DNA of 51,087 nt from positions 1 through 51,087 of the forward strand of contig NZ_JANLGY010000017.1 in the NCBI RefSeq assembly GCF_024653915.1. Direction: 5' to 3'. Position numbers and translations under genes: made by a program. The stretch is from Sulfuricaulis sp. (lineage in GTDB: Bacteria; Pseudomonadota; Gammaproteobacteria; Acidiferrobacterales; Sulfurifustaceae). A model generated the notes under the pieces. It had not been told where the DNA came from, did not search any database, and saw only the letters and a list, made by a program, of their open reading frames with translations. Positions 1 to 51,087 of the stretch are shown in pieces (the first letter of the stretch is position 1; each line of letters starts with the position of its first letter).

Positions 1-229
1 TTGGATTTAACGCTGGCTCAACAGGCACGAGCCGGCGCGATCCCGTGTGATCGACCTTTCCATCCCAGCCCACGGGCGAAACTCGGGGGGAAAGGTTAGC
101 GGGGATTAAGCCGCTAAGGCGTAGTTGTCGTTGTTGGCAACTATAAGTTTGCAGCTGGATTTACGAGGAGATCTGCACCTCGGCATGCCCCAGAGGTTTC
201 GTGACCCACGTCGAAACCAGGTCACCCCC
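1..229 (-). ncRNA. ssrA: tmRNA (SsrA), 5' part; 3' end outside the window
   Basis: On the minus strand the sequence from 229 downwards begins GGGGGUGACCUGGUUUCGAC, the conserved tmRNA 5' end (tRNA-like acceptor arm). The tag reading frame lies at 138-106 and encodes ANNDNYALAA followed by UAA, the proteolysis tag added to proteins from stalled ribosomes. The 3' acceptor half runs off the window at position 1. The partner gene smpB is 24 kb away at 24128-24604, while a decayed second smpB fragment lies at 7733-7865. Confidence 0.95.
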
Positions 230-240
230 GAAACATTCAC

Positions 241-269
241 AGTATATCCCATCGCCGACGGGATGTCCT
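241..269 (-). promoter_or_regulatory. sigma70-type promoter of tmRNA
   Basis: Read on the minus strand, a TATACT -10 box lies at 246-241, about 11 bases before the tmRNA 5' end at 229. AGGACA (four of six consensus bases) lies 17 bases further upstream at 269-264. Position and spacing fit the vegetative promoter expected for this abundant RNA. Confidence 0.6.
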
Positions 270-329
270 TTGAATGGGGGCAAGTTCCTGTGTATTCAAG
301 TTGCCACGGCACGAACCGGCGGATGACGC

Positions 330-1652
330 TCAGGATTTTGCGTCGTTCGTGCGCGGCGACGTGGCGAGCGTGAGCCGGGCTTCGGTGCCGCCGCCGGGGC
401 GCGCCAGCAGTTCGATGTTCCACCCATTGGCCTGCGCCAGTTGTCGCGCGACGGCGAGTCCCAAACCGCTGCCGCCGGTGGCGGCGCTGCGCGACGGCTC
501 CAGCCGGTGGAACGGCCGGAACACCGCTTCGCGTTCGGACTCCGGAATGCCGGGGCCGCGGTCGAGCACGCGGATCACGTTGGCGTCGCCGGATTGTTCC
601 AGTTCGATGTCCACCGGTTTTCCGCCGCCATAACGCATGGCGTTCTCCACGAGATTCGCCAGGATGCGCCGCAGCGCCATGGCATTCACCGTCATGATAC
701 CGCCCGCCGTGGCGTTGAGATGGATCTCGGCACCGCTGCGCCGGGCATCGGCCGCGATATCCTCGAGCAGTGCGCGCAGGTCGGTGTCGGTGCGTTGCCC
801 CGCTTCCAGTCCGTGGCCGAGTTCGAGGAACTGGCCGATCAGGCGATCAATTTCCTCGACGTCGCGGCGCAGGCCGTCCACGAGTTTCGCGTCAACCGCG
901 CGCGGCAGCATTTCCAGCGCCAGCTGCATGCGCGCCAGCGGCGTGCGCAGGTCGTGTGAGATGCCCGACAGCAGCGTGGTGCGGTTGGCCAGCAGTTCGC
1001 GCACCTCGCCCACCATGCGGTTGAAGCGGCGCGCGAGTTGCGCCAGTTCCTCCGGGCCCTGCTCCGGCAGGGGCTCGGGGGTCTCGCCCTGGCCGACGCG
1101 GGTAGCGGCCTGCGCCAGTTGCGCCAGCGGGCGCGTGAGACGACGCGCCAGGATGAGCGCCGTGATCAGCGTGAGCGCGGCGATGGCCGCCAGCAGCAGC
1201 GCGATGGCGGCCGGTGGGCTGGCGCCGATGCGCTCGCGCGCGAAGCCGACACGAACCATTTTTCCACCCGCCGGAATGTCGGCCCAGTACCACGTCGGAT
1301 CGGCGGTCGTGTGCACCGGCACCGGCCGGTTCAGGCGTTGCGTCAGCGCCGCTTCCAGAATGAAGCGATAGTGTAGATAGCTCGTGGAGGGCGGCAGCGG
1401 TTCGCGCGCCGCGCCGATGGTCAGGCCATGATTCGTCTTCAGTTCGTGTTCGAAATCGGTGCGCGTGACCGGCGGCAGCTCGACCCAGGTCCGGGCCGAG
1501 AGCACCATGAGCGCGGCGAGGTCGTCGGCGGCGCGTTGCGACAGCGGAAAGGTAATCTGCCAGGCGATGATGCCGAGCGCCAATGCCTGCAACAGTACCA
1601 GCGCCACACCGAGCGTGAGTGCGGTACGCCCGAAGAGCGTGCGCGGCTTCAC
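330..1652 (-). CDS. envZ: EnvZ-type sensor histidine kinase
   Basis: A 440-residue inner-membrane histidine kinase. A first membrane helix (about 10-35), a periplasmic loop, a second helix (about 148-170) and a HAMP linker precede the HisKA domain with H-box GISHDLRTPL (His at about 233). The ATPase domain shows N-box NLVENAMRYGG, G1 DRGPGIP, F-box FRPFHR and G2 GGSGLGLA, so all catalytic motifs are present. It overlaps the upstream response regulator by four bases (ATGA), so the two are translationally coupled. By family it would autophosphorylate in response to an envelope or osmotic signal and control its partner regulator; the actual stimulus is not visible. The symbol follows the OmpR-like partner. 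Confidence 0.88.
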   Translation of the reverse strand: MKPRTLFGRTALTLGVALVLLQALALGIIAWQITFPLSQRAADDLAALMVLSARTWVELPPVTRTDFEHELKTNHGLTIGAAREPLPPSTSYLHYRFILEAALTQRLNRPVPVHTTADPTWYWADIPAGGKMVRVGFARERIGASPPAAIALLLAAIAALTLITALILARRLTRPLAQLAQAATRVGQGETPEPLPEQGPEELAQLARRFNRMVGEVRELLANRTTLLSGISHDLRTPLARMQLALEMLPRAVDAKLVDGLRRDVEEIDRLIGQFLELGHGLEAGQRTDTDLRALLEDIAADARRSGAEIHLNATAGGIMTVNAMALRRILANLVENAMRYGGGKPVDIELEQSGDANVIRVLDRGPGIPESEREAVFRPFHRLEPSRSAATGGSGLGLAVARQLAQANGWNIELLARPGGGTEARLTLATSPRTNDAKS

Positions 1653-2365
1653 GGCGCCTTGCCCTGTGGCGTGAACAGATAGCCCTCACCACGCACGGTG
1701 CGGATGTACACCGGCGCTTCCGGATCCGGCTCGATCTTGCGTCGCAGGCGCGTGACGCGCACGTCAATCGAGCGGTCGAACGGCGAGCGGTCGTAGCCCT
1801 TGATGAGCTCGATCAGGGTGTCGCGTGACAGCACGCGGTTGGGATGCTCAAGGAATACGCGCAGTAGGGTGAACTCGGCGCCGGTGACCGGCACCTCGGC
1901 ACCGTCACACGCGAGCCTGTGCATCGCGGTGTCGAGCCGATAGGGGCCGAAGACGTGGCCGTCACCGGCGACCGCTGTCCCGGCCGCCGCGGCGCCGTGG
2001 CGCCGCAGCACCGCGCGGATGCGCGCCAGCAGTTCGCGTGGATTGAACGGCTTGGCGAGATAATCGTCCGCGCCTACTTCCAGGCCCACGATGCGGTCCA
2101 CGTCCTCGCCGCGCGCCGACAACATGACGATCGGCAGGTCGCCCTGCGCGCGCAGCCGGCGCGCCAGCGCCAGACCGTCCTCGCCCGGCAGCATCAGGTC
2201 GAGGATCACGAGGTCGGGGCGCGCGGCGGCGAGCTGGCGATCCATGGCCGTACCGTCGGCCACGGTATCCACCCGGAAGCCCTGCTCCGTCAGGTAACGC
2301 CCGAGCAGCTCGCGCAGCGCGGCGTCGTCGTCCACAACCAGAATACGGGTTTTCGTGTCATTCAT
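1649..2365 (-). CDS. ompR: OmpR-family response regulator
   Basis: A 238-residue DNA-binding response regulator, first gene of the pair with the EnvZ-type kinase. The receiver domain has the acidic pair VVDDD (10-14), phosphoacceptor Asp56 in VILDLMLPGEDG and the switch lysine in LAKPFNPREL. The C-terminal winged helix ends in SIDVRVTRLRRKIE and RTVRGEGYLF. The receiver matches E. coli OmpR unusually closely (GADDYxxKPFNPRELLARIRAVLRR). I chose the ATG at 2365 because it starts MNDTKTRILVVDDD as in the family; an in-frame start 45 bases upstream would add an unrelated leader. It probably regulates envelope or porin genes; the targets are unknown. Confidence 0.9.
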   Translation of the reverse strand: MNDTKTRILVVDDDAALRELLGRYLTEQGFRVDTVADGTAMDRQLAAARPDLVILDLMLPGEDGLALARRLRAQGDLPIVMLSARGEDVDRIVGLEVGADDYLAKPFNPRELLARIRAVLRRHGAAAAGTAVAGDGHVFGPYRLDTAMHRLACDGAEVPVTGAEFTLLRVFLEHPNRVLSRDTLIELIKGYDRSPFDRSIDVRVTRLRRKIEPDPEAPVYIRTVRGEGYLFTPQGKAP

Positions 2366-2517
2366 AGCGGGTTGCCGTCCGTGCGGGCGCGGAAACATTC
2401 TGTAACACACGCAGGCGCTCCGGAAATCACCGGGTGTCCAGTATAGCGGACCAGAAGCCGCGACTATACGGCTTCGGGAAGTTTGATCACCATCAACGTA
2501 ATCAAGGAGCTTATATC

Positions 2518-2979
2518 ATGAAGATGAAAACCCTCACGGTCGCCGCGGCGGCCATGACCCTCGGCATCAATATGTTGGCGCCGGTCAGCGTCAGGGCGGA
2601 GCAGGACTTCACCCAGTACAGCAACGAGGAACTGGTGCAGCAACGCAGCCAGGTGCGCGACATGAGCGAAGGCGACCGCGCCCGGTTCCAGGAAGAGATG
2701 CAGACGCGCGCGCGCAACATGAGCGCGGAAGATCGCGCGCCGTCGGGTTTTGGCGGCTCCGGGCAGGGGGCGCAGGATGGTCAAATGCGTCAGCGTACGG
2801 GCGAGGACAACGATCGCGGTCAGGGCGAGATGAAGCGCGAGCGCACGCGCGCCGAAAGCGGCGACGGTTACGGTCGCGGGTACGAGTCGCGCCAGTCGGC
2901 CGGTCGTGGTCAGGGCGGCGGTCAGAGCGCCGGCATGGGCAACGGTCAGGGGCAAGGCAAGGGTCGCGGCCGGCGGTAA
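2518..2979 (+). CDS. small secreted Gly/Arg/Gln-rich protein, unknown function
   Basis: A 153-residue protein with a clear signal peptide (MKMKTLTVAAAAMTLG..., cleavage after VRA near residue 27). A charged helical segment with a repeated motif (QVRDMSEGDRARFQEEMQ, then ARNMSAEDRA) follows. The tail is low-complexity and rich in Gly, Gln, Arg and Ser, ending GKGRGRR. The start is fixed by AAGGAG at 2504-2509. It is transcribed divergently from the OmpR/EnvZ pair, so it could be one of their targets. I recognise no functional domain; the repeat-rich tail suggests a disordered periplasmic or surface protein. Confidence 0.75.
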   Translation: MKMKTLTVAAAAMTLGINMLAPVSVRAEQDFTQYSNEELVQQRSQVRDMSEGDRARFQEEMQTRARNMSAEDRAPSGFGGSGQGAQDGQMRQRTGEDNDRGQGEMKRERTRAESGDGYGRGYESRQSAGRGQGGGQSAGMGNGQGQGKGRGRR

Positions 2980-3011
2980 TGTTTCTCTTCTTCCATACAA
3001 GGAGTATCAAT

Positions 3012-3062
3012 ATGATGGCAAACGCCGCAATCCTCCCTCCCCTCGCGGGAGGGGGGAACTGA
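3012..3062 (+). other. 16-codon ORF with strong RBS, ending in a GC-rich hairpin
   Basis: AAGGAG at 2999-3004 is ideally spaced before ATG at 3012, but the frame reads only MMANAAILPPLAGGGN and then TGA. The coding part overlaps a hairpin (CCCCTC 3039-3044, loop GCGG, GAGGGG 3049-3054) typical of dispersed extragenic palindromes. It may be the start of a gene cut off by insertion of such an element, or a short leader ahead of the export operon starting at 3133. Confidence 0.35.
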
Positions 3063-3132
3063 TTTTGAGACAGGTTCTAACAAGATACAGGATGGCCCGC
3101 ATGAGCACAGTCAGATCAGATCGGAGTGAGGC

Positions 3133-4326
3133 ATGAAACGGCTGCACGTGAGTCGCCGCACGCTGGCGCTGGTCGCTGTGCTGGTGCCGATGCTGGCGCT
3201 GTTCATCTATGTCGTGTTGCGCTCGGGACCCCTGGCGCCGGTGCCGGTGACCGTGGCCGCGGTCGAGAACCGCTCGATTGCGCCGGCACTGTTCGGCATC
3301 GGCACGGTCGAGGCGCGCTATCTCTACAAGATCGGGCCCACCGTCGCCGGGCGCGTCAGGCGCGTGGAAGTGCAGGTGGGCGAGCATGTTCAGGCGGGCC
3401 AGTTGCTGGGCGAGATGGATCCGGTGGATCTCGATGAGCGCCTGCAGGCACAGGACGCGACGCTCAAGCGCGCCGAGGCCGCGGCGCAGGCGGCCGCGGC
3501 GCAAGTGAGCGAGGCCGCGGCGCGCAAGATCTACGCTGTTTCGCAGGCGCGTCGTTATGAAAAACTTTTGCAGGCGCAATCGGCGAGCGAGGAAACGGTC
3601 GAGGCCAAACGGCAGGAACGCCAGCTGGCGCTCGCCGGGTTCACCGCCGCCGAGGCCAACCGCGAGGCTGCACGCCAGGAACTGGCGCGCGCGCGCGCCG
3701 AGCGCGACGGGCTGCAACAGCAGCGCGCCAATCTGCGCCTGGTCGCGCCGGTGGCCGGTCTGGTGGCGGCGCGTCACGCCGACCCCGGCACCACCGTGGT
3801 CGCCGGCCAGGCGGTGGTGGAGCTGATAGATCCCGCGAGTCTGTGGATCAATGTGCGCTTCGACCAATTGCGCGCCTCCGGCCTGCGCGCCGATCTGTCG
3901 GCACGCATCACCCTGCGTTCGCAGGGCGCGCAGGAGCACAACGCGCGCGTGTTGCGCGTTGAGCCGCTGGCCGACGCCGTGACCGAGGAGACCCTGGCCA
4001 AGGTAGTGTTCGATTCGATTCCCGATCCGCTGCCGCCCATCGGCGAGTTGGCCGAGGTCACGGTGGCGCTGCCGCCGCTGCCGGCCGCGCCAGCGGTGCC
4101 CAATGCCAGCGTGCAGCGGGTGGACGGCCGTCTCGGCGTGTGGCTGGTGGATGACGGCGCGTTGCGTTTCACGCCGATCAAGGTGGGCGCGACCGATCTC
4201 GATGGCAAGGTTCAGATTCTCGAAGGACTCAAGATTGGCGAGCGCGTGGTGGTGTACAGCCAGCGTTCGCTGAACAGCCACAGCCGCATCAAGATTGTCG
4301 AACAACTGCCGGGAGTGACGCCGTGA
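3133..4326 (+). CDS. HlyD/MacA-type membrane fusion (adaptor) protein of an ABC exporter
   Basis: A 397-residue periplasmic adaptor anchored by one N-terminal membrane helix (about 10-30). A barrel-sandwich half (VAGRVRRVEVQVGEHVQAGQLL) is followed by a long Ala/Glu/Arg-rich coiled coil (about 105-200). The second half (LRLVAPVAGLVAARHADPG) and a beta-barrel with a membrane-proximal domain (VQILEGLKIGERVVVYSQ) complete the fold. It is the first gene of a four-gene operon with permease, ATPase and outer-membrane channel, overlapping the permease by four bases. The whole forms a tripartite export machine; the substrate is unknown. In this family the adaptor bridges the inner-membrane pump to the outer-membrane channel. 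Confidence 0.88.
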   Translation: MKRLHVSRRTLALVAVLVPMLALFIYVVLRSGPLAPVPVTVAAVENRSIAPALFGIGTVEARYLYKIGPTVAGRVRRVEVQVGEHVQAGQLLGEMDPVDLDERLQAQDATLKRAEAAAQAAAAQVSEAAARKIYAVSQARRYEKLLQAQSASEETVEAKRQERQLALAGFTAAEANREAARQELARARAERDGLQQQRANLRLVAPVAGLVAARHADPGTTVVAGQAVVELIDPASLWINVRFDQLRASGLRADLSARITLRSQGAQEHNARVLRVEPLADAVTEETLAKVVFDSIPDPLPPIGELAEVTVALPPLPAAPAVPNASVQRVDGRLGVWLVDDGALRFTPIKVGATDLDGKVQILEGLKIGERVVVYSQRSLNSHSRIKIVEQLPGVTP

Positions 4327-5525
4327 TCAGCCTCGCCGGGCGCGACATACTGCACGCCTGGGGAAAATTTGTTTTTACCGGTATCGGTCTGGGATTGCTG
4401 ATCGGCGTGACGCTGACCATGGCCGGCGTGTATCGCGGCATGGTGGACGACGCCAAGGCGCTGCTTGACAACAGCGGCGCCGACCTGTGGGTGGTGCAGC
4501 AGGGCACGCTCGGTCCCTATGCCGAATCCTCCAGTATTTACGACGATGCGTATCGCGGCATTCTCGGGATGCCGGGCGTGGCACGCGCCGCCAACGTCAC
4601 CTATCTGACCATGCAGGTGCGCCGCGGCGACAAAGACGTGCGCGCCATGGTGGTCGGCGTCGTGCCCGGCGGTCCCGGCGAGCCCGGGCAACCCGGCTAT
4701 CTGGTCGCCGGCCGTCATATCACGCGCAGTCACTACGAGGCCGTGGCCGATCTTGCTTCCGGCTTCAGTCTCGGCGAAAGCATCCGGATCCGCCGCAACC
4801 ATTACACCGTGGTCGGGCTGACGCGGCGCATGGTGTCCTCCAGCGGTGACCCGATGGTGTTCATTCCGCTCAAGGACGCGCAGGAGGCGCAGTTTCTCAA
4901 GGACAACGACGCCATCGTGCAGCAGCGCCGCCGCACCGCGGAGAGTCCGGTGTACAACCGCCCCGGCGTGCCTGGCCTGCTGGACGCGGTGATCGCCGCG
5001 CAGGGCGCCAACCCCTTCGTCAATGTCGTGATGGTGCAGATCGAGCCCGGTTATGCCGCGGAGGAAGTGGCGCAGCCGATCCGTCGCTGGAAGCGTTTGC
5101 AAGTGTACACACGCGCGCAGATGGAACAGATCCTGGTGGGCAAGCTGATCGCGACCTCGTCGAAACAGATCGGCATGTTCCTGGTGATTCTCGCCATCGT
5201 CAGCGCCGCCATCGTGGCGTTCATCATCTACACCCTGACGCTGGGAAAAATCCGCGAGATCGCGGTGCTGAAGCTTATCGGCACGCGCAACCGCACCATC
5301 GCGGGCATGATTTTGCAGCAGGCGCTCGGCCTCGGGCTCATCGGTTTCGTGGCGGGCAAGATCGCGGCCACGTTGTGGGCGCCGTTCTTCCCCAAGTATA
5401 TCCTGCTCGAGCCGGCGGACTCGGCGTACGGCTTCATCGCGGTCATGGCGATCTGCGTCCTGGCGAGCGTGATGGCGATCCGCGCCGCGCTCAAGGTGGA
5501 CCCGGCGGAGGCGATCGGTGGCTGA
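4323..5525 (+). CDS. FtsX/MacB-type ABC transporter permease
   Basis: A 400-residue permease beginning with GTG that overlaps the adaptor stop codon (GTGA). A first membrane helix (about 17-38, FTGIGLGLLIGVTLTMAGVY) is followed by a large periplasmic domain to about residue 275. Three more helices follow (near 280, 335 and 372) with the cytoplasmic KIREIAVLKLIGTRNR segment that contacts the ATPase. This four-helix plan is that of MacB, LolC/E and DevC permeases. The ATPase is encoded separately, as in DevBCA-type exporters. It probably drives efflux or lipid/peptide export by mechanotransmission; the cargo cannot be told from sequence. Confidence 0.87.
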   Translation: MISLAGRDILHAWGKFVFTGIGLGLLIGVTLTMAGVYRGMVDDAKALLDNSGADLWVVQQGTLGPYAESSSIYDDAYRGILGMPGVARAANVTYLTMQVRRGDKDVRAMVVGVVPGGPGEPGQPGYLVAGRHITRSHYEAVADLASGFSLGESIRIRRNHYTVVGLTRRMVSSSGDPMVFIPLKDAQEAQFLKDNDAIVQQRRRTAESPVYNRPGVPGLLDAVIAAQGANPFVNVVMVQIEPGYAAEEVAQPIRRWKRLQVYTRAQMEQILVGKLIATSSKQIGMFLVILAIVSAAIVAFIIYTLTLGKIREIAVLKLIGTRNRTIAGMILQQALGLGLIGFVAGKIAATLWAPFFPKYILLEPADSAYGFIAVMAICVLASVMAIRAALKVDPAEAIGG

Positions 5526-6237
5526 CACGCACACAAAAGGCATCCGCATCGAGGGATTGCGCAAGCGCTACGGCAGCGGTGACACCGCCGTGGACGCGCT
5601 CAAGCAGGTGGACATGCAGGTGGCGCCGGGCGAGGTCGTGGGTCTCATCGGCCCCTCCGGTTCCGGCAAGAGCACGCTGCTCAAGTGCCTCGGAGCCGTG
5701 ATCGAGCCGACTGCCGGCCGCATGACCCTGGGCGATCATGTGATCTATGACGATGGCTGGAAGATTCCCGACCTGCGCACGCTGCGGCGCGACAAGATTG
5801 GTTTCGTGTTCCAGGCGCCGTACCTGATTCCGTTTCTCGATGTCACCGACAACGTGGCGCTGCTGCCGATGCTGGCCGGGCGGCCCAACGACGAGGCGCG
5901 CCAACGCGCGCGCGGACTGTTCGAGGCGCTCGACGTAATACATCGCGCCCGCGCCATGCCCTCGCAGCTGTCCGGCGGCGAGCAGCAGCGCGTGTCCATC
6001 GCCCGGGCGCTGGTTAACCAGCCGCCGGTGATACTGGCTGACGAACCCACGGCGCCGCTCGACAGCGAACGGGCGCTGGCGGTGATCCGCATACTCAACA
6101 AGATGGCGCAGCAGTACGAGACCGCCGTCATCGTCGTGACCCATGACGAAAAAATCATCCCAACCTTCAAGCGCATTTACCATATCCGCGACGGCCGCAC
6201 CCACGAAGAGGCCGGCGAGGGGAGGGCGTTCGAATGA
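5518..6237 (+). CDS. ABC transporter ATP-binding protein (MacB/LolD/DevA type)
   Basis: A 239-residue ATPase that starts with GTG inside the end of the permease gene (8-base overlap). Walker A GPSGSGKST is near residue 44, the Q-loop is in FVFQAP, the signature is LSGGEQQRVSIARAL, Walker B is VILADEPT and the switch His is in VVTHD. The D-loop reads TAPLD where the family usually has TGALD or TGNLD, a mild variation that need not affect catalysis. It energises the permease encoded just upstream and overlaps the downstream channel gene by four bases. Confidence 0.93.
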   Translation: MADTHTKGIRIEGLRKRYGSGDTAVDALKQVDMQVAPGEVVGLIGPSGSGKSTLLKCLGAVIEPTAGRMTLGDHVIYDDGWKIPDLRTLRRDKIGFVFQAPYLIPFLDVTDNVALLPMLAGRPNDEARQRARGLFEALDVIHRARAMPSQLSGGEQQRVSIARALVNQPPVILADEPTAPLDSERALAVIRILNKMAQQYETAVIVVTHDEKIIPTFKRIYHIRDGRTHEEAGEGRAFE

Positions 6238-7736
6238 ATTTCGTGGCAACCACATTTCCGGCGTGGCGCCTGTTGCTGATTCTCTATACCGGTCTGCTCG
6301 CCGGTTGTGCCGTCGGCCCGGATTTCCAGCGCCCGCCGCCACCGGCGGCCGAGGGCTATACCGCGCAGGAGCAGCCGGCACAGACCGTCACTGCCGAAAA
6401 TGAACTGGGTACGGCACAGCGTTTCATCGCCGGTGCGGCGCCGGATGCCGCATGGTGGCACGCGTTCGGTTCGCCCGAACTCGATGCGCTGATCGAACGC
6501 GCCCTGCAATCGAGCCCGACACTGGAAGCGGCGCAGGCCACGCTGCGGCAGGCACAACATTTATATGAAGCACACGCCGGCGCCACGCAACTGCCGCAAG
6601 TGAACGCTACCGCCGGCGCGCAGCGCCAGCAGGTCAATAACATCGCCGCGGGCCAGACCGGGGGCGAGCGCACCTACAGCCTGTATCACGCCGGCGTCGG
6701 CGTGAGCTACAACCTCGATCTGTTCGGCGGCAACCGGCGCGCGCTCGAGGCCTTGGCCGCGCGCGCCGAGTACCAGCGCTTCCAGCACGAAGGCGCACGC
6801 CTGACGCTGGCGGCCAACGTCGTCACGACCGCCGTCATCCAGGCGCAGCTCGCGGCGCAGATCGAAGCGAGTACGGCCAGCCTCGCGGCGCAGGAGGCGC
6901 AGATCGAGATCACGCGCCAGCGCTTCGCGCTGGGCGCAGCCGCGCGCAACGACGTGCTGGCGTTGCAGACTCTGGTGGAGCAGACCCGCGCCGGCATCCC
7001 GGCGCTGCAAACCGAGCATGACCGACTCACGCATCTGCTGGCGGTGCTCGCCGGACAGCCGCCGGGCGCGGCCGGCATGCCGGCGTTCACGCTGGCGGAT
7101 TTCACGCTTCCATCCGAATTGCCGGTGAGCCTGCCGTCGGAACTGGCGCGCCGACGTCCCGACATCCAGGCCGCTGAGGCCTTGTTGCGCGCGGCCAATG
7201 CCGAATACGGCACCGCGGTTTCACGGCTGTATCCACAAATCACGCTCAGTGCCGATGCCGCCTCGCAGGCGCTCACCAGCGCCGGCCTGTTTGGCAGCGG
7301 CACGCTGGTATGGGGCCTCGCAGGGCAGTTGACGCAGCCGCTGTTTCACGGCGGGCTGCGCGACGAGGCGCGCGCGGCGCAGGCCGGGTTCGACGCTGCC
7401 GCCGCGCATTATCGTGAAACCGTATTGCAGGCATTACGCAACGTGGCCGATGTGCTGCGCGCGCTGGACAATGACGCAAGGATTCTGGCAGCGCAGGCGG
7501 CCGCCAGCAACGCGGCGCAGGAATCGCTGGCGTTGGTGCAGCAGCAGTACGAGCTGGGCGCGGCCAGCTATCTGCAACTGTTGATCGCGCGCCAACAATT
7601 CCAGCAGACGCGCCGCGAACTGATCGCGGCCCAGGCCCGGCGCCTGACGGATACCGCGGCGCTGTACCAGGCCATGGGCGGCGGATGGTTGCCGGCCGAA
7701 CCGGTCGGCCTGACAGGCAAGGAAGCTTCGCGCTAG
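6234..7736 (+). CDS. outer-membrane efflux lipoprotein (OprM/NodT, TolC-like)
   Basis: A 500-residue channel protein with a lipoprotein signal (lipobox LLAGC, Cys at about 23) followed by VGPDFQRP, a hallmark of the NodT/OprM family. Two long helical repeats rich in Ala, Gln and Glu surround beta segments such as YNLDLFGGNRRALE and LTQPLFHGGLRDEARAA. It is the last gene of the export operon and forms the outer-membrane exit duct with the adaptor. Its stop codon overlaps, on the opposite strand, the stop codon of the smpB relic at 7733. Confidence 0.92.
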   Translation: MNFVATTFPAWRLLLILYTGLLAGCAVGPDFQRPPPPAAEGYTAQEQPAQTVTAENELGTAQRFIAGAAPDAAWWHAFGSPELDALIERALQSSPTLEAAQATLRQAQHLYEAHAGATQLPQVNATAGAQRQQVNNIAAGQTGGERTYSLYHAGVGVSYNLDLFGGNRRALEALAARAEYQRFQHEGARLTLAANVVTTAVIQAQLAAQIEASTASLAAQEAQIEITRQRFALGAAARNDVLALQTLVEQTRAGIPALQTEHDRLTHLLAVLAGQPPGAAGMPAFTLADFTLPSELPVSLPSELARRRPDIQAAEALLRAANAEYGTAVSRLYPQITLSADAASQALTSAGLFGSGTLVWGLAGQLTQPLFHGGLRDEARAAQAGFDAAAAHYRETVLQALRNVADVLRALDNDARILAAQAAASNAAQESLALVQQQYELGAASYLQLLIARQQFQQTRRELIAAQARRLTDTAALYQAMGGGWLPAEPVGLTGKEASR

Positions 7737-7865
7737 TCGCACGCTCTCAGCGCGCGCTGCATCTCGCAATCGGTTTCACGTTCCTTGATGGATGCGCGCT
7801 TGTCGTGCGCCTGTTTGCCCTTGGCGAGGCCGTGCTTCCGGTAAAGCCGCGACGGGACGAGTGTG
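7733..7865 (-). pseudogene. relic: 3' end of a second smpB gene
   Basis: Read on the minus strand this encodes LVPSRLYRKHG, then [20 protein letters not shown], then CEMQRALRACD and a stop. It matches the C-terminal third of the intact SmpB at 24128-24604 ([11 protein letters not shown]..., ..., [10 protein letters not shown]) at protein and DNA level. Relative to the intact gene it lacks 21 bases in frame between two GCC triplets (the NAKLEVG segment), and the 5' two thirds are gone. The stop codon is retained and overlaps the end of the efflux gene. It lies in the same orientation as the intact gene, so the 16.4 kb between them is flanked by direct copies. Confidence 0.85.
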
Positions 7866-7871
7866 TGCCTG

Positions 7872-7965
7872 GTCCGACAGTCAGATTATCTGGGGAATGC
7901 TCGCTTTTAAGAGCAATGACGCCTGCGGCCAGCACAAATAATTATTCTCGCTCATGATGTCGTTG
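7872..7965 (-). pseudogene. relic: fragment of a FadL-type outer-membrane protein gene
   Basis: The minus strand encodes LFVLAAGVIALKSEHSPDNLTVGP, closely matching LFVLATGAIALKSVFLADNVTVGL of the FadL-type gene at 9592-10911. The matching DNA there is about 10478-10565. A one-base deletion relative to that gene shifts the frame just upstream, giving AATAATTAT where the intact gene has AATAACCTG, and no start or remainder is present. The fragment is joined directly to the smpB relic and ends a few bases from the stop codon of the diguanylate cyclase gene. Confidence 0.8.
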
Positions 7966-7969
7966 GAGG

Positions 7970-9286
7970 TCAGCCATTCACGTTGCGCCTGGTGTACCGA
8001 CACACGCGGTTGCGGCCGGCCTCCTTCGCTGAATAAAGCGCCTGATCGGCGGCGGCGATGATTCCGTCATCAGTATCCGCGTCCTCCGGAAAGGTCGCCA
8101 TGCCGATGCTTATCGTGAGGTTCAGTCCCTGTTCTGGTGCCAAGAGGATGGCGGCACCGGCTACGGACGCACGAATACGCTCGGACGTGCTCAGGGCCCC
8201 GGCGGCTGTGGTCTCCGGCAGGATAACGGCAAACTCCTCGCCGCCATAGCGGGCGACCCGGTCCACCGGCCGAACCTGTCTCCTGATACGCGAGGCGATA
8301 ACGCGTATTGCCTCGTCACCCGCCTGGTGTCCGTAGGTATCATTTATAATCTTGAAGTCATCGATATCCAGCATCAATAGCGAGAAGGGATGATTGTAGC
8401 GACGCGAACGTTCCATTTCCGCAGTGAGCCATCGGTAGAATCCACGGCGATTGAGCAACTCCGTGAGACTGTCTTGAATGGCAAGCTCCTCGAGTTTTTT
8501 CTGGTGTTGTTCGATTTTTTCCGCCATGACGTTGAAGGCGAGCGCCAATTGCCCGATCTCGTCGTCCTTCCGACCCGGCACAGCGCGCGCTGAGAAGTCG
8601 CCCCCGGCCAGGCGGGAGGCAGCGCCTCCAAGCGCGCTGATAGACTTCAACATGGGGCGAGCCAACAGCAGACTGGCGATCAATGAGACTATAAACGCTG
8701 CTATGAATGAGATCAGGGGAATCAGCACCGTATGCTGTCTGGCAGCATGAGCGTTGGGCAAGGCCTCTTTGATTTCACCGTAGATTATATTGTGCAGCTG
8801 GTCGAGCAGGGCCACAGCGCGGTCGATGTGGGCGTCCAGGCGTTTCACGTCATGCATCAGTTCCGGGTTTCCAACCTGAGGCGGTGCGCGCAGGATGTCC
8901 TCGGCCAGGCGGCGGGCCTGCCGCCACTCCTGTTGCGCTGCCTTAGCTAGCGTTCGCTCCTGCTCCAGACCAAAGGGCACGGCGAGCATATGGTTGAAAT
9001 GCAGGTCCATCTCATGACTCAACTGCTCGAAGTGGCTGCGTTCCGCCGGGTCACCGATGAGGAGGTATTTGTTGGGCGGTTTGCTGACCCGGAGCAGGGC
9101 AATCCGGACACGCATCACTGGCCCCAGCTCCTCCAGCACCTCCGTCACGGTTTTCTCCAAAGACTCTATCAGACGGGGCAGGACATAGAGTTGTGCCACG
9201 GCTATGGCGATCAGAAACGGCAGCAGTACGGCGCAGAGGCCGAGGATGTAGCGCTGGCGCAGAGAGAGTTGTGGTAAACGAGGCAT
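7970..9286 (-). CDS. membrane diguanylate cyclase (HAMP-GGDEF)
   Basis: A 438-residue protein with an N-terminal membrane helix (about 12-33), a helical periplasmic sensor region and a second helix (about 185-210, PLISFIAAFIVSLIASLLLARP). A HAMP linker (about 208-265, DDEIGQLALAFNVMAEKIEQHQ) and a C-terminal GGDEF domain follow. The active loop is YGGEEF, and the inhibitory I-site RPVD sits five residues before it, so the enzyme should make c-di-GMP and be product-inhibited. The metal and substrate segment LLMLDIDDFKIINDTYGHQAGD is intact. It stands alone on the minus strand with gene relics at its 3' end. The sensed signal is unknown. Confidence 0.92.
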   Translation of the reverse strand: MPRLPQLSLRQRYILGLCAVLLPFLIAIAVAQLYVLPRLIESLEKTVTEVLEELGPVMRVRIALLRVSKPPNKYLLIGDPAERSHFEQLSHEMDLHFNHMLAVPFGLEQERTLAKAAQQEWRQARRLAEDILRAPPQVGNPELMHDVKRLDAHIDRAVALLDQLHNIIYGEIKEALPNAHAARQHTVLIPLISFIAAFIVSLIASLLLARPMLKSISALGGAASRLAGGDFSARAVPGRKDDEIGQLALAFNVMAEKIEQHQKKLEELAIQDSLTELLNRRGFYRWLTAEMERSRRYNHPFSLLMLDIDDFKIINDTYGHQAGDEAIRVIASRIRRQVRPVDRVARYGGEEFAVILPETTAAGALSTSERIRASVAGAAILLAPEQGLNLTISIGMATFPEDADTDDGIIAAADQALYSAKEAGRNRVCRYTRRNVNG

Positions 9287-9591
9287 TTTTCATTCCAGCC
9301 AGTCAATGGAACTATAGACCAGTATGGAGGCTGGGGAATATTCACTCGTATTGCGTTTTTTGCGTCTTGGCACCTGAAAAATCAGGGGCGCGTTGGTCAT
9401 GCACGGCTGCATGCAGTGCAGAGTGAGCGGTCGTTCGGGCCTCAGGTTCGCTGAGTGCGGGCGGGGCCGGGAAAGTCCTGCCTTGTTTGGGGAGAATCGG
9501 CGCACAGCGCCGAAAGTATCCGGGAGAAAGGCGAGGTTAGCCTGGGGTCGGTGGAATGCGGAGTAACCCGAGAGGCTTAATCAGGGCTTGT
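9287..9591. other. 305-bp intergenic region, no gene seen
   Basis: It lies between the start of the diguanylate cyclase and the end of the FadL-type gene. It contains a small perfect hairpin (CCTGA, loop AAAA, TCAGG), the 10-bp palindrome CTGCATGCAG and another short hairpin (CTCAG, loop GTTCG, CTGAG). None has a T-run clear enough to call a terminator. It should hold the cyclase promoter, but I could not pick one with confidence. Confidence 0.5.
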
Positions 9592-10911
9592 CTAATAAAC
9601 GTAACTAAACTGAAGGGTGGCGATATTGGTTTCAAAGGTTGCATTCTCGACCTCTGTCGTTCCGGTCCTCACCCCTATCATTTGGGCTCCGATGCCACGG
9701 TTGTATGAGAAATTGAGTTCCGACCGTTTGTTCAGACGAAACCCCGCTCCAACCGTGACATGGTGCTCAATGATGGGAGCAAGCCCGGGATTATTGCCAA
9801 GGTCTTCTTCAACGATTGGTGAAGCGCCATAATTGTACCCGAACATGAATTCCAGGCGATTTGAGAACTTGTAATTGAAGCCCAGTGCGTAGACATCCTG
9901 GTCGTCCCATCCAAGGTTGAGCACCACTTTATCGCCGCTGGATTGCTCTATCAAGGCCAGCTTATCACGTACATCACGGTAATAAATCCGTTTAAGGTCG
10001 AACTCCATCTGTAATTTCGGCGTGGGGGTGTAGGATATTCCGATCCCGGCGCTGGCGGGATCCTCGAAATCAAGATTATATTGCTGAGGAGTCAAGGCGC
10101 ATGGGTCGCATCCCGCCACAACATTTTCTTTTGATGTTGTGAACTTGAATTCTTGAGTGCGAGTCTGGGCGTTATAAGTAGCCCCCAATCGTATGGTGGG
10201 TGTCAGGTTATAGGTTGCGCCGAGTCCCCACACATAGCCCAAATTAAAGTCAGTGGGGGATTTGAAGACGGGGGCTTGTATGCCGAACATGCCCACCGCA
10301 ATGTGCGTGGTGATTCCAAGCGCCAGGTCATCGTTAATTTTAAAGGCGAAGGATGGACCGATACGAAATGACTGACGCACGGCAACAATGGGCCCGTCGG
10401 TGCCGGGGTACTTGCTGAATGTCCCCGCTGGATAGTCCACGCCACCGCCGGATAACGCATAAGCACCCAGCCCGACCGTCACGTTATCGGCGAGGAATAC
10501 ACTTTTAAGGGCAATGGCGCCTGTGGCCAGTACGAACAGGTTATTCTCGCTCGTGACGCCGTTGAGCGTGTTTATCGGATTGAGCACGCTGAGACTCAGA
10601 TCGAAGCGCAAATCATCCTCGCCCAGGTGCAGGAAGGCCAAGCCTGCCGGATTCGTCAAGCCCGTGGTTGCGTCCTGGGGGGTTGCGATGACAGCGCCGG
10701 CCATGGCATTCGAGCGCGCGCTGAAAGCGATCTGCTGATCGCCATTGTTGGCCCATGACGGGCTGGCAGAAATGAGTGCTGCGGTGCACGTGAGGAACAA
10801 GGACCATCGCGTAATAAATCGGGCAGCAACGCCGCCTTCAATGCGAGGTAACTCCGTGATTGCCGACGCTGAGCACATTTCAGGTGCAGTGGGACGACAT
10901 GATCTGGCCAT
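9592..10911 (-). CDS. FadL/OmpP1-type outer-membrane channel protein (paralogue 1)
   Basis: A beta-barrel protein of the FadL/TodX superfamily, which moves hydrophobic compounds across the outer membrane. After a signal peptide (WSLFLTCTAALISASPSWA) the mature part begins NNGDQQIAFSARSNAMAGA and then ATPQDATTGLTNPAGLAFL, with the family's NPAG motif. Alternating amphipathic strands end in an aromatic residue (FSYVY). It is a clear paralogue of the protein at 17422-18621. The start is uncertain: ATG at 10911 or at 10878 gives a long N-region, and neither has a good ribosome-binding site. A sigma-E-like promoter lies about 100 bases upstream (11037-11010). Part of this gene is duplicated as the relic at 7872-7965. 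Confidence 0.85.
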   Translation of the reverse strand: MARSCRPTAPEMCSASAITELPRIEGGVAARFITRWSLFLTCTAALISASPSWANNGDQQIAFSARSNAMAGAVIATPQDATTGLTNPAGLAFLHLGEDDLRFDLSLSVLNPINTLNGVTSENNLFVLATGAIALKSVFLADNVTVGLGAYALSGGGVDYPAGTFSKYPGTDGPIVAVRQSFRIGPSFAFKINDDLALGITTHIAVGMFGIQAPVFKSPTDFNLGYVWGLGATYNLTPTIRLGATYNAQTRTQEFKFTTSKENVVAGCDPCALTPQQYNLDFEDPASAGIGISYTPTPKLQMEFDLKRIYYRDVRDKLALIEQSSGDKVVLNLGWDDQDVYALGFNYKFSNRLEFMFGYNYGASPIVEEDLGNNPGLAPIIEHHVTVGAGFRLNKRSELNFSYNRGIGAQMIGVRTGTTEVENATFETNIATLQFSYVY

Positions 10912-11285
10912 GTTTGTAATTTATTAATTAATAATGATGAATATTTATTGCCAGCCACGGTTCCAGCTGAACAGTAACGGACCGTGGTTCATTCGTTTGT
11001 TATACAGACTTGAACGATCCGGAATCAGAAAAGTTCCTGCTGATTGCAGCGGGGCCTTCGCCAGGATTCGCGACGTGCCATGGGAGGCGAAGCGATGGTG
11101 AGTGGTTCGTGGCAGGTGTGGCTGGCTGGCGTGCGTTGGCGCGCCGCGGGTGCGATCCGGCGCGGGGGCGGCTGAGGCTGGTGCAGGCGGGGTCAGAGGC
11201 GCAACCTCGCACCGCGCACCGAAGAGGCGTGAAGATGGGCCGGGATGCCTTGTTGCGCCGGAAGTTTTCTTACTACCGAATCCAG
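10912..11285. other. 374-bp intergenic region upstream of FadL-type gene 1
   Basis: It holds an AT-rich stretch next to the FadL-type gene (10916-10950) and the ECF-type promoter at 11010-11037. The rest (11040-11285) is GC-rich and has open frames on both strands, but none has a ribosome-binding site, a recognisable domain or a convincing composition, so I call no gene. Confidence 0.5.
11010..11037 (-). promoter_or_regulatory. ECF (sigma-E-like) promoter of FadL-type gene 1
   Basis: On the minus strand GGAACTT (11037-11031) is followed after exactly 15 bases by GTTCAA (11015-11010). This is the E. coli sigma-E layout (GGAACTT, 15-16 bp, GTCAAA-like). The same pattern with the same spacer precedes the ECF sigma gene, FadL-type gene 2 and the CTERM gene at 14410-15009. 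Confidence 0.7.
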
Positions 11286-11963
11286 CTACAAACCTGATCT
11301 GTCTCCGGCACCTCCCGGACGTGCCATGGTAGCCATCAGTCCCAAAAGACCGGAGCCAAAGAGCCACGCGGCGGTGGGCAAGGGAACGGCCGCTGTCGCA
11401 GGCAGCATGCCATCGGATTTTCTGTCTTTGAATTCAATTAATGCGCGGGCATCGGGTTTGCCATCCTGATTCAAGTCCCAGCTCAGGCGTAAATCCTGAA
11501 AATAAGCCTGCGTGGTTCCGGGATTCCGGGATTTGGAAGGATTGATGGGCGCGAAATAATGCTGCCGTGCAGGGTTGGCGTTGTCGGATAGCCGATAAAC
11601 AGAGTCATCGTATGTGCCGAATAATCCATCTGCGCCTCTGTATCGAAGCGTGAAATCAATAATGTCTCCGCCGGAGAACGTGTAAGTACCGCCGACGCGC
11701 GATTTGCCGGTGACAGGGACATACTGGCCTGCCTCTGTAAAACCAAAATCAAACGCTGCACGGCTCGGTAAATCCAGCCGGACTCTGATGGTGACGCTCG
11801 AATTACGGTCGGCGCCATCAACCATCAGGACCCCGGACGGGGTATTGATGAACAACCCGGATGTCGTTGACACCGAGCAGGCCGATGCCGGCGTGAGCGG
11901 GAACACGCAGATCGCCGCGCCGATAACAACCATTGTTCTTTGCAACTTTTGTTTGTGGCACAT
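11286..11963 (-). CDS. VPLPA-CTERM sorted surface protein, unknown ectodomain
   Basis: About 225 residues with a signal peptide (MCHKQKLQRTMVV..., cleavage near PASA-C). The ectodomain contains a calcium-loop-like stretch DLNQDGKPDARALIEF, as in dockerin or thrombospondin-3 repeats. The C-terminal sorting tail is VPLPTAAWLFGSGLLGLM, then TMARPGG. By family, such tails are recognised by an exosortase that cuts and re-anchors the protein; no exosortase gene is in this window. I chose ATG 11963 because GAGG lies 7 bases before it; ATG at 11975 is also possible. It is divergent from the hydrolase at 12049. Confidence 0.75.
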   Translation of the reverse strand: MCHKQKLQRTMVVIGAAICVFPLTPASACSVSTTSGLFINTPSGVLMVDGADRNSSVTIRVRLDLPSRAAFDFGFTEAGQYVPVTGKSRVGGTYTFSGGDIIDFTLRYRGADGLFGTYDDSVYRLSDNANPARQHYFAPINPSKSRNPGTTQAYFQDLRLSWDLNQDGKPDARALIEFKDRKSDGMLPATAAVPLPTAAWLFGSGLLGLMATMARPGGAGDRSGL

Positions 11964-12048
11964 AGGCGGCCTCATTTGTTCCAATGTTCATGCTGAACAG
12001 GTAAATTGCGCATGGCATGATGAACGCTCCGCGAACAAAATATTAACG

Positions 12049-12924
12049 ATGGCAATCCTGGTCCCGGTCGCTGTCCTGTTGCTGATCGTCATGGCAGTGT
12101 TTGCATTTCATCTGCTCATTCATGTCGGCTTGGGCGCCCCGCGGATTCGCGAGCAGGGCATGCCGGATCAGCGTGGGCTGGCGTACCGCGAAGTCGCTAT
12201 CCTGACCGAAAATGACAAGCGCCTGTTTGCCTGGTTCATTCCGGCGCCGAATGACGTTCCCGCGCCGGCCGTAGCGGTGCTGCACGGTTGGGGCGCCAAT
12301 GCCGAAATGATGCTTCCGCTGGCCGCCCCGCTGCACAGTTCCGGTTATGCCGTCCTTCTGTTCGATGCGCGCAATCACGGGAGGAGCGAGGCTGACAGCT
12401 TTTCCTCGTTGCCGCGTTTTGCCGAGGATCTGGAGCACGCTCTCGACTGGCTGGTGCAGCAGCCCGGGGTGGATGCCACCAGAGTGGCCGCCGTGGGCCA
12501 TTCAGTGGGGGCCGGGGCGGCCCTCCTGGTTGCCTCGCGCCGGCGCAATCTGGCAGCCGTGGTCAGCATCGCTGCCTTTGCTCACCCGGAAAGCATGATG
12601 CGGAGATTCCTGGCATCCCGTCACGTCCCTTACTTTCCATTCGGCTGGTATGTGTTGCGCTACGTCCAGCGCGTTATCGGATACCGCTTCGATGATATTG
12701 CGCCATGCAACATCATCCGGCAGATCCTTTGCCCGGTATTGCTTGTGCATGGCGCCAACGACTCCACCGTGCCGGCAACGGACGCAGAATTTATCCATGC
12801 CCGCCGTTCCGGCGACCATGTGCGTCTCCTGCTGTTGGCCGGCAGACACGATTCGTACGATGAGCTGGAATGCAATGCGGGAAAGCTGACGGAATTCCTC
12901 GATCAGGCGACTCGGCGGAAATGA
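12049..12924 (+). CDS. membrane-anchored alpha/beta hydrolase
   Basis: A 291-residue serine hydrolase with an N-terminal membrane helix (MAILVPVAVLLLIVMAVFAFHLLIH). The fold shows the oxyanion strand VAVLHGWGAN, DARNHGRS after it, and the nucleophile elbow GHSVGAG (Ser at about 157). A late Asp lies in HGAND, and the likely catalytic His is in GRHDS near the end. These are the motifs of BAAT/dienelactone/YqkD-like hydrolases. The substrate is unknown. Start ATG 12049 places the helix at the very N-terminus; no strong ribosome-binding site is visible. It is flanked by two CTERM-type surface protein genes on the opposite strand. Confidence 0.8.
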   Translation: MAILVPVAVLLLIVMAVFAFHLLIHVGLGAPRIREQGMPDQRGLAYREVAILTENDKRLFAWFIPAPNDVPAPAVAVLHGWGANAEMMLPLAAPLHSSGYAVLLFDARNHGRSEADSFSSLPRFAEDLEHALDWLVQQPGVDATRVAAVGHSVGAGAALLVASRRRNLAAVVSIAAFAHPESMMRRFLASRHVPYFPFGWYVLRYVQRVIGYRFDDIAPCNIIRQILCPVLLVHGANDSTVPATDAEFIHARRSGDHVRLLLLAGRHDSYDELECNAGKLTEFLDQATRRK

Positions 12925-12939
12925 GATGTTCAGTCCGAA

Positions 12940-14253
12940 TCACCGGGCTTGTCTCTTGCAATCCGGCATTGAGCGCGCATCAGCGCGCTGAGTCGCGGGT
13001 CTGTTGAGGCATGGATTTTTTCTGATGAGAAATACGCCCAGCCAGGCCAGAAACATCAGCAGCAACCACCAGTCGCCCGCCTGCCTGAAATTGCCATTTC
13101 CAGAACTGATGCTGCAACCAAACCGGCCCGACTCTCTATGGTCAAAATCCGGATCTCCGGCAACGTTGTTGCCTACCGCGATGGGGTCGGTGATTGAACC
13201 GTTGGCCACGCCATCCAGATCGGTCGCGGGGTTGCCGTCTGTCAGGGTAATATCCACCGTCCTGGCCCCCACCTTCGTCCACGCAGACGTTGGCAGCAGT
13301 GCATATGCCCCGGCGCTGCCCACTTTATAGATCACCAGTTTGTCGGCTTCGGGTAAATCGGATGAGAACGCCATCCTGACCGTCACGCTCCCGCCGACGG
13401 CGGAGGTAGTAACGTAGCTGACAGTTCCATATGGAAAGGCGACGCGTACGGGGCCACCGGTTGCCGCGCCCGCGCTGACCTGCGTGAGAGACTGGCCTGT
13501 TGCCGTGATGGTTACCGTCTGCCCGTTCGAGACCGCCAACCCCTTGGCGACGCTGGCGTCGGAGGCGGCGCTTCCAGGCTCGATGGCATTGATCACACCG
13601 TCACCATCGCTGTCCGTCGGATTGTTGACATCAGCGCCAACTTCAATGACATCCGATGTGCCGTCGTCGTCCGTATCGCCATCGAGGCCTGTCGGATCCA
13701 GACCCAGGGAGGTGGCTACTGCATCGGAAATGCCGTCCCCATTGCTGTCCGCGCCTGCCAGGACCGCCGTCCCGTTCATGACCGGGGAGACGGTGAGCGG
13801 CAATACACCCACAATGTCTGTCCCGGAGATGCCGTTATTATCGCCGTCTAGCGTGGTAACAGTCAGCGTGTATAGTGTTTTTGTAATTTCCCACTTGATC
13901 GTCGTGGTTGTAGTCGGATTCGCGCCAATCGTGAGGGCATAAGTACCGGTATAGGTACCATCGCCATTATCGGTAAGTGTGAACGCCCCGCCAAACGAGT
14001 AGGAAAATCCCACGCTCAACATACCGGTTGTCGGACTGACAGGCGCCATACTGAATGTCCCGGCATCGAAATCGAAACTCCATGCATTATTTGGGTTCGT
14101 CGTGCTTGTGCCGAGAGTTACTCCGTTGGTTCCGTTAAGTATCGTAAGCGAATGAGTGCCCGAGTACTGGCCGGTAAGTCCGGCGGTGCCTGCCTGGGCC
14201 ATGGTGTTGAAGACAAGCATGATAATTGCCAGGAAAACCGGAAGTTTTTTCAT
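12940..14253 (-). CDS. secreted protein with TSP3-like Ca2+ repeats, choice-of-anchor-type domain and non-VPLPA CTERM tail
   Basis: 437 residues from ATG 14253 (MKKLPVFLAIIMLVFNTMAQA signal peptide). The N-terminal domain (about 22-165) is clearly homologous to the next protein at 14410-15009 (GTSTTNPNNAWSF, DNGDGTYTGTY, SPVMNGTA). Calcium-type repeats follow (ADSNGDGISDA, DGDTDDDGTSDVIE, TDSDGDGVINAIEPG). A domain ending DLDGVANGSITDPIAVG resembles choice-of-anchor U domains. The C-terminus has FGCSISSGN, then a hydrophobic helix (WWLLLMFLAWLGVFLI) and a basic tail. That is a Cys-bearing CTERM layout different from VPLPA and closer to JDVT- or GlyGly-CTERM types; this class assignment is inference. 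It ends 15 bases from the hydrolase stop (convergent). Confidence 0.75.
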   Translation of the reverse strand: MKKLPVFLAIIMLVFNTMAQAGTAGLTGQYSGTHSLTILNGTNGVTLGTSTTNPNNAWSFDFDAGTFSMAPVSPTTGMLSVGFSYSFGGAFTLTDNGDGTYTGTYALTIGANPTTTTTIKWEITKTLYTLTVTTLDGDNNGISGTDIVGVLPLTVSPVMNGTAVLAGADSNGDGISDAVATSLGLDPTGLDGDTDDDGTSDVIEVGADVNNPTDSDGDGVINAIEPGSAASDASVAKGLAVSNGQTVTITATGQSLTQVSAGAATGGPVRVAFPYGTVSYVTTSAVGGSVTVRMAFSSDLPEADKLVIYKVGSAGAYALLPTSAWTKVGARTVDITLTDGNPATDLDGVANGSITDPIAVGNNVAGDPDFDHRESGRFGCSISSGNGNFRQAGDWWLLLMFLAWLGVFLIRKNPCLNRPATQRADARSMPDCKRQAR

Positions 14254-14340
14254 TTTACGTACCTTAAAAGAATCTTGTACGGGAAATTCGCAGGGAGCAG
14301 GGGGAGAAGCAGGCCTGGTGCGGTGAGTTTCACACAACGA

Positions 14341-14378
14341 CCTGCAGATGTGCTCCATACAGACAGCACATCCGCAGG
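14341..14378. repeat. 14-bp inverted repeat between two CTERM-type genes
   Basis: CCTGCAGATGTGCT (14341-14354) pairs with AGCACATCCGCAGG (14365-14378), with one wobble pair and a 10-base loop. The right arm can instead pair with downstream sequence (ATCCGCA with TGCGGAT, 14371-14389). No T-run follows on either strand, so it is more likely an mRNA-stabilising or processing hairpin between the two minus-strand genes than a simple terminator. Confidence 0.6.
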
Positions 14379-14409
14379 CAATTGCGGATCACATCACTCT
14401 GTTTGCTGA

Positions 14410-15009
14410 TTACGACGTCTTGCGACGGCGCGCAACTCCTGCCAGACCGAGCAGGCCCGAGCCAAGCAGCCATGCCGCGGCCGGAATTGGAACCGCCGAT
14501 ACCGACCCCGATGCCGTGCCATCCATAACCGGCGAGATAGTGCCGAAAATGTTGGTAAAGCTGGTGCCGTTGATACCGTTAGGTTCGGTGTCCAGGGTGA
14601 CCAGGGTGACGGTGGTTCCGACCAGCGTGACGTCCCAGGTGGTGGTGGTGGCGACTGCCGGCGCGGGACCGAAACCAAAGGAATAGGAGCCGGTGTAGGT
14701 GCCGTTGCCATTGTCGACCAGTGCGCCGCTTATGGGTGTGTAGCTAAAACCAGTGGTTAACATGCCACCGGCCGCACTAAAGGAGCCGCTGCCACCGCTG
14801 AAAGTGAAGCTCCAGGCATTGCTCGGGTTGGTCGTGCTTGTTCCGAGTACGACTCCAGGCGGAGCTGTTGCCGCATTAAGCAAAGTCAGCGAATACGTGC
14901 CTGAAGCGGTGCCGGTGATACCGACCGTACCCGCCTGGGCAACGCCGGCGCTTCCAACGACTGCGCATGCAAGTAATGCAGATAAAGTTGTTTTCGTCTT
15001 TGTTTTCAT
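14410..15009 (-). CDS. VPLPA-CTERM sorted surface protein
   Basis: 199 residues from ATG 15009, chosen because GGAGG lies 8 bases before it. A signal peptide (MKTKTKTTLSALLACAVVGS..., cleavage AQA-G) is followed by a Thr/Gly-rich beta-type domain of about 140 residues homologous to the N-terminus of the protein at 12940-14253. The sorting tail is VPIPAAAWLLGSGLLGLAG, then VARRRKTS. An ECF-type promoter lies 225 bases upstream (15263-15236). It is probably a surface-attached or released exosortase substrate; the role of the domain is unknown. Confidence 0.82.
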   Translation of the reverse strand: MKTKTKTTLSALLACAVVGSAGVAQAGTVGITGTASGTYSLTLLNAATAPPGVVLGTSTTNPSNAWSFTFSGGSGSFSAAGGMLTTGFSYTPISGALVDNGNGTYTGSYSFGFGPAPAVATTTTWDVTLVGTTVTLVTLDTEPNGINGTSFTNIFGTISPVMDGTASGSVSAVPIPAAAWLLGSGLLGLAGVARRRKTS

Positions 15010-15235
15010 CTTGAAAGCCTCCATCACAATGTTTAGTGTAAGTAAATTAAAGTTGGTTATTCAGGGTTTACGCCAGTTGGCGTAAGCGATCCTTGCCTGA
15101 AATGCTCCATAACATCAGCGACGGAAATTGCGACATAAAAATAATGACGCAGATGGCTTATCTTGCCCGCGAGTTCGAGGTGAGGACCAGCGCTCATAAC
15201 GTACTGACTGACCTGACCCGGCCGTTCGTGTTTAG

Positions 15236-15263
15236 TTAAACGATTCCGAAACTGGAAAGTTCC
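15236..15263 (-). promoter_or_regulatory. ECF (sigma-E-like) promoter of the CTERM gene 14410-15009
   Basis: On the minus strand GGAACTT (15263-15257), a 15-base spacer and GTTTAA (15241-15236). The spacer TCCAGTTTCGGAATC resembles that of the promoter at 11010-11037 (TTCTGATTCCGGATC). The predicted leader is long, about 220 bases. Confidence 0.65.
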
Positions 15264-15511
15264 GGATGGGAATGGGCCCCCACATGGGCGTTTCCTCCGG
15301 AAAACACCATATAAAAACAGCTATGCCATTAATTTACTTGACGAAAGAAATGCACACCTAGGGCGATCATTATTCGAATGCGGTGGCTTGATGCGGCGCA
15401 TCGTGCGGTGACGACTGGCTTGGTGCGGTCGGAGCATGGCCACTTCTGTAAGACGTAATGGGCAGCGCGGTGATCTTCCGTGTAAATTTTCATATTTAGC
15501 GACCGGAAACG

Positions 15512-15539
15512 GGAACTTTCCCCTCGTCGTTTCGTTAAA
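15512..15539 (+). promoter_or_regulatory. ECF (sigma-E-like) autoregulatory promoter
   Basis: GGAACTT (15512-15518), a 15-base spacer, then GTTAAA (15534-15539), a near-match to the E. coli sigma-E consensus. It sits directly upstream of the ECF sigma operon, as expected if the sigma factor transcribes its own gene. Confidence 0.75.
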
Positions 15540-15684
15540 ATCCTGAGCAGAATCAAGGAGCGGACAACTGCGTGACTTGGCGGTTATACTTGCTGGCGTG
15601 AATACAATTTGCTTGTTGCCGAATCGCATGAGATCCGGCTCGATTCACGCGCCGGGCTGGGCCAGACTTGATGCTGTGATATTG

Positions 15685-16239
15685 ATGCAACAATTGACTG
15701 ACCCGGAATGTGTTTCTCTTTGTCAAAAAGGGAAACCCGATGCTTTTGACGAACTGGTTCGACGTTATCAAGATCGTCTCTACCGTTTCATCCTGCGCAT
15801 GGTCGGTTCGCGCGAAGAGGCCCTGGAGCTGACCCAGGATACCCTGTTGAAGGCTTTCCAGGGGCTTTCACAGTGGCGGCCGGAGGCGCTGTTTCGCACC
15901 TGGCTGTTCCAGATCGCCAGCAATACCGCTATCGACAGTCTGCGGCAGCGCAAGCGAATGAATAATATTTCCATCGATGAACAGCACGATTTGGCTGATC
16001 ATTGTGCCGGGCCGGAACGCCTACTATACATAAGCGAGCAATGCCAAAACTTGGAACAGGCGCTTGACAAGTTACCGCACGATTTCTGCCAGGTACTTTT
16101 GCTTCGCGAATTCGAAGAGATGTCCTACAGTGAAATTGCGGAAACTTTGAACATCAACGTGGGAACGGTTAAATCGCGTTTGGCACGAGGGCGCACGATG
16201 TTGTTGGCGCTGTGCCGGCGTGACGAGGAAAAAGAGTAA
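15685..16239 (+). CDS. ECF RNA polymerase sigma factor (RpoE-like)
   Basis: 184 residues. Region 2 spans about 10-80 (GKPDAFDELVRRYQDRLYRF, ALELTQDTLLKAFQGL) and region 4 about 125-175 (LDKLPHDFCQVLLLREFEEM, SYSEIAETLNINVGTVKSRLARGR). It directs polymerase to GGAACTT/GTT-type promoters as sigma-E does. ATG 15685 gives the usual family N-terminus MQQLTD but has no ribosome-binding site. GTG 15598 in the same frame, coupled to a 9-codon leader with AAGGAG, is a real alternative. The next gene, an anti-sigma factor, overlaps by one base. Probable targets are itself, both FadL-type genes and the CTERM gene at 14410. Confidence 0.9.
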   Translation: MQQLTDPECVSLCQKGKPDAFDELVRRYQDRLYRFILRMVGSREEALELTQDTLLKAFQGLSQWRPEALFRTWLFQIASNTAIDSLRQRKRMNNISIDEQHDLADHCAGPERLLYISEQCQNLEQALDKLPHDFCQVLLLREFEEMSYSEIAETLNINVGTVKSRLARGRTMLLALCRRDEEKE

Positions 16240-16736
16240 TGCAAAGACGGATGAACAGCGAGGTAAAGACCATGGAAGGCAACACCATGAAACAGAGTTG
16301 TGCCCACCTTGTCGATCTGTCCCCGTATATGGACGGCGAGTTATCCACATTGGCGCGCGATCAGATCAAGGCGCATCTGTCGGATTGCGCTGAATGTAAC
16401 GAACGCCTGGGCCAGTTGATCGCGCTGCGGCGGGATGTAGCCGAACTCGGAAACGTGACCGTTGGTTTCGATCTCGCGCCCCGCCTGCGTTACCGCCTGA
16501 GGGTATCGTCACAAGTGCCGGCTCCATGGTCAGTCAAACCATGGCGCTGGTTGCCGCTGTCATTGGCCGCCACCATCTCGACAGTTGCCTTCGGGGTCTT
16601 TCTCGGCAGCGCGCTGACGCATGCAAGCGATGGCGTGGCCGGCACCTCGACGTCCGCCATGTCGTTGTTTGACCCTATCCCGCCCGGAGGCATCTGTCTC
16701 AGTGTTCGGCCGTGTCGATTGCATGGAAAAAGTTGA
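16239..16736 (+). CDS. membrane anti-sigma factor with zinc-finger (zf-HC2/ZAS) domain
   Basis: 165 residues. The N-terminal anti-sigma domain has CAHLVDLSPYMDGELS and the zinc motif HLSDCAEC (H-x3-C-x2-C). A single membrane helix follows (about 103-125, WLPLSLAATISTVAFGVFLG), then a short periplasmic tail. It should hold the upstream sigma factor inactive until an envelope signal arrives. ATG 16239 overlaps the sigma stop codon and has GAGG 8 bases before it; ATGs at 16272 and 16287 are possible internal starts. The next gene begins on the following base. Confidence 0.87.
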   Translation: MQRRMNSEVKTMEGNTMKQSCAHLVDLSPYMDGELSTLARDQIKAHLSDCAECNERLGQLIALRRDVAELGNVTVGFDLAPRLRYRLRVSSQVPAPWSVKPWRWLPLSLAATISTVAFGVFLGSALTHASDGVAGTSTSAMSLFDPIPPGGICLSVRPCRLHGKS

Positions 16737-17183
16737 ATGAAACGTTACTGGCTGTATGTGCTGCTCACCCTGTCCATTTTGCTAAATGTGGGCGTCCTGG
16801 GAGCAGTGGGTTACAACGTATTAAAACATGACGCCCCCCACCTTGAGGACTACCTGAAGCTCACGGAACCCCAGCGCCGACAGTGGCATGAGATGGAGCG
16901 GGGTTTCATGTCCGAGCTCAATGCGACGTGGATTGACATCCGCACCCACCGCGAGCGCATGATCCGTCTTATCTTTTCGTTTCCGCCGCAGCCGGATGTG
17001 GCGGCCATCGAAGCAGAACGCGCAGCTATTTCCCGGTTGCAGGAAAGCCAGCAGCGCCGGTTGATTGACCAGCTGATGGCAGAACGCGGCATACTCGACC
17101 CCTCGCAGCGTAAGGCGTTGACCGAATTGCTCATCAGCCAGGAGCCGGCCATCACGATGGAAGAGCGGTTACACGGCAAGTAA
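16737..17183 (+). CDS. periplasmic CpxP/ZraP-like metal-resistance sensor protein
   Basis: 148 residues with an N-terminal membrane helix or uncleaved signal (MKRYWLYVLLTLSILLNVGVLG). A helical domain (TEPQRRQWHEMERGFMSEL, ERAAISRLQESQQRRLIDQL, DPSQRKALTELLISQE) fits the heavy-metal-resistance (CnrX/ZraP/Spy-like) family. It directly follows the anti-sigma gene with no gap. In characterised systems such as CnrYXH the periplasmic sensor binds metal and relieves anti-sigma inhibition, which suggests this trio responds to a metal or envelope stress. The family match is from fold pattern only. Confidence 0.75.
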   Translation: MKRYWLYVLLTLSILLNVGVLGAVGYNVLKHDAPHLEDYLKLTEPQRRQWHEMERGFMSELNATWIDIRTHRERMIRLIFSFPPQPDVAAIEAERAAISRLQESQQRRLIDQLMAERGILDPSQRKALTELLISQEPAITMEERLHGK

Positions 17184-17302
17184 AAACAAGAAGTAAAAGG
17201 ACAACACAGTTCCCCGTCCTTACCTGAAACATCTCCGCGGCTGACACAGGCTGTCGCGCCAGCAGAGATGCTGCCAAATTGGATTACGCGCCCCTCCATC
17301 CG

Positions 17303-17330
17303 GGAACATTATTCACGGCCTGACGTTTAA
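17303..17330 (+). promoter_or_regulatory. ECF (sigma-E-like) promoter of FadL-type gene 2
   Basis: GGAACAT (17303-17309), a 15-base spacer and GTTTAA (17325-17330), with the gene start 92 bases downstream. It has one mismatch from GGAACTT but the same spacing as the other three sites. Confidence 0.65.
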
Positions 17331-17421
17331 GAAAAACTATCGGAAATTAACGCATCTGACGATCACCGGCTGAATGCCTGTCGGATTATCCTATCAAACA
17401 CAAAACGACAAGGGGCGAAGA

Positions 17422-18621
17422 ATGCGGCTGACAAAAAGATTGATTGCCGTGGCGTGCCTGATGGCAGCCACTCCTGCATCAGTATCCGCTAATAATGGCG
17501 ACCAGATGGTTGGCTATAGCGGCCTGTCCAACGCCATGGGTGGCGCCGTGGTGGCAACACCGCAGGATGTTTCAACCGTCCTCAGCAACCCCGCCGGCCT
17601 TGCATTTCTGCATATGGGTGATGAGCACACGCGGTTCGATATGAACCTCGCGGTGCTGAATCCGAACCGCATCATGAATGGCATTGAGAGCGACAGCAGC
17701 GCCTTCGTGATGGCGAGCGGCGGTTTCGCGTTCCAGAGTGAATCATACGGCGATCGGGTGACGATCGGTGTCGGGGCCTATCCGATCTCGGGAGGCGGTG
17801 TTGACTTTCCCGTCGGTTCGCTGAAATTGGGTAGCGGAACTTATTCGGTTGTGGCCAGCCGCATGTCACTGCGTATCGGTCCGGGATTTTCCTACAAGGT
17901 TAATCCCGATCTTGCGATTGGCGCGAACCTGAACCTGGCTGTGAACCAGATGTCGGTCAAGACCTTTAATGCGATGACCTCAACATCAACGACGTATCCC
18001 CAGGACGTTGCTTATGGCTATTCCTACGTTCTGGGCACGGTGTACCAGCTCAGCAACAAGTTGCGGCTGGGCGCCGCCTATACCAGCCGCTCGCACATCG
18101 AGGATCTCGAATGGAACATGGACAATGGCAAGTGGAATCTGTCATTCCAGGATCCTCAGACGGCGGCGGTCGGGCTCTCCTTTCAGCCCAATGACAGATT
18201 GCAGCTTGAGGCGGACGTGAAATGGATTGATTTCAGCGGTGTCCGCACATCGGCCACGCTCATCGGACCGACATCCAGCCAGGTTCTGGCGTATGGCTGG
18301 GAAGATCAGACAGTGTATGCGCTCGGCATGAAATACCGTTCCAACGACTCCGTCACCCTCATGGCCGGCTACAACTATGGCAAATCGCCGCTCGACGCAA
18401 GCGATGTCAACAATAACGTTGGCGTCACCGCCATCGTGGAACACCACCTATCGGCGGGAGTCAGCGTGCGCGCCAGCAAGTATTCGACGCTCAACTTCTC
18501 GGTCATTCACGGTTTCGAGAATGAACTGACGGCAACGTCGAATCTGCCGGGGCAGACAACGCCCACAAATGTTAGTTTCGAGACGAATTTGCTGACATTA
18601 CAGTTCACCTATCAGCATTAG
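17422..18621 (+). CDS. FadL/OmpP1-type outer-membrane channel protein (paralogue 2)
   Basis: 399 residues from ATG 17422 (AAGGGGCG just upstream). A signal peptide (MRLTKRLIAVACLMAATPASVSA) is followed by NNGDQMVGYSGLSNAMGGA and LSNPAGLAFL. It is homologous along its whole length to the protein at 9592-10911, with shared NNGDQ, NPAGLAFLH, YPISGGGVDFP-type, AIVEHH and C-terminal TLQFTYQ segments. It should form an outer-membrane barrel with an N-terminal hatch for a hydrophobic substrate. It has its own sigma-E-like promoter and lies between the ECF operon and the cytochrome cluster, so it may feed substrate to that cluster. Confidence 0.87.
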   Translation: MRLTKRLIAVACLMAATPASVSANNGDQMVGYSGLSNAMGGAVVATPQDVSTVLSNPAGLAFLHMGDEHTRFDMNLAVLNPNRIMNGIESDSSAFVMASGGFAFQSESYGDRVTIGVGAYPISGGGVDFPVGSLKLGSGTYSVVASRMSLRIGPGFSYKVNPDLAIGANLNLAVNQMSVKTFNAMTSTSTTYPQDVAYGYSYVLGTVYQLSNKLRLGAAYTSRSHIEDLEWNMDNGKWNLSFQDPQTAAVGLSFQPNDRLQLEADVKWIDFSGVRTSATLIGPTSSQVLAYGWEDQTVYALGMKYRSNDSVTLMAGYNYGKSPLDASDVNNNVGVTAIVEHHLSAGVSVRASKYSTLNFSVIHGFENELTATSNLPGQTTPTNVSFETNLLTLQFTYQH

Positions 18622-18649
18622 ATGGAGACACAGTTACTCGCTGTCACAC

Positions 18650-18663
18650 GTGATCCAAATCAC
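18650..18663. promoter_or_regulatory. FNR/CRP-family operator-like palindrome
   Basis: GTGAT-CCAA-ATCAC is a 14-bp interrupted palindrome matching the FNR/DNR core TGAT-N4-ATCA. It is one base off the CRP pattern TGTGA-N6-TCACA. It lies 23 bases before the start of the cytochrome/rhodanese gene, so it could control that gene in response to oxygen or NO if the transcription start is close. Confidence 0.4.
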
Positions 18664-18686
18664 AACCAACCTATGGAGCAAGTGTA

Positions 18687-20324
18687 ATGACAAATATTAA
18701 ACATGGTTCTTCCCTGCCGGGCAGAAAATGGGTTCATGCCCTTGTATTGGGCGCAGTCGTGACCCTTGGCGCCACGGCTTGTGTAATGCCGAAGATTGAC
18801 ACGGCGATTCCGGATACCGGCTGGAACACGAGCCACGAAGACGCCCTGAGTCCGCACACGCAACTGGCGCTCGGTGTAATGCAGGCAATGAAGGATGACG
18901 CTAACGCGGTTCCGATGGATGCGCGCCCGGCGCTTGCCCGCCAGTGGCAGAAGCTGGCCGATTTAATCGGCGCCAAGGCATTGCCCGCTGAAATCAATAG
19001 TGCCCGGCGCGAAGTCGAGCACGCCCTGAACCGGGAATTGCTCGACAAGATCAAGGCGGGCCGGGCCAACAAGGCAGACCTGATGTCATTTATGATGGGC
19101 AGTGGCATGAAGATCCCAAAGGGCGGTATTGGCAGCATGAATCCTGATCATGTGGCCGCCGTCAAGGTGGTGGAATCGCTTCAGAGTGGTGGCGTGGCAA
19201 AGGCAGAATACGAAGTGAAGCAGGTTCCCCCTGACCAGGCGCTGTCGCCCATGGAGAGCCTGACACTCGGCACCGTCATCCTGCTGGACAAAGACCGTGA
19301 CTCCTTCGAAATGTCGCAGGTGTTCAAACTGGCGCTTTACTTTCGTCCGCTGCGCCGGCTGTACGACCCCAGTCCTGATCTGGTCAAAATCAACGATCCG
19401 CGCATCGAAACTGTCTACATGGATCGCATCTGGCGCGTACTGAAACCGGAACAGATCAAGCATATTCGCGAGATAAACGCGACCCGCAAGGACATGGATG
19501 ATTATCTGGCGAAGCACGCCGGGCTCCATGGCGTTGATCCGCGCAAGACCCCGACATTCGCGCTGCTCGAATATGCCGTCAACGACTTTCATGAGCAGAT
19601 TGCACCACCGAACACGATCGCCGCCAAGGACAAGCCCGAGTTCTTCATTCCAGCAAGTCTTAAGGCGCTCAGCGGCAAGAACCCTGGCGATGGCCAAAAG
19701 ATTTTTGAAGGCGTGTGTGCCTCGTGCCATGGTGTTGACGGACAAGGACGGTTCCCGCCGATTACATTGCAATCCTACCTTGTGCTGCACAGCGATCACG
19801 AGCACTTCGAAATCATCAAGGCTGGTCCGCCGCAGAAACCGGGTGCACCGGTTGTGATGCCTACCTTCGCCAATCAGCTTACCGCTGACCAGATATGGGC
19901 GATTACGAAGTATCTCCGTTCCTGGGAGAAAAAGTGGAGCAATGGTAGCGCCACGCTGCGCGGCAAGGCCGATGCCATAAAGGCTGGCGTGAAGTTCTAT
20001 AGCGCGGGCGAAGTGCATGAAATGTGGAAATCGAAGAACAAGAACGTTCTGCTCCTCGACCTCCAGAGTGACATTGCCTTCCGTATCATGGGCCACATCC
20101 CAGGCGCGTTGCATATCCCCGTCGAGGAATTCGCTGGCAAAATGAATGGCTTGCCGAAAGACAAGGAGCTCATCGTGATCGACATGTTCGGATCCGAAGG
20201 TTTCCCCCCGGCAAGACAACTGCTCGAGCGGGGATACAAGGTCTCGTACATGGATAACGGAATGCAAGAATGGAATATCCAGCGTAACTATCCCGTGACA
20301 CACAAGTACGTGGCACCACAGTGA
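18687..20324 (+). CDS. exported cytochrome c fused to a cysteine-less rhodanese domain
   Basis: 545 residues. The N-terminal export signal ends in a possible lipobox (LGATAC, Cys at about 32). A helical region of about 290 residues follows that I do not recognise. Then come a class I cytochrome c domain (about 345-410: haem motif CASCH, axial Met probably in VVMPTF) and a rhodanese-like domain (about 440-535: VLLLDLQSDIAFRIMGHIPG, ALHIPVEEF). The rhodanese catalytic Cys is absent: the loop reads LIVIDMFGSEGF where active enzymes have a Cys. It probably acts in the periplasm, passing electrons, with the rhodanese fold as a binding module. GGAG at 18675 supports the start. A strong terminator follows at 20373. 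Confidence 0.82.
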   Translation: MTNIKHGSSLPGRKWVHALVLGAVVTLGATACVMPKIDTAIPDTGWNTSHEDALSPHTQLALGVMQAMKDDANAVPMDARPALARQWQKLADLIGAKALPAEINSARREVEHALNRELLDKIKAGRANKADLMSFMMGSGMKIPKGGIGSMNPDHVAAVKVVESLQSGGVAKAEYEVKQVPPDQALSPMESLTLGTVILLDKDRDSFEMSQVFKLALYFRPLRRLYDPSPDLVKINDPRIETVYMDRIWRVLKPEQIKHIREINATRKDMDDYLAKHAGLHGVDPRKTPTFALLEYAVNDFHEQIAPPNTIAAKDKPEFFIPASLKALSGKNPGDGQKIFEGVCASCHGVDGQGRFPPITLQSYLVLHSDHEHFEIIKAGPPQKPGAPVVMPTFANQLTADQIWAITKYLRSWEKKWSNGSATLRGKADAIKAGVKFYSAGEVHEMWKSKNKNVLLLDLQSDIAFRIMGHIPGALHIPVEEFAGKMNGLPKDKELIVIDMFGSEGFPPARQLLERGYKVSYMDNGMQEWNIQRNYPVTHKYVAPQ

Positions 20325-20372
20325 CACACGGACAGCAAACTGTGCGGCGCATGCTTCGAACGTAAAGGTGTG

Positions 20373-20424
20373 GCGGGTCGGTTGGTGAACTAGTCTACAG
20401 AAGCCACCGACCCGCATCTTTTTT
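20373..20424 (+). terminator. rho-independent terminator
   Basis: GCGGGTCGGT (20373-20382) pairs perfectly with ACCGACCCGC (20406-20415). The stem can extend by two GC pairs past a one-base bulge, and ATCTTTTTT follows. It ends transcription of the cytochrome/rhodanese gene and separates it from the haem-protein operon starting at 20473. Confidence 0.9.
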
Positions 20425-20472
20425 CATCAAGGTCAGCCACTTGTACCTATTTATTTACAAGGAGAAAAAATC

Positions 20473-21048
20473 ATGAAACTGAACAGACTTGTTGCCACGG
20501 CAATCCTGGTTGGGGCGTCAACGATGAGTCTTCCAGTTGTCGCGGGAGATGCCCCTCCGGTAGATGACGTAAAAGCGGTCGCTGGAAACTACGCCAAGCA
20601 ACTTAAGTCGGCGCTACTCGAAGCCATGACCAAAGAGGGTCCGGAGAAGGCAATGAGCGTCTGTTCCGAGAAAGCGGTACAGATCGGCAACGAGACAGCG
20701 CGCCAGACTGGCTGGTCCTTGCGGCGCGTCACGACTAAGGCGCGCAATCCGCTGAACATGCCGGATGCCTACGAGACCGCCGTGCTTGGTGACTTCGAGA
20801 AGATTCTCGCGAGCGGTAAGGAAGACGCCGCGCGTTACGAGGTTGTTACCGAAAGCGGCGTCCGTTATGCGCGATTCACGAAGGCGCTGAAGATCGAACC
20901 GTTGTGCTTAACGTGTCACGGCGTCAATGAAGCGGTGGCGCCGGGTGTGCGTGATCGCCTAGCCAAATTGTATCCACACGACCGGGCTCGTGGCTACCAG
21001 CTAAACGAACTGCGCGGTGCGCTTTCCATCAAGATCAGGCTCGATTAG
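20473..21048 (+). CDS. periplasmic Tll0287-like (DUF3365) haem protein
   Basis: 191 residues with a signal peptide (MKLNRLVATAILVGASTMSLPVVA-GDAP). The sensor-like fold is typical of Tll0287/DUF3365 proteins (KAMSVCSEKAVQIG, GWSLRRVTTKARNPLNMPD) and the haem motif CLTCHG lies at about 154-159. In this family one c-type haem is bound in a PAS-like domain thought to sense redox or gas. AAGGAG lies just before the ATG. It begins a run of co-directional genes through 23883. Confidence 0.82.
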   Translation: MKLNRLVATAILVGASTMSLPVVAGDAPPVDDVKAVAGNYAKQLKSALLEAMTKEGPEKAMSVCSEKAVQIGNETARQTGWSLRRVTTKARNPLNMPDAYETAVLGDFEKILASGKEDAARYEVVTESGVRYARFTKALKIEPLCLTCHGVNEAVAPGVRDRLAKLYPHDRARGYQLNELRGALSIKIRLD

Positions 21049-21058
21049 GAGATAGTCC

Positions 21059-21565
21059 GTGATAAACAGAAAGAAGCTTCACAAGTATGCCGGACGTTAT
21101 TTGCTGGTGGCGTTTCTCGCCGCTGGCTTTATGGCTCCCGCACACGCGGAACAACCGAAACCCGTCTCTTCAAAGCTTACACCGCGGCTCAAACAGCTCC
21201 TGAGCGAGGAGATGCAGATGATCAAGCAGGCCATGAAACAGATCCTGGACGGTTTGATTGTCGGCGATCATCCGCTTGTTGCCACAAACGCCGAGCAGAT
21301 TTATTCGAGTTACATTCTCGCGCGTGAGTTGACGCCGAAGGACAAGGCGGACCTGATGAAGGCGCCACCGGAATTTCTGCAACTCGACGGGGAGTTTCAC
21401 GAGATCGCCAAAAAGCTTGCGCAGGCCGGGAAACAGAAGGACTACGAACTGCAGCGTTTTTATTATGGACGGCTTGTTGATTCCTGCCAGGGTTGCCACA
21501 GTCGCTATGTGACCGACAAGTTCCCGGCGTTCTCGGGAGCTCAACCAGGGGGCCACACGCACTGA
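21059..21565 (+). CDS. cytochrome c'-like small periplasmic haem protein
   Basis: 168 residues, GTG start at 21059 with AGGAG at 21047-21051 overlapping the previous stop region. A signal peptide (..LLVAFLAAGFMAPAHA-EQPK) is followed by a four-helix-like domain with the haem motif CQGCHSRY near the C-terminus (about 147-154), the place where class II cytochromes c' carry it. It is paralogous in layout to the protein at 23051-23659. It is probably a one-haem electron carrier or gas-binding protein; the partner is unknown. Confidence 0.75.
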   Translation: MINRKKLHKYAGRYLLVAFLAAGFMAPAHAEQPKPVSSKLTPRLKQLLSEEMQMIKQAMKQILDGLIVGDHPLVATNAEQIYSSYILARELTPKDKADLMKAPPEFLQLDGEFHEIAKKLAQAGKQKDYELQRFYYGRLVDSCQGCHSRYVTDKFPAFSGAQPGGHTH

Positions 21566-21647
21566 AAGCGACACCTTAATGGTTAATTCAGTAGGCAGCG
21601 GCGTCACAAGGCGGCCGCGTGATTTCAGATACTTTGACGAGGCATGT

Positions 21648-22157
21648 ATGGCAGATATGGAAAAAAATTCCTGGATTCCAGGCTTATTTCTGGCGATGAC
21701 GTGGCTGTATGCCCCGGGGGCATTGGCGGCGGATGATCATGCCGCGCATAGTCACGAATCGCATGCTGCGCATGGTGAACCACAGGCGCTCTCGCTCAAC
21801 AACGGCAAGAAATGGATCACCGATGAGCCGCTGCGCCGAGGCATGGGCAATATCCGCGATGCCATAGAGCGCCATCGTCATGTGACACATGCTGGCAAGC
21901 CGACAGCGGCGCAGTACACAACGCTTGCCAAGAACATCCATGCCGAAGCTGGTTATATTTTCCAGAACTGCAAGCTTGACAAGAAGGCCGATGAAGCGCT
22001 GCACGTTATTCTCGCGGATGTTCTCAGCAGTGCTGCCGCGATTGAGGGCAGGCAAAAGGGCGTGAGCCGTGAGCGGGGCGTGGCCAGAGTTGCTGGCGCG
22101 CTTGATCGTTATGGCCGTTCCTTCGATCATTCCGGTTGGGAACCGGCCAACAAGTAG
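21648..22157 (+). CDS. His-rich periplasmic helical protein, unknown function
   Basis: 169 residues from ATG 21648 (ACGAGG just upstream; ATG 21657 also possible). A signal peptide ends near ALAA. A His-rich linker (DDHAAHSHESHAAHGEP) is a likely metal-binding stretch. The helical domain (LSLNNGKKWITDEPLRRGM, AEAGYIFQNCKLDKKADEAL, FDHSGWE) has no CxxCH motif, so it should not bind haem covalently. Its position between two cytochrome-type genes suggests metal delivery or a structural role in the same periplasmic system. No characterised family is recognised. Confidence 0.65.
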   Translation: MADMEKNSWIPGLFLAMTWLYAPGALAADDHAAHSHESHAAHGEPQALSLNNGKKWITDEPLRRGMGNIRDAIERHRHVTHAGKPTAAQYTTLAKNIHAEAGYIFQNCKLDKKADEALHVILADVLSSAAAIEGRQKGVSRERGVARVAGALDRYGRSFDHSGWEPANK

Positions 22158-22194
22158 CGAGCGCCCGGTAACTCGTATGAGGAGGAATTATCCC

Positions 22195-22986
22195 ATGCCC
22201 GCACAGCGGCCGAGCAAGGCTGCGGTTGTATGTTGTGTCGGAGTCGCTGCGGTGTTGGTGTTAGCGGTGTTGGTGTTAGAGGTGTCGCAGGCCGCGCACC
22301 CCTTGATCACGGAGGATACTGGCACTCAAGGCCACAGTAATCTCCAGTTTGAGCTTACCGCTGAACGCAGCGATGACACGGCCGATGGCACCAATAAACA
22401 GGCAGTGCAGTCAAACGCGGTACTTGCCTATGGTGCGCGTGACAATCTCGATCTGCTCTTCACGCTGCCGCACAAGCGCGAGCGCAGTGAGACAGATGGC
22501 AGTATCGACGTGGTCAGCGGGTGGGGCGACGCCGGGCTCGACCTCAAGTGGCGTTTCTATGAACGCGGTAGCTTGAGTTTTGCACTCAAGCCGGGCGTTA
22601 CCTTGCCGACTGGTGACGAGGCCCGTGGCCTCGGCACTGGCCGCGCGGCTTACAGTCTGTTCCTTGTCACTTCGTTCGATCTGTCGCCATGGGCCTTCCA
22701 TATTCAGCTCGGCCATTACGAAAACCGCAACGTTAATGACGAGCAGGTCGATCTGCAACACTTTTCGCTTGCCGCCACGCGTGAGTATGGACAGCTGAAG
22801 GTGGTAGCCGATCTAGGGACCATTACCAATACCGACAAGACTTCGAATAACAATCCGGCATTTTCCATTGTTGGTTTGATTTATGCCGTGAACAAGTCAC
22901 TAGAACTCGATATCGGCTATATGAAGGGCGTTAGTTATACGGAAGCAGACCATAGTCTGATGGGCGGGGCAACGTTCAGATTCTGA
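22195..22986 (+). CDS. outer-membrane beta-barrel protein, phenol MetA-type (PF13557-like)
   Basis: 263 residues from ATG 22195, chosen for AGGAGGAAT just upstream. The signal peptide contains a tandem VLVLAVLVLEV repeat. The mature part starts HPLITEDTGTQG and continues with strands typical of the MetA-pathway/transporter barrel family (NAVLAYGARDNLDLLFTLPH, GDAGLDLKWRFYE, LKPGVTLPTGDEARGLGTG), ending in GGATFRF with a C-terminal Phe. It is likely an outer-membrane channel serving the surrounding haem proteins. The exact substrate is unknown. Confidence 0.75.
   Translation: MPAQRPSKAAVVCCVGVAAVLVLAVLVLEVSQAAHPLITEDTGTQGHSNLQFELTAERSDDTADGTNKQAVQSNAVLAYGARDNLDLLFTLPHKRERSETDGSIDVVSGWGDAGLDLKWRFYERGSLSFALKPGVTLPTGDEARGLGTGRAAYSLFLVTSFDLSPWAFHIQLGHYENRNVNDEQVDLQHFSLAATREYGQLKVVADLGTITNTDKTSNNNPAFSIVGLIYAVNKSLELDIGYMKGVSYTEADHSLMGGATFRF
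22249..22278 (+). repeat. two perfect 15-bp tandem repeats inside a signal peptide
   Basis: The unit GCGGTGTTGGTGTTA occurs twice in a row and encodes AVLVL-type repeats in the hydrophobic core of the signal peptide. Slippage would change the length by five residues without a frameshift. Confidence 0.8.
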
Positions 22987-23050
22987 TCTATCGCGGCGCG
23001 CAGAACGATAACACGGGAGCTGATCTAGACCCACGCGAACAGAGACGGAC

Positions 23051-23659
23051 ATGTCAGGAAGATACAAAGAACACCTCTGGGCATGTGTCGTCGCGTTGGC
23101 GCTGGTTGTGGTCACATCGGTGCGTGCCGCCGAACGGGTGGCGAACAGCAAAACTGCCGATTCTCTTCAACAGATGATGATGAGCTATAAGCCGGAGCTT
23201 AAACAGAAGGTTATGCAGCTATCGCCTGAAATGCGCGCGACCATCAAGAAGTTGCATGATAGCCATACGCGTAAAAGCCAGCAGCTCACGTTGCGCCAAA
23301 TCATGCACGAGATCCTGTCAGACTACCAGAGTATTGCCGCTGGCATCGCCACCGACAATGCCGAGCAGGCGGCCGACAGCGCGCGACGCTTGGCCAATCA
23401 CCGCATTCCCAAGGGCGGTTTATTCCCGTACTTCCCGCTCGACATGGTCAACGACGCCGACATGAGTGTGTTGCCGATCATGAACAACGCGGTCGAGGGC
23501 AGCGCACTCAAACTTGCGACGGCGGCCGAGAAGGGTGACATGGCCACGGCGGCGGCGCGTCTGAGCGACATCATGACTGGTTGCGTCGCCTGTCACCAGA
23601 AGTTCCGCAGCAGTCCGCCCGGCGCGACCACGTTGTTGCTTTATACATCCCGAAAATAG
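23051..23659 (+). CDS. cytochrome c'-like periplasmic haem protein
   Basis: 202 residues with a signal peptide (..WACVVALALVVVTSVRA-AERV). Helices (LTLRQIMHEILSDYQSIAAG, AARLSDIMTGCVACHQKF) place the haem motif CVACH at about 179-183 near the C-terminus, as in class II cytochromes. A Phe/Tyr-rich loop (KGGLFPYFPLDMVND) lies in the middle. It is the second such protein in the cluster after the one at 21059; the two may form a pair of carriers or a donor and acceptor. Confidence 0.75.
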   Translation: MSGRYKEHLWACVVALALVVVTSVRAAERVANSKTADSLQQMMMSYKPELKQKVMQLSPEMRATIKKLHDSHTRKSQQLTLRQIMHEILSDYQSIAAGIATDNAEQAADSARRLANHRIPKGGLFPYFPLDMVNDADMSVLPIMNNAVEGSALKLATAAEKGDMATAAARLSDIMTGCVACHQKFRSSPPGATTLLLYTSRK

Positions 23660-23682
23660 ACACATAAACGAAGGAGTGCCGT

Positions 23683-23883
23683 ATGAATATAGATAGAATT
23701 GTCCACCTGATGGCCGGCACGATGGTCATGGCCGGCGTAGCCCTTGCCCACTACGTCCATCCGAACTGGATCTGGTTGAGTTTTATAATGGGCCTTAGTC
23801 TGGCACAGAGCGGGGTCACCGGATTCTGCCCGGCGTCATTTCTCCTGAAAAAAGCTGGCGTGAAAGACAACAGCTGCTGCTGA
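23683..23883 (+). CDS. DUF2892 (YgaP-type) inner-membrane protein
   Basis: 66 residues with two membrane helices and the family motif GFCPASFLLKKAGVK, ending NSCC. In E. coli YgaP this domain is fused to a rhodanese. Here a rhodanese domain is encoded 3.4 kb upstream in the cytochrome fusion, which supports a sulfur or thiol-related link for the cluster. GGAG (AAGGAGTG) precedes the ATG, and a strong terminator follows. Confidence 0.85.
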   Translation: MNIDRIVHLMAGTMVMAGVALAHYVHPNWIWLSFIMGLSLAQSGVTGFCPASFLLKKAGVKDNSCC

Positions 23884-23910
23884 TTAAGCTGAACGGTTCT
23901 CCTCCTGTTG

Positions 23911-23942
23911 ACTGGCGGCGGATTTCGTCGCCAGTATTTTTT
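23911..23942 (+). terminator. rho-independent terminator closing the haem-protein cluster
   Basis: ACTGGCG plus GCG (23911-23920) pairs with CGT plus CGCCAGT across a GATTT loop, followed by ATTTTTT. It lies 28 bases after the DUF2892 gene. Confidence 0.88.
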
Positions 23943-24045
23943 CCGTTGAGAGAGACGTGGATGGTTGAAACCCCCTCTGCCTTCAGGCGAAGCAAGGTTC
24001 GGCGAAATGGGCGTAAATCCACGAATCAGGGTTTTTTTTGCGGCG

Positions 24046-24061
24046 ATCCAGCATGCTGGAT
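24046..24061. repeat. 16-bp perfect palindrome
   Basis: ATCCAGCATGCTGGAT lies just after an eight-base T run, in the short space between the haem cluster and smpB. Its function is unknown; it could be a protein-binding site or the trace of an insertion junction. Confidence 0.5.
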
Positions 24062-24103
24062 GATTTCGCCTTTCAGCAGGCTTCAGGCCGACAAATTATG
24101 AAC

Positions 24104-24124
24104 CCACCGGTTTAATGCCGGTGG
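24104..24124 (-). terminator. terminator-like hairpin after smpB
   Basis: CCACCGG (24104-24110), loop TTTAATG, CCGGTGG (24118-24124), immediately downstream of the smpB stop on the minus strand. The T content after it is modest. Confidence 0.6.
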
Positions 24125-24127
24125 TAT

Positions 24128-24604
24128 TCACTTGCGGGATTTCAACACCCGCTGCATCTCGCGATCGGTTTCACGTTCCTTGATGGACGCACGCTTGTCG
24201 TGCGCCTGCTTGCCCTTGGCGAGGCCGACTTCGAGTTTCGCATTGCCGCGTTTCCAGTAGAGCCGCAGCGGGATGAGCGTATAGCCCTTGCGCTCGGTGG
24301 CGCCGATCAGCTTGTTCAGTTCCTCGCGATGCAGCAGCAGTTTGCGGGCACGCACGGGATTTGCCTTGATGTGAGTAGAAGTAGACGTTAGCGGCGAGAA
24401 ATGGGCGCCGACCAGGAAGGCCTCGCTGTTATCAATGACCACGTAGCCTTCCTTCAGCTGCGCGCGCCCGGCGCGCAGGCTTTTGACCTCCCAACCCTGC
24501 AAGGCCAGCCCGGCTTCGTATTTTTCCTCGATGAAATAGTCATGCCAGGCCTTGCGGTTCTGGGCAATGGCGGGATCACGGGAAGCTTCTTTCTTTTTGT
24601 TCAT
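24128..24604 (-). CDS. smpB: SsrA-binding protein SmpB
   Basis: 158 residues, the usual SmpB length. It binds tmRNA and brings it to stalled ribosomes for trans-translation. Family landmarks are all present: [94 protein letters not shown] and the basic tail QRVLKSRK. The tmRNA gene is at position 1-229, and a truncated second smpB copy lies at 7733-7865 in the same orientation. Confidence 0.97.
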
Positions 24605-24818
24605 GGGGCCGTGAAAACGTGATGATAGCCATGATTGTCGCGTGAAATTATCGGAAACACATTCCGATTCGATGCAGGCGTTGGCCTATGCTGTATATAA
24701 GGAATGAGGATCATGGCAAATCACGTGAGGCAGTATGTAGGTGGACGCTGCCCACCGAGTATGCCACATTCTGGCCCGTCCGAGAGGAACAGGGTTCCGC
24801 CCTGGTGACCGAAGCACG

Positions 24819-26237
24819 ATGATCGCAACGCACAAACATCCCGCACGCCGCAATCCTCTGCGTTCCGGCAGAAAAACCATCTACGAGCGCTGGTCCTCGC
24901 CGGGGATTTTTGTGCTGGCCGCGGGCGGGGCGGCCATCGGCTTCAATAACTTCTGGCAGTTCCCCCACCTGGCCGCTCAATACGGTGGCGGCGCATTTTT
25001 GATTGTTTATCTGTTGAGCGTGCTGTTAATTGGGCTGCCATTGCTGATGGCGGAGTTCGCCCTGGGGCGCAGCGGGCGCGCTTCGCCGATCGGTGTTTTC
25101 CGCTTCATGACCCAACGTTCGCGCGCGAATCCCTTGTGGAAGCTGGTGGGATGGATGGGTGTCATCAGCGTGTTTTTGATTCTCTCGTACCTCAGCGTTA
25201 TTGCCGGCTGGGTGATTGCGTACATGCTGCGTGCCGCGTTCGGCATTTTTGTCGGTCTCACCGCGGACGGCATGAATGCCCAGTTCGCGCAGATGGTAAA
25301 AGACCCCGAGAAGCAACTTTTTTGGCACACGCTGTTCATCACCATGACCATGCTGGTGGCCGGTCATGGTGTGCGCCGTGGCCTGGAGGCGGTGGCGCGC
25401 TATGCCGTGCCGCTGTTGCTGGGGATGTTGCTGGCCTTGACGGCTTATGTCGCCACCACGGACGCCTTTGCCCAGGCCGTCACGGTGTTTTTTCTGCCGG
25501 ATTTCAGCAAGCTTACCGGCATGGGCGTGCTCGCCGCCATGAGTCACGCCTTTTTCAGCCTGGGTCTGGGTGCGGGCGCCATGTTGATGTACGGCACGTA
25601 TCTCAGTGCCGAGGCGCGCATCCCGCGACTTTCATTCTATGTGGTGGGCGTGGACACGCTCACCAGCATTGCCATCAGCCTGGTGGTGTTCTCGATATTG
25701 TTAGCCGGCAATGTCGAACTGACTTCCGGACCGAGTCTGGTGTTCCAGGCATTGCCTCTGGCGTTCGATCACATCCCTTACGGCCGGGTGTTGATCGTTG
25801 TATTTTTTGCGCTGCTGGTGCTCGCTGCCTTGACCTCGGCAATTGCGTTGGCCGAACCGGTCATGGTCTGGCTGAGCGAGCAATTCGGTATGAGCCTGCG
25901 TCGATCGGCGATTCTTACCGGCATCAGCGCCTGGATTCTGGGAGTCATCACGATTCTGTCTTTTCACGACTGGGCGTTTTCCTTCAAACTGTTCGGGGTT
26001 GTCAAAAACCTCGGATTTTTTGACGTCATGCAGGTATTGACGGCGCATGTGCTGTTGCCGGTCTCCGGCATTCTCATCGCGCTGTATACCGGTTGGGCGC
26101 TGAAGCCAGACATCATGCGCGAGGCGCTGCATCTGCGTGCGGCCTGGGTTTACTCCACGTGGTTGTGGCTGGTGCGGCTGGTGATTCCGGTTTTGTTGCT
26201 GATCGTCCTGTTCAATCTCCCCGAGTTGTTTGCGTGA
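24819..26237 (+). CDS. NSS-family sodium-dependent transporter
   Basis: 472 residues with about 12 membrane helices. Helix 1 carries the family signature GAAIGFNNFWQFPHLAAQYGG, where unwound residues bind Na+ and substrate in LeuT-type carriers. Further landmarks are GLPLLMAEFALGRSGR and AFFSLGLGAGAMLMYGTYLS. It should take up an amino acid or related compound with Na+. ATG 24819 gives the usual short cytoplasmic N-terminus; an in-frame start 78 bases earlier is less likely. The stop overlaps the GTG start of ratA. Confidence 0.88.
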   Translation: MIATHKHPARRNPLRSGRKTIYERWSSPGIFVLAAGGAAIGFNNFWQFPHLAAQYGGGAFLIVYLLSVLLIGLPLLMAEFALGRSGRASPIGVFRFMTQRSRANPLWKLVGWMGVISVFLILSYLSVIAGWVIAYMLRAAFGIFVGLTADGMNAQFAQMVKDPEKQLFWHTLFITMTMLVAGHGVRRGLEAVARYAVPLLLGMLLALTAYVATTDAFAQAVTVFFLPDFSKLTGMGVLAAMSHAFFSLGLGAGAMLMYGTYLSAEARIPRLSFYVVGVDTLTSIAISLVVFSILLAGNVELTSGPSLVFQALPLAFDHIPYGRVLIVVFFALLVLAALTSAIALAEPVMVWLSEQFGMSLRRSAILTGISAWILGVITILSFHDWAFSFKLFGVVKNLGFFDVMQVLTAHVLLPVSGILIALYTGWALKPDIMREALHLRAAWVYSTWLWLVRLVIPVLLLIVLFNLPELFA

Positions 26238-26674
26238 CCGCGATTCACCGTTCGGCCATCGTTCCCTACAGCGCTCACCAGATGTTTGACCTGGTGTCGG
26301 ATATTCCGTCCTATCCGAAATTCCTGCCGTGGTGCGGTGGGGCGCGCATCGTCACGGCGCAGGGAGATGAGGTGATCGCCGCCATTGATATTGCTTATAG
26401 CGGCGTGCACAAGACATTCTCCACGCGCAATCTGTTGCAGCACGGCAAGATGATGGAAATCCGTTTGCTGGAAGGGCCATTCAGCCATCTGCAGGGCTTC
26501 TGGCAATTCAAGTCACTGGACGAGCAGTCCAGCAAGATATCCCTCGATCTGGACTTCGAAGTGGCAAACAAAATCGTGAGCCTGGCGCTCACGCCGGTGT
26601 TTTCCAATATTGCGAACCAATTGGTGGACCGGTTTCACCAGCGCGCCGTTGAGTTGTACGGACACAAGGCATGA
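26234..26674 (+). CDS. ratA: RatA/PasT-type START-domain protein (Coq10-like)
   Basis: 146 residues starting with GTG at 26234, which overlaps the transporter stop (GTGA). The motifs TAIHRSAIVPYSAHQMFDLV, YPKFLPWCGG and VANKIVSLALTPVF are typical of the RatA/PasT/Coq10 family. E. coli RatA was described as a 70S-ribosome association inhibitor, while homologues bind quinone-like lipids; which applies here is open. The next gene rnfH overlaps by four bases, the standard gammaproteobacterial ratA-ratB pair. Confidence 0.92.
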   Translation: MTAIHRSAIVPYSAHQMFDLVSDIPSYPKFLPWCGGARIVTAQGDEVIAAIDIAYSGVHKTFSTRNLLQHGKMMEIRLLEGPFSHLQGFWQFKSLDEQSSKISLDLDFEVANKIVSLALTPVFSNIANQLVDRFHQRAVELYGHKA

Positions 26675-26997
26675 AACAGGGAGATAACTGGCGCGTCGAG
26701 GTGGCCTATGCCACACCACTGCGTCAGGAGGTGGTCGAGTTACCGGTCGATCCCGGGACCACCATCGAACAGGCCATTCGTGCATCCGGCATGCTCGAAC
26801 GCTTCCCCGAGATCGATTTGTCACAGCACCGCGTGGGAATTTTCGGTGAACTTGCCGATCTGCATGACCCGGTTCACGACGACGATCGTATCGAGATATA
26901 TCGGCCGCTGCTGGCCGATCCGAAGGAAGTCAGAAGGAAACGCGCTAAAGCGGCTGGCGGGCGCAAAAAAACTAATGCTGTCAGGAAGCGGGACTAG
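26671..26997 (+). CDS. rnfH: RnfH-family ubiquitin-like protein (RatB, UPF0125)
   Basis: 108 residues of beta-grasp fold. The conserved parts are RVEVAYATPLRQEVVELPV, AIRASGMLERFPEIDL, RVGIFGE and DDRIEIYRPLLADPKEVRRK, followed by a basic tail. It is paired with ratA by an ATGA overlap and ends four bases into the convergent bamE gene. The family function is not established. Confidence 0.92.
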   Translation: MKQGDNWRVEVAYATPLRQEVVELPVDPGTTIEQAIRASGMLERFPEIDLSQHRVGIFGELADLHDPVHDDDRIEIYRPLLADPKEVRRKRAKAAGGRKKTNAVRKRD

Positions 26998-27329
26998 CTT
27001 TGGGGTGACTGGGTTTCGCTTTTGCCCGGTTTATCGTTCTGTACCGACACCAGTGTATCGTTCTTGAAAATTACCGTCAGTCGCTGCGACTCGCCGGTGT
27101 TTTTATTGCTGGGCCGGAGATAATAGTAATAATCCCAGCGGTCGAGATGGAAGGCGTCGGTGATCAGCGGCGTTCCCAGCACGAAGCGGACCTGGCTGCG
27201 CGTCATGCCGGGCTTGAGTTTGTCGATCATTTCCTGCGTGACGACGTTGCCCTGCTGAACCTCGACCTTGTAAACCGAACAGCTGGACACAAGCAGGGCA
27301 AGGCAGGCTGACAGGAGCAAATAACGCAT
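26994..27329 (-). CDS. bamE: outer-membrane assembly lipoprotein BamE (SmpA/OmlA)
   Basis: 111-residue lipoprotein with lipobox VSSC (Cys at about 17). The BamE core has VTQEMIDKLKPGMTRSQVRF, VLGTPLITDAFHLDRWDYYY and LTVIFKNDTL. It is a subunit of the BAM complex that inserts beta-barrel proteins such as the FadL-type porins in this window. It is divergent from fur, as is common in gammaproteobacteria. Confidence 0.95.
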   Translation of the reverse strand: MRYLLLSACLALLVSSCSVYKVEVQQGNVVTQEMIDKLKPGMTRSQVRFVLGTPLITDAFHLDRWDYYYYLRPSNKNTGESQRLTVIFKNDTLVSVQNDKPGKSETQSPQS

Positions 27330-27438
27330 AGTTTTGGAAATCGGTAGCAGGCTGAATTAGACTGTAGAGATAATAACCCGAAGGCTTTTCCGGGTATACC
27401 CTGTACGCTTACTTTCGAAGGTTGGGTAAACACCACGC

Positions 27439-27885
27439 ATGAGAAACGTTAATGCAGGCGGAACCGATCTCAAGAAGGCCGGACTCAAGGCGACATTGCC
27501 GCGCCTGAAGATCCTCGGTATTTTGGAGGCGGCCGGGCATCCGCACATGACCGCGGAGGAGGTATACAAGGAACTCTTGGGCATGGGCGAGGAAGTGGGG
27601 CTGGCGACGGTGTATCGCGTGCTGACCCAGTTCGAGGCCGCGGGATTGGTGATCCGGCACAATTTTGAGGGCGGGCGTTCTGTTTTTGAAATCAACCAGG
27701 GCAGTCACCATGACCACATGGTGTGCCTCGAGTGCGGCAAGGTGTTCGAGTTTTTCGACACCGCCATCGAGGAGCGCCAGCGCAAGATCGCCGGGAAGGC
27801 TGGATTTCATATCGACGATCATTCGTTGTATCTTTACGGTGTTTGCGAGGGCATGAAAAAGCACGGGAAGTGTTCGAAGAAATAA
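27439..27885 (+). CDS. fur: ferric uptake regulator Fur
   Basis: 148 residues. The N-terminal winged helix (LKATLPRLKILGILEAAG, GLATVYRVLTQFEAAGLV) is followed by the metal-binding dimer domain with GSHHDHMVCLECGKVFEF and HSLYLYGVC. Two further Cys lie towards the C-terminus (GVCEG...KCSKK). With Fe2+ it represses iron-uptake genes. It is divergent from bamE, and the 109-base space between them holds both promoters. Confidence 0.96.
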   Translation: MRNVNAGGTDLKKAGLKATLPRLKILGILEAAGHPHMTAEEVYKELLGMGEEVGLATVYRVLTQFEAAGLVIRHNFEGGRSVFEINQGSHHDHMVCLECGKVFEFFDTAIEERQRKIAGKAGFHIDDHSLYLYGVCEGMKKHGKCSKK

Positions 27886-27906
27886 TTTCCGGATCTCGAT
27901 CAAACG

Positions 27907-28527
27907 ATGAATAGTCCCCGCCAGAAATCAACGGCGCCATCCTCTGCCAAAGGTCCCGGTACCGTCGCTCCATCGCACGGCTTGGAAAAAATACGCATCC
28001 GGGAAATCAGCTGGATGGACTGGAGAAAGCTAGCGGCGTTGTTCCAGGGAATCTTTCCGGAACTTACGACCAAGGAGATTTCGCACTACATACGCCATTA
28101 CGAAGATACGATTGCCGTGGCCGAAGCCAGCGAGGGAATTGTTGGCTTCTATCAGTTTACTCCCAGGATCGGCGAGAGAACGGCCTGGTTAAATTATCTT
28201 GGCGTGCTTCCATCGCATCATCATGGCGGAGTCGGGTCTCAGTTGCTTCGCGATTTTGAAATGCGGGCGGCGCAGATGGGATTCCGTCAGGCAGAATTCG
28301 ACGTTTTACAGCAGAACCAGAGGGCCATCCGGTTTTACGAGAAGCACGGTTATGCCCGTTCGCATCCGGTGGATAACAAGTTTCGTTACCGAAAGACGCT
28401 GACTGTAAATGTCCATGCTGCCGGCGATCCCCAGCCGGCACGAACAAGACCTTATCTGGCACGGGTAGGTCGGCGCGTTTTGTATCTGATGCTGGTCGGC
28501 CTGTCGCTATTGTTTGCCAATCATTAA
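27907..28527 (+). CDS. GNAT N-acetyltransferase with C-terminal membrane helix
   Basis: 206 residues. A disordered N-terminal 25 residues precede a GNAT domain with acetyl-CoA loop LGVLPSHHHGGVGSQLL and the C-terminal QNQRAIRFYEKHGY motif. A basic linker and one hydrophobic helix (VLYLMLVGLSLLFANH) anchor it to the membrane. It starts 21 bases after fur, so it may be co-transcribed and iron-responsive. The substrate is unknown. Confidence 0.8.
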   Translation: MNSPRQKSTAPSSAKGPGTVAPSHGLEKIRIREISWMDWRKLAALFQGIFPELTTKEISHYIRHYEDTIAVAEASEGIVGFYQFTPRIGERTAWLNYLGVLPSHHHGGVGSQLLRDFEMRAAQMGFRQAEFDVLQQNQRAIRFYEKHGYARSHPVDNKFRYRKTLTVNVHAAGDPQPARTRPYLARVGRRVLYLMLVGLSLLFANH

Positions 28528-28623
28528 ACGATGTGACTCGCTACTACGACATGCGTGTTTGGTCTGTCGGCGGTTTGCAGGGCCAGCGCAATCTGGCTGT
28601 GAATCCTTGTTCTCTTCCTCGGG

Positions 28624-29082
28624 TTACTTCAGTTCCAGCAATACCGCGGTTTCATCGCAGTTATTGTATTTGTAGCATTTGACGCATATGCCCCAGACCT
28701 TTTCCGGCAGCGTGTCCATGGCCACGGTATTGAATCCTAGTTTGTGAAAAAATGGTGCAACGTAGGTCAGCGCCATCAGGCGCTTCAAGCCGATAACACG
28801 CGCTTCTTCGATGATGCGCTGCACCAGCATTTTCCCGAATCCCTGTCCTTTCCATGCATCGTCCACCACCAGGCTTCTGACCTCGCCGAGGCTTTCGGTG
28901 AATATTTCGAGTGCGCCGCAGCCGCCGACCTGGCCATTCACCTCGACCACGAAAAAATCGCGCAAATGGCGGTATAGCTCATTCATGGTGCGCGGCAGGA
29001 GATTGCCTTGCGCGGCATAAATTTCGAGCAGGTGATGAATATAGGGCACGTCGCCGATCGCGGCCGGGCGAATCGTCGACAC
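28624..29082 (-). CDS. ArgA-like short GNAT N-acetyltransferase
   Basis: About 152 residues. The domain has VRSLVVDDAWKGQGFGKMLV (acetyl-CoA loop), MALTYVAPFFHKLGFN and a C-terminal ICVKCYKYNNCDETAVLLEL. Cys-bearing ends of this kind occur in short N-acetylglutamate-synthase-like proteins. It lies directly downstream of recN on the minus strand. The start is uncertain: GTG 29082 gives the expected N-terminus STIRPAAIGDV, while GTG 29118 would overlap recN. Neither has a clear ribosome-binding site. A role in arginine synthesis is possible but not shown. Confidence 0.78.
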   Translation of the reverse strand: MSTIRPAAIGDVPYIHHLLEIYAAQGNLLPRTMNELYRHLRDFFVVEVNGQVGGCGALEIFTESLGEVRSLVVDDAWKGQGFGKMLVQRIIEEARVIGLKRLMALTYVAPFFHKLGFNTVAMDTLPEKVWGICVKCYKYNNCDETAVLLELK

Positions 29083-29104
29083 GGCGCTCAGGGTGGGGTT
29101 GAGG

Positions 29105-30778
29105 TCAGGCTGAGGCACGGGTGAGCATGTCCTTCGCGTGAGCCAGGGTCTGTTTGCTGATTTCCACGCCGCCAAGCATACGCGCGATTTCCATCGTGCG
29201 CTCGCGCTCGACCAGCGGCACGGCCTCGGCTACCGTGACTTTGCCTTCGGTCAGTTTGCGCACCTGCACATGTTGCGTGCCCTGGGCGGCGACTTGGGCC
29301 AGATGGGTGATGCACAGTACCTGACGCGACTCGCCGAGGGCACGCAGTTTCCGGCCCACCACTTCGGCCACACTCCCGCCGATGCCGACGTCGACTTCGT
29401 CGAATATCAGTGTGGGGATGCGCCCCGTGCCCGCGAGCACCACTTGCAGCGCCAGGCTGATGCGTGAGAGTTCGCCACCTGATGCCACTTTGACCAGCGG
29501 CCGCGCCGGCTGGCCCGGATTGGCGCTGACCTGAAATTCCACACGCTCCAGACCGTAGGCGCCGGCTTCGTCTTCCGCCAGTGCTGTCAGGGTGATTTCG
29601 AAACTTCCCCCGGGCATGCCGAGTTCCTGCATTTCGCCGGTGACCACCTTGGCGAGTTTTTTCCCCGCGGTTTGGCGCGCGCGCGAAATATCTTTCGCTG
29701 TTTTGAAATAGACCATACGTGCTTTTTCGAGATCCTGCCCCAGCCGTTCCAGGCTGGTGTCGAGGTTTTCGATTTCACTCAGCTCAGCGCGTAAGCGTGT
29801 GTGTACCGAGGGCAGTTGCTCTGGTTTTACTTTATGTTTGCGCGCGAGATCATGCACGGTGGACAGTCGCCGTTCGACGACTTGCATTCGTGCGGGGTCG
29901 AGCTCGAGGCTGTCGAGGTAATGGTTCAGGCGCCCACCCGCCTCGTCGACCTGGATTACCGCCTCATTGAGCAGGGTGGCGATCCCGCCAAGCTTAGCGT
30001 CGTACTTGACGAGCGATTCCAGCCGGGTGACGGCGCGCGCCAGCTGTTGCGATAAGGCGGCTTCCTCGTCTTCCTGTATGGCCTGCGCCAGGGATTGCAC
30101 ACCCTCGATGAGTTCGGCGCCATTGGCCAGACGCGCATGTTCTTCTTCAAGGACGGGAACCTCTTCCGCCGTCAGTCCCAGGGCGTCCAATTCACGCACC
30201 TGATAACTCAGCAGTTCGACACGCGCATCACGATCCGCCGTTTGTTGTTTCAGGGTCGTCAAGCGTTCGCGCAATGATTCCATCTCCCGGAACTGACCGG
30301 CGAGGGCGCGCACGGTGTCTTCCAGCCCGGCGTAGTCATCGAGGATCTGGCGCTGGGCATCGCGTCGCAGCAGAGACTGGTGCTCGTGCTGGCCATGGAT
30401 ATCCACGAGATGCTCGCCCAGCTCGCGCAACATTTGTATTGGCACCGGACGGCCGTTGATGAATCCGCGTGAGGGTTTGTCGGCCTCGATCAGGCGCCGC
30501 AGCACACATTCCCGGTCGCCGAACAGGTCGTTTTCTTTGAGCCACTTCGCGGCATCGTGCGTGGGTTTCAGTGCGAAACTGGCCGAGACTTCGGCGCGCG
30601 CGCAACCGTGGCGGATCACCTCGCTGTCGGCGCGTTCGCCCAGGACCAGCGCCAGGGCATCGATGAGAATGGATTTACCCGCGCCGGTCTCGCCGGTCAG
30701 CACCGTGAAGCCCGATTCATACGTAAGACTCAACTCGCGCACGATGGCAAAATCGCGGACGTAAAGCTGCGTCAGCAT
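29105..30778 (-). CDS. recN: DNA repair protein RecN
   Basis: 557 residues, close to E. coli RecN (553). It is an SMC-like ATPase in double-strand break repair: Walker A GETGAGKSIL near the start, a long coiled-coil centre, signature ASGGELSRISLALQ and Walker B PTLIFDEVDVGIGG. ATG 30778 overlaps the nadK stop (TGATG). An in-frame ATG six codons upstream lies inside nadK and is less likely. The order nadK-recN divergent from hrcA is a conserved gammaproteobacterial arrangement. Confidence 0.96.
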   Translation of the reverse strand: MLTQLYVRDFAIVRELSLTYESGFTVLTGETGAGKSILIDALALVLGERADSEVIRHGCARAEVSASFALKPTHDAAKWLKENDLFGDRECVLRRLIEADKPSRGFINGRPVPIQMLRELGEHLVDIHGQHEHQSLLRRDAQRQILDDYAGLEDTVRALAGQFREMESLRERLTTLKQQTADRDARVELLSYQVRELDALGLTAEEVPVLEEEHARLANGAELIEGVQSLAQAIQEDEEAALSQQLARAVTRLESLVKYDAKLGGIATLLNEAVIQVDEAGGRLNHYLDSLELDPARMQVVERRLSTVHDLARKHKVKPEQLPSVHTRLRAELSEIENLDTSLERLGQDLEKARMVYFKTAKDISRARQTAGKKLAKVVTGEMQELGMPGGSFEITLTALAEDEAGAYGLERVEFQVSANPGQPARPLVKVASGGELSRISLALQVVLAGTGRIPTLIFDEVDVGIGGSVAEVVGRKLRALGESRQVLCITHLAQVAAQGTQHVQVRKLTEGKVTVAEAVPLVERERTMEIARMLGGVEISKQTLAHAKDMLTRASA

Positions 30779-31656
30779 CAGAGTTTCCGCCCCCAATGCA
30801 GTTTGATGCGCATCACTTCAAAGTGGCTGCGGCCCGAGGGGTGTATCAGCTCGACCTCGTTTTCGGCGCGACGCACGTACACGCGGTCGCCGTCCTCGAG
30901 CGTAAAGGTCGATTGACCGTCGAAAGTGGCGTGTGCATGTTGATCGCCGATGCGCGAGACCAGAATTTCCGCAATGCTGTCACTGGAAACCACAATCGGA
31001 CGGTTCGACAGCGTGTGCGGGCAAATGGGCACGATGGCGATGGCGTCTAGCGTGGGATGCAGGATCGGCCCGCCGGACGAAAGTGCATAAGCCGTAGAAC
31101 CGGTCGGGCTCGCAACGATGATGCCGTCGCCACGGATGCTGTGAACGAATTCGCCATCAAGATAGGTCTCGAATTCGATCATGCGCGCGAGTTCGCCTTT
31201 GCTTACTATTACGTCGTTGAACGCGCTGGCGCTGTGTACGATACGTCCCTTGCGCATGACTTCCGCGTGCAACAACAGCCGCTTTTCGGTCTGATAATCG
31301 CCGTCGAGAATTTTTCCAATCTCGGTGGTCATGTGCTCGGCCTGGATGTCGGCAAGGAAACCGAGACGGCCGAGATTGACCCCGATGATGGGGACATGGT
31401 GCGGGGCCAGTTCGCGCGCCACGTTGAGCAGGGTTCCATCGCCGCCGACGACAACAGCGAGGTTGATTTCGCTCCCGATAGTGGTGCGTGGCCGCGACGG
31501 TGACTTGGACCCCTTAAAATGCTCGGCCGTGGCTTGGTCCAGCAGAATCTTGAGTTTGCGTCCCAGCAGAAATTCTTCGAGCCGGCGCAAATGCTCGATC
31601 ACGGTCTGGTCTTGGTACTTGCCAAACAGGCCGACGGTTTTGATTTTTTTGTCCAT
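30778..31656 (-). CDS. nadK: NAD kinase
   Basis: 292 residues. It phosphorylates NAD+ to NADP+. Diagnostic motifs are VVVGGDGTLLNVAREL, GVNLGRLGFLADI, the NE/D segment AFNDVIVSKGE, RGDGIIVASPTGSTAYALSSGGP and a C-terminal SRIGDQHAHATFDGQ. It is the first gene of the minus-strand pair with recN and divergent from the chaperone operon. Confidence 0.97.
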   Translation of the reverse strand: MDKKIKTVGLFGKYQDQTVIEHLRRLEEFLLGRKLKILLDQATAEHFKGSKSPSRPRTTIGSEINLAVVVGGDGTLLNVARELAPHHVPIIGVNLGRLGFLADIQAEHMTTEIGKILDGDYQTEKRLLLHAEVMRKGRIVHSASAFNDVIVSKGELARMIEFETYLDGEFVHSIRGDGIIVASPTGSTAYALSSGGPILHPTLDAIAIVPICPHTLSNRPIVVSSDSIAEILVSRIGDQHAHATFDGQSTFTLEDGDRVYVRRAENEVELIHPSGRSHFEVMRIKLHWGRKL

Positions 31657-31922
31657 GCGTCATTCTTCCGAGGTTGAATCATAAACCTAACACGCACCCA
31701 ACTCCGGACCAATGCGCCTTTTATTTGGCTGTCGCGACAAGTGACGTCTCGGCAGGTGGGCGTGCCTTATCGCCAAGGGCGCCAGCCATAAACAAAAGCT
31801 CAGACGGGAATGGCTGGATTAAGCAAATGGACCGGATTGATATCGAACGCTTTGCGATTCTGTGTACCTCGAAAAATCCTTTCCAATCTTGATATTGCCA
31901 ATGACCCTGTGGGGCTATGGGC

Positions 31923-31951
31923 TTGGCACTCAACCTTTGAGAGTGCTAAAG
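31923..31951 (+). promoter_or_regulatory. CIRCE operator overlapping the hrcA promoter
   Basis: TTGGCACTC, nine bases, GAGTGCTAA (31923-31949) is the HrcA-binding inverted repeat CIRCE with one changed base. The same bases form a good promoter: -35 TTGGCA (31923-31928), 17-base spacer, -10 TAAAGT (31946-31951). HrcA binding would therefore block polymerase directly and autoregulate the whole hrcA-grpE-dnaK-dnaJ operon. The remaining upstream 31657-31922 shows no gene. Confidence 0.93.
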
Positions 31952-31976
31952 TCGGCAACATTATAGAGGTTTGCCC

Positions 31977-33041
31977 ATGACTCTCGACGCGCGCGCCGAA
32001 ATATTGCTCAAGACCCTGATTGAACGGTACATCGCCGAGGGCCAACCTGTGGGTTCGCGCACCCTGGCGCGCCAGGCCGGACTGGATTTGTCATCGGCCA
32101 CCGTGCGCAATGTCATGGCCGATCTCGAGGATATGGGTCTGGTGAGTTCCCCGCATACCTCGGCCGGGCGTGTGCCGACGGAACGCGGTTATCGCGTGTT
32201 TGTGGATACCCTGCTGAAGGTCAAACCCCTGAACCTGAACGAGCTGCACAAACTCGAGTATGAACTCCACGCGGACCACGACCCGCAGCATCTAATCGAG
32301 AACGCATCACACATGTTGTCCGAGGTCTGCAAGCTCGCGGGCATCGTCATGATGCCGCGGCGTGAGCAGCAGCTGGCCTTCCGCCACATCGATTTCGTGA
32401 GTCTTTCAGGGCAGCGAGTGTTGGTGATTCTGGTGACGCAGGACGGCCATGTGCTTAACCGGATCATCCAGGCGGATCGTGAATATTCCCCCGCTGAACT
32501 GGTACAGTCCGCCAATTATTTCAACGAAACCTATTCCGGTGTTTCCATGGGCGACGTGAAGCGCGCTCTGCTCAAGGAAATACAGCAAGTCAGCGATGAC
32601 ATGCAGCGGAGCATGCAAATGGCGGTGAACATGGCGCGCGAAGCCCTGAGCGGCGAGGAAGAGCCCGAAGAGCTGGTAGTCAGCGGTGAATCCAATCTCA
32701 TGGACTTTCCCGAGCTGGGAGACGCGCGCAAGCTGCGTAAATTGTTCGACGCCTTCAACGCCAAGCGCGATCTCTTGCATCTGCTGGATCAAAGCATGCG
32801 TGCCGGGGGCGTGAAAATATTCATCGGTCAGGAATCGGGGTACGAGGTGCTGGCCGATTGCAGCGTGGTCACGGCGCCCTACAGCGCGGATGGTCGTGTA
32901 GTCGGGACGCTGGGGGTGATCGGCCCCACGCGCATGGCCTATGAGCAGGTGATTTCGATCGTCGATTTCACTGCACGGCTTTTGGGCAGCGCCCTGAGCA
33001 GCAACGAGCGCGCTGGCCGGCTTGATTCCTCCAGTCGTTAG
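31977..33041 (+). CDS. hrcA: heat-inducible transcription repressor HrcA
   Basis: 354 residues. The N-terminal winged helix (EILLKTLIERYIAEGQPVGS, LDLSSATVRNVMADLEDMGL) recognises CIRCE. The middle and C-terminal GAF-like parts follow (FIGQESGYEVLADCSVVTAP, GTLGVIGPTRMAYEQVISIV). ATG 31977 has AGAGG seven bases before it; TTG 31971 is too close. It is the first gene of the chaperone operon, repressing it until misfolded proteins titrate the GroE system. Confidence 0.96.
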   Translation: MTLDARAEILLKTLIERYIAEGQPVGSRTLARQAGLDLSSATVRNVMADLEDMGLVSSPHTSAGRVPTERGYRVFVDTLLKVKPLNLNELHKLEYELHADHDPQHLIENASHMLSEVCKLAGIVMMPRREQQLAFRHIDFVSLSGQRVLVILVTQDGHVLNRIIQADREYSPAELVQSANYFNETYSGVSMGDVKRALLKEIQQVSDDMQRSMQMAVNMAREALSGEEEPEELVVSGESNLMDFPELGDARKLRKLFDAFNAKRDLLHLLDQSMRAGGVKIFIGQESGYEVLADCSVVTAPYSADGRVVGTLGVIGPTRMAYEQVISIVDFTARLLGSALSSNERAGRLDSSSR

Positions 33042-33081
33042 CCCCATTTACCATGAGTCTATTCAGCGTGGAGGTATTGTA

Positions 33082-33681
33082 ATGAGTCAGTATAAGGAGG
33101 GCCCGGCGGCGGAGGAGAACGCCGCGCCGGCACCACAAGCGGATACGCCGCACGACCTCGAACCGGGTACGGAGATTCAGCAGTTGCAGGCAGAGCTGGA
33201 AAAGTTTCGCGCCGAGTCAGGAGAAAATCTGGACCGGTTTTTGCGCGCCAAGGCCGAAGTCGAGAATGTACGTAAACGTGGAGAGGTGGACGTCTCCACG
33301 GCGCGCAAATATGCCATCGAGCGCTTCGCCGCGGAAATCGTTGCGGTCCGGGACAGTCTGGAGTTGGCCCGTATGGTGGAGCTGCCGAAGGACACGAACC
33401 CGGCCGTGCAGAAGATGCACGAGGGTCTGGATCTGACACTGAAACTGCTGGACAGCACTTTTGAGAAATTCGGCCTGACCGTGGTCGACCCCCAGGGGCA
33501 GAAATTCAACCCGGAGCACCACCAGGCCATCAGCATGGTCGATTCCGCGGAAGTTCTGCCGAATCACGTCGTAACCGTGGTTCAGAAGGGATTCCTGCTG
33601 AATGACCGGTTGCTGCGCCCGGCCATGGTCGTGGTGGCTCGCGGTGCGACCAACCCGAAAGACCCCGCCGCACAGGCTTGA
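33082..33681 (+). CDS. grpE: nucleotide exchange factor GrpE
   Basis: 199 residues. A variable acidic N-terminus and a long helix (LQAELEKFRAESGENLDRFL, ENVRKRGEVDVSTARKYAIE) are followed by the beta-wing domain (FGLTVVDPQGQKFNPEHHQA, VVTVVQKGFLLNDRLLRPAM). It releases ADP from DnaK. The start is fixed by GGAGG about eight bases upstream; earlier in-frame codons overlap hrcA. Confidence 0.96.
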   Translation: MSQYKEGPAAEENAAPAPQADTPHDLEPGTEIQQLQAELEKFRAESGENLDRFLRAKAEVENVRKRGEVDVSTARKYAIERFAAEIVAVRDSLELARMVELPKDTNPAVQKMHEGLDLTLKLLDSTFEKFGLTVVDPQGQKFNPEHHQAISMVDSAEVLPNHVVTVVQKGFLLNDRLLRPAMVVVARGATNPKDPAAQA

Positions 33682-33744
33682 AAAGAGCCACACCCAACCC
33701 CATTTTGGATTCTGAATAACTGTAATCTTTCTGAGGCAATAACA

Positions 33745-35694
33745 ATGGCGAAAATTATCGGTATTGACCTGGGCACAACCAACTCCTGCGTGGCCATCAT
33801 GGAGGGGGATAAGGTGCGCGTGATCGAAAACAGCGAAGGCGACCGCACGACACCCTCGGTGGTGGCCTACACGGACGACAGCGAAGTGCTTGTCGGCCAG
33901 GTGGCCAAGCGCCAGGCGATCACCAACCCCGCGAATACGCTCTACGCCATCAAGCGCTTGATTGGACGCAAGTACGAAGACGAGGTGGTGCAGCGCGACA
34001 TCAAGATGGTGCCGTACAAGATTGTGAAGGCAAAGAACGGTGACGCCTGGGTGGAGGCTAAAGGCAAGGCGATGGCGTCGCAGGAAATTTCCGCGCGCGT
34101 GCTGCAGAAGATGAAAAAGACCGCCGAGGATTATCTGGGTGAGGAGGTCAAGGAAGCGGTGATTACCGTACCGGCCTATTTCAACGATTCCCAGCGCCAG
34201 GCGACCAAGGATGCCGGGCGCATCGCCGGTCTCGAGGTCAAGCGCATCATCAACGAGCCGACCGCCGCGGCGCTTGCCTATGGCATGGACAAGAAGCCCG
34301 GTGATTCCAAGCTCGCCGTGTACGATCTGGGCGGTGGCACGTTCGACATTTCCATCATCGAAATTGCCGAAGTAGACAAGGAGCATCAGTTCGAGGTGTT
34401 GTCCACCAACGGCGATACTTTCCTCGGCGGCGAAGATTTCGACAAGCGCATCATTGATTACCTCGCTGACGAATTCAAAAAGGACAACGGCGTTGATCTT
34501 CACAGGGATCCATTGGCTTTGCAGCGCCTGAAAGACGCTGCCGAGAAGGCCAAGATCGAGCTGTCCTCGAGCCAGCAGACCGAAGTCAACCTGCCGTACA
34601 TCACGGCGGATGCCAGCGGCCCGAAGCACCTCAACATCAAGATCACGCGCTCCAAGCTCGAAGCACTGGTCGAGGACCTGATCCAGAAAACCATCGAGCC
34701 GTGCAAGATCGCATTGAAGGATGCCGGCCTCAAGGCCTCCGATATCGACGACATCATCCTGGTTGGCGGTCAGACCCGCATGCCGAAGGTTCAACAGCTG
34801 GTGAAGGATTTCTTCGGCAAGGAACCGCGCAAGGACGTAAACCCGGACGAAGCGGTGGCCGTGGGCGCGGCGATTCAGGGCGGTGTACTGGGCGGTCAGG
34901 TGAAGGATGTGCTGCTGCTCGACGTGACCCCGCTTTCACTGGGTATCGAGACGCTGGGCGGCGTGATGACCAAGCTGATCCAGAAAAACACCACGATTCC
35001 GACCAAGGCCTCGCAGGTGTTTTCTACAGCCGATGACAGCCAGACGGCGGTAACAGTGCATGTCCTGCAAGGCGAGCGTGAAATGGCCGCTGGCAACAAG
35101 TCACTGGGGCGGTTTGACCTCTCGGACATTCCGCAGGCGCCGCGCGGTGTGCCGCAGATTGAAGTCGGATTCGACATCGACGCGAATGGCATTCTGCACG
35201 TCTCGGCGAAAGACAAGGCCACCAACAAGGAAAACAAGATCATTATCAAGGCCGGCTCGGGTCTGTCCGAGGAAGAGATCCAGAAAATGGTCAAGGATGC
35301 CGAGGCCCATGCCGAGGAAGACCATAAGGCGCGCGAGTTGGCCGAGGTGCGCAACCATGCTGACAGCCTGACCCACAGCGTGCGCAAGTCCATGAAGGAA
35401 ATGGGCGACAAGCTGGCCGCCGAGGAAAAGGAGAAGATTGAGGCGGCCATCAAGAATCTGGAAGAGGCCTCGCGCACGGACGACAAGGACGACATAAAGA
35501 GCAAAACCGATGCCCTGTTGGAAGCTTCGCACAAGATGGCGGAGCAGATGTATGCCCAGGCCAATGCCACGGCGGGTGCCGAAACGGCGGATGCATCGAC
35601 CAACGCCGGCAAGAACGAAGACGATGGCAAGGCCACGGAAAATGTTGTCGATGCCGAATTCGAGGAAGTAAAGGACAACAAGGACAAAAAGTAA
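33745..35694 (+). CDS. dnaK: molecular chaperone DnaK (Hsp70)
   Basis: 649 residues. The ATPase domain begins [16 protein letters not shown] and includes [15 protein letters not shown] and [16 protein letters not shown]. The linker [18 protein letters not shown], substrate domain and lid follow, and the C-terminal acidic tail is [12 protein letters not shown]. It folds and refolds proteins with GrpE and DnaJ from the same operon. A terminator-like hairpin separates it from dnaJ. Confidence 0.98.
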
Positions 35695-35718
35695 ATTCGA
35701 TTTGTCCTGGTAACAAGG

Positions 35719-35763
35719 GCACAGTGGCCGGTCAGCTTGGTTGGATTGATCACTGTGCTTTTT
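35719..35763 (+). terminator. dnaK-dnaJ intergenic terminator/attenuator
   Basis: GCACAGTG (35719-35726) pairs with CACTGTGC (35751-35758), followed by TTTTT. Inside the loop GGTCA can pair with TGATC to extend the stem. It would let most transcripts stop after dnaK, lowering DnaJ relative to DnaK, as is common in this operon. Confidence 0.78.
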
Positions 35764-35805
35764 GCTGTTTGATATGAATGCATATAACCAGAACAGGTAG
35801 CAGGC

Positions 35806-36936
35806 ATGGCGAAACAGGATTTCTACGAGGTGCTCGGTGTTGCGCGCAACGCCTCGGAGGCGGATATCAAGAAAGCCTACCGGCGTCTGGCGATGAAGCA
35901 TCATCCGGACCGCAATCCGGGTGATAAGACCACCGAGGCCAAGTTCAAGGACGCCAAGGAGGCCTATGAAATTCTCTCCGATGCCCAGAAGCGCGCGTCC
36001 TACGACCAGTTCGGACACGCCGGCGTGGATCCCTCGGCCGCTGCCGGCGCAGCCGGCGGTTTTTATTCCGCCGGGGGCGGGAACTTTGCCGATATTTTTG
36101 GCGACGTGTTCGGGGATATTTTCGGCGGTGGCCGCGCGCGCGGCGCGCAGGTCTTCCGCGGCGCGAATCTCCGCTACAGTCTTGAACTCTCACTTGAAGA
36201 CGCGGTACGTGGAACGGAAGTACGTATCCGCGTTCCAGCGATGGAAAAGTGCGATGCCTGCAAGGGGAGTGGCGCCAAATCCGGCACGTCGTCCACGGTC
36301 TGTCGCACCTGTGCCGGCCACGGCCAGGTCCGCATGCAACAGGGTTTCTTTTCCGTTCAGCAGACCTGCCCAAAATGTCACGGCGCCGGAAAAACCATCA
36401 CCGATCCCTGTCCGACCTGTCACGGCGCTGGCCGGGTACAACATACCAAAACATTGTCGGTGAAAGTGCCCGCCGGCGTGGATGAGGGTGATCAGATTCG
36501 TCTGGCGGGAGAAGGCGAGGCCGGCGAAAATGGCGGCCCCGCGGGCGATCTGTTCGTGCAAATCCGACTCAAGCCGCATTCCCTGTTCAAGCGCGAGCAG
36601 GACGATCTCTTTTGTGAAATGCCCGTGAGTTTCTCTACAACGGTTTTGGGGGGCGATCTCGAGGTGCCAACTCTGGATGGTCGCGCCGCCATCAAAATTC
36701 CTCCCGGCACCCAGAGCGAAAAACTCTTCCGACTCCGTGGCAAAGGTGTGCGCAACGTGCGTAGCGGGCACACAGGCGATCTTTATTGCCGCATCAGTGT
36801 AGAAACGCCGGTAAATTTGACTGCGAAACAGAAGGAACTGTTGCAGGAATTCGAAAAATCGGTGCGGGAGGGTGGTACCCGCCACAGTCCCCGCGAAGCC
36901 TCCTGGGTCGATAAGCTGAAGGGTCTGTTCGGCTAG
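35806..36936 (+). CDS. dnaJ: co-chaperone DnaJ (Hsp40)
   Basis: 376 residues, type I DnaJ. The J domain ([28 protein letters not shown] with the HPD motif) and a Gly/Phe region ([20 protein letters not shown]) come first. Four zinc-finger repeats follow ([32 protein letters not shown]), then the substrate-binding C-terminal domains. It stimulates DnaK ATPase. In relatives dapB usually follows; here 8.3 kb of accessory DNA intervenes. Confidence 0.98.
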
Positions 36937-37048
36937 ACTTGCTGGCGGGCCTGCGAGTGACTCGCTGTAGTCTTGCCTCGCCGGTAAATTTAATGCCTCT
37001 GCCTGGGCAGGACAGTACTTCCAAGAACATAAATATCATGGGGTTAGT

Positions 37049-37097
37049 GCGTACAGTTCACGCGCATGATTCGGTGTACGCGTTAAAGCCCGTTAAA
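37049..37097 (+). promoter_or_regulatory. candidate operator: inverted repeat plus heptamer direct repeat
   Basis: GCGTACA (37049-37055) and TGTACGC (37075-37081) form a 7-bp inverted repeat 19 bases apart. Immediately after, CGTTAAA occurs twice exactly 10 bases apart (37081-37087, 37091-37097). Heptamer direct repeats one helical turn apart are the usual target of SARP/BTAD regulators, and a BTAD regulator gene starts at 37220, so autoregulation is plausible. The rest of 36937-37219 shows only a small hairpin after dnaJ. Confidence 0.45.
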
Positions 37098-37219
37098 TTA
37101 TTTTGTCACCACGTGAAATCGAGGCGATTTACTGCCAAAATACACGCAGGGATAAAGATAAATTGATGGCCAGCAGGGACAGCTGCCGAATGTAGAGAGT
37201 GGCGTGCTGACGTTTCAAT

Positions 37220-38026
37220 ATGTTTGACCTGCAACATTTGCCGACCGTCGCACTCGCGCCGGATGAACTTAGAAGCTATCCGCTTCAGATATATACCCTT
37301 GGACGTTTTTCCGTCTCACGGGGTATAGAGCCCATCCGTTTTGCCAGAAAGGCACAACACCGACCGTTGGAACTGCTCAAGGTGCTTGTCGCTCTGGGTG
37401 GTCGCGAAGTGGCGACCGATCAGTTGGCCATGGCGATGTGGCCAGAATCCGAAGGCGACGTGGCCTATAACGCTTTTGAAATCACCCTGCATCGTTTGCG
37501 CAAGCTGATTGGCATCGAGAAGGCGCTGGTGCTTTCGAACGGTCTGCTTACCCTCAATAACCAATTCTGTTGGGTGGATGTCTGGACATTCGAGCAGGTG
37601 ATGGGCAGCGCTGAAGCCTTGTTGAATTCCGCGCAGCTGGACCCGGTTAAGCTTGCGAGCCTGTCTTCCAGGGTACTGACGCTTTATCACGGCCAGTTTC
37701 TCGGCCGTGAAACGCCCGAGCCATGGTCCATCTCATTGCGTGAGCGTTTGCGCAGCAAATTTCTGCGACACTTGGTCGATGTTGCGCGACACTGGGAAAA
37801 AATCGGTGAGCACGAAACTGCTATTCAGTATTACCAGAAAGGACTTGAGGCCGACGACCTCGCCGAACTCTTCTATCAACGCCTGATGGTTTGTTATCAG
37901 CAGCTCGGGCGTCGCAGTGAGGCATTGGCCGTTTACCGCCGTTGCCGTGCAACCTTGTCGCTTATTCTTTCCATCTCTCCTTCTCCTGCCACTGAAGCGA
38001 TCCACCGTCGTTTGATTCAGGCCTGA
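37220..38026 (+). CDS. BTAD/SARP-like transcriptional regulator
   Basis: 268 residues. The N-terminal OmpR-like winged helix (YTLGRFSVSRG, RPLELLKVLVALGGREVATD, ITLHRLRKLIGIE) is followed by a bacterial transcriptional activation domain made of TPR-like helices (HLVDVARHWEKIGEHETAIQ, GRRSEALAVYRRCRATL). No ATPase or sensor domain is attached, so this is the short form. It lies directly upstream of six co-directional VPLPA-CTERM genes and a 70-residue protein, which makes it the best candidate to control that surface-protein block. Confidence 0.82.
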   Translation: MFDLQHLPTVALAPDELRSYPLQIYTLGRFSVSRGIEPIRFARKAQHRPLELLKVLVALGGREVATDQLAMAMWPESEGDVAYNAFEITLHRLRKLIGIEKALVLSNGLLTLNNQFCWVDVWTFEQVMGSAEALLNSAQLDPVKLASLSSRVLTLYHGQFLGRETPEPWSISLRERLRSKFLRHLVDVARHWEKIGEHETAIQYYQKGLEADDLAELFYQRLMVCYQQLGRRSEALAVYRRCRATLSLILSISPSPATEAIHRRLIQA

Positions 38027-38042
38027 TAGCCTGAATTTCCAA

Positions 38043-38061
38043 CCCGCGCCAACGGCGCGGG
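38043..38061 (+). terminator. terminator-like hairpin after the BTAD regulator
   Basis: CCCGCGCC, loop AAC, GGCGCGGG: a perfect 8-bp GC stem 17 bases after the stop codon. No T-run follows directly (TTTTT appears about 30 bases later), so it may be factor-dependent or an RNA-stability element. Confidence 0.55.
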
Positions 38062-38163
38062 AGTGGTTCTGCGCGCGTGGTTTTTCCCCAATCGGTAAGT
38101 TATCTGTATGTCGTGCACACGCAATCTGTCGGCCAGAAGTTAAAAATTAAATTGGAGGAGCTG

Positions 38164-38376
38164 ATGGATAGCTACATCGTTCGTCTTTACCGACGGGATA
38201 CTGAGAACCCCGAAAACCTGGTTGGTTTGGTGGAGACAGTTGGAGAAGAAGCGAAACGCTCATTTCACACCGTGAATGAACTGGTGGCGATTCTTTCTGA
38301 ATCTCATCCCCACGAAATAAAAATCAGCCAACCTGTGCTCAAGGTGGTTCAGTCGGGAAATAAAAATCCTCGCTGA
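38164..38376 (+). CDS. 70-residue protein, unknown function
   Basis: It starts MDSYIVRLYRRDTENPENLV and has GGAGGAG ideally placed before the ATG. It has no signal peptide or membrane helix and is predicted to be a small cytoplasmic alpha/beta protein (VRLYRRD, LVGLVETV, VNELVAILSE, EIKISQPVLKVV). It sits between the BTAD regulator and the surface-protein block. Small partners of this kind are often regulators, but nothing in the sequence shows it. Confidence 0.65.
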   Translation: MDSYIVRLYRRDTENPENLVGLVETVGEEAKRSFHTVNELVAILSESHPHEIKISQPVLKVVQSGNKNPR

Positions 38377-38522
38377 TAACCGGGAACAGGCGAAACACAT
38401 TTTTTTCCGGCGCTCAACGGATGGCGCCGCAGGCAGTAGCAAACCAGGGAGCATCACCCGAAAGAAATAAAAGGCGCGAGGCGTGGCCTCGCCAATAACT
38501 TACAGTAATTCAGGAGGAGTGT

Positions 38523-39257
38523 ATGGATCGTTATCGTTGTATAAAAAAAGCAAGGCGCTACCTGCGGTATGGAATTTCTGCCTGCATGTTGTTGCTTGCC
38601 TCGGCGGCCGCGCATGCGAGTATCGTTTTATCGGGGGGCGGTGTCGTTCCGCCGGGATCATTCTCGTCGTGCGATTATCCATTTCTAACAAGACCCGCCA
38701 GTCTTTCTTTTTGCCTTAATCAATCAAATGCCTTGCCGGATGGTACGAACTACTTGCAGGTTACGCTCACTGAGAATGGTTCTGGCGTGGATTTTCTGGT
38801 GAAAACGCTCAATCCGCTCAACAGCATCGCCGGCGATCACTTCGGTATCCAGAAATTCGGATTTAACTTCACCGGCGACAGTTCATACGAGATTACCGGC
38901 CTGCCGGATTACTGGAGGGCCAAGGAAGACAAGCACATGAGCGAGTTCGGCATGTTCGACATCCGCCTGCAGGGCAAGGGCAAGGCGCGTACCGACGAGC
39001 TGAGCTTTACTGTCACGGGCGCGGGTCTCGGCGACTTTGATTCATTCTTCGCGGCGCACGTGGCGGGCTTCGAGTGGTGTCCCGATGACGGCGACAAGAA
39101 GAACAAGTGGTGTAGCGGCAAGGGTTGCGTGAGCAGCGCTTATTTCGGCGGCGGCACGCCCGTGGTGGTGCCCATCCCCGCCGCCGCGTGGCTGTTCGGG
39201 TCCGGTTTGGCCGGCTTGTTCGGTCTGGCATCGCGTCGAAAACTGAAAACGACATAA
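38523..39257 (+). CDS. VPLPA-CTERM surface protein 1 of the block
   Basis: 244 residues with a signal peptide (SACMLLLASAAAHA). The unrecognised ectodomain has several Cys (SSCDYPF, EWCPDDGDKKNKWCSGKGC) that could form disulfides. The tail is VPIPAAAWLFGSGLAGLFGL, then ASRRKLKTT. GGAGG lies about nine bases before the ATG. It is presumably exported by Sec and processed by an exosortase encoded elsewhere. It is the first of six co-directional CTERM genes, with only 27 bases to the next. Confidence 0.8.
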   Translation: MDRYRCIKKARRYLRYGISACMLLLASAAAHASIVLSGGGVVPPGSFSSCDYPFLTRPASLSFCLNQSNALPDGTNYLQVTLTENGSGVDFLVKTLNPLNSIAGDHFGIQKFGFNFTGDSSYEITGLPDYWRAKEDKHMSEFGMFDIRLQGKGKARTDELSFTVTGAGLGDFDSFFAAHVAGFEWCPDDGDKKNKWCSGKGCVSSAYFGGGTPVVVPIPAAAWLFGSGLAGLFGLASRRKLKTT

Positions 39258-39284
39258 CTATTTCCATGGAGATAGGGGGGCATA

Positions 39285-40094
39285 ATGATGAAAAAGCCAA
39301 AATCAACCATGCAAGTATTTCGATATGCGCTTCATGCTTTGCTTGCATTCGTCTGCTGGTTTTCCATGTCGGCGAGCGCGGCAACGGTCTACTCGTTGAA
39401 TGACTTTCAGACCGCCGTGGGCGCCGGCTGGTCAAGCACTGATAACACCATCGTCATCACCCAGGCACCGAATGACGATTTTGAGAGAAAGTTCTTGGGC
39501 GAGTTCAGTAACGGCACGGTGAGCCTCTCGCTCACGGATCTGCCGGAACACGCCACCACGACGGTATCTTTCAGTCTGTATCTCATCCGTTCATGGGACG
39601 GCAATGACACCACCGTGGTCGACGGTGATCCGCTTGGGCCGGACTCCTGGAGTCTGGGTGTGGCAGGTGGGCCGACCCTGCTCAACACCACCTTCAGCAA
39701 TGGAAACTCGGTAGCCGGGCAGCGTTACGACGGTGCGTTTTCTACGTACACGTATACCCCATGGACTCCCTGCAATGCCTACGCGGACTACTCAGGTCCA
39801 GGGAACGGGCCGATGACAGGCGCCAATGAGTGTTACTCGCTCGGTTATGATTTCGACGATCCCAATCTCGGCCTTCAATCGATGGATTCGGTCTACAACC
39901 TCAGCTTCACGTTCGCGCACAGCGCCGATAACCTGGCCCTTAATTTTTCAGCCGCTGGTTTGCAGGGCCTTTCCGATGAGAGCTGGGGTTTGGATAACGT
40001 GCACGTCGAGGTTGCCGCCGTGCCCGTCCCCGCCGCCGTGTGGCTGTTCGGTTCGGGGTTGTTGGGGTTGTTTGGATTAATGCGGCGGAGGTAA
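39285..40094 (+). CDS. VPLPA-CTERM surface protein 2 of the block
   Basis: 269 residues. After a signal peptide (VCWFSMSASA) comes a beta-rich domain (LSLTDLPEHATTTVSFSLYL, IRSWDGNDTTVVDGDPLGPD, SWGLDNVHVEV) resembling lectin-like or fibre-type exoprotein domains that bind Ca2+. The tail is VPVPAAVWLFGSGLLGLFGL, then MRRR. Two ATGs in a row start the gene. It has no similarity to its neighbours except in the sorting tail. Confidence 0.78.
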   Translation: MMKKPKSTMQVFRYALHALLAFVCWFSMSASAATVYSLNDFQTAVGAGWSSTDNTIVITQAPNDDFERKFLGEFSNGTVSLSLTDLPEHATTTVSFSLYLIRSWDGNDTTVVDGDPLGPDSWSLGVAGGPTLLNTTFSNGNSVAGQRYDGAFSTYTYTPWTPCNAYADYSGPGNGPMTGANECYSLGYDFDDPNLGLQSMDSVYNLSFTFAHSADNLALNFSAAGLQGLSDESWGLDNVHVEVAAVPVPAAVWLFGSGLLGLFGLMRRR

Positions 40095-40127
40095 TTCGCT
40101 GCGTTTTTACGTTATGGAGGATTTGAT

Positions 40128-40811
40128 ATGAAACGCTACTGGCAAAATATTCAAAGAAGAATGGCTTTTCAGTTTGCTATGGCCATCCTGCTGGGTGTCA
40201 CGGCAATCACGAGTGCCCGAGCTGCAAGCTATGTTATGAACGGCGGTTTCGAAGATCCGGTCGTGACCAGCGCGCAGGAGTTTCGCAGCGGAGGAACGTC
40301 GTTTGGCGGCTGGAGCGTCGGCGGAGGTTCCATCGATCATACTGCCAGTTTCTGGCAGGCAGCTGAGGCCAATCAATCTGTCGACCTGAACGGCGCCAGC
40401 GCCGGTTCCGTGTTTCAGGATTTGTTCACCGTTACTGGCGCCAACTACATGCTCAGTTTCGCCATGGCCGGCAACCCTTTCGGCGTGGATGCCAAACGCA
40501 TGCAGGTGAACTGGGGTGGCGCCGAGATTGCTGATCTGATTTTCGATCAGACTGGGACGTCGGCGACCGAGATGAACTGGATTTACCACAGCTTTCTGGT
40601 CAGCGCCTTGAGCGATATTACTCGCTTGGAATTTGTGAGCCTGACGGGAGCGATGGACGGCGCTGCGGGCCTCGATACCTTCTACGGCCCTGCGCTTGAT
40701 GATGTCGTGGTTACTGCTGTCCCCATCCCCGCCGCCCTGTGGCTGTTCGGTTCGGGGCTGCTGGGCCTGATCGGTGTGGCGCGGAGCAAGGCAACGGGTA
40801 GGGCGCAATGA
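40128..40811 (+). CDS. VPLPA-CTERM protein with choice-of-anchor C (DUF642-like) domain
   Basis: 227 residues with a signal peptide and the family pattern NGGFEDPVVTS, GGWSVGGGSIDHT, FWQAAEANQSVDLNGASAGS, ANYMLSFAMAGNP. This is characteristic of choice-of-anchor C/DUF642 carbohydrate-binding-like domains that occur with various sorting tails. The tail is VPIPAALWLFGSGLLGLIGV, then ARSK. The last codons (GRAQ and stop) come from the palindromic repeat at 40798-40829, so the repeat has replaced the original gene end. Confidence 0.82.
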   Translation: MKRYWQNIQRRMAFQFAMAILLGVTAITSARAASYVMNGGFEDPVVTSAQEFRSGGTSFGGWSVGGGSIDHTASFWQAAEANQSVDLNGASAGSVFQDLFTVTGANYMLSFAMAGNPFGVDAKRMQVNWGGAEIADLIFDQTGTSATEMNWIYHSFLVSALSDITRLEFVSLTGAMDGAAGLDTFYGPALDDVVVTAVPIPAALWLFGSGLLGLIGVARSKATGRAQ

Positions 40812-40829
40812 GCGCAGCGTATTGCGCCG
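40798..40829. repeat. palindromic repeat (GTAGGGCGCAAT type)
   Basis: GGCGCAAT (40802-40809) pairs with ATTGCGCC (40821-40828). The same element with the same flanks recurs at 45030-45059. Its left end supplies the stop codon of the CTERM gene 40128-40811. Confidence 0.8.
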
Positions 40830-40919
40830 AATGTTTTCTTGCGCAGACGACGCCCCGGGGAACCACGCGAGAAGAGTTTTGGGGAAAATAACTTAACACC
40901 ACTGAGGAGGAAACAATTC

Positions 40920-41849
40920 ATGAAAAAGGGCACATCAGTTCAAAAACGTTTTGTTGCACTTACACTCCAGGCTTTCATTGCCTGTGGCACGCTCACGCTG
41001 TCGCACGGAGCGCAGGCGGCGGATCCGACATGGGGCGCCCGTGCGGGCATCAGCCTTTCCACCTGTGGTGGCGAAGTGGCTGAGTCCCATAATATAGGCT
41101 TATTGGGATCCCCGGGCATCGATGTCGAGCTTACCGCTTCCCAGTATTCCTGCGGCGGCATGTATGGCTATGCGGGCGATCTGCCTTACGCTTATGCACG
41201 TTCCAAGGCGTCGTTGTCGGAAGGCACCATGGGGATCTATGCCGAAGTCAGCGGCCTCGGTCAGCTGCTGACTTATTCCGGCAGCATCGTCACCGCGCCG
41301 GTAGCGCTGGCCAACGTGAGCTCCAACCTGCAGGATGTCCTGTCGTTCACAGTCTCTGCCCATACGCCTGGCAGAATCACGTTCACGTCTACAGTGACTG
41401 GTTCCTACACTGAAAATGTCGGCTCGGTGCAATTTTCCATGGGCGGCGACATGACCTGTACCTCGGATTCGTGCTGGGGCAATCTTTCCGGCAATTGGGG
41501 GGCCGATCTGTGGGGGATCGACAACGGAGGCGGTGGAACGACGACCTATACACGATGGATCGACGTTGCCGACAATGCACTACCGATTACCTTCGACTTC
41601 GAACTCGGCGCCAGCTTGAGCGGCTCCGCTAAACCCTTCGTCGGGGTATTTGGATATCCCAATGTCGCCTCCGGCACGATTGATTACCTGCACACGGCCG
41701 CGTTCGGTTACACCCTGCCGGAAGGCGTGACGTTCACCTCGGCGTCGGGTCAGTTCATGAGCCCGGTTCCCGTTCCCGCCGCCGTGTGGCTGTTCGGCTC
41801 GGGGCTGCTGGGGCTGATCGGCGTGGCGCGGCGCAGGGTGAAATCATAA
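40920..41849 (+). CDS. VPLPA-CTERM surface protein 4 of the block
   Basis: 309 residues from ATG 40920, chosen for GAGGAGGAAA upstream. A signal peptide (..FIACGTLTLSHGAQA-ADPT) precedes an unrecognised beta-rich ectodomain with two possible disulfides (STCGGEV, YSCGGMYG, TCTSDSCWGN). The sorting tail is VPVPAAVWLFGSGLLGLIGV, then ARRRVKS. It lies between palindromic repeat 40798-40829 and the next CTERM gene. Confidence 0.78.
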   Translation: MKKGTSVQKRFVALTLQAFIACGTLTLSHGAQAADPTWGARAGISLSTCGGEVAESHNIGLLGSPGIDVELTASQYSCGGMYGYAGDLPYAYARSKASLSEGTMGIYAEVSGLGQLLTYSGSIVTAPVALANVSSNLQDVLSFTVSAHTPGRITFTSTVTGSYTENVGSVQFSMGGDMTCTSDSCWGNLSGNWGADLWGIDNGGGGTTTYTRWIDVADNALPITFDFELGASLSGSAKPFVGVFGYPNVASGTIDYLHTAAFGYTLPEGVTFTSASGQFMSPVPVPAAVWLFGSGLLGLIGVARRRVKS

Positions 41850-41925
41850 CCAAAGCAGGCCCCGATCATAGCGCGATCGCAGGCACAACAAATTCAACAA
41901 GAGTTGTCAGCAGAGGAATATAACA

Positions 41926-42879
41926 ATGAGAACACCATTTCGAATCCTGACGTTGGTTGCAACTCTGAACGTTGCGGGCGTGTCCAATGCTGCCTCCACG
42001 CAAGTTTTGTATGAGATGGCGGTCTATGGAGTCAATAGCACTCCCCTCAGCAGCTCCAACACGACAACATCCTTCACGGCTCAACCCATTGCGACGGGTA
42101 ATCAAAACATCGGCGCATCGGGTAATGGCAGCGGCAATAGCAACGCTTATGCCTCCGCCACGCCCGGGATTCTGAAAGCGAGCATTTCCTCAAGCGCGGA
42201 TAACGTGGCTGCGACATTCAGCAACAGAGCCAGCACGGCGGATTCTCGCGCCTTGGCGAACTTCATAGACGAGATCACGATCAATCCTTTAAATACCGGG
42301 CTGATCGGCAATACCGTCACGGTTTCCGGCAATTTGCTGCTCAGCGGCATCATGTTGGCCGGCGCGGTAGACAATAATGTCGGCATCCAGGATTCCTATG
42401 GCCAGGTGTTTATTAACGTTTCCGGCACGGGGGTACCCACGAACTGGGGCTGTACCTCTTTTACTTACACCGGCTGCGTTCGCAATGGTTTGTATGGCGG
42501 TGTCGCCGTGAATCAGCAAAACCTGCCGCCTTCGGTCATTCCCTTTTCATTCAGTGCCGTCCTCGGTACCAGCACGAGCATTCAATACACGCTCGAGCTG
42601 CAAGGAAGGTCTAACGCCTTCGCGCGTGGTTGCGATGATGTCACGCTGCCCTGCGGCGCGCTTTCCGTTGCCAGTATGTCGGCGGATTTCGGGCACAGCC
42701 TGCTCTGGGGAGGCATAACAATAGCCGACAGCTTGAGCAACCCCATCGACTTCACAGTCACCTCGACATCCCAATTCGACTATAAACAGGCGGCCGTTGT
42801 TCCTGTTCCCGCCGCCGCGTGGTTGTTCGGCTCGGGGTTGGTTGGGCTGATCGGCGTTGCACGGCGTAAATCCAGGTAG
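41926..42879 (+). CDS. VPLPA-CTERM surface protein 5 of the block
   Basis: 317 residues with a signal peptide (TLVATLNVAGVSNA). The Ser/Asn/Thr-rich ectodomain has little charge (GNQNIGASGNGSGNSNAYAS), paired Cys (GCTSFTYTGC, GCDDVTLPCG) and no recognised family. The tail is VPVPAAAWLFGSGLVGLIGV, then ARRKSR. Its TAG stop codon is the GTAGG start of the palindromic repeat 42876-42957, the same junction type as at 40798. Confidence 0.78.
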   Translation: MRTPFRILTLVATLNVAGVSNAASTQVLYEMAVYGVNSTPLSSSNTTTSFTAQPIATGNQNIGASGNGSGNSNAYASATPGILKASISSSADNVAATFSNRASTADSRALANFIDEITINPLNTGLIGNTVTVSGNLLLSGIMLAGAVDNNVGIQDSYGQVFINVSGTGVPTNWGCTSFTYTGCVRNGLYGGVAVNQQNLPPSVIPFSFSAVLGTSTSIQYTLELQGRSNAFARGCDDVTLPCGALSVASMSADFGHSLLWGGITIADSLSNPIDFTVTSTSQFDYKQAAVVPVPAAAWLFGSGLVGLIGVARRKSR

Positions 42880-42957
42880 GTTGGGGTGAGCGCAGCGAAC
42901 CCCAACGAATCCATGACCCCCGAATCGTTGGGGTTCGCTGCGCTCACCGCCAACCTG
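42876..42957. repeat. long palindromic repeat A (GTTGGGGTGAGCGCAGCG type)
   Basis: Left arm 42879-42908 and right arm from 42925 to about 42956 are near-perfect reverse complements of about 30 bases. Each arm can also fold on itself (GTTGGGGT with ACCCCAAC). Related copies are the half element at 43952-43985 and the interrupted copy at 44848-45003. Confidence 0.85.
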
Positions 42958-42990
42958 CGATTGATCGTGGCGCGGCGCAGGGCAGGGCGC
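42958..42990 (+). pseudogene. relic of a CTERM gene 3' end between repeats
   Basis: CGATTGATCGTGGCGCGGCG and its continuation match the DNA encoding the end of CTERM tails (CTGATCGGCGTGGCGCGGCG at 41814). It still reads L-I-V-A-R-R-R-A-G. It lies between palindromes A and B without any upstream coding sequence. A second such relic is at 45001-45029. Confidence 0.55.
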
Positions 42991-42995
42991 GGTAC

Positions 42996-43070
42996 GTAGG
43001 GTGGGTGGAGGCGTATTACGCCGGAACCCATCGAATCATGATGGGTTACGCTGCGCTTCACCCATCCTAC
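42996..43070. repeat. palindromic repeat B (GTAGGGTGGGTGGAG type)
   Basis: GTAGGGTGGGTG at the left pairs with CACCCATCCTAC at the right, with an inner pair AACCCATC/GATGGGTT. The related copy D is at 44006-44086. Elements of this kind are scattered extragenic palindromes in many proteobacteria. Confidence 0.8.
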
Positions 43071-43178
43071 AAGTTACGGCCGAGGCGTTCCGCGCGGCAC
43101 AAGGCAGGCGCGCGCAGTGTGACAACAACAAATTGATCTGTGATTTACCAAGCATAATAACCAAGAGGAGGAAGCAAC

Positions 43179-43931
43179 ATGAACAAGCAACTTAAAGTAC
43201 TGGCACTCATCGCGGCGCTCGGGTTTTCGGGCGCGGCCAATGCGGCGCCCGTGAGCGGCCAGGGTACCTGGGAGACCACGCTGCAAGGGCGTGATCTCGA
43301 TGGCAACCTGTCCACCTTCGAGGCGTACTACGACACCGCCCTCAACATCACTTGGTTGGCGAATACCAACTACGCGGGTACCACGATGACTTGGGCCAAC
43401 GCCAACACTTGGGCATCGGGTCTGAACATCAACGGCTACACCGGCTGGCGGCTGCCGACGGTCAGTCCCGTCGATGGCACCACGGCGGATGATGCCACTA
43501 TTGCCTACAACGGTACCGAAGACCGTGGCTACAACGTCAGCGCCCCTGGCACGCTGTACGCGGGCAGCACGGCCAGTGAGATGGCCCATATGTTTTACAA
43601 CACCTTGGGTGACAAGGGCTACTGCACCCCGACCAGTGTCTATCCCAGTTGTACAAACCAAAGCGGCTGGGGCCCGACCAACACCGGACCGTTTTCCAAC
43701 GTCCAGAGCTCTTGGTCGGCCACGGAGTACGCGCCGAGTACCAGCAGCGCGTGGTTCTTCAATATCAGCTCCGGCTACCAGAACCTCTACAATAAGCCCA
43801 ATAGCCTTTCTGCCTGGGCCGTTCACTCGGGCGATGTCGGCGCGTCAGCGGTGCCCGTCCCCGCCGCCGTGTGGCTGTTCGGCTCGGGGCTGCTGGGCCT
43901 GATCGGGGTCGCGCGGCGCAAGAAAGCGTAA
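43179..43931 (+). CDS. VPLPA-CTERM protein with DUF1566 (Lcl-type) domain
   Basis: 250 residues with a signal peptide (MNKQLKVLALIAALGFSGAANA). The ectodomain shows the DUF1566/Lcl C-terminal pattern (TALNITWLANTNYA, TWANANTWASGLNI, GYTGWRLPTV, WSATEYAPSTSSAWFFNISS), a C-type-lectin-like fold often linked to adhesion to extracellular matrix. The tail is VPVPAAVWLFGSGLLGLIGV, then ARRKKA. GAGGAGG lies upstream of the ATG. It is the last CTERM gene of the block. Confidence 0.85.
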   Translation: MNKQLKVLALIAALGFSGAANAAPVSGQGTWETTLQGRDLDGNLSTFEAYYDTALNITWLANTNYAGTTMTWANANTWASGLNINGYTGWRLPTVSPVDGTTADDATIAYNGTEDRGYNVSAPGTLYAGSTASEMAHMFYNTLGDKGYCTPTSVYPSCTNQSGWGPTNTGPFSNVQSSWSATEYAPSTSSAWFFNISSGYQNLYNKPNSLSAWAVHSGDVGASAVPVPAAVWLFGSGLLGLIGVARRKKA

Positions 43932-43951
43932 AGCATTTTTCGTAGTCCATT

Positions 43952-43985
43952 TGTTGGGGTTCGCTGCGCTCACCGCCAACCTACG
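43952..43985. repeat. half copy of palindromic repeat A
   Basis: GTTGGGGTTCGCTGCGCTCACC and the following GCCAACCTACGA reproduce only the right arm of repeat A, about 20 bases after the CTERM gene stop. Confidence 0.75.
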
Positions 43986-44005
43986 AGACCGGTGGCATAG
44001 CATGC

Positions 44006-44086
44006 GTAGGATGGGTGGAGCAAAGCAAAACCCATCGATTCCAGAGAAATGATGGGTTACGGCGCAAACACCTTCACCCATCCTAC
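44006..44086. repeat. palindromic repeat D (GTAGGATGGGTGGAG type)
   Basis: GTAGGATGGGTG (left) and CACCCATCCTAC (right) are exact reverse complements, with inner AACCCATC/GATGGGTT. It is a copy of repeat B with a different loop. Confidence 0.8.
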
Positions 44087-44168
44087 GCGCTACTGAGGCT
44101 CGCTTGTCCGGAATGACGAGTTTTGGTGTTTCCGTGAGCTTCTTTAACAATCTTGTCAAATCAGGCGA

Positions 44169-44510
44169 TCACCACGGATCGCTGATCTCGACCAGGCGCT
44201 CTCCCGACTTGAGCAGCGCTAGGCCTGGGGTAAGGCTCGGACAAGGAGCTGGCGAAGATGCGCGTTGCTGGTATTGCCGCAGGTCAACCAGATCACTTGT
44301 GGTGGGGGACCGAAACGCTCAAGCAAGTGCACGAAATCGCTGTCCTTGGTGAGCACGGTGGCCTTCGCTTTTCTGGCGGCCTCGAATATCTCTTGGTCCG
44401 CGCGCGTCGCGCATCCCCAACTCGCGCACCGCCGCGGCCGGGATGTCGAAGGTTTGCGTGACCCAGGAAGCGAGCGCCGGTGAAAGTTGAGCGTCGATCC
44501 AGAGAGTCAC
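44169..44510 (-). pseudogene. DUF5615 (PIN-like) toxin gene with two frameshifts
   Basis: From GTG 44510 the frame reads TLWIDAQLSPALASWVTQTF and continues to LGMRDAR. It then carries on in another frame as DQEIFEAARKAKATVLTKDS, DFVHLLERFGPPPQVIWLTC, GNTSNAHLRQLL and LPQA with an early TAG. The family's usual end ALLKSGERLVEISDPW is found one frame further on, stopping at 44169. One extra base near 44425 and one missing base near 44222 would explain this. The partner antitoxin gene at 44518 is intact. The toxin is probably inactive unless these are sequencing errors. Confidence 0.8.
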
Positions 44511-44517
44511 GCCGGGA

Positions 44518-44745
44518 TCAGGCAGCGATCAGGGGGTGATCGATCCGCCGCACGGCGAACTGCAGGCAGGCCTTGAGGTCTTCGGGTTCGAGATCGGGCA
44601 ACTCCTTGAGGATCTCCTCAGCGGCAAGGCCGGCCGCATACAAGTCCAGCACATCGGAGACGCGGATGCGCATGCCGCGTACGCAGGGGCGGCCCCCGCA
44701 TTGCGCTGGGTTGACCGTGATGCGATCCAATAGATTAGCCGTCAT
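44518..44745 (-). CDS. DUF433-family antitoxin
   Basis: 75 residues from ATG 44745 (GGAG upstream). The DUF433 core is present: LDRITVNPAQCGGRPCVRGM, RIRVSDVLDLYAAGLAAEEI, ELPDLEPEDLKACLQFA. These small helix-turn-helix-like proteins are encoded just ahead of DUF5615 PIN-like toxins, exactly the arrangement here, with seven bases between the genes. It is surrounded by palindromic repeats and has no relation to the CTERM genes. Confidence 0.85.
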   Translation of the reverse strand: MTANLLDRITVNPAQCGGRPCVRGMRIRVSDVLDLYAAGLAAEEILKELPDLEPEDLKACLQFAVRRIDHPLIAA

Positions 44746-44847
44746 CTTCCGATCTCCATTTCTTGCTAACTTAAAGAATAACACAACTCAAGAGCTACAA
44801 CACGCCGGCCGCCTGGCAATGAAAACGCGAAAAACGGGCCGTAGCCC

Positions 44848-45000
44848 GTAGGTGGGATGAATGAAATGAACCCCAACGAATCCATGACGCCCGAATCGTT
44901 GGGCTTGTGAAGTCCGTCCCTGGACTTCACCCTGCGGGCCAGCCTTCGGCTGTCCAAAATCGCTCCCGGCGATTTTGTCGCTGCGCTCACCGCCAACCTA

Positions 45001-45003
<3 letters not shown>
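44848..45003. repeat. palindromic repeat A copy interrupted by a three-hairpin insert
   Basis: The outer parts match repeat A (GAACCCCAACGAATCCATGA to 44903; CGCTGCGCTCACCGCCAACC from 44979). Between them 44904-44978 is an insert of three consecutive hairpins. These are GTGAAGTCC/GGACTTCAC (9 bp), GGCCAGCC/GGCTGTCC (one mismatch) and CAAAATCGC/GCGATTTTG (9 bp), with loops of six, three and five bases. The rest of 44746-45250 holds the next repeat and a hairpin, but no gene. Confidence 0.8.
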
Positions 45004-46048
<1,045 letters not shown>

Positions 46049-46055
46049 TCGATAA

Positions 46056-47300
46056 ATGGCAGGGATGCGGAAAATTATTCTTTGCGCGTGCTGCTCCGTT
46101 CTGGTGGCGGGTTGCGCGTCTTCCGGCAGAAAAGCCCCCACACTCAATCAGGCGCTGGCCGTCATCACCAGTCCGACGACACGCTCGGTGGCCAGCATTG
46201 CCCGCAGCGATAATGCCAAGGAAGCGGTCAAGCAAGGCCTGAAAAGCCGGGAGTCCGTTTATAAGACCAACCCCCAGGCGCTGTTGCGGGACGTCAAAAC
46301 CATTCAGCGCGATTACAACAATATAGTGACTTTGTTAACCGGCCGGGTCAGCAAGACCTGGGGCAAGAAGGAAGTGAAACTGCCGTCGCGCGTGCAGTAC
46401 ATCAAGTACACGCAGAATTACATGAGTCGCGCGGTGGTGGATTTCGACAAGGGCGAGGTAACGATCGAAACTGTCGATGACAAGGATCCCAACACCAGCC
46501 TGAAAAACGCCATCGTCACCACGCTGCTCACGCCCAACGACCCGCGCGCTGTGGACCTTTTCTCCGACAGTGCCATTACCCTCACTAGCGAAAAAGAACC
46601 TTATTTGCTGGGCCTGATTGTTGACCATAATAAGAAGTCCATTGGTTCACCGGCTGAGGCTGAAGGCTTTGCGGATCATCTGCTCAAAACCAGCGCTGCC
46701 ACACGCGAGGTGGAGGTCGATAACGGAAAAAAGAAAGCACTGTTCGTGAAATTTGCCATGGTGCCCAATTTCGAGAACAAGCAGGCCGAGAAATACAGTC
46801 ACTTGGTCACTAAGTTCGCTGAGCAATATAAGGTCAGCCCGAGCCTGGTGTATGCCGTTATCCGCACCGAGAGCAATTTCAATCCTTTTGCCGTCAGTTC
46901 CGCGCCGGCCTATGGGTTGATGCAACTGGTGCCCAGCAGTGGCGGGCGTGAGGCTTATCGCCGGGCAAAGGGGCAGGACGAAGCGCCGTCCAAGCAATAC
47001 CTGTTCGAGGCCGAGAACAACATCGAGTTGGGGACGGCCTACCTGAATGTCCTGACCTACAGTCAGCTCGAACCGGTGGCCAATTCAGTATCGCGGGAAT
47101 ATTGTGTGATTTCGGCGTACAACACCGGACCCGGCAATGTATTGCGGACTTTTTCCAGGGACAGGGTGGCGGCGGTGAACTCTATTAACAGCCTTTCGCC
47201 ATCCGCGGTGTACCAGAAGTTGCGCACGAGCCTGCCCTACGATGAGACCCGGCAGTACTTATATAAGGTGGTGAATTACCGCAAGCAGTTTGTCAGGTAA
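46056..47300 (+). CDS. mltC: membrane-bound lytic murein transglycosylase C
   Basis: 414 residues. A lipoprotein signal (lipobox LVAGC, Cys near 20) and an N-terminal DUF3393-type domain precede the SLT catalytic domain with RTESNFNPFAVSSAPAYGLM (Glu catalytic), QLVPSSGGREAY and SAYNTGPGNVLRTF. It cleaves peptidoglycan glycan strands at the outer-membrane inner face. It is somewhat longer than E. coli MltC (359). It starts seven bases after dapB, so it is probably co-transcribed. ATG 46065 is an alternative start. Confidence 0.92.
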   Translation: MAGMRKIILCACCSVLVAGCASSGRKAPTLNQALAVITSPTTRSVASIARSDNAKEAVKQGLKSRESVYKTNPQALLRDVKTIQRDYNNIVTLLTGRVSKTWGKKEVKLPSRVQYIKYTQNYMSRAVVDFDKGEVTIETVDDKDPNTSLKNAIVTTLLTPNDPRAVDLFSDSAITLTSEKEPYLLGLIVDHNKKSIGSPAEAEGFADHLLKTSAATREVEVDNGKKKALFVKFAMVPNFENKQAEKYSHLVTKFAEQYKVSPSLVYAVIRTESNFNPFAVSSAPAYGLMQLVPSSGGREAYRRAKGQDEAPSKQYLFEAENNIELGTAYLNVLTYSQLEPVANSVSREYCVISAYNTGPGNVLRTFSRDRVAAVNSINSLSPSAVYQKLRTSLPYDETRQYLYKVVNYRKQFVR

Positions 47301-47312
47301 ATTGGGAAAATC

Positions 47313-48005
47313 TCAGTCGGTGGCCGGGTGGATGTGGAACTCGAGCACGTGTTCCCGGGCGGTGAGGTTTTCGGCCAGACGCCGGTAACTGTCTCTCTCA
47401 CCGGTGCGTATGGTCATCTGGTATTCAAAAACCTTTCCCTCTTCTGACAACTGATAGCTCAGGTTGGCCACGGAGAAGCCATGTCCGGTGATCAGAGAGC
47501 GCATTTCGGGTTCGGGCAGCAATTCCTGGCGCTTGAAGCGTATATGCAGGCGCGCGTAATACTGCGAGGGGATGATGGCTTCGATCCAGCGGAACAGTGA
47601 CAAGACACCGAGCGTGAGCAGGGTAGCGACAATCGCGGGAAAGTAAAAACCGATGCCGATCAGTATTCCGATCGAAGCGGTCATCCAGATAGACGCCGCT
47701 GTAGTGAGGCCACGTACGGTAAGACCGTCTTTCATGATCACACCGGCGCCGAGGAAGCCGATGCCGGTCATGATGCCCTGCGCCATGCGCGTGGGGTCGA
47801 CGCGCAACGTCTCCAGCGGCGCATTTACCAGAAGCTGCCATTGGTAGACCGTCACCAGCATCAACAGGCTGGAGGCCGTGCAAACGAGGGTGTGGGTGCG
47901 AAATCCTGCCGGGCGGCCGTGGTAGGCGCGTTCCAGACCGATCAGTCCGCCGGCGGCTACCGCCGAGCCGAGATGTATCAAAATAGTGAGATATTCCCTT
48001 TCCAC
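47313..48005 (-). CDS. MgtC/SapB-family membrane protein
   Basis: 230 residues. Four to five membrane helices in the first 140 residues carry the family motifs AAGGLIGLERAYHGRPAGFR, RMAQGIMTGIGFLGAGVIMK and GLTVRGLTTAASIWMTASIG. A C-terminal cytoplasmic ACT-like domain follows. Homologues act in Mg2+ stress adaptation or control of P-type ATPases. It is convergent with mltC, 12 bases apart. Confidence 0.92.
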   Translation of the reverse strand: MEREYLTILIHLGSAVAAGGLIGLERAYHGRPAGFRTHTLVCTASSLLMLVTVYQWQLLVNAPLETLRVDPTRMAQGIMTGIGFLGAGVIMKDGLTVRGLTTAASIWMTASIGILIGIGFYFPAIVATLLTLGVLSLFRWIEAIIPSQYYARLHIRFKRQELLPEPEMRSLITGHGFSVANLSYQLSEEGKVFEYQMTIRTGERDSYRRLAENLTAREHVLEFHIHPATD

Positions 48006-48035
48006 AAGAGCAGTTTAGCCGTATTTGTTGACGCT

Positions 48036-48061
48036 GCCACCGGCCGGTGGCACCCTTTTTG
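48036..48061 (+). terminator. perfect palindrome with T-run
   Basis: GCCACC-GGCC-GGTGGC followed by ACCCTTTTT. On the plus strand it is a good terminator structure, although no plus-strand gene ends close by; it may stop read-through into the c-di-GMP gene at 48161. Confidence 0.6.
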
Positions 48062-48160
48062 CAAGGAAAATCGGTAATAGAAGCTATTGTTAAAGATGTC
48101 TGACGGGTGCGTATAAAGCCGAGATGGATAACCCGATACTATTCTGATCCATGAGAAAAC

Positions 48161-49936
48161 ATGTCCATTAACATCGCGGTGCTGATTGCGGCTATTGTCA
48201 TTGCCTCGATGGCGACGACGCTGTTCTTGCTATGGTTTTTTCGTACGCGTCTCCCGCACTCTCTCCTTCCTCACGATGCCTCCGGTACTACCGATAGTTA
48301 CCTGAAAACTGTATTGGCACATGTCACTGATGGTCTCATCGCCTTCGATTCACAAGGTGCGATCAAGATGTTCAATCCGGTGGCGGAACGCATGTTCGGT
48401 TATCAGGAAAGTGAAGTCCGCGGAAAGTATGCCGACATGCTGCTGACGGACCTGCGCCAAAGTGCCGGTGGGCCTATTGAATTGGGCATGCGCGAGGTGG
48501 TCGGAACGCGCAAAAGCGGCGCGACCTTCCAGGTAGACGTGAGCGTGAGCGAATCCTCGCACGCTAATCAGCCGATCTATATCGTTGTCCTGCACGATGT
48601 GACTGAACGCCAGCAGGCCGAGCAGCGGCTGGCGTATCTCGCACATTGCGACGCCCTGACCGGTCTGCCGACACGCATGTTGTTCCACGATCGTGCGACA
48701 CAGGCACTGGCGCGTGCCGATCGCGAGGAGAAACTCGTGGCAATCATGTATTTAGACCTCGACCACTTCAAGAACGTTAACGACAGCATGGGGCATCATG
48801 CCGGCGATGAATTACTGAAGGTGGTGGCCAAGCGTATCACCTCCTGTTTGCGCAACGTGGACACGGTGTCACGCATGGGCGGCGATGAATTCACGGTAAT
48901 CCTGGAGAGCATTCCGCACATCGACAGCGCTATGATCGTGGCTGAAAAGATTCTCGATGTCATGCAGGAGCCGTTTCACCTGGATGGGCATGAAGTGCAT
49001 GTCACGGCCAGTATCGGCATCACGTTCTATCCCATGGATGACAAGGAGCTGGCCAGCCTGGTCAAGCATGCCGATCAGGCCATGTACCGCGCCAAGCAGG
49101 CCGGCCGCAATAATTACCAGCTATTCGGCGCCGACATGGCGGAAAACGCGATGGCCGTGAAACAGATGGAAGAACAGATCGGCAGCGCACTCGAACGCGG
49201 TGAATTGAAATTGCACTATCAGCCGCGCGTGGATGCGACAAGCGGAATGATCATGGGCGTCGAAGCCTTGCTGCGTTGGCAGCACCCGGAGATGGGTCTT
49301 ATTTCCGCCAAGGATTTCATGCCATTGCTGGAGCGGTCCAAGCTCGTGTACACCGTGGATGAATGGGTGCTTCATACGGCCTGCCTACAGAACTACCATT
49401 GGCAGAAAATCGGATTGGCGACCGTGCGCGTCATGGTCAATATTTCGCCCTATCGCTTTCGCCGCAAAGGTCTCCCGGAGCTGGTCGACAAGGTTCTGAA
49501 GGAGACAGGCCTGCAACCGGAATTTCTTGAACTCGATGTGCCCACCGAAAATCTCGTGGGGATAGCGCACGAGAATTACCGCGCTGTCCTGCACAAGTTA
49601 AGTGACCTGGGCGTGAACGTGGCGCTGGTCGATCCGGCCATTGGCGGGAGCATTCTGGATTCCTTCCAGAAATTGCCCCAGTACGTGATGAAAATAGACC
49701 GTTCGTTTGTGCGCGATGCGGCGGTGGACGGCGATCACGCCGCTATCGTGCAGGCGGTCGTCAAGCTGGCCCGCACCATGAAGCTGAAAGTGGTCGCCGA
49801 AGGGGTGGAAACCAAGGAACAACTGGACGCACTGCGAGGTTATGGCTGTGACATGGTGCAGGGCTACCTGTTCAGCAAACCCGTGTCCACCGAGGACATT
49901 ACCCGCATGCTGCGGGAAGGCAAGTCGTTGGTTTAG
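48161..49936 (+). CDS. PAS-GGDEF-EAL c-di-GMP protein with altered EAL site
   Basis: 591 residues. An N-terminal membrane helix (about 3-24) is followed by a PAS domain (about 47-150, HVTDGLIAFDSQGAIKMFNP). The GGDEF domain (about 160-325) has an intact SRMGGDEFTVIL active loop. The EAL domain (about 340-585) has EALLRW, VNISPY, KIDRSF, VAEGVET and VQGYLFSKP. However, the loop that usually reads DDFGTGYSSL is DPAIGGSILD, losing one of the two metal-binding Asp and the following Gly-rich loop. It is probably a cyclase with weak or no phosphodiesterase activity. Confidence 0.9.
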   Translation: MSINIAVLIAAIVIASMATTLFLLWFFRTRLPHSLLPHDASGTTDSYLKTVLAHVTDGLIAFDSQGAIKMFNPVAERMFGYQESEVRGKYADMLLTDLRQSAGGPIELGMREVVGTRKSGATFQVDVSVSESSHANQPIYIVVLHDVTERQQAEQRLAYLAHCDALTGLPTRMLFHDRATQALARADREEKLVAIMYLDLDHFKNVNDSMGHHAGDELLKVVAKRITSCLRNVDTVSRMGGDEFTVILESIPHIDSAMIVAEKILDVMQEPFHLDGHEVHVTASIGITFYPMDDKELASLVKHADQAMYRAKQAGRNNYQLFGADMAENAMAVKQMEEQIGSALERGELKLHYQPRVDATSGMIMGVEALLRWQHPEMGLISAKDFMPLLERSKLVYTVDEWVLHTACLQNYHWQKIGLATVRVMVNISPYRFRRKGLPELVDKVLKETGLQPEFLELDVPTENLVGIAHENYRAVLHKLSDLGVNVALVDPAIGGSILDSFQKLPQYVMKIDRSFVRDAAVDGDHAAIVQAVVKLARTMKLKVVAEGVETKEQLDALRGYGCDMVQGYLFSKPVSTEDITRMLREGKSLV

Positions 49937-50044
49937 CCACGTACCGCAGTTGGCGTGGCATTTCCACTGCTTCATCGTTGATTCCAGTCGGGCTGTCACG
50001 TAAAATCCCGGTTCAGCCGGAAACACCCTTTTAGGCATTCAAGG

Positions 50045-50086
50045 CGGGAGAGAAGCACCAGAGAAACGGGCGCCTCTCCCGTTTTT
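50045..50086 (+). promoter_or_regulatory. two mutually exclusive hairpins in the carA leader (attenuator-like)
   Basis: Hairpin 1 pairs CGGGAGAG (50045-50052) with CTCTCCCG (50074-50081) and is followed by TTTTT, a terminator layout. Hairpin 2 pairs AAACGGG (50064-50070) with CCCGTTT (50078-50084) across a seven-base loop and uses the same CCCG and the T-run. Only one can form at a time. carA starts 32 bases later. Confidence 0.65.
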
Positions 50087-50117
50087 GCGCGCCTGCGCGT
50101 CGAGAGGTTACTGGATT

Positions 50118-51087
50118 ATGCCGTCTGCACTGCTTGCGCTGGAAGATGGTTCCCTGTTCTACGGGGAGTCCATCGGCATTCCGGGGCAGTCGGTGGGCGA
50201 GGTGGTGTTTAACACCGCCATGACCGGCTACCAGGAAATCCTGACCGATCCTTCCTACGCGCGTCAGATAGTCACGCTGACCTATCCCCACATCGGCAAC
50301 ACCGGCACCAATCCCGAGGACATGGAATCCGATGGTGTTTATGCCACCGGCCTGGTGATCCGCGACCTGCCGCTGGCCCACAGCAATTTCCGCGCGACCG
50401 AATCGTTGCCGGAATTCATGCGCCGTCACATGCTGGTCGGCATTGCCGGTATCGACACGCGTCGCCTCACGCGCTTGTTGCGTGAAAAGGGCGCGCAGAA
50501 TGGATGCATCCTGGCCGTGGAGAAGGGCTCAAAGCTCAACAAGAAAGAGGCGCTGAAAGCTGCCCGCGCTTTCCCGGGGCTGAAGGGTATGGACCTTGCC
50601 AAGGTGGTGACGACGCGCAAGCCCTACGCCTGGGACGAGGGCCTGTGGGAGCTGGGCAAGGGCTACGTTAAGCAGGAGCATGCGCGGTTCCATGTAGTTG
50701 CCTACGACTACGGCATCAAGCGCAACATCCTGCGCATGCTGGCCGCGCGCGGTTGCCGCCTCACCGTGGTACCGGCTCAGACTCCGGCCGAAGAAGTATT
50801 AAAACTGAAACCGGACGGCGTGTTTCTGTCGAACGGCCCCGGCGATCCGGAACCCTGCGATTACGCCATTGAGGCAATTGCAAAAATTGTGAACACAGGT
50901 CTGCCGGTGTTTGGCATCTGCCTGGGACATCAACTTCTGGGCCTGGCCTCCGGTGCGCGCACGATCAAAATGAAATTTGGCCATCATGGCGCGAATCACC
51001 CGGTGATCGATATCGAGTCGGGCCGCGTCATGATCACCAGCCAGAACCACGGTTTTGCCGTGGACGAAGCAGGGATGCCATCCAACC
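50118..51087 (+). CDS. carA: carbamoyl-phosphate synthase small subunit (partial, runs off the window)
   Basis: The first 323 codons of the glutaminase subunit that feeds ammonia to CarB for arginine and pyrimidine synthesis. The N-terminal domain has [35 protein letters not shown] and [18 protein letters not shown]. The class I amidotransferase part has [24 protein letters not shown] and the nucleophile elbow [14 protein letters not shown] (Cys). The segment SQNHGFAV is present, but the catalytic His-x-Glu lies beyond 51087. GAGAGG precedes ATG 50118. Confidence 0.97.

Follow-up and report, generated by a model that had tools for sequence, protein, structure and literature searches.

Sites shared by an ECF sigma gene and its neighbors

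The 51,087-nucleotide stretch of the Sulfuricaulis sp. genome analyzed here (the window) encodes an ECF sigma factor among genes for outer-membrane barrels and a surface protein, and raises the question of whether this sigma factor directs them as one programme and, if so, in response to which signal. A first-pass annotation had placed sites of the form GGAACNT-N15-GTTNAA before the sigma gene, two FadL-type genes and a CTERM gene. All four are found in the sequence at the positions and on the strands it gave (Table 1), each upstream of the gene named, with a spacer of exactly 15 bases at every site and a −35 box that reads GGAACTT at three of them and GGAACAT at the fourth. Shuffled sequences gave an expectation of 0.01 match in the window, and tolerating one mismatch there returned the same four sites and none besides. 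In the whole 2.73-Mb genome the exact pattern again occurs four times, always inside one 6.3-kb part of the window, while the reversed-pattern control gave no match. Scanning the genome with one mismatch yielded 36 places (including the four exact ones) vs. 31 for the reversed-pattern control, so no further regulon members rose above background; 25 of the 26 places examined, out of 32, overlap an ORF of at least 90 aa. In 19 related genomes the exact string occurs 23 times (zero to three per genome) vs. 8 for the reversed control, with one occurrence at a sigma locus and seven representing a single near-identical sequence. With 23 occurrences, the string can hardly be called very rare by itself; what is very rare is its clustering.

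A cassette of the same make-up (ECF sigma factor, zf-HC2 anti-sigma factor and CnrX-like sensor) is present in four other genomes, and in all four the motif lies before the sigma gene and again 3–69 bases 3′ of the sensor gene. A weight matrix built from these eight sites ranks the four window sites first to fourth in the window, in a test that is not blind because the relatives' sites had been picked by a related pattern. Conversely, with a matrix built from the window sites, the top two ranks go to the relatives' two sites in three of the four loci, the second site of the remaining locus (L063) coming fourth. The score of the fadL2 site, 13.7, is unremarkable alone: random sequence attains it 20 times per 4 Mb, and a scan of 135 kb from elsewhere in the host genome has one place (L144, without GGAAC) with a score of 14.1. 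This low score and the occurrence of the string about once per related genome would suit a reading in which the autoregulatory site alone is real and the others are chance matches; we regard it as extremely improbable, given the confinement of all genomic matches to one short region upstream of genes and the two sites at matching positions in every relative.

Table 1. Predicted promoters, genes and terminator-like stem in the window
Feature	Position	Strand	Evidence and remarks
fadL1, FadL-type outer-membrane barrel	9592..10911	−	PF03349, 76.9 bits
Predicted promoter, fadL1	11010..11037	−	Exact motif; rank 2, score 18.1
Choice-of-anchor U protein	12940..14253	−	NF041766, 81.6 bits; weak JDVT-CTERM-like tail, 18.5 vs. 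cut-off 27
VPLPA-CTERM exported protein	14410..15009	−	TIGR03370, 34.6 bits over 25.35; ATG 15009, GGAGG ahead
Predicted promoter, VPLPA-CTERM gene and probably next gene	15236..15263	−	Exact motif; rank 3, score 17.2
Predicted sigma-dependent promoter, ECF sigma gene (autoregulation)	15512..15539	+	Exact motif; top score 29.3, relatives-only matrix; same position in 4/4 relatives
ECF sigma factor	15577..16239	+	Sigma70_r2 and Sigma70_r4_2 over their cut-offs; start uncertain between TTG 15577 and ATG 15685
zf-HC2 anti-sigma factor, H-x3-C-x2-C and C-terminal PPG-x2-C-x5-C	16239..16736	+	PF13490 above cut-off; motifs invariant in 5/5
Probable membrane-anchored periplasmic sensor, CnrX/Spy-like helical hairpin	16737..17183	+	PF13801 above cut-off; model best matches CnrX; NccX/CnrX by profile
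Predicted promoter, fadL2 and downstream cytochrome gene set	17303..17330	+	Exact motif; rank 4, score 13.7; site just 3′ of sensor gene in 4/4 relatives
fadL2, FadL-type outer-membrane barrel	17422..18621	+	PF03349, 93.6 bits; ATG 17422, ORF open from 17374
Cytochrome c–rhodanese fusion	18687..20324	+	PF00034, PF00581 above cut-off
Tll0287-like protein	20473..21048	+	PF11845
Cytochrome c′-like protein	21059..21565	+	PF01322, 25.9 bits, just below 26.5 cut-off
His-rich exported protein, unnamed	21579..22157	+	tblastn and alignment; start possibly near 21651
Outer-membrane protein, Phenol_MetA_deg family	22069..22986	+	PF13557; homologue in G015; start possibly about 22177
Cytochrome c′-like protein	23051..23659	+	PF01322, 26.8 bits over 26.5; 89% identity (164 aa) to G015
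Terminator-like stem, 11 pairs, T tail, 3′ of gene set	23911..23935	+	

A refined promoter type and its reader

Counting every GGAAC-Nx-CGTT pair, without selection, gave 13 pairs at x = 16 vs. 9 in total over the eight other spacings in the range 12–20; one of the 13 (L063, 10844) falls within an ORF that is not at the cassette, and we set it aside. The relatives' loci list further GGAAC pairs with other −10 words or spacings, and those with CGTT at spacing 16 were kept. GGAAC and CGTT are both present in the 12 sites, four from the window and eight from relatives. Position 22 is C in all 12, a count in which the relatives' sites had been selected using CGTT and the window sites chosen without that requirement; positions 6–8 are A or T throughout, and position 10 is C in 10. 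The refined promoter type is GGAAC-WWW-N13-CGTT. This motif has four hits across 15 genomes without the sigma factor, whereas in five carriers all seven hits lie at the sigma locus, in a scan that required a terminal A and so omitted the G006 and G070 sites and one site of G015.

RpoE promoters have a TCTAA-like −10 box. The refined motif pairs a −35 box that fits RpoE (ECF02) with CGTT in 12 of 12 sites, and this −10 box together with the distribution of the refined motif led us to reject RpoE/AlgU as reader of the four sites. It is very unlikely that they belong to this envelope-stress sigma factor, leaving the linked ECF sigma factor with other targets, even if at least one ECF-type match, whether RpoE or another, is present in 59 of 60 genomes searched and the −35 box of E. 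coli RpoE is GGAACTT too (excerpted text of PMC8103513).

The cassette and its CnrX-like sensor

ECF (group IV) sigma factors have sigma-70 regions 2 and 4 only, in about 170–200 aa. The sigma protein has Sigma70_r2 at residues 60–127 and Sigma70_r4_2 at residues 157–209, and scores 114 bits against TIGR02937 (cut-off 42.9). The anti-sigma factor is of class I (ZAS, zf-HC2), with PF13490 over its cut-off and H46, C50 and C53 invariant in five of five genomes; its membrane helix is read from sequence, and its structure model (mean pLDDT 55.5) is usable only at residues about 20–75. In all five genomes a site precedes the sigma gene and the zf-HC2 gene comes next, an arrangement that predicts autoregulation.

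The third protein had been called a metal sensor. PF13801 is over cut-off in all five genomes, and CnrX is the top structural match of the model (Z 11.0 over 101 residues, rmsd 2.6), at a Z that helical hairpins can reach without kinship. Foldseek gave an E of only 0.02 against CnrX, a profile of the five sensors found CnrX at E 8e-4 and NccX as well, and PDB searches with three-row profiles gave 0.015 at best. The Co/Ni ligands of CnrX include His119, His42 and His46, and Glu63, of which a mutant is named in PDB titles, acts as a further ligand. By alignment, the His119 position is Gln112, invariant in five of five sensors; the His42 position is His in two of five; the His46 position, where the alignment is gapped, is His in none, with His31 and His35 of the window sensor nearby; and the Glu63 position, Glu54, is the only ligand position kept in all five. 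Met123, a further ligand and one required for signaling in CnrX (PMC7689651), aligns with Glu116, again invariant. As judged from sequence and model, the protein is of the CnrX/Metal_resist type in domain and predicted fold, and lacks the Co/Ni ligand set at key positions, which makes the earlier name of metal sensor doubtful.

The PF13801 domain, the rank of CnrX by both structure and profile, and the layout of sigma factor, membrane anti-sigma factor and periplasmic sensor, which is as in CnrYXH (PMC7689651), would suit a real regulon that responds to a transition metal as a CnrYXH-type resistance switch. We consider such a signal unlikely in view of the Glu and Gln at the Met123 and His119 positions, the zf-HC2 anti-sigma factor in place of the class II CnrY, and the absence of any efflux or metal-resistance gene among the genes scanned 3′ of the motifs.

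Genes downstream of the sites

The fadL2 promoter probably drives seven colinear genes, mostly for cytochromes (17422–23659), up to the strong terminator-like stem at 23911. FadL2 is 41% identical to FadL1. The 21059 protein is 29–30% identical to G015 and G070 proteins encoded 3′ of soxY (E 1e-8 and 5e-7), and homologues of the 21579 protein, which has no match in Pfam or NCBIfam, adjoin the cassette in G015 and G217. The gene set downstream to 23659 had no place in the earlier account of the locus.

On the minus strand, the choice-of-anchor U gene is probably in the same operon as the CTERM gene, and the N-terminal part of its product is a paralogue of the CTERM protein (49% identical over 164 aa). 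The genome contains one Exosortase_EpsH match (261.7 bits), and this single exosortase could process the CTERM protein, whose VPLPA-CTERM signal is over its cut-off; the proposal of an exosortase-sorted surface protein is thereby supported. We also considered sigma-54 control of the CTERM gene and rejected it, as no −24/−12 match lies ahead of the gene in what was a weak scan (26 matches overall vs. 33 in shuffles).

The cassette in other genomes and its link to sox genes

Of 369 genomes of the class, the same 3 are matched whether the search uses the sigma query or the profile of the sensor; the order-level search around G070 covered one genome. At the threshold used, the sigma factor was not found in S. 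limicola (G005), a sulfur oxidizer of the same genus. A plasmid search returned no match for the sensor and 16 for the sigma factor, none above 41% identity, and a related-locus search with poor peptides returned 37 generic ECF loci (identity 22–41%) that were left out of the comparisons.

In G070 and G015, the site after the sensor gene leads into a porin gene and true soxX, soxA and soxY (equivalogs). Further 3′, G015 has homologues of the last four genes of the window set (21059, 21579, 22069 and 23051), and G070 a relative of the first of these; in G006 the second site is followed by a DUF6448 gene, neither sox nor porin. The FadL, CTERM, cytochrome/rhodanese and Tll0287 genes had no tblastn match in the relatives' 16–18-kb loci. 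The host genome carries its own soxB/A/Z, on another contig and without the exact motif. The stress-responsive, hydrophobic-compound programme of the first-pass annotation is thus not the common theme, since the relatives' cassettes precede porin, soxX, soxA, soxY or other exported proteins; what survives is the proposal of one ECF-driven programme, with four promoter-like sites including the sigma factor's own, a linked anti-sigma factor and CnrX/Metal_resist-type sensor, FadL barrels and a VPLPA-CTERM protein.

Because the relatives' promoter leads to soxX, soxA and soxY in two of them and the host genus Sulfuricaulis oxidizes sulfur, the most probable signal is one linked to reduced sulfur or to the redox state of the periplasm rather than to Ni/Co. 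General periplasmic misfolding or redox stress, read by a Spy/CpxP-like sensor and with no sulfur involved, would account for Spy and CpxP among the sensor's structural matches, for the conserved C-terminal cysteine pair of the anti-sigma factor and for outputs that vary between genomes; it strikes us as somewhat unlikely, given that two of the four relatives have soxX, soxA and soxY 3′ of the site and that c-type cytochromes and outer-membrane proteins make up most of the scanned outputs, with no chaperone or protease among them.

A model for the regulon

Taken together, these results indicate that the locus is very probably a self-contained, auto-activated local ECF sigma regulon with the predicted wiring. 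At rest, the anti-sigma factor would keep the sigma factor at the inner membrane, until a signal in the periplasm, perceived by the sensor, by the paired C-terminal cysteines of the anti-sigma factor or by both, releases it. The freed sigma factor would then amplify its own gene and induce outer-membrane channels together with c-type cytochromes of the periplasm; here the PEP-CTERM surface protein would be induced as well. We put a sulfur-linked signal at somewhat short of an even chance, and find general stress less plausible than a programme tied to sulfur or redox. More tentatively, we propose an undescribed, patchily distributed ECF module in which the sigma factor is joined by a zf-HC2 anti-sigma factor with a periplasmic Cys pair and by a sensor that has the CnrX fold but not its metal site; it may sense reduced or elemental sulfur, or the redox consequences of these in the periplasm, and match the outer membrane to them. 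Some hosts would do so through porins and Sox proteins, and the present one through FadL channels, a PEP-CTERM surface protein and cytochrome/rhodanese proteins.

The predicted regulon is small, its code is clear and each of its four promoters can be tested. If the model is true, the locus would represent a sulfur-linked ECF switch that uses a CnrX-type sensor, and a CnrX fold whose invariant residues differ could reveal how such a fold responds to non-metal signals. It would also be the first link between an ECF sigma factor and PEP-CTERM proteins, otherwise tied to sigma-54, as far as shown by a full-text literature search, which found no paper naming both.

Comparison with known systems

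The gene order of the cassette differs from that of cnrYXH, which is given by its name. CnrYXH of Cupriavidus metallidurans (sigma CnrH, anti-sigma CnrY, sensor CnrX) is likewise a three-part ECF switch with a membrane anti-sigma factor and a homologous helical-hairpin periplasmic sensor (excerpts of PMC7689651), whereas here the zf-HC2 domain replaces class II CnrY, the CnrX ligand residues are missing and no efflux pump, such as the RND target of CnrYXH, is among the scanned genes. The ECF26 RpoE4/SigE sulfite-oxidase regulons of Sinorhizobium and Starkeya likewise have a sigma and an anti-sigma factor beside sulfur-oxidation genes controlled there, and a similar two-box promoter (PMC6527743). 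Their boxes are GGAAT and CGTC, vs. GGAAC and CGTT in 12 of 12 sites here, their targets are sorAB/sorT, whereas no sor gene is among the proteins scanned here, and no CnrX-like third gene is mentioned in the excerpted text (PMC6527743). In Arcobacter butzleri, one of the ECF factors sigma2 and sigma7 activates sox genes and the other represses them, as demonstrated there by expression data and assays; these regulons include many metabolic genes, and the words promoter, motif and consensus are absent from the text of that paper (PMC3445524). Finally, PrsK/PrsR with sigma-54 is likewise a system dedicated to regulating proteobacterial surface proteins of the PEP-CTERM type; that system uses sigma-54 and an enhancer site (excerpts of PMC1569441), whereas the CTERM gene of the window has a predicted ECF-type promoter.

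A Predicted ECF Promoter Motif Before Four Neighboring Genes

We searched the window for GGAACNT-N15-GTTNAA and found four exact matches, where shuffled sequence gives an expectation of 0.01, bearing out the first-pass annotation as to the position and strand of the sites (see table). Allowing one mismatch added no further site in the window. The host genome (2,730,503 bases, 31 contigs) contains the same four exact matches and no others, and a reversed control pattern has none. With one mismatch, 36 places in this genome match, including the four, vs. 31 for the reversed control, and therefore no regulon members can be claimed beyond the four; 25 of the 26 one-mismatch places examined with their surrounding sequence (of 32) overlap an ORF of ≥90 aa. 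The exact string alone is not proof, because it occurs 23 times in 19 related genomes (0–3 per genome; control, 8), once at a sigma locus and seven times as one near-identical sequence. The evidence is rather the packing of four sites upstream of four genes within 6.3 kb.

Candidate promoter sites and associated features in the window
Feature	Position	Strand	Remark
Site before fadL1	11037-11010	-	exact pattern match
Site before the VPLPA-CTERM gene	15263-15236	-	exact pattern match
Site before the ECF sigma gene	15512-15539	+	exact pattern match
Site before fadL2 (second site)	17303-17330	+	exact pattern match
fadL2 start codon (ATG)	17422	+	91 bases past the second site
Terminator-like stem	23911		11 pairs; after the fadL2 gene set

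The Sigma Cassette and Its Two Predicted Promoters Recur in Four Relatives

The sigma factor is rare. Close relatives were found in two of 56 other genomes of the order at E 1e-33 (G015, 75% identity; G006, 47%) and in two of 368 other genomes drawn from the class at E 1e-36 (G070, 53%; G217, 44%), and Sulfuricaulis limicola, of the host's genus, has no match at E 1e-33. In all four relatives the sigma gene is followed by a zf-HC2 anti-sigma gene and a PF13801 sensor gene, both above Pfam cut-offs, and among 369 class genomes the five-sensor profile picks out the three that the sigma search does. All four also carry the two-box motif both ahead of sigma and past the sensor gene, the distance from the sensor stop codon to the second site being 119 bases in the window, 69 in G015, 3 in G006, 26 in G070, and 18 in G217. 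The first site of G006 ends only 8 bases short of the listed sigma ATG, so that the true start may be further in.

Across the window and the four loci, GGAAC-CGTT pairs number 13 at a spacing of 16 bases and 9 in total at spacings of 12–15 and 17–20; 12 of the 13 are the window's four sites and the relatives' eight, which refine the element to GGAAC-WWW-N13-CGTT. With a terminal A added, the element matches seven times in the five carriers, each time at the sigma locus, and misses G006 and G070, whose sites do not fit the longer pattern; it has four matches in 15 genomes without the sigma factor, and reversed controls have 13 over all 20.

A matrix built from the relatives' eight sites places the window's four sites at the top of the window (29.3, 18.1, 17.2, and 13.7; next best, 10.1), and the converse matrix gives the two sites the top two ranks in three of the relatives' loci (L062, L129, and L130) and ranks one and four in the other (L063). 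This test is not blind, because the relatives' sites were picked with a related pattern. In 135 kb of other host sequence the best place scores 14.1, without GGAAC, and the next 11.5, and a score of 13.7 or more is reached at 20 places in 4 Mb of random sequence; the fadL2 site therefore rests on its exact pattern and conserved position and not on its score. Taken together, the five-genome comparison supports the proposed tie between these sites and the linked ECF sigma factor, as judged from sequence.

Gene Sets Behind the Predicted Promoters

The first promoter precedes the cassette, and the second, after the sensor gene, opens gene sets that differ between genomes. In the window, fadL2 is followed by genes for a fusion of cytochrome c and rhodanese, a Tll0287-like protein, two cytochrome c′-like proteins, a His-rich protein, and an outer-membrane protein. 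The whole set, up to the gene at 23051, shares the plus strand, and intergenic gaps do not exceed 148 bases, an arrangement that would yield a single transcript. The other two promoters point away from the cassette, one before fadL1 and one before the VPLPA-CTERM gene (ATG 15009); 156 bases beyond the latter gene lies a choice-of-anchor U gene whose product is 49% identical to the VPLPA-CTERM protein in its N-terminal part. A CTERM-like gene without an exact ECF site lies between fadL1 and the CTERM operon (11286-11984, minus strand). A pattern search found six more VPLPA-type CTERM genes in series at 38523-43931, none preceded by the exact motif, and the host genome has one exosortase. Translations of 330-7736 give, consecutively, a two-component regulator pair, a membrane-fusion-like protein, ABC exporter parts, and a TolC-like protein; the exact motif is absent from this stretch.

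Where the window has the fadL2, cytochrome/rhodanese, and Tll0287 genes, G015 has a porin-like gene and sox genes. This porin-like gene also follows the second site in G070 (54% identity between the two; the G015 protein falls slightly below the PF07396 cut-off, and the G070 protein has no Pfam match), and past it both genomes encode SoxX, SoxA, and SoxY, all above NCBIfam equivalog cut-offs, and then a relative of the window's 21059 cytochrome c′-like protein (29–30% identity). G015 also has homologues of the window's 21579, 22069, and 23051 proteins, and therefore the window and G015 have the tail of the gene set in common. The second site is followed in G217 by a homologue of the 21579 protein and in G006 by a DUF6448 protein. 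A tblastn search of the four relatives' loci at E 1e-3 gave no match for FadL1, FadL2, the three CTERM-type proteins, the cytochrome/rhodanese protein, or the Tll0287 protein; to date, the branch with FadL and PEP-CTERM genes is found at the window locus only.

The His-rich exported family adjoins the cassette in three genomes (window 21579-22157; G015, L062 8368-8871; G217, L130 6369-6866). Pfam gave no match to the window or the G217 protein, nor did NCBIfam to the window protein. Genes for a dihaem cytochrome c and a DUF1924 protein lie directly 5′ of the G217 cassette (L130 8541-9480).

The host carries soxB, soxA, and soxZ on contig C14 and a second soxZ on C1. Each of these contigs terminates in soxZ and a soxY fragment (C1, L141 8949-9510; C14, L142 8558-9018), as if two sox copies had broken the assembly at common sequence.

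The predicted programme extends beyond channel and surface-protein genes to the cytochrome gene set, and it probably concerns periplasmic electron transfer in a sulfur oxidizer.

Sensor and Anti-Sigma Factor

The structure model of the sensor (mean pLDDT 75.6) best matches CnrX (Foldseek probability 1.00, E 0.02; Z 11.0 over 101 residues), with no Foldseek match at E <0.001, and in sequence searches the five-sensor profile finds NccX (E 3.8e-4) and CnrX (E 8e-4). We take the CnrX ligands beyond Met123 to be His119, His42, His46, and Glu63. In all five sensors the Met123 position is Glu (the aligned PDB CnrX chain is the M123A mutant, and NccX has Met there) and the His119 position Gln; Glu63 aligns with an invariant Glu, and His is found at the His42 position in two of five and at the His46 position in none. 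Met123 is required for CnrX signaling (PMC7689651). Of the metal sensor that had been proposed, the CnrX-like fold holds and the Met123 and His119 ligand positions do not.

The anti-sigma factor (16239-16736) keeps H-x3-C-x2-C and PPG-x2-C-x5-C in all five genomes, the latter at its C-terminal, probably periplasmic, end. We propose that it would hold sigma at rest, and that a periplasmic signal, via the sensor or the anti-sigma cysteine pair, would release it; we infer a signal tied not to Ni or Co but to sulfur or redox chemistry.

Comparison with Known Systems

A full-text search of the open-licence papers covered found none on an ECF sigma factor together with PEP-CTERM. By title and start of abstract, the system is not described among the matches listed for FadL with ECF sigma, nor in open-licence papers for ECF with sox genes or the sox operon. 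Proteobacterial PEP-CTERM genes are usually under sigma-54 and PrsK/PrsR control (PMC1569441). ECF control of sulfur oxidation is already known: ECF sigma factors govern sox genes in Arcobacter butzleri (PMC3445524), and in Sinorhizobium and Starkeya they govern sulfite oxidases, there with a −35 GGAAT and a −10 CGTC (PMC6527743).
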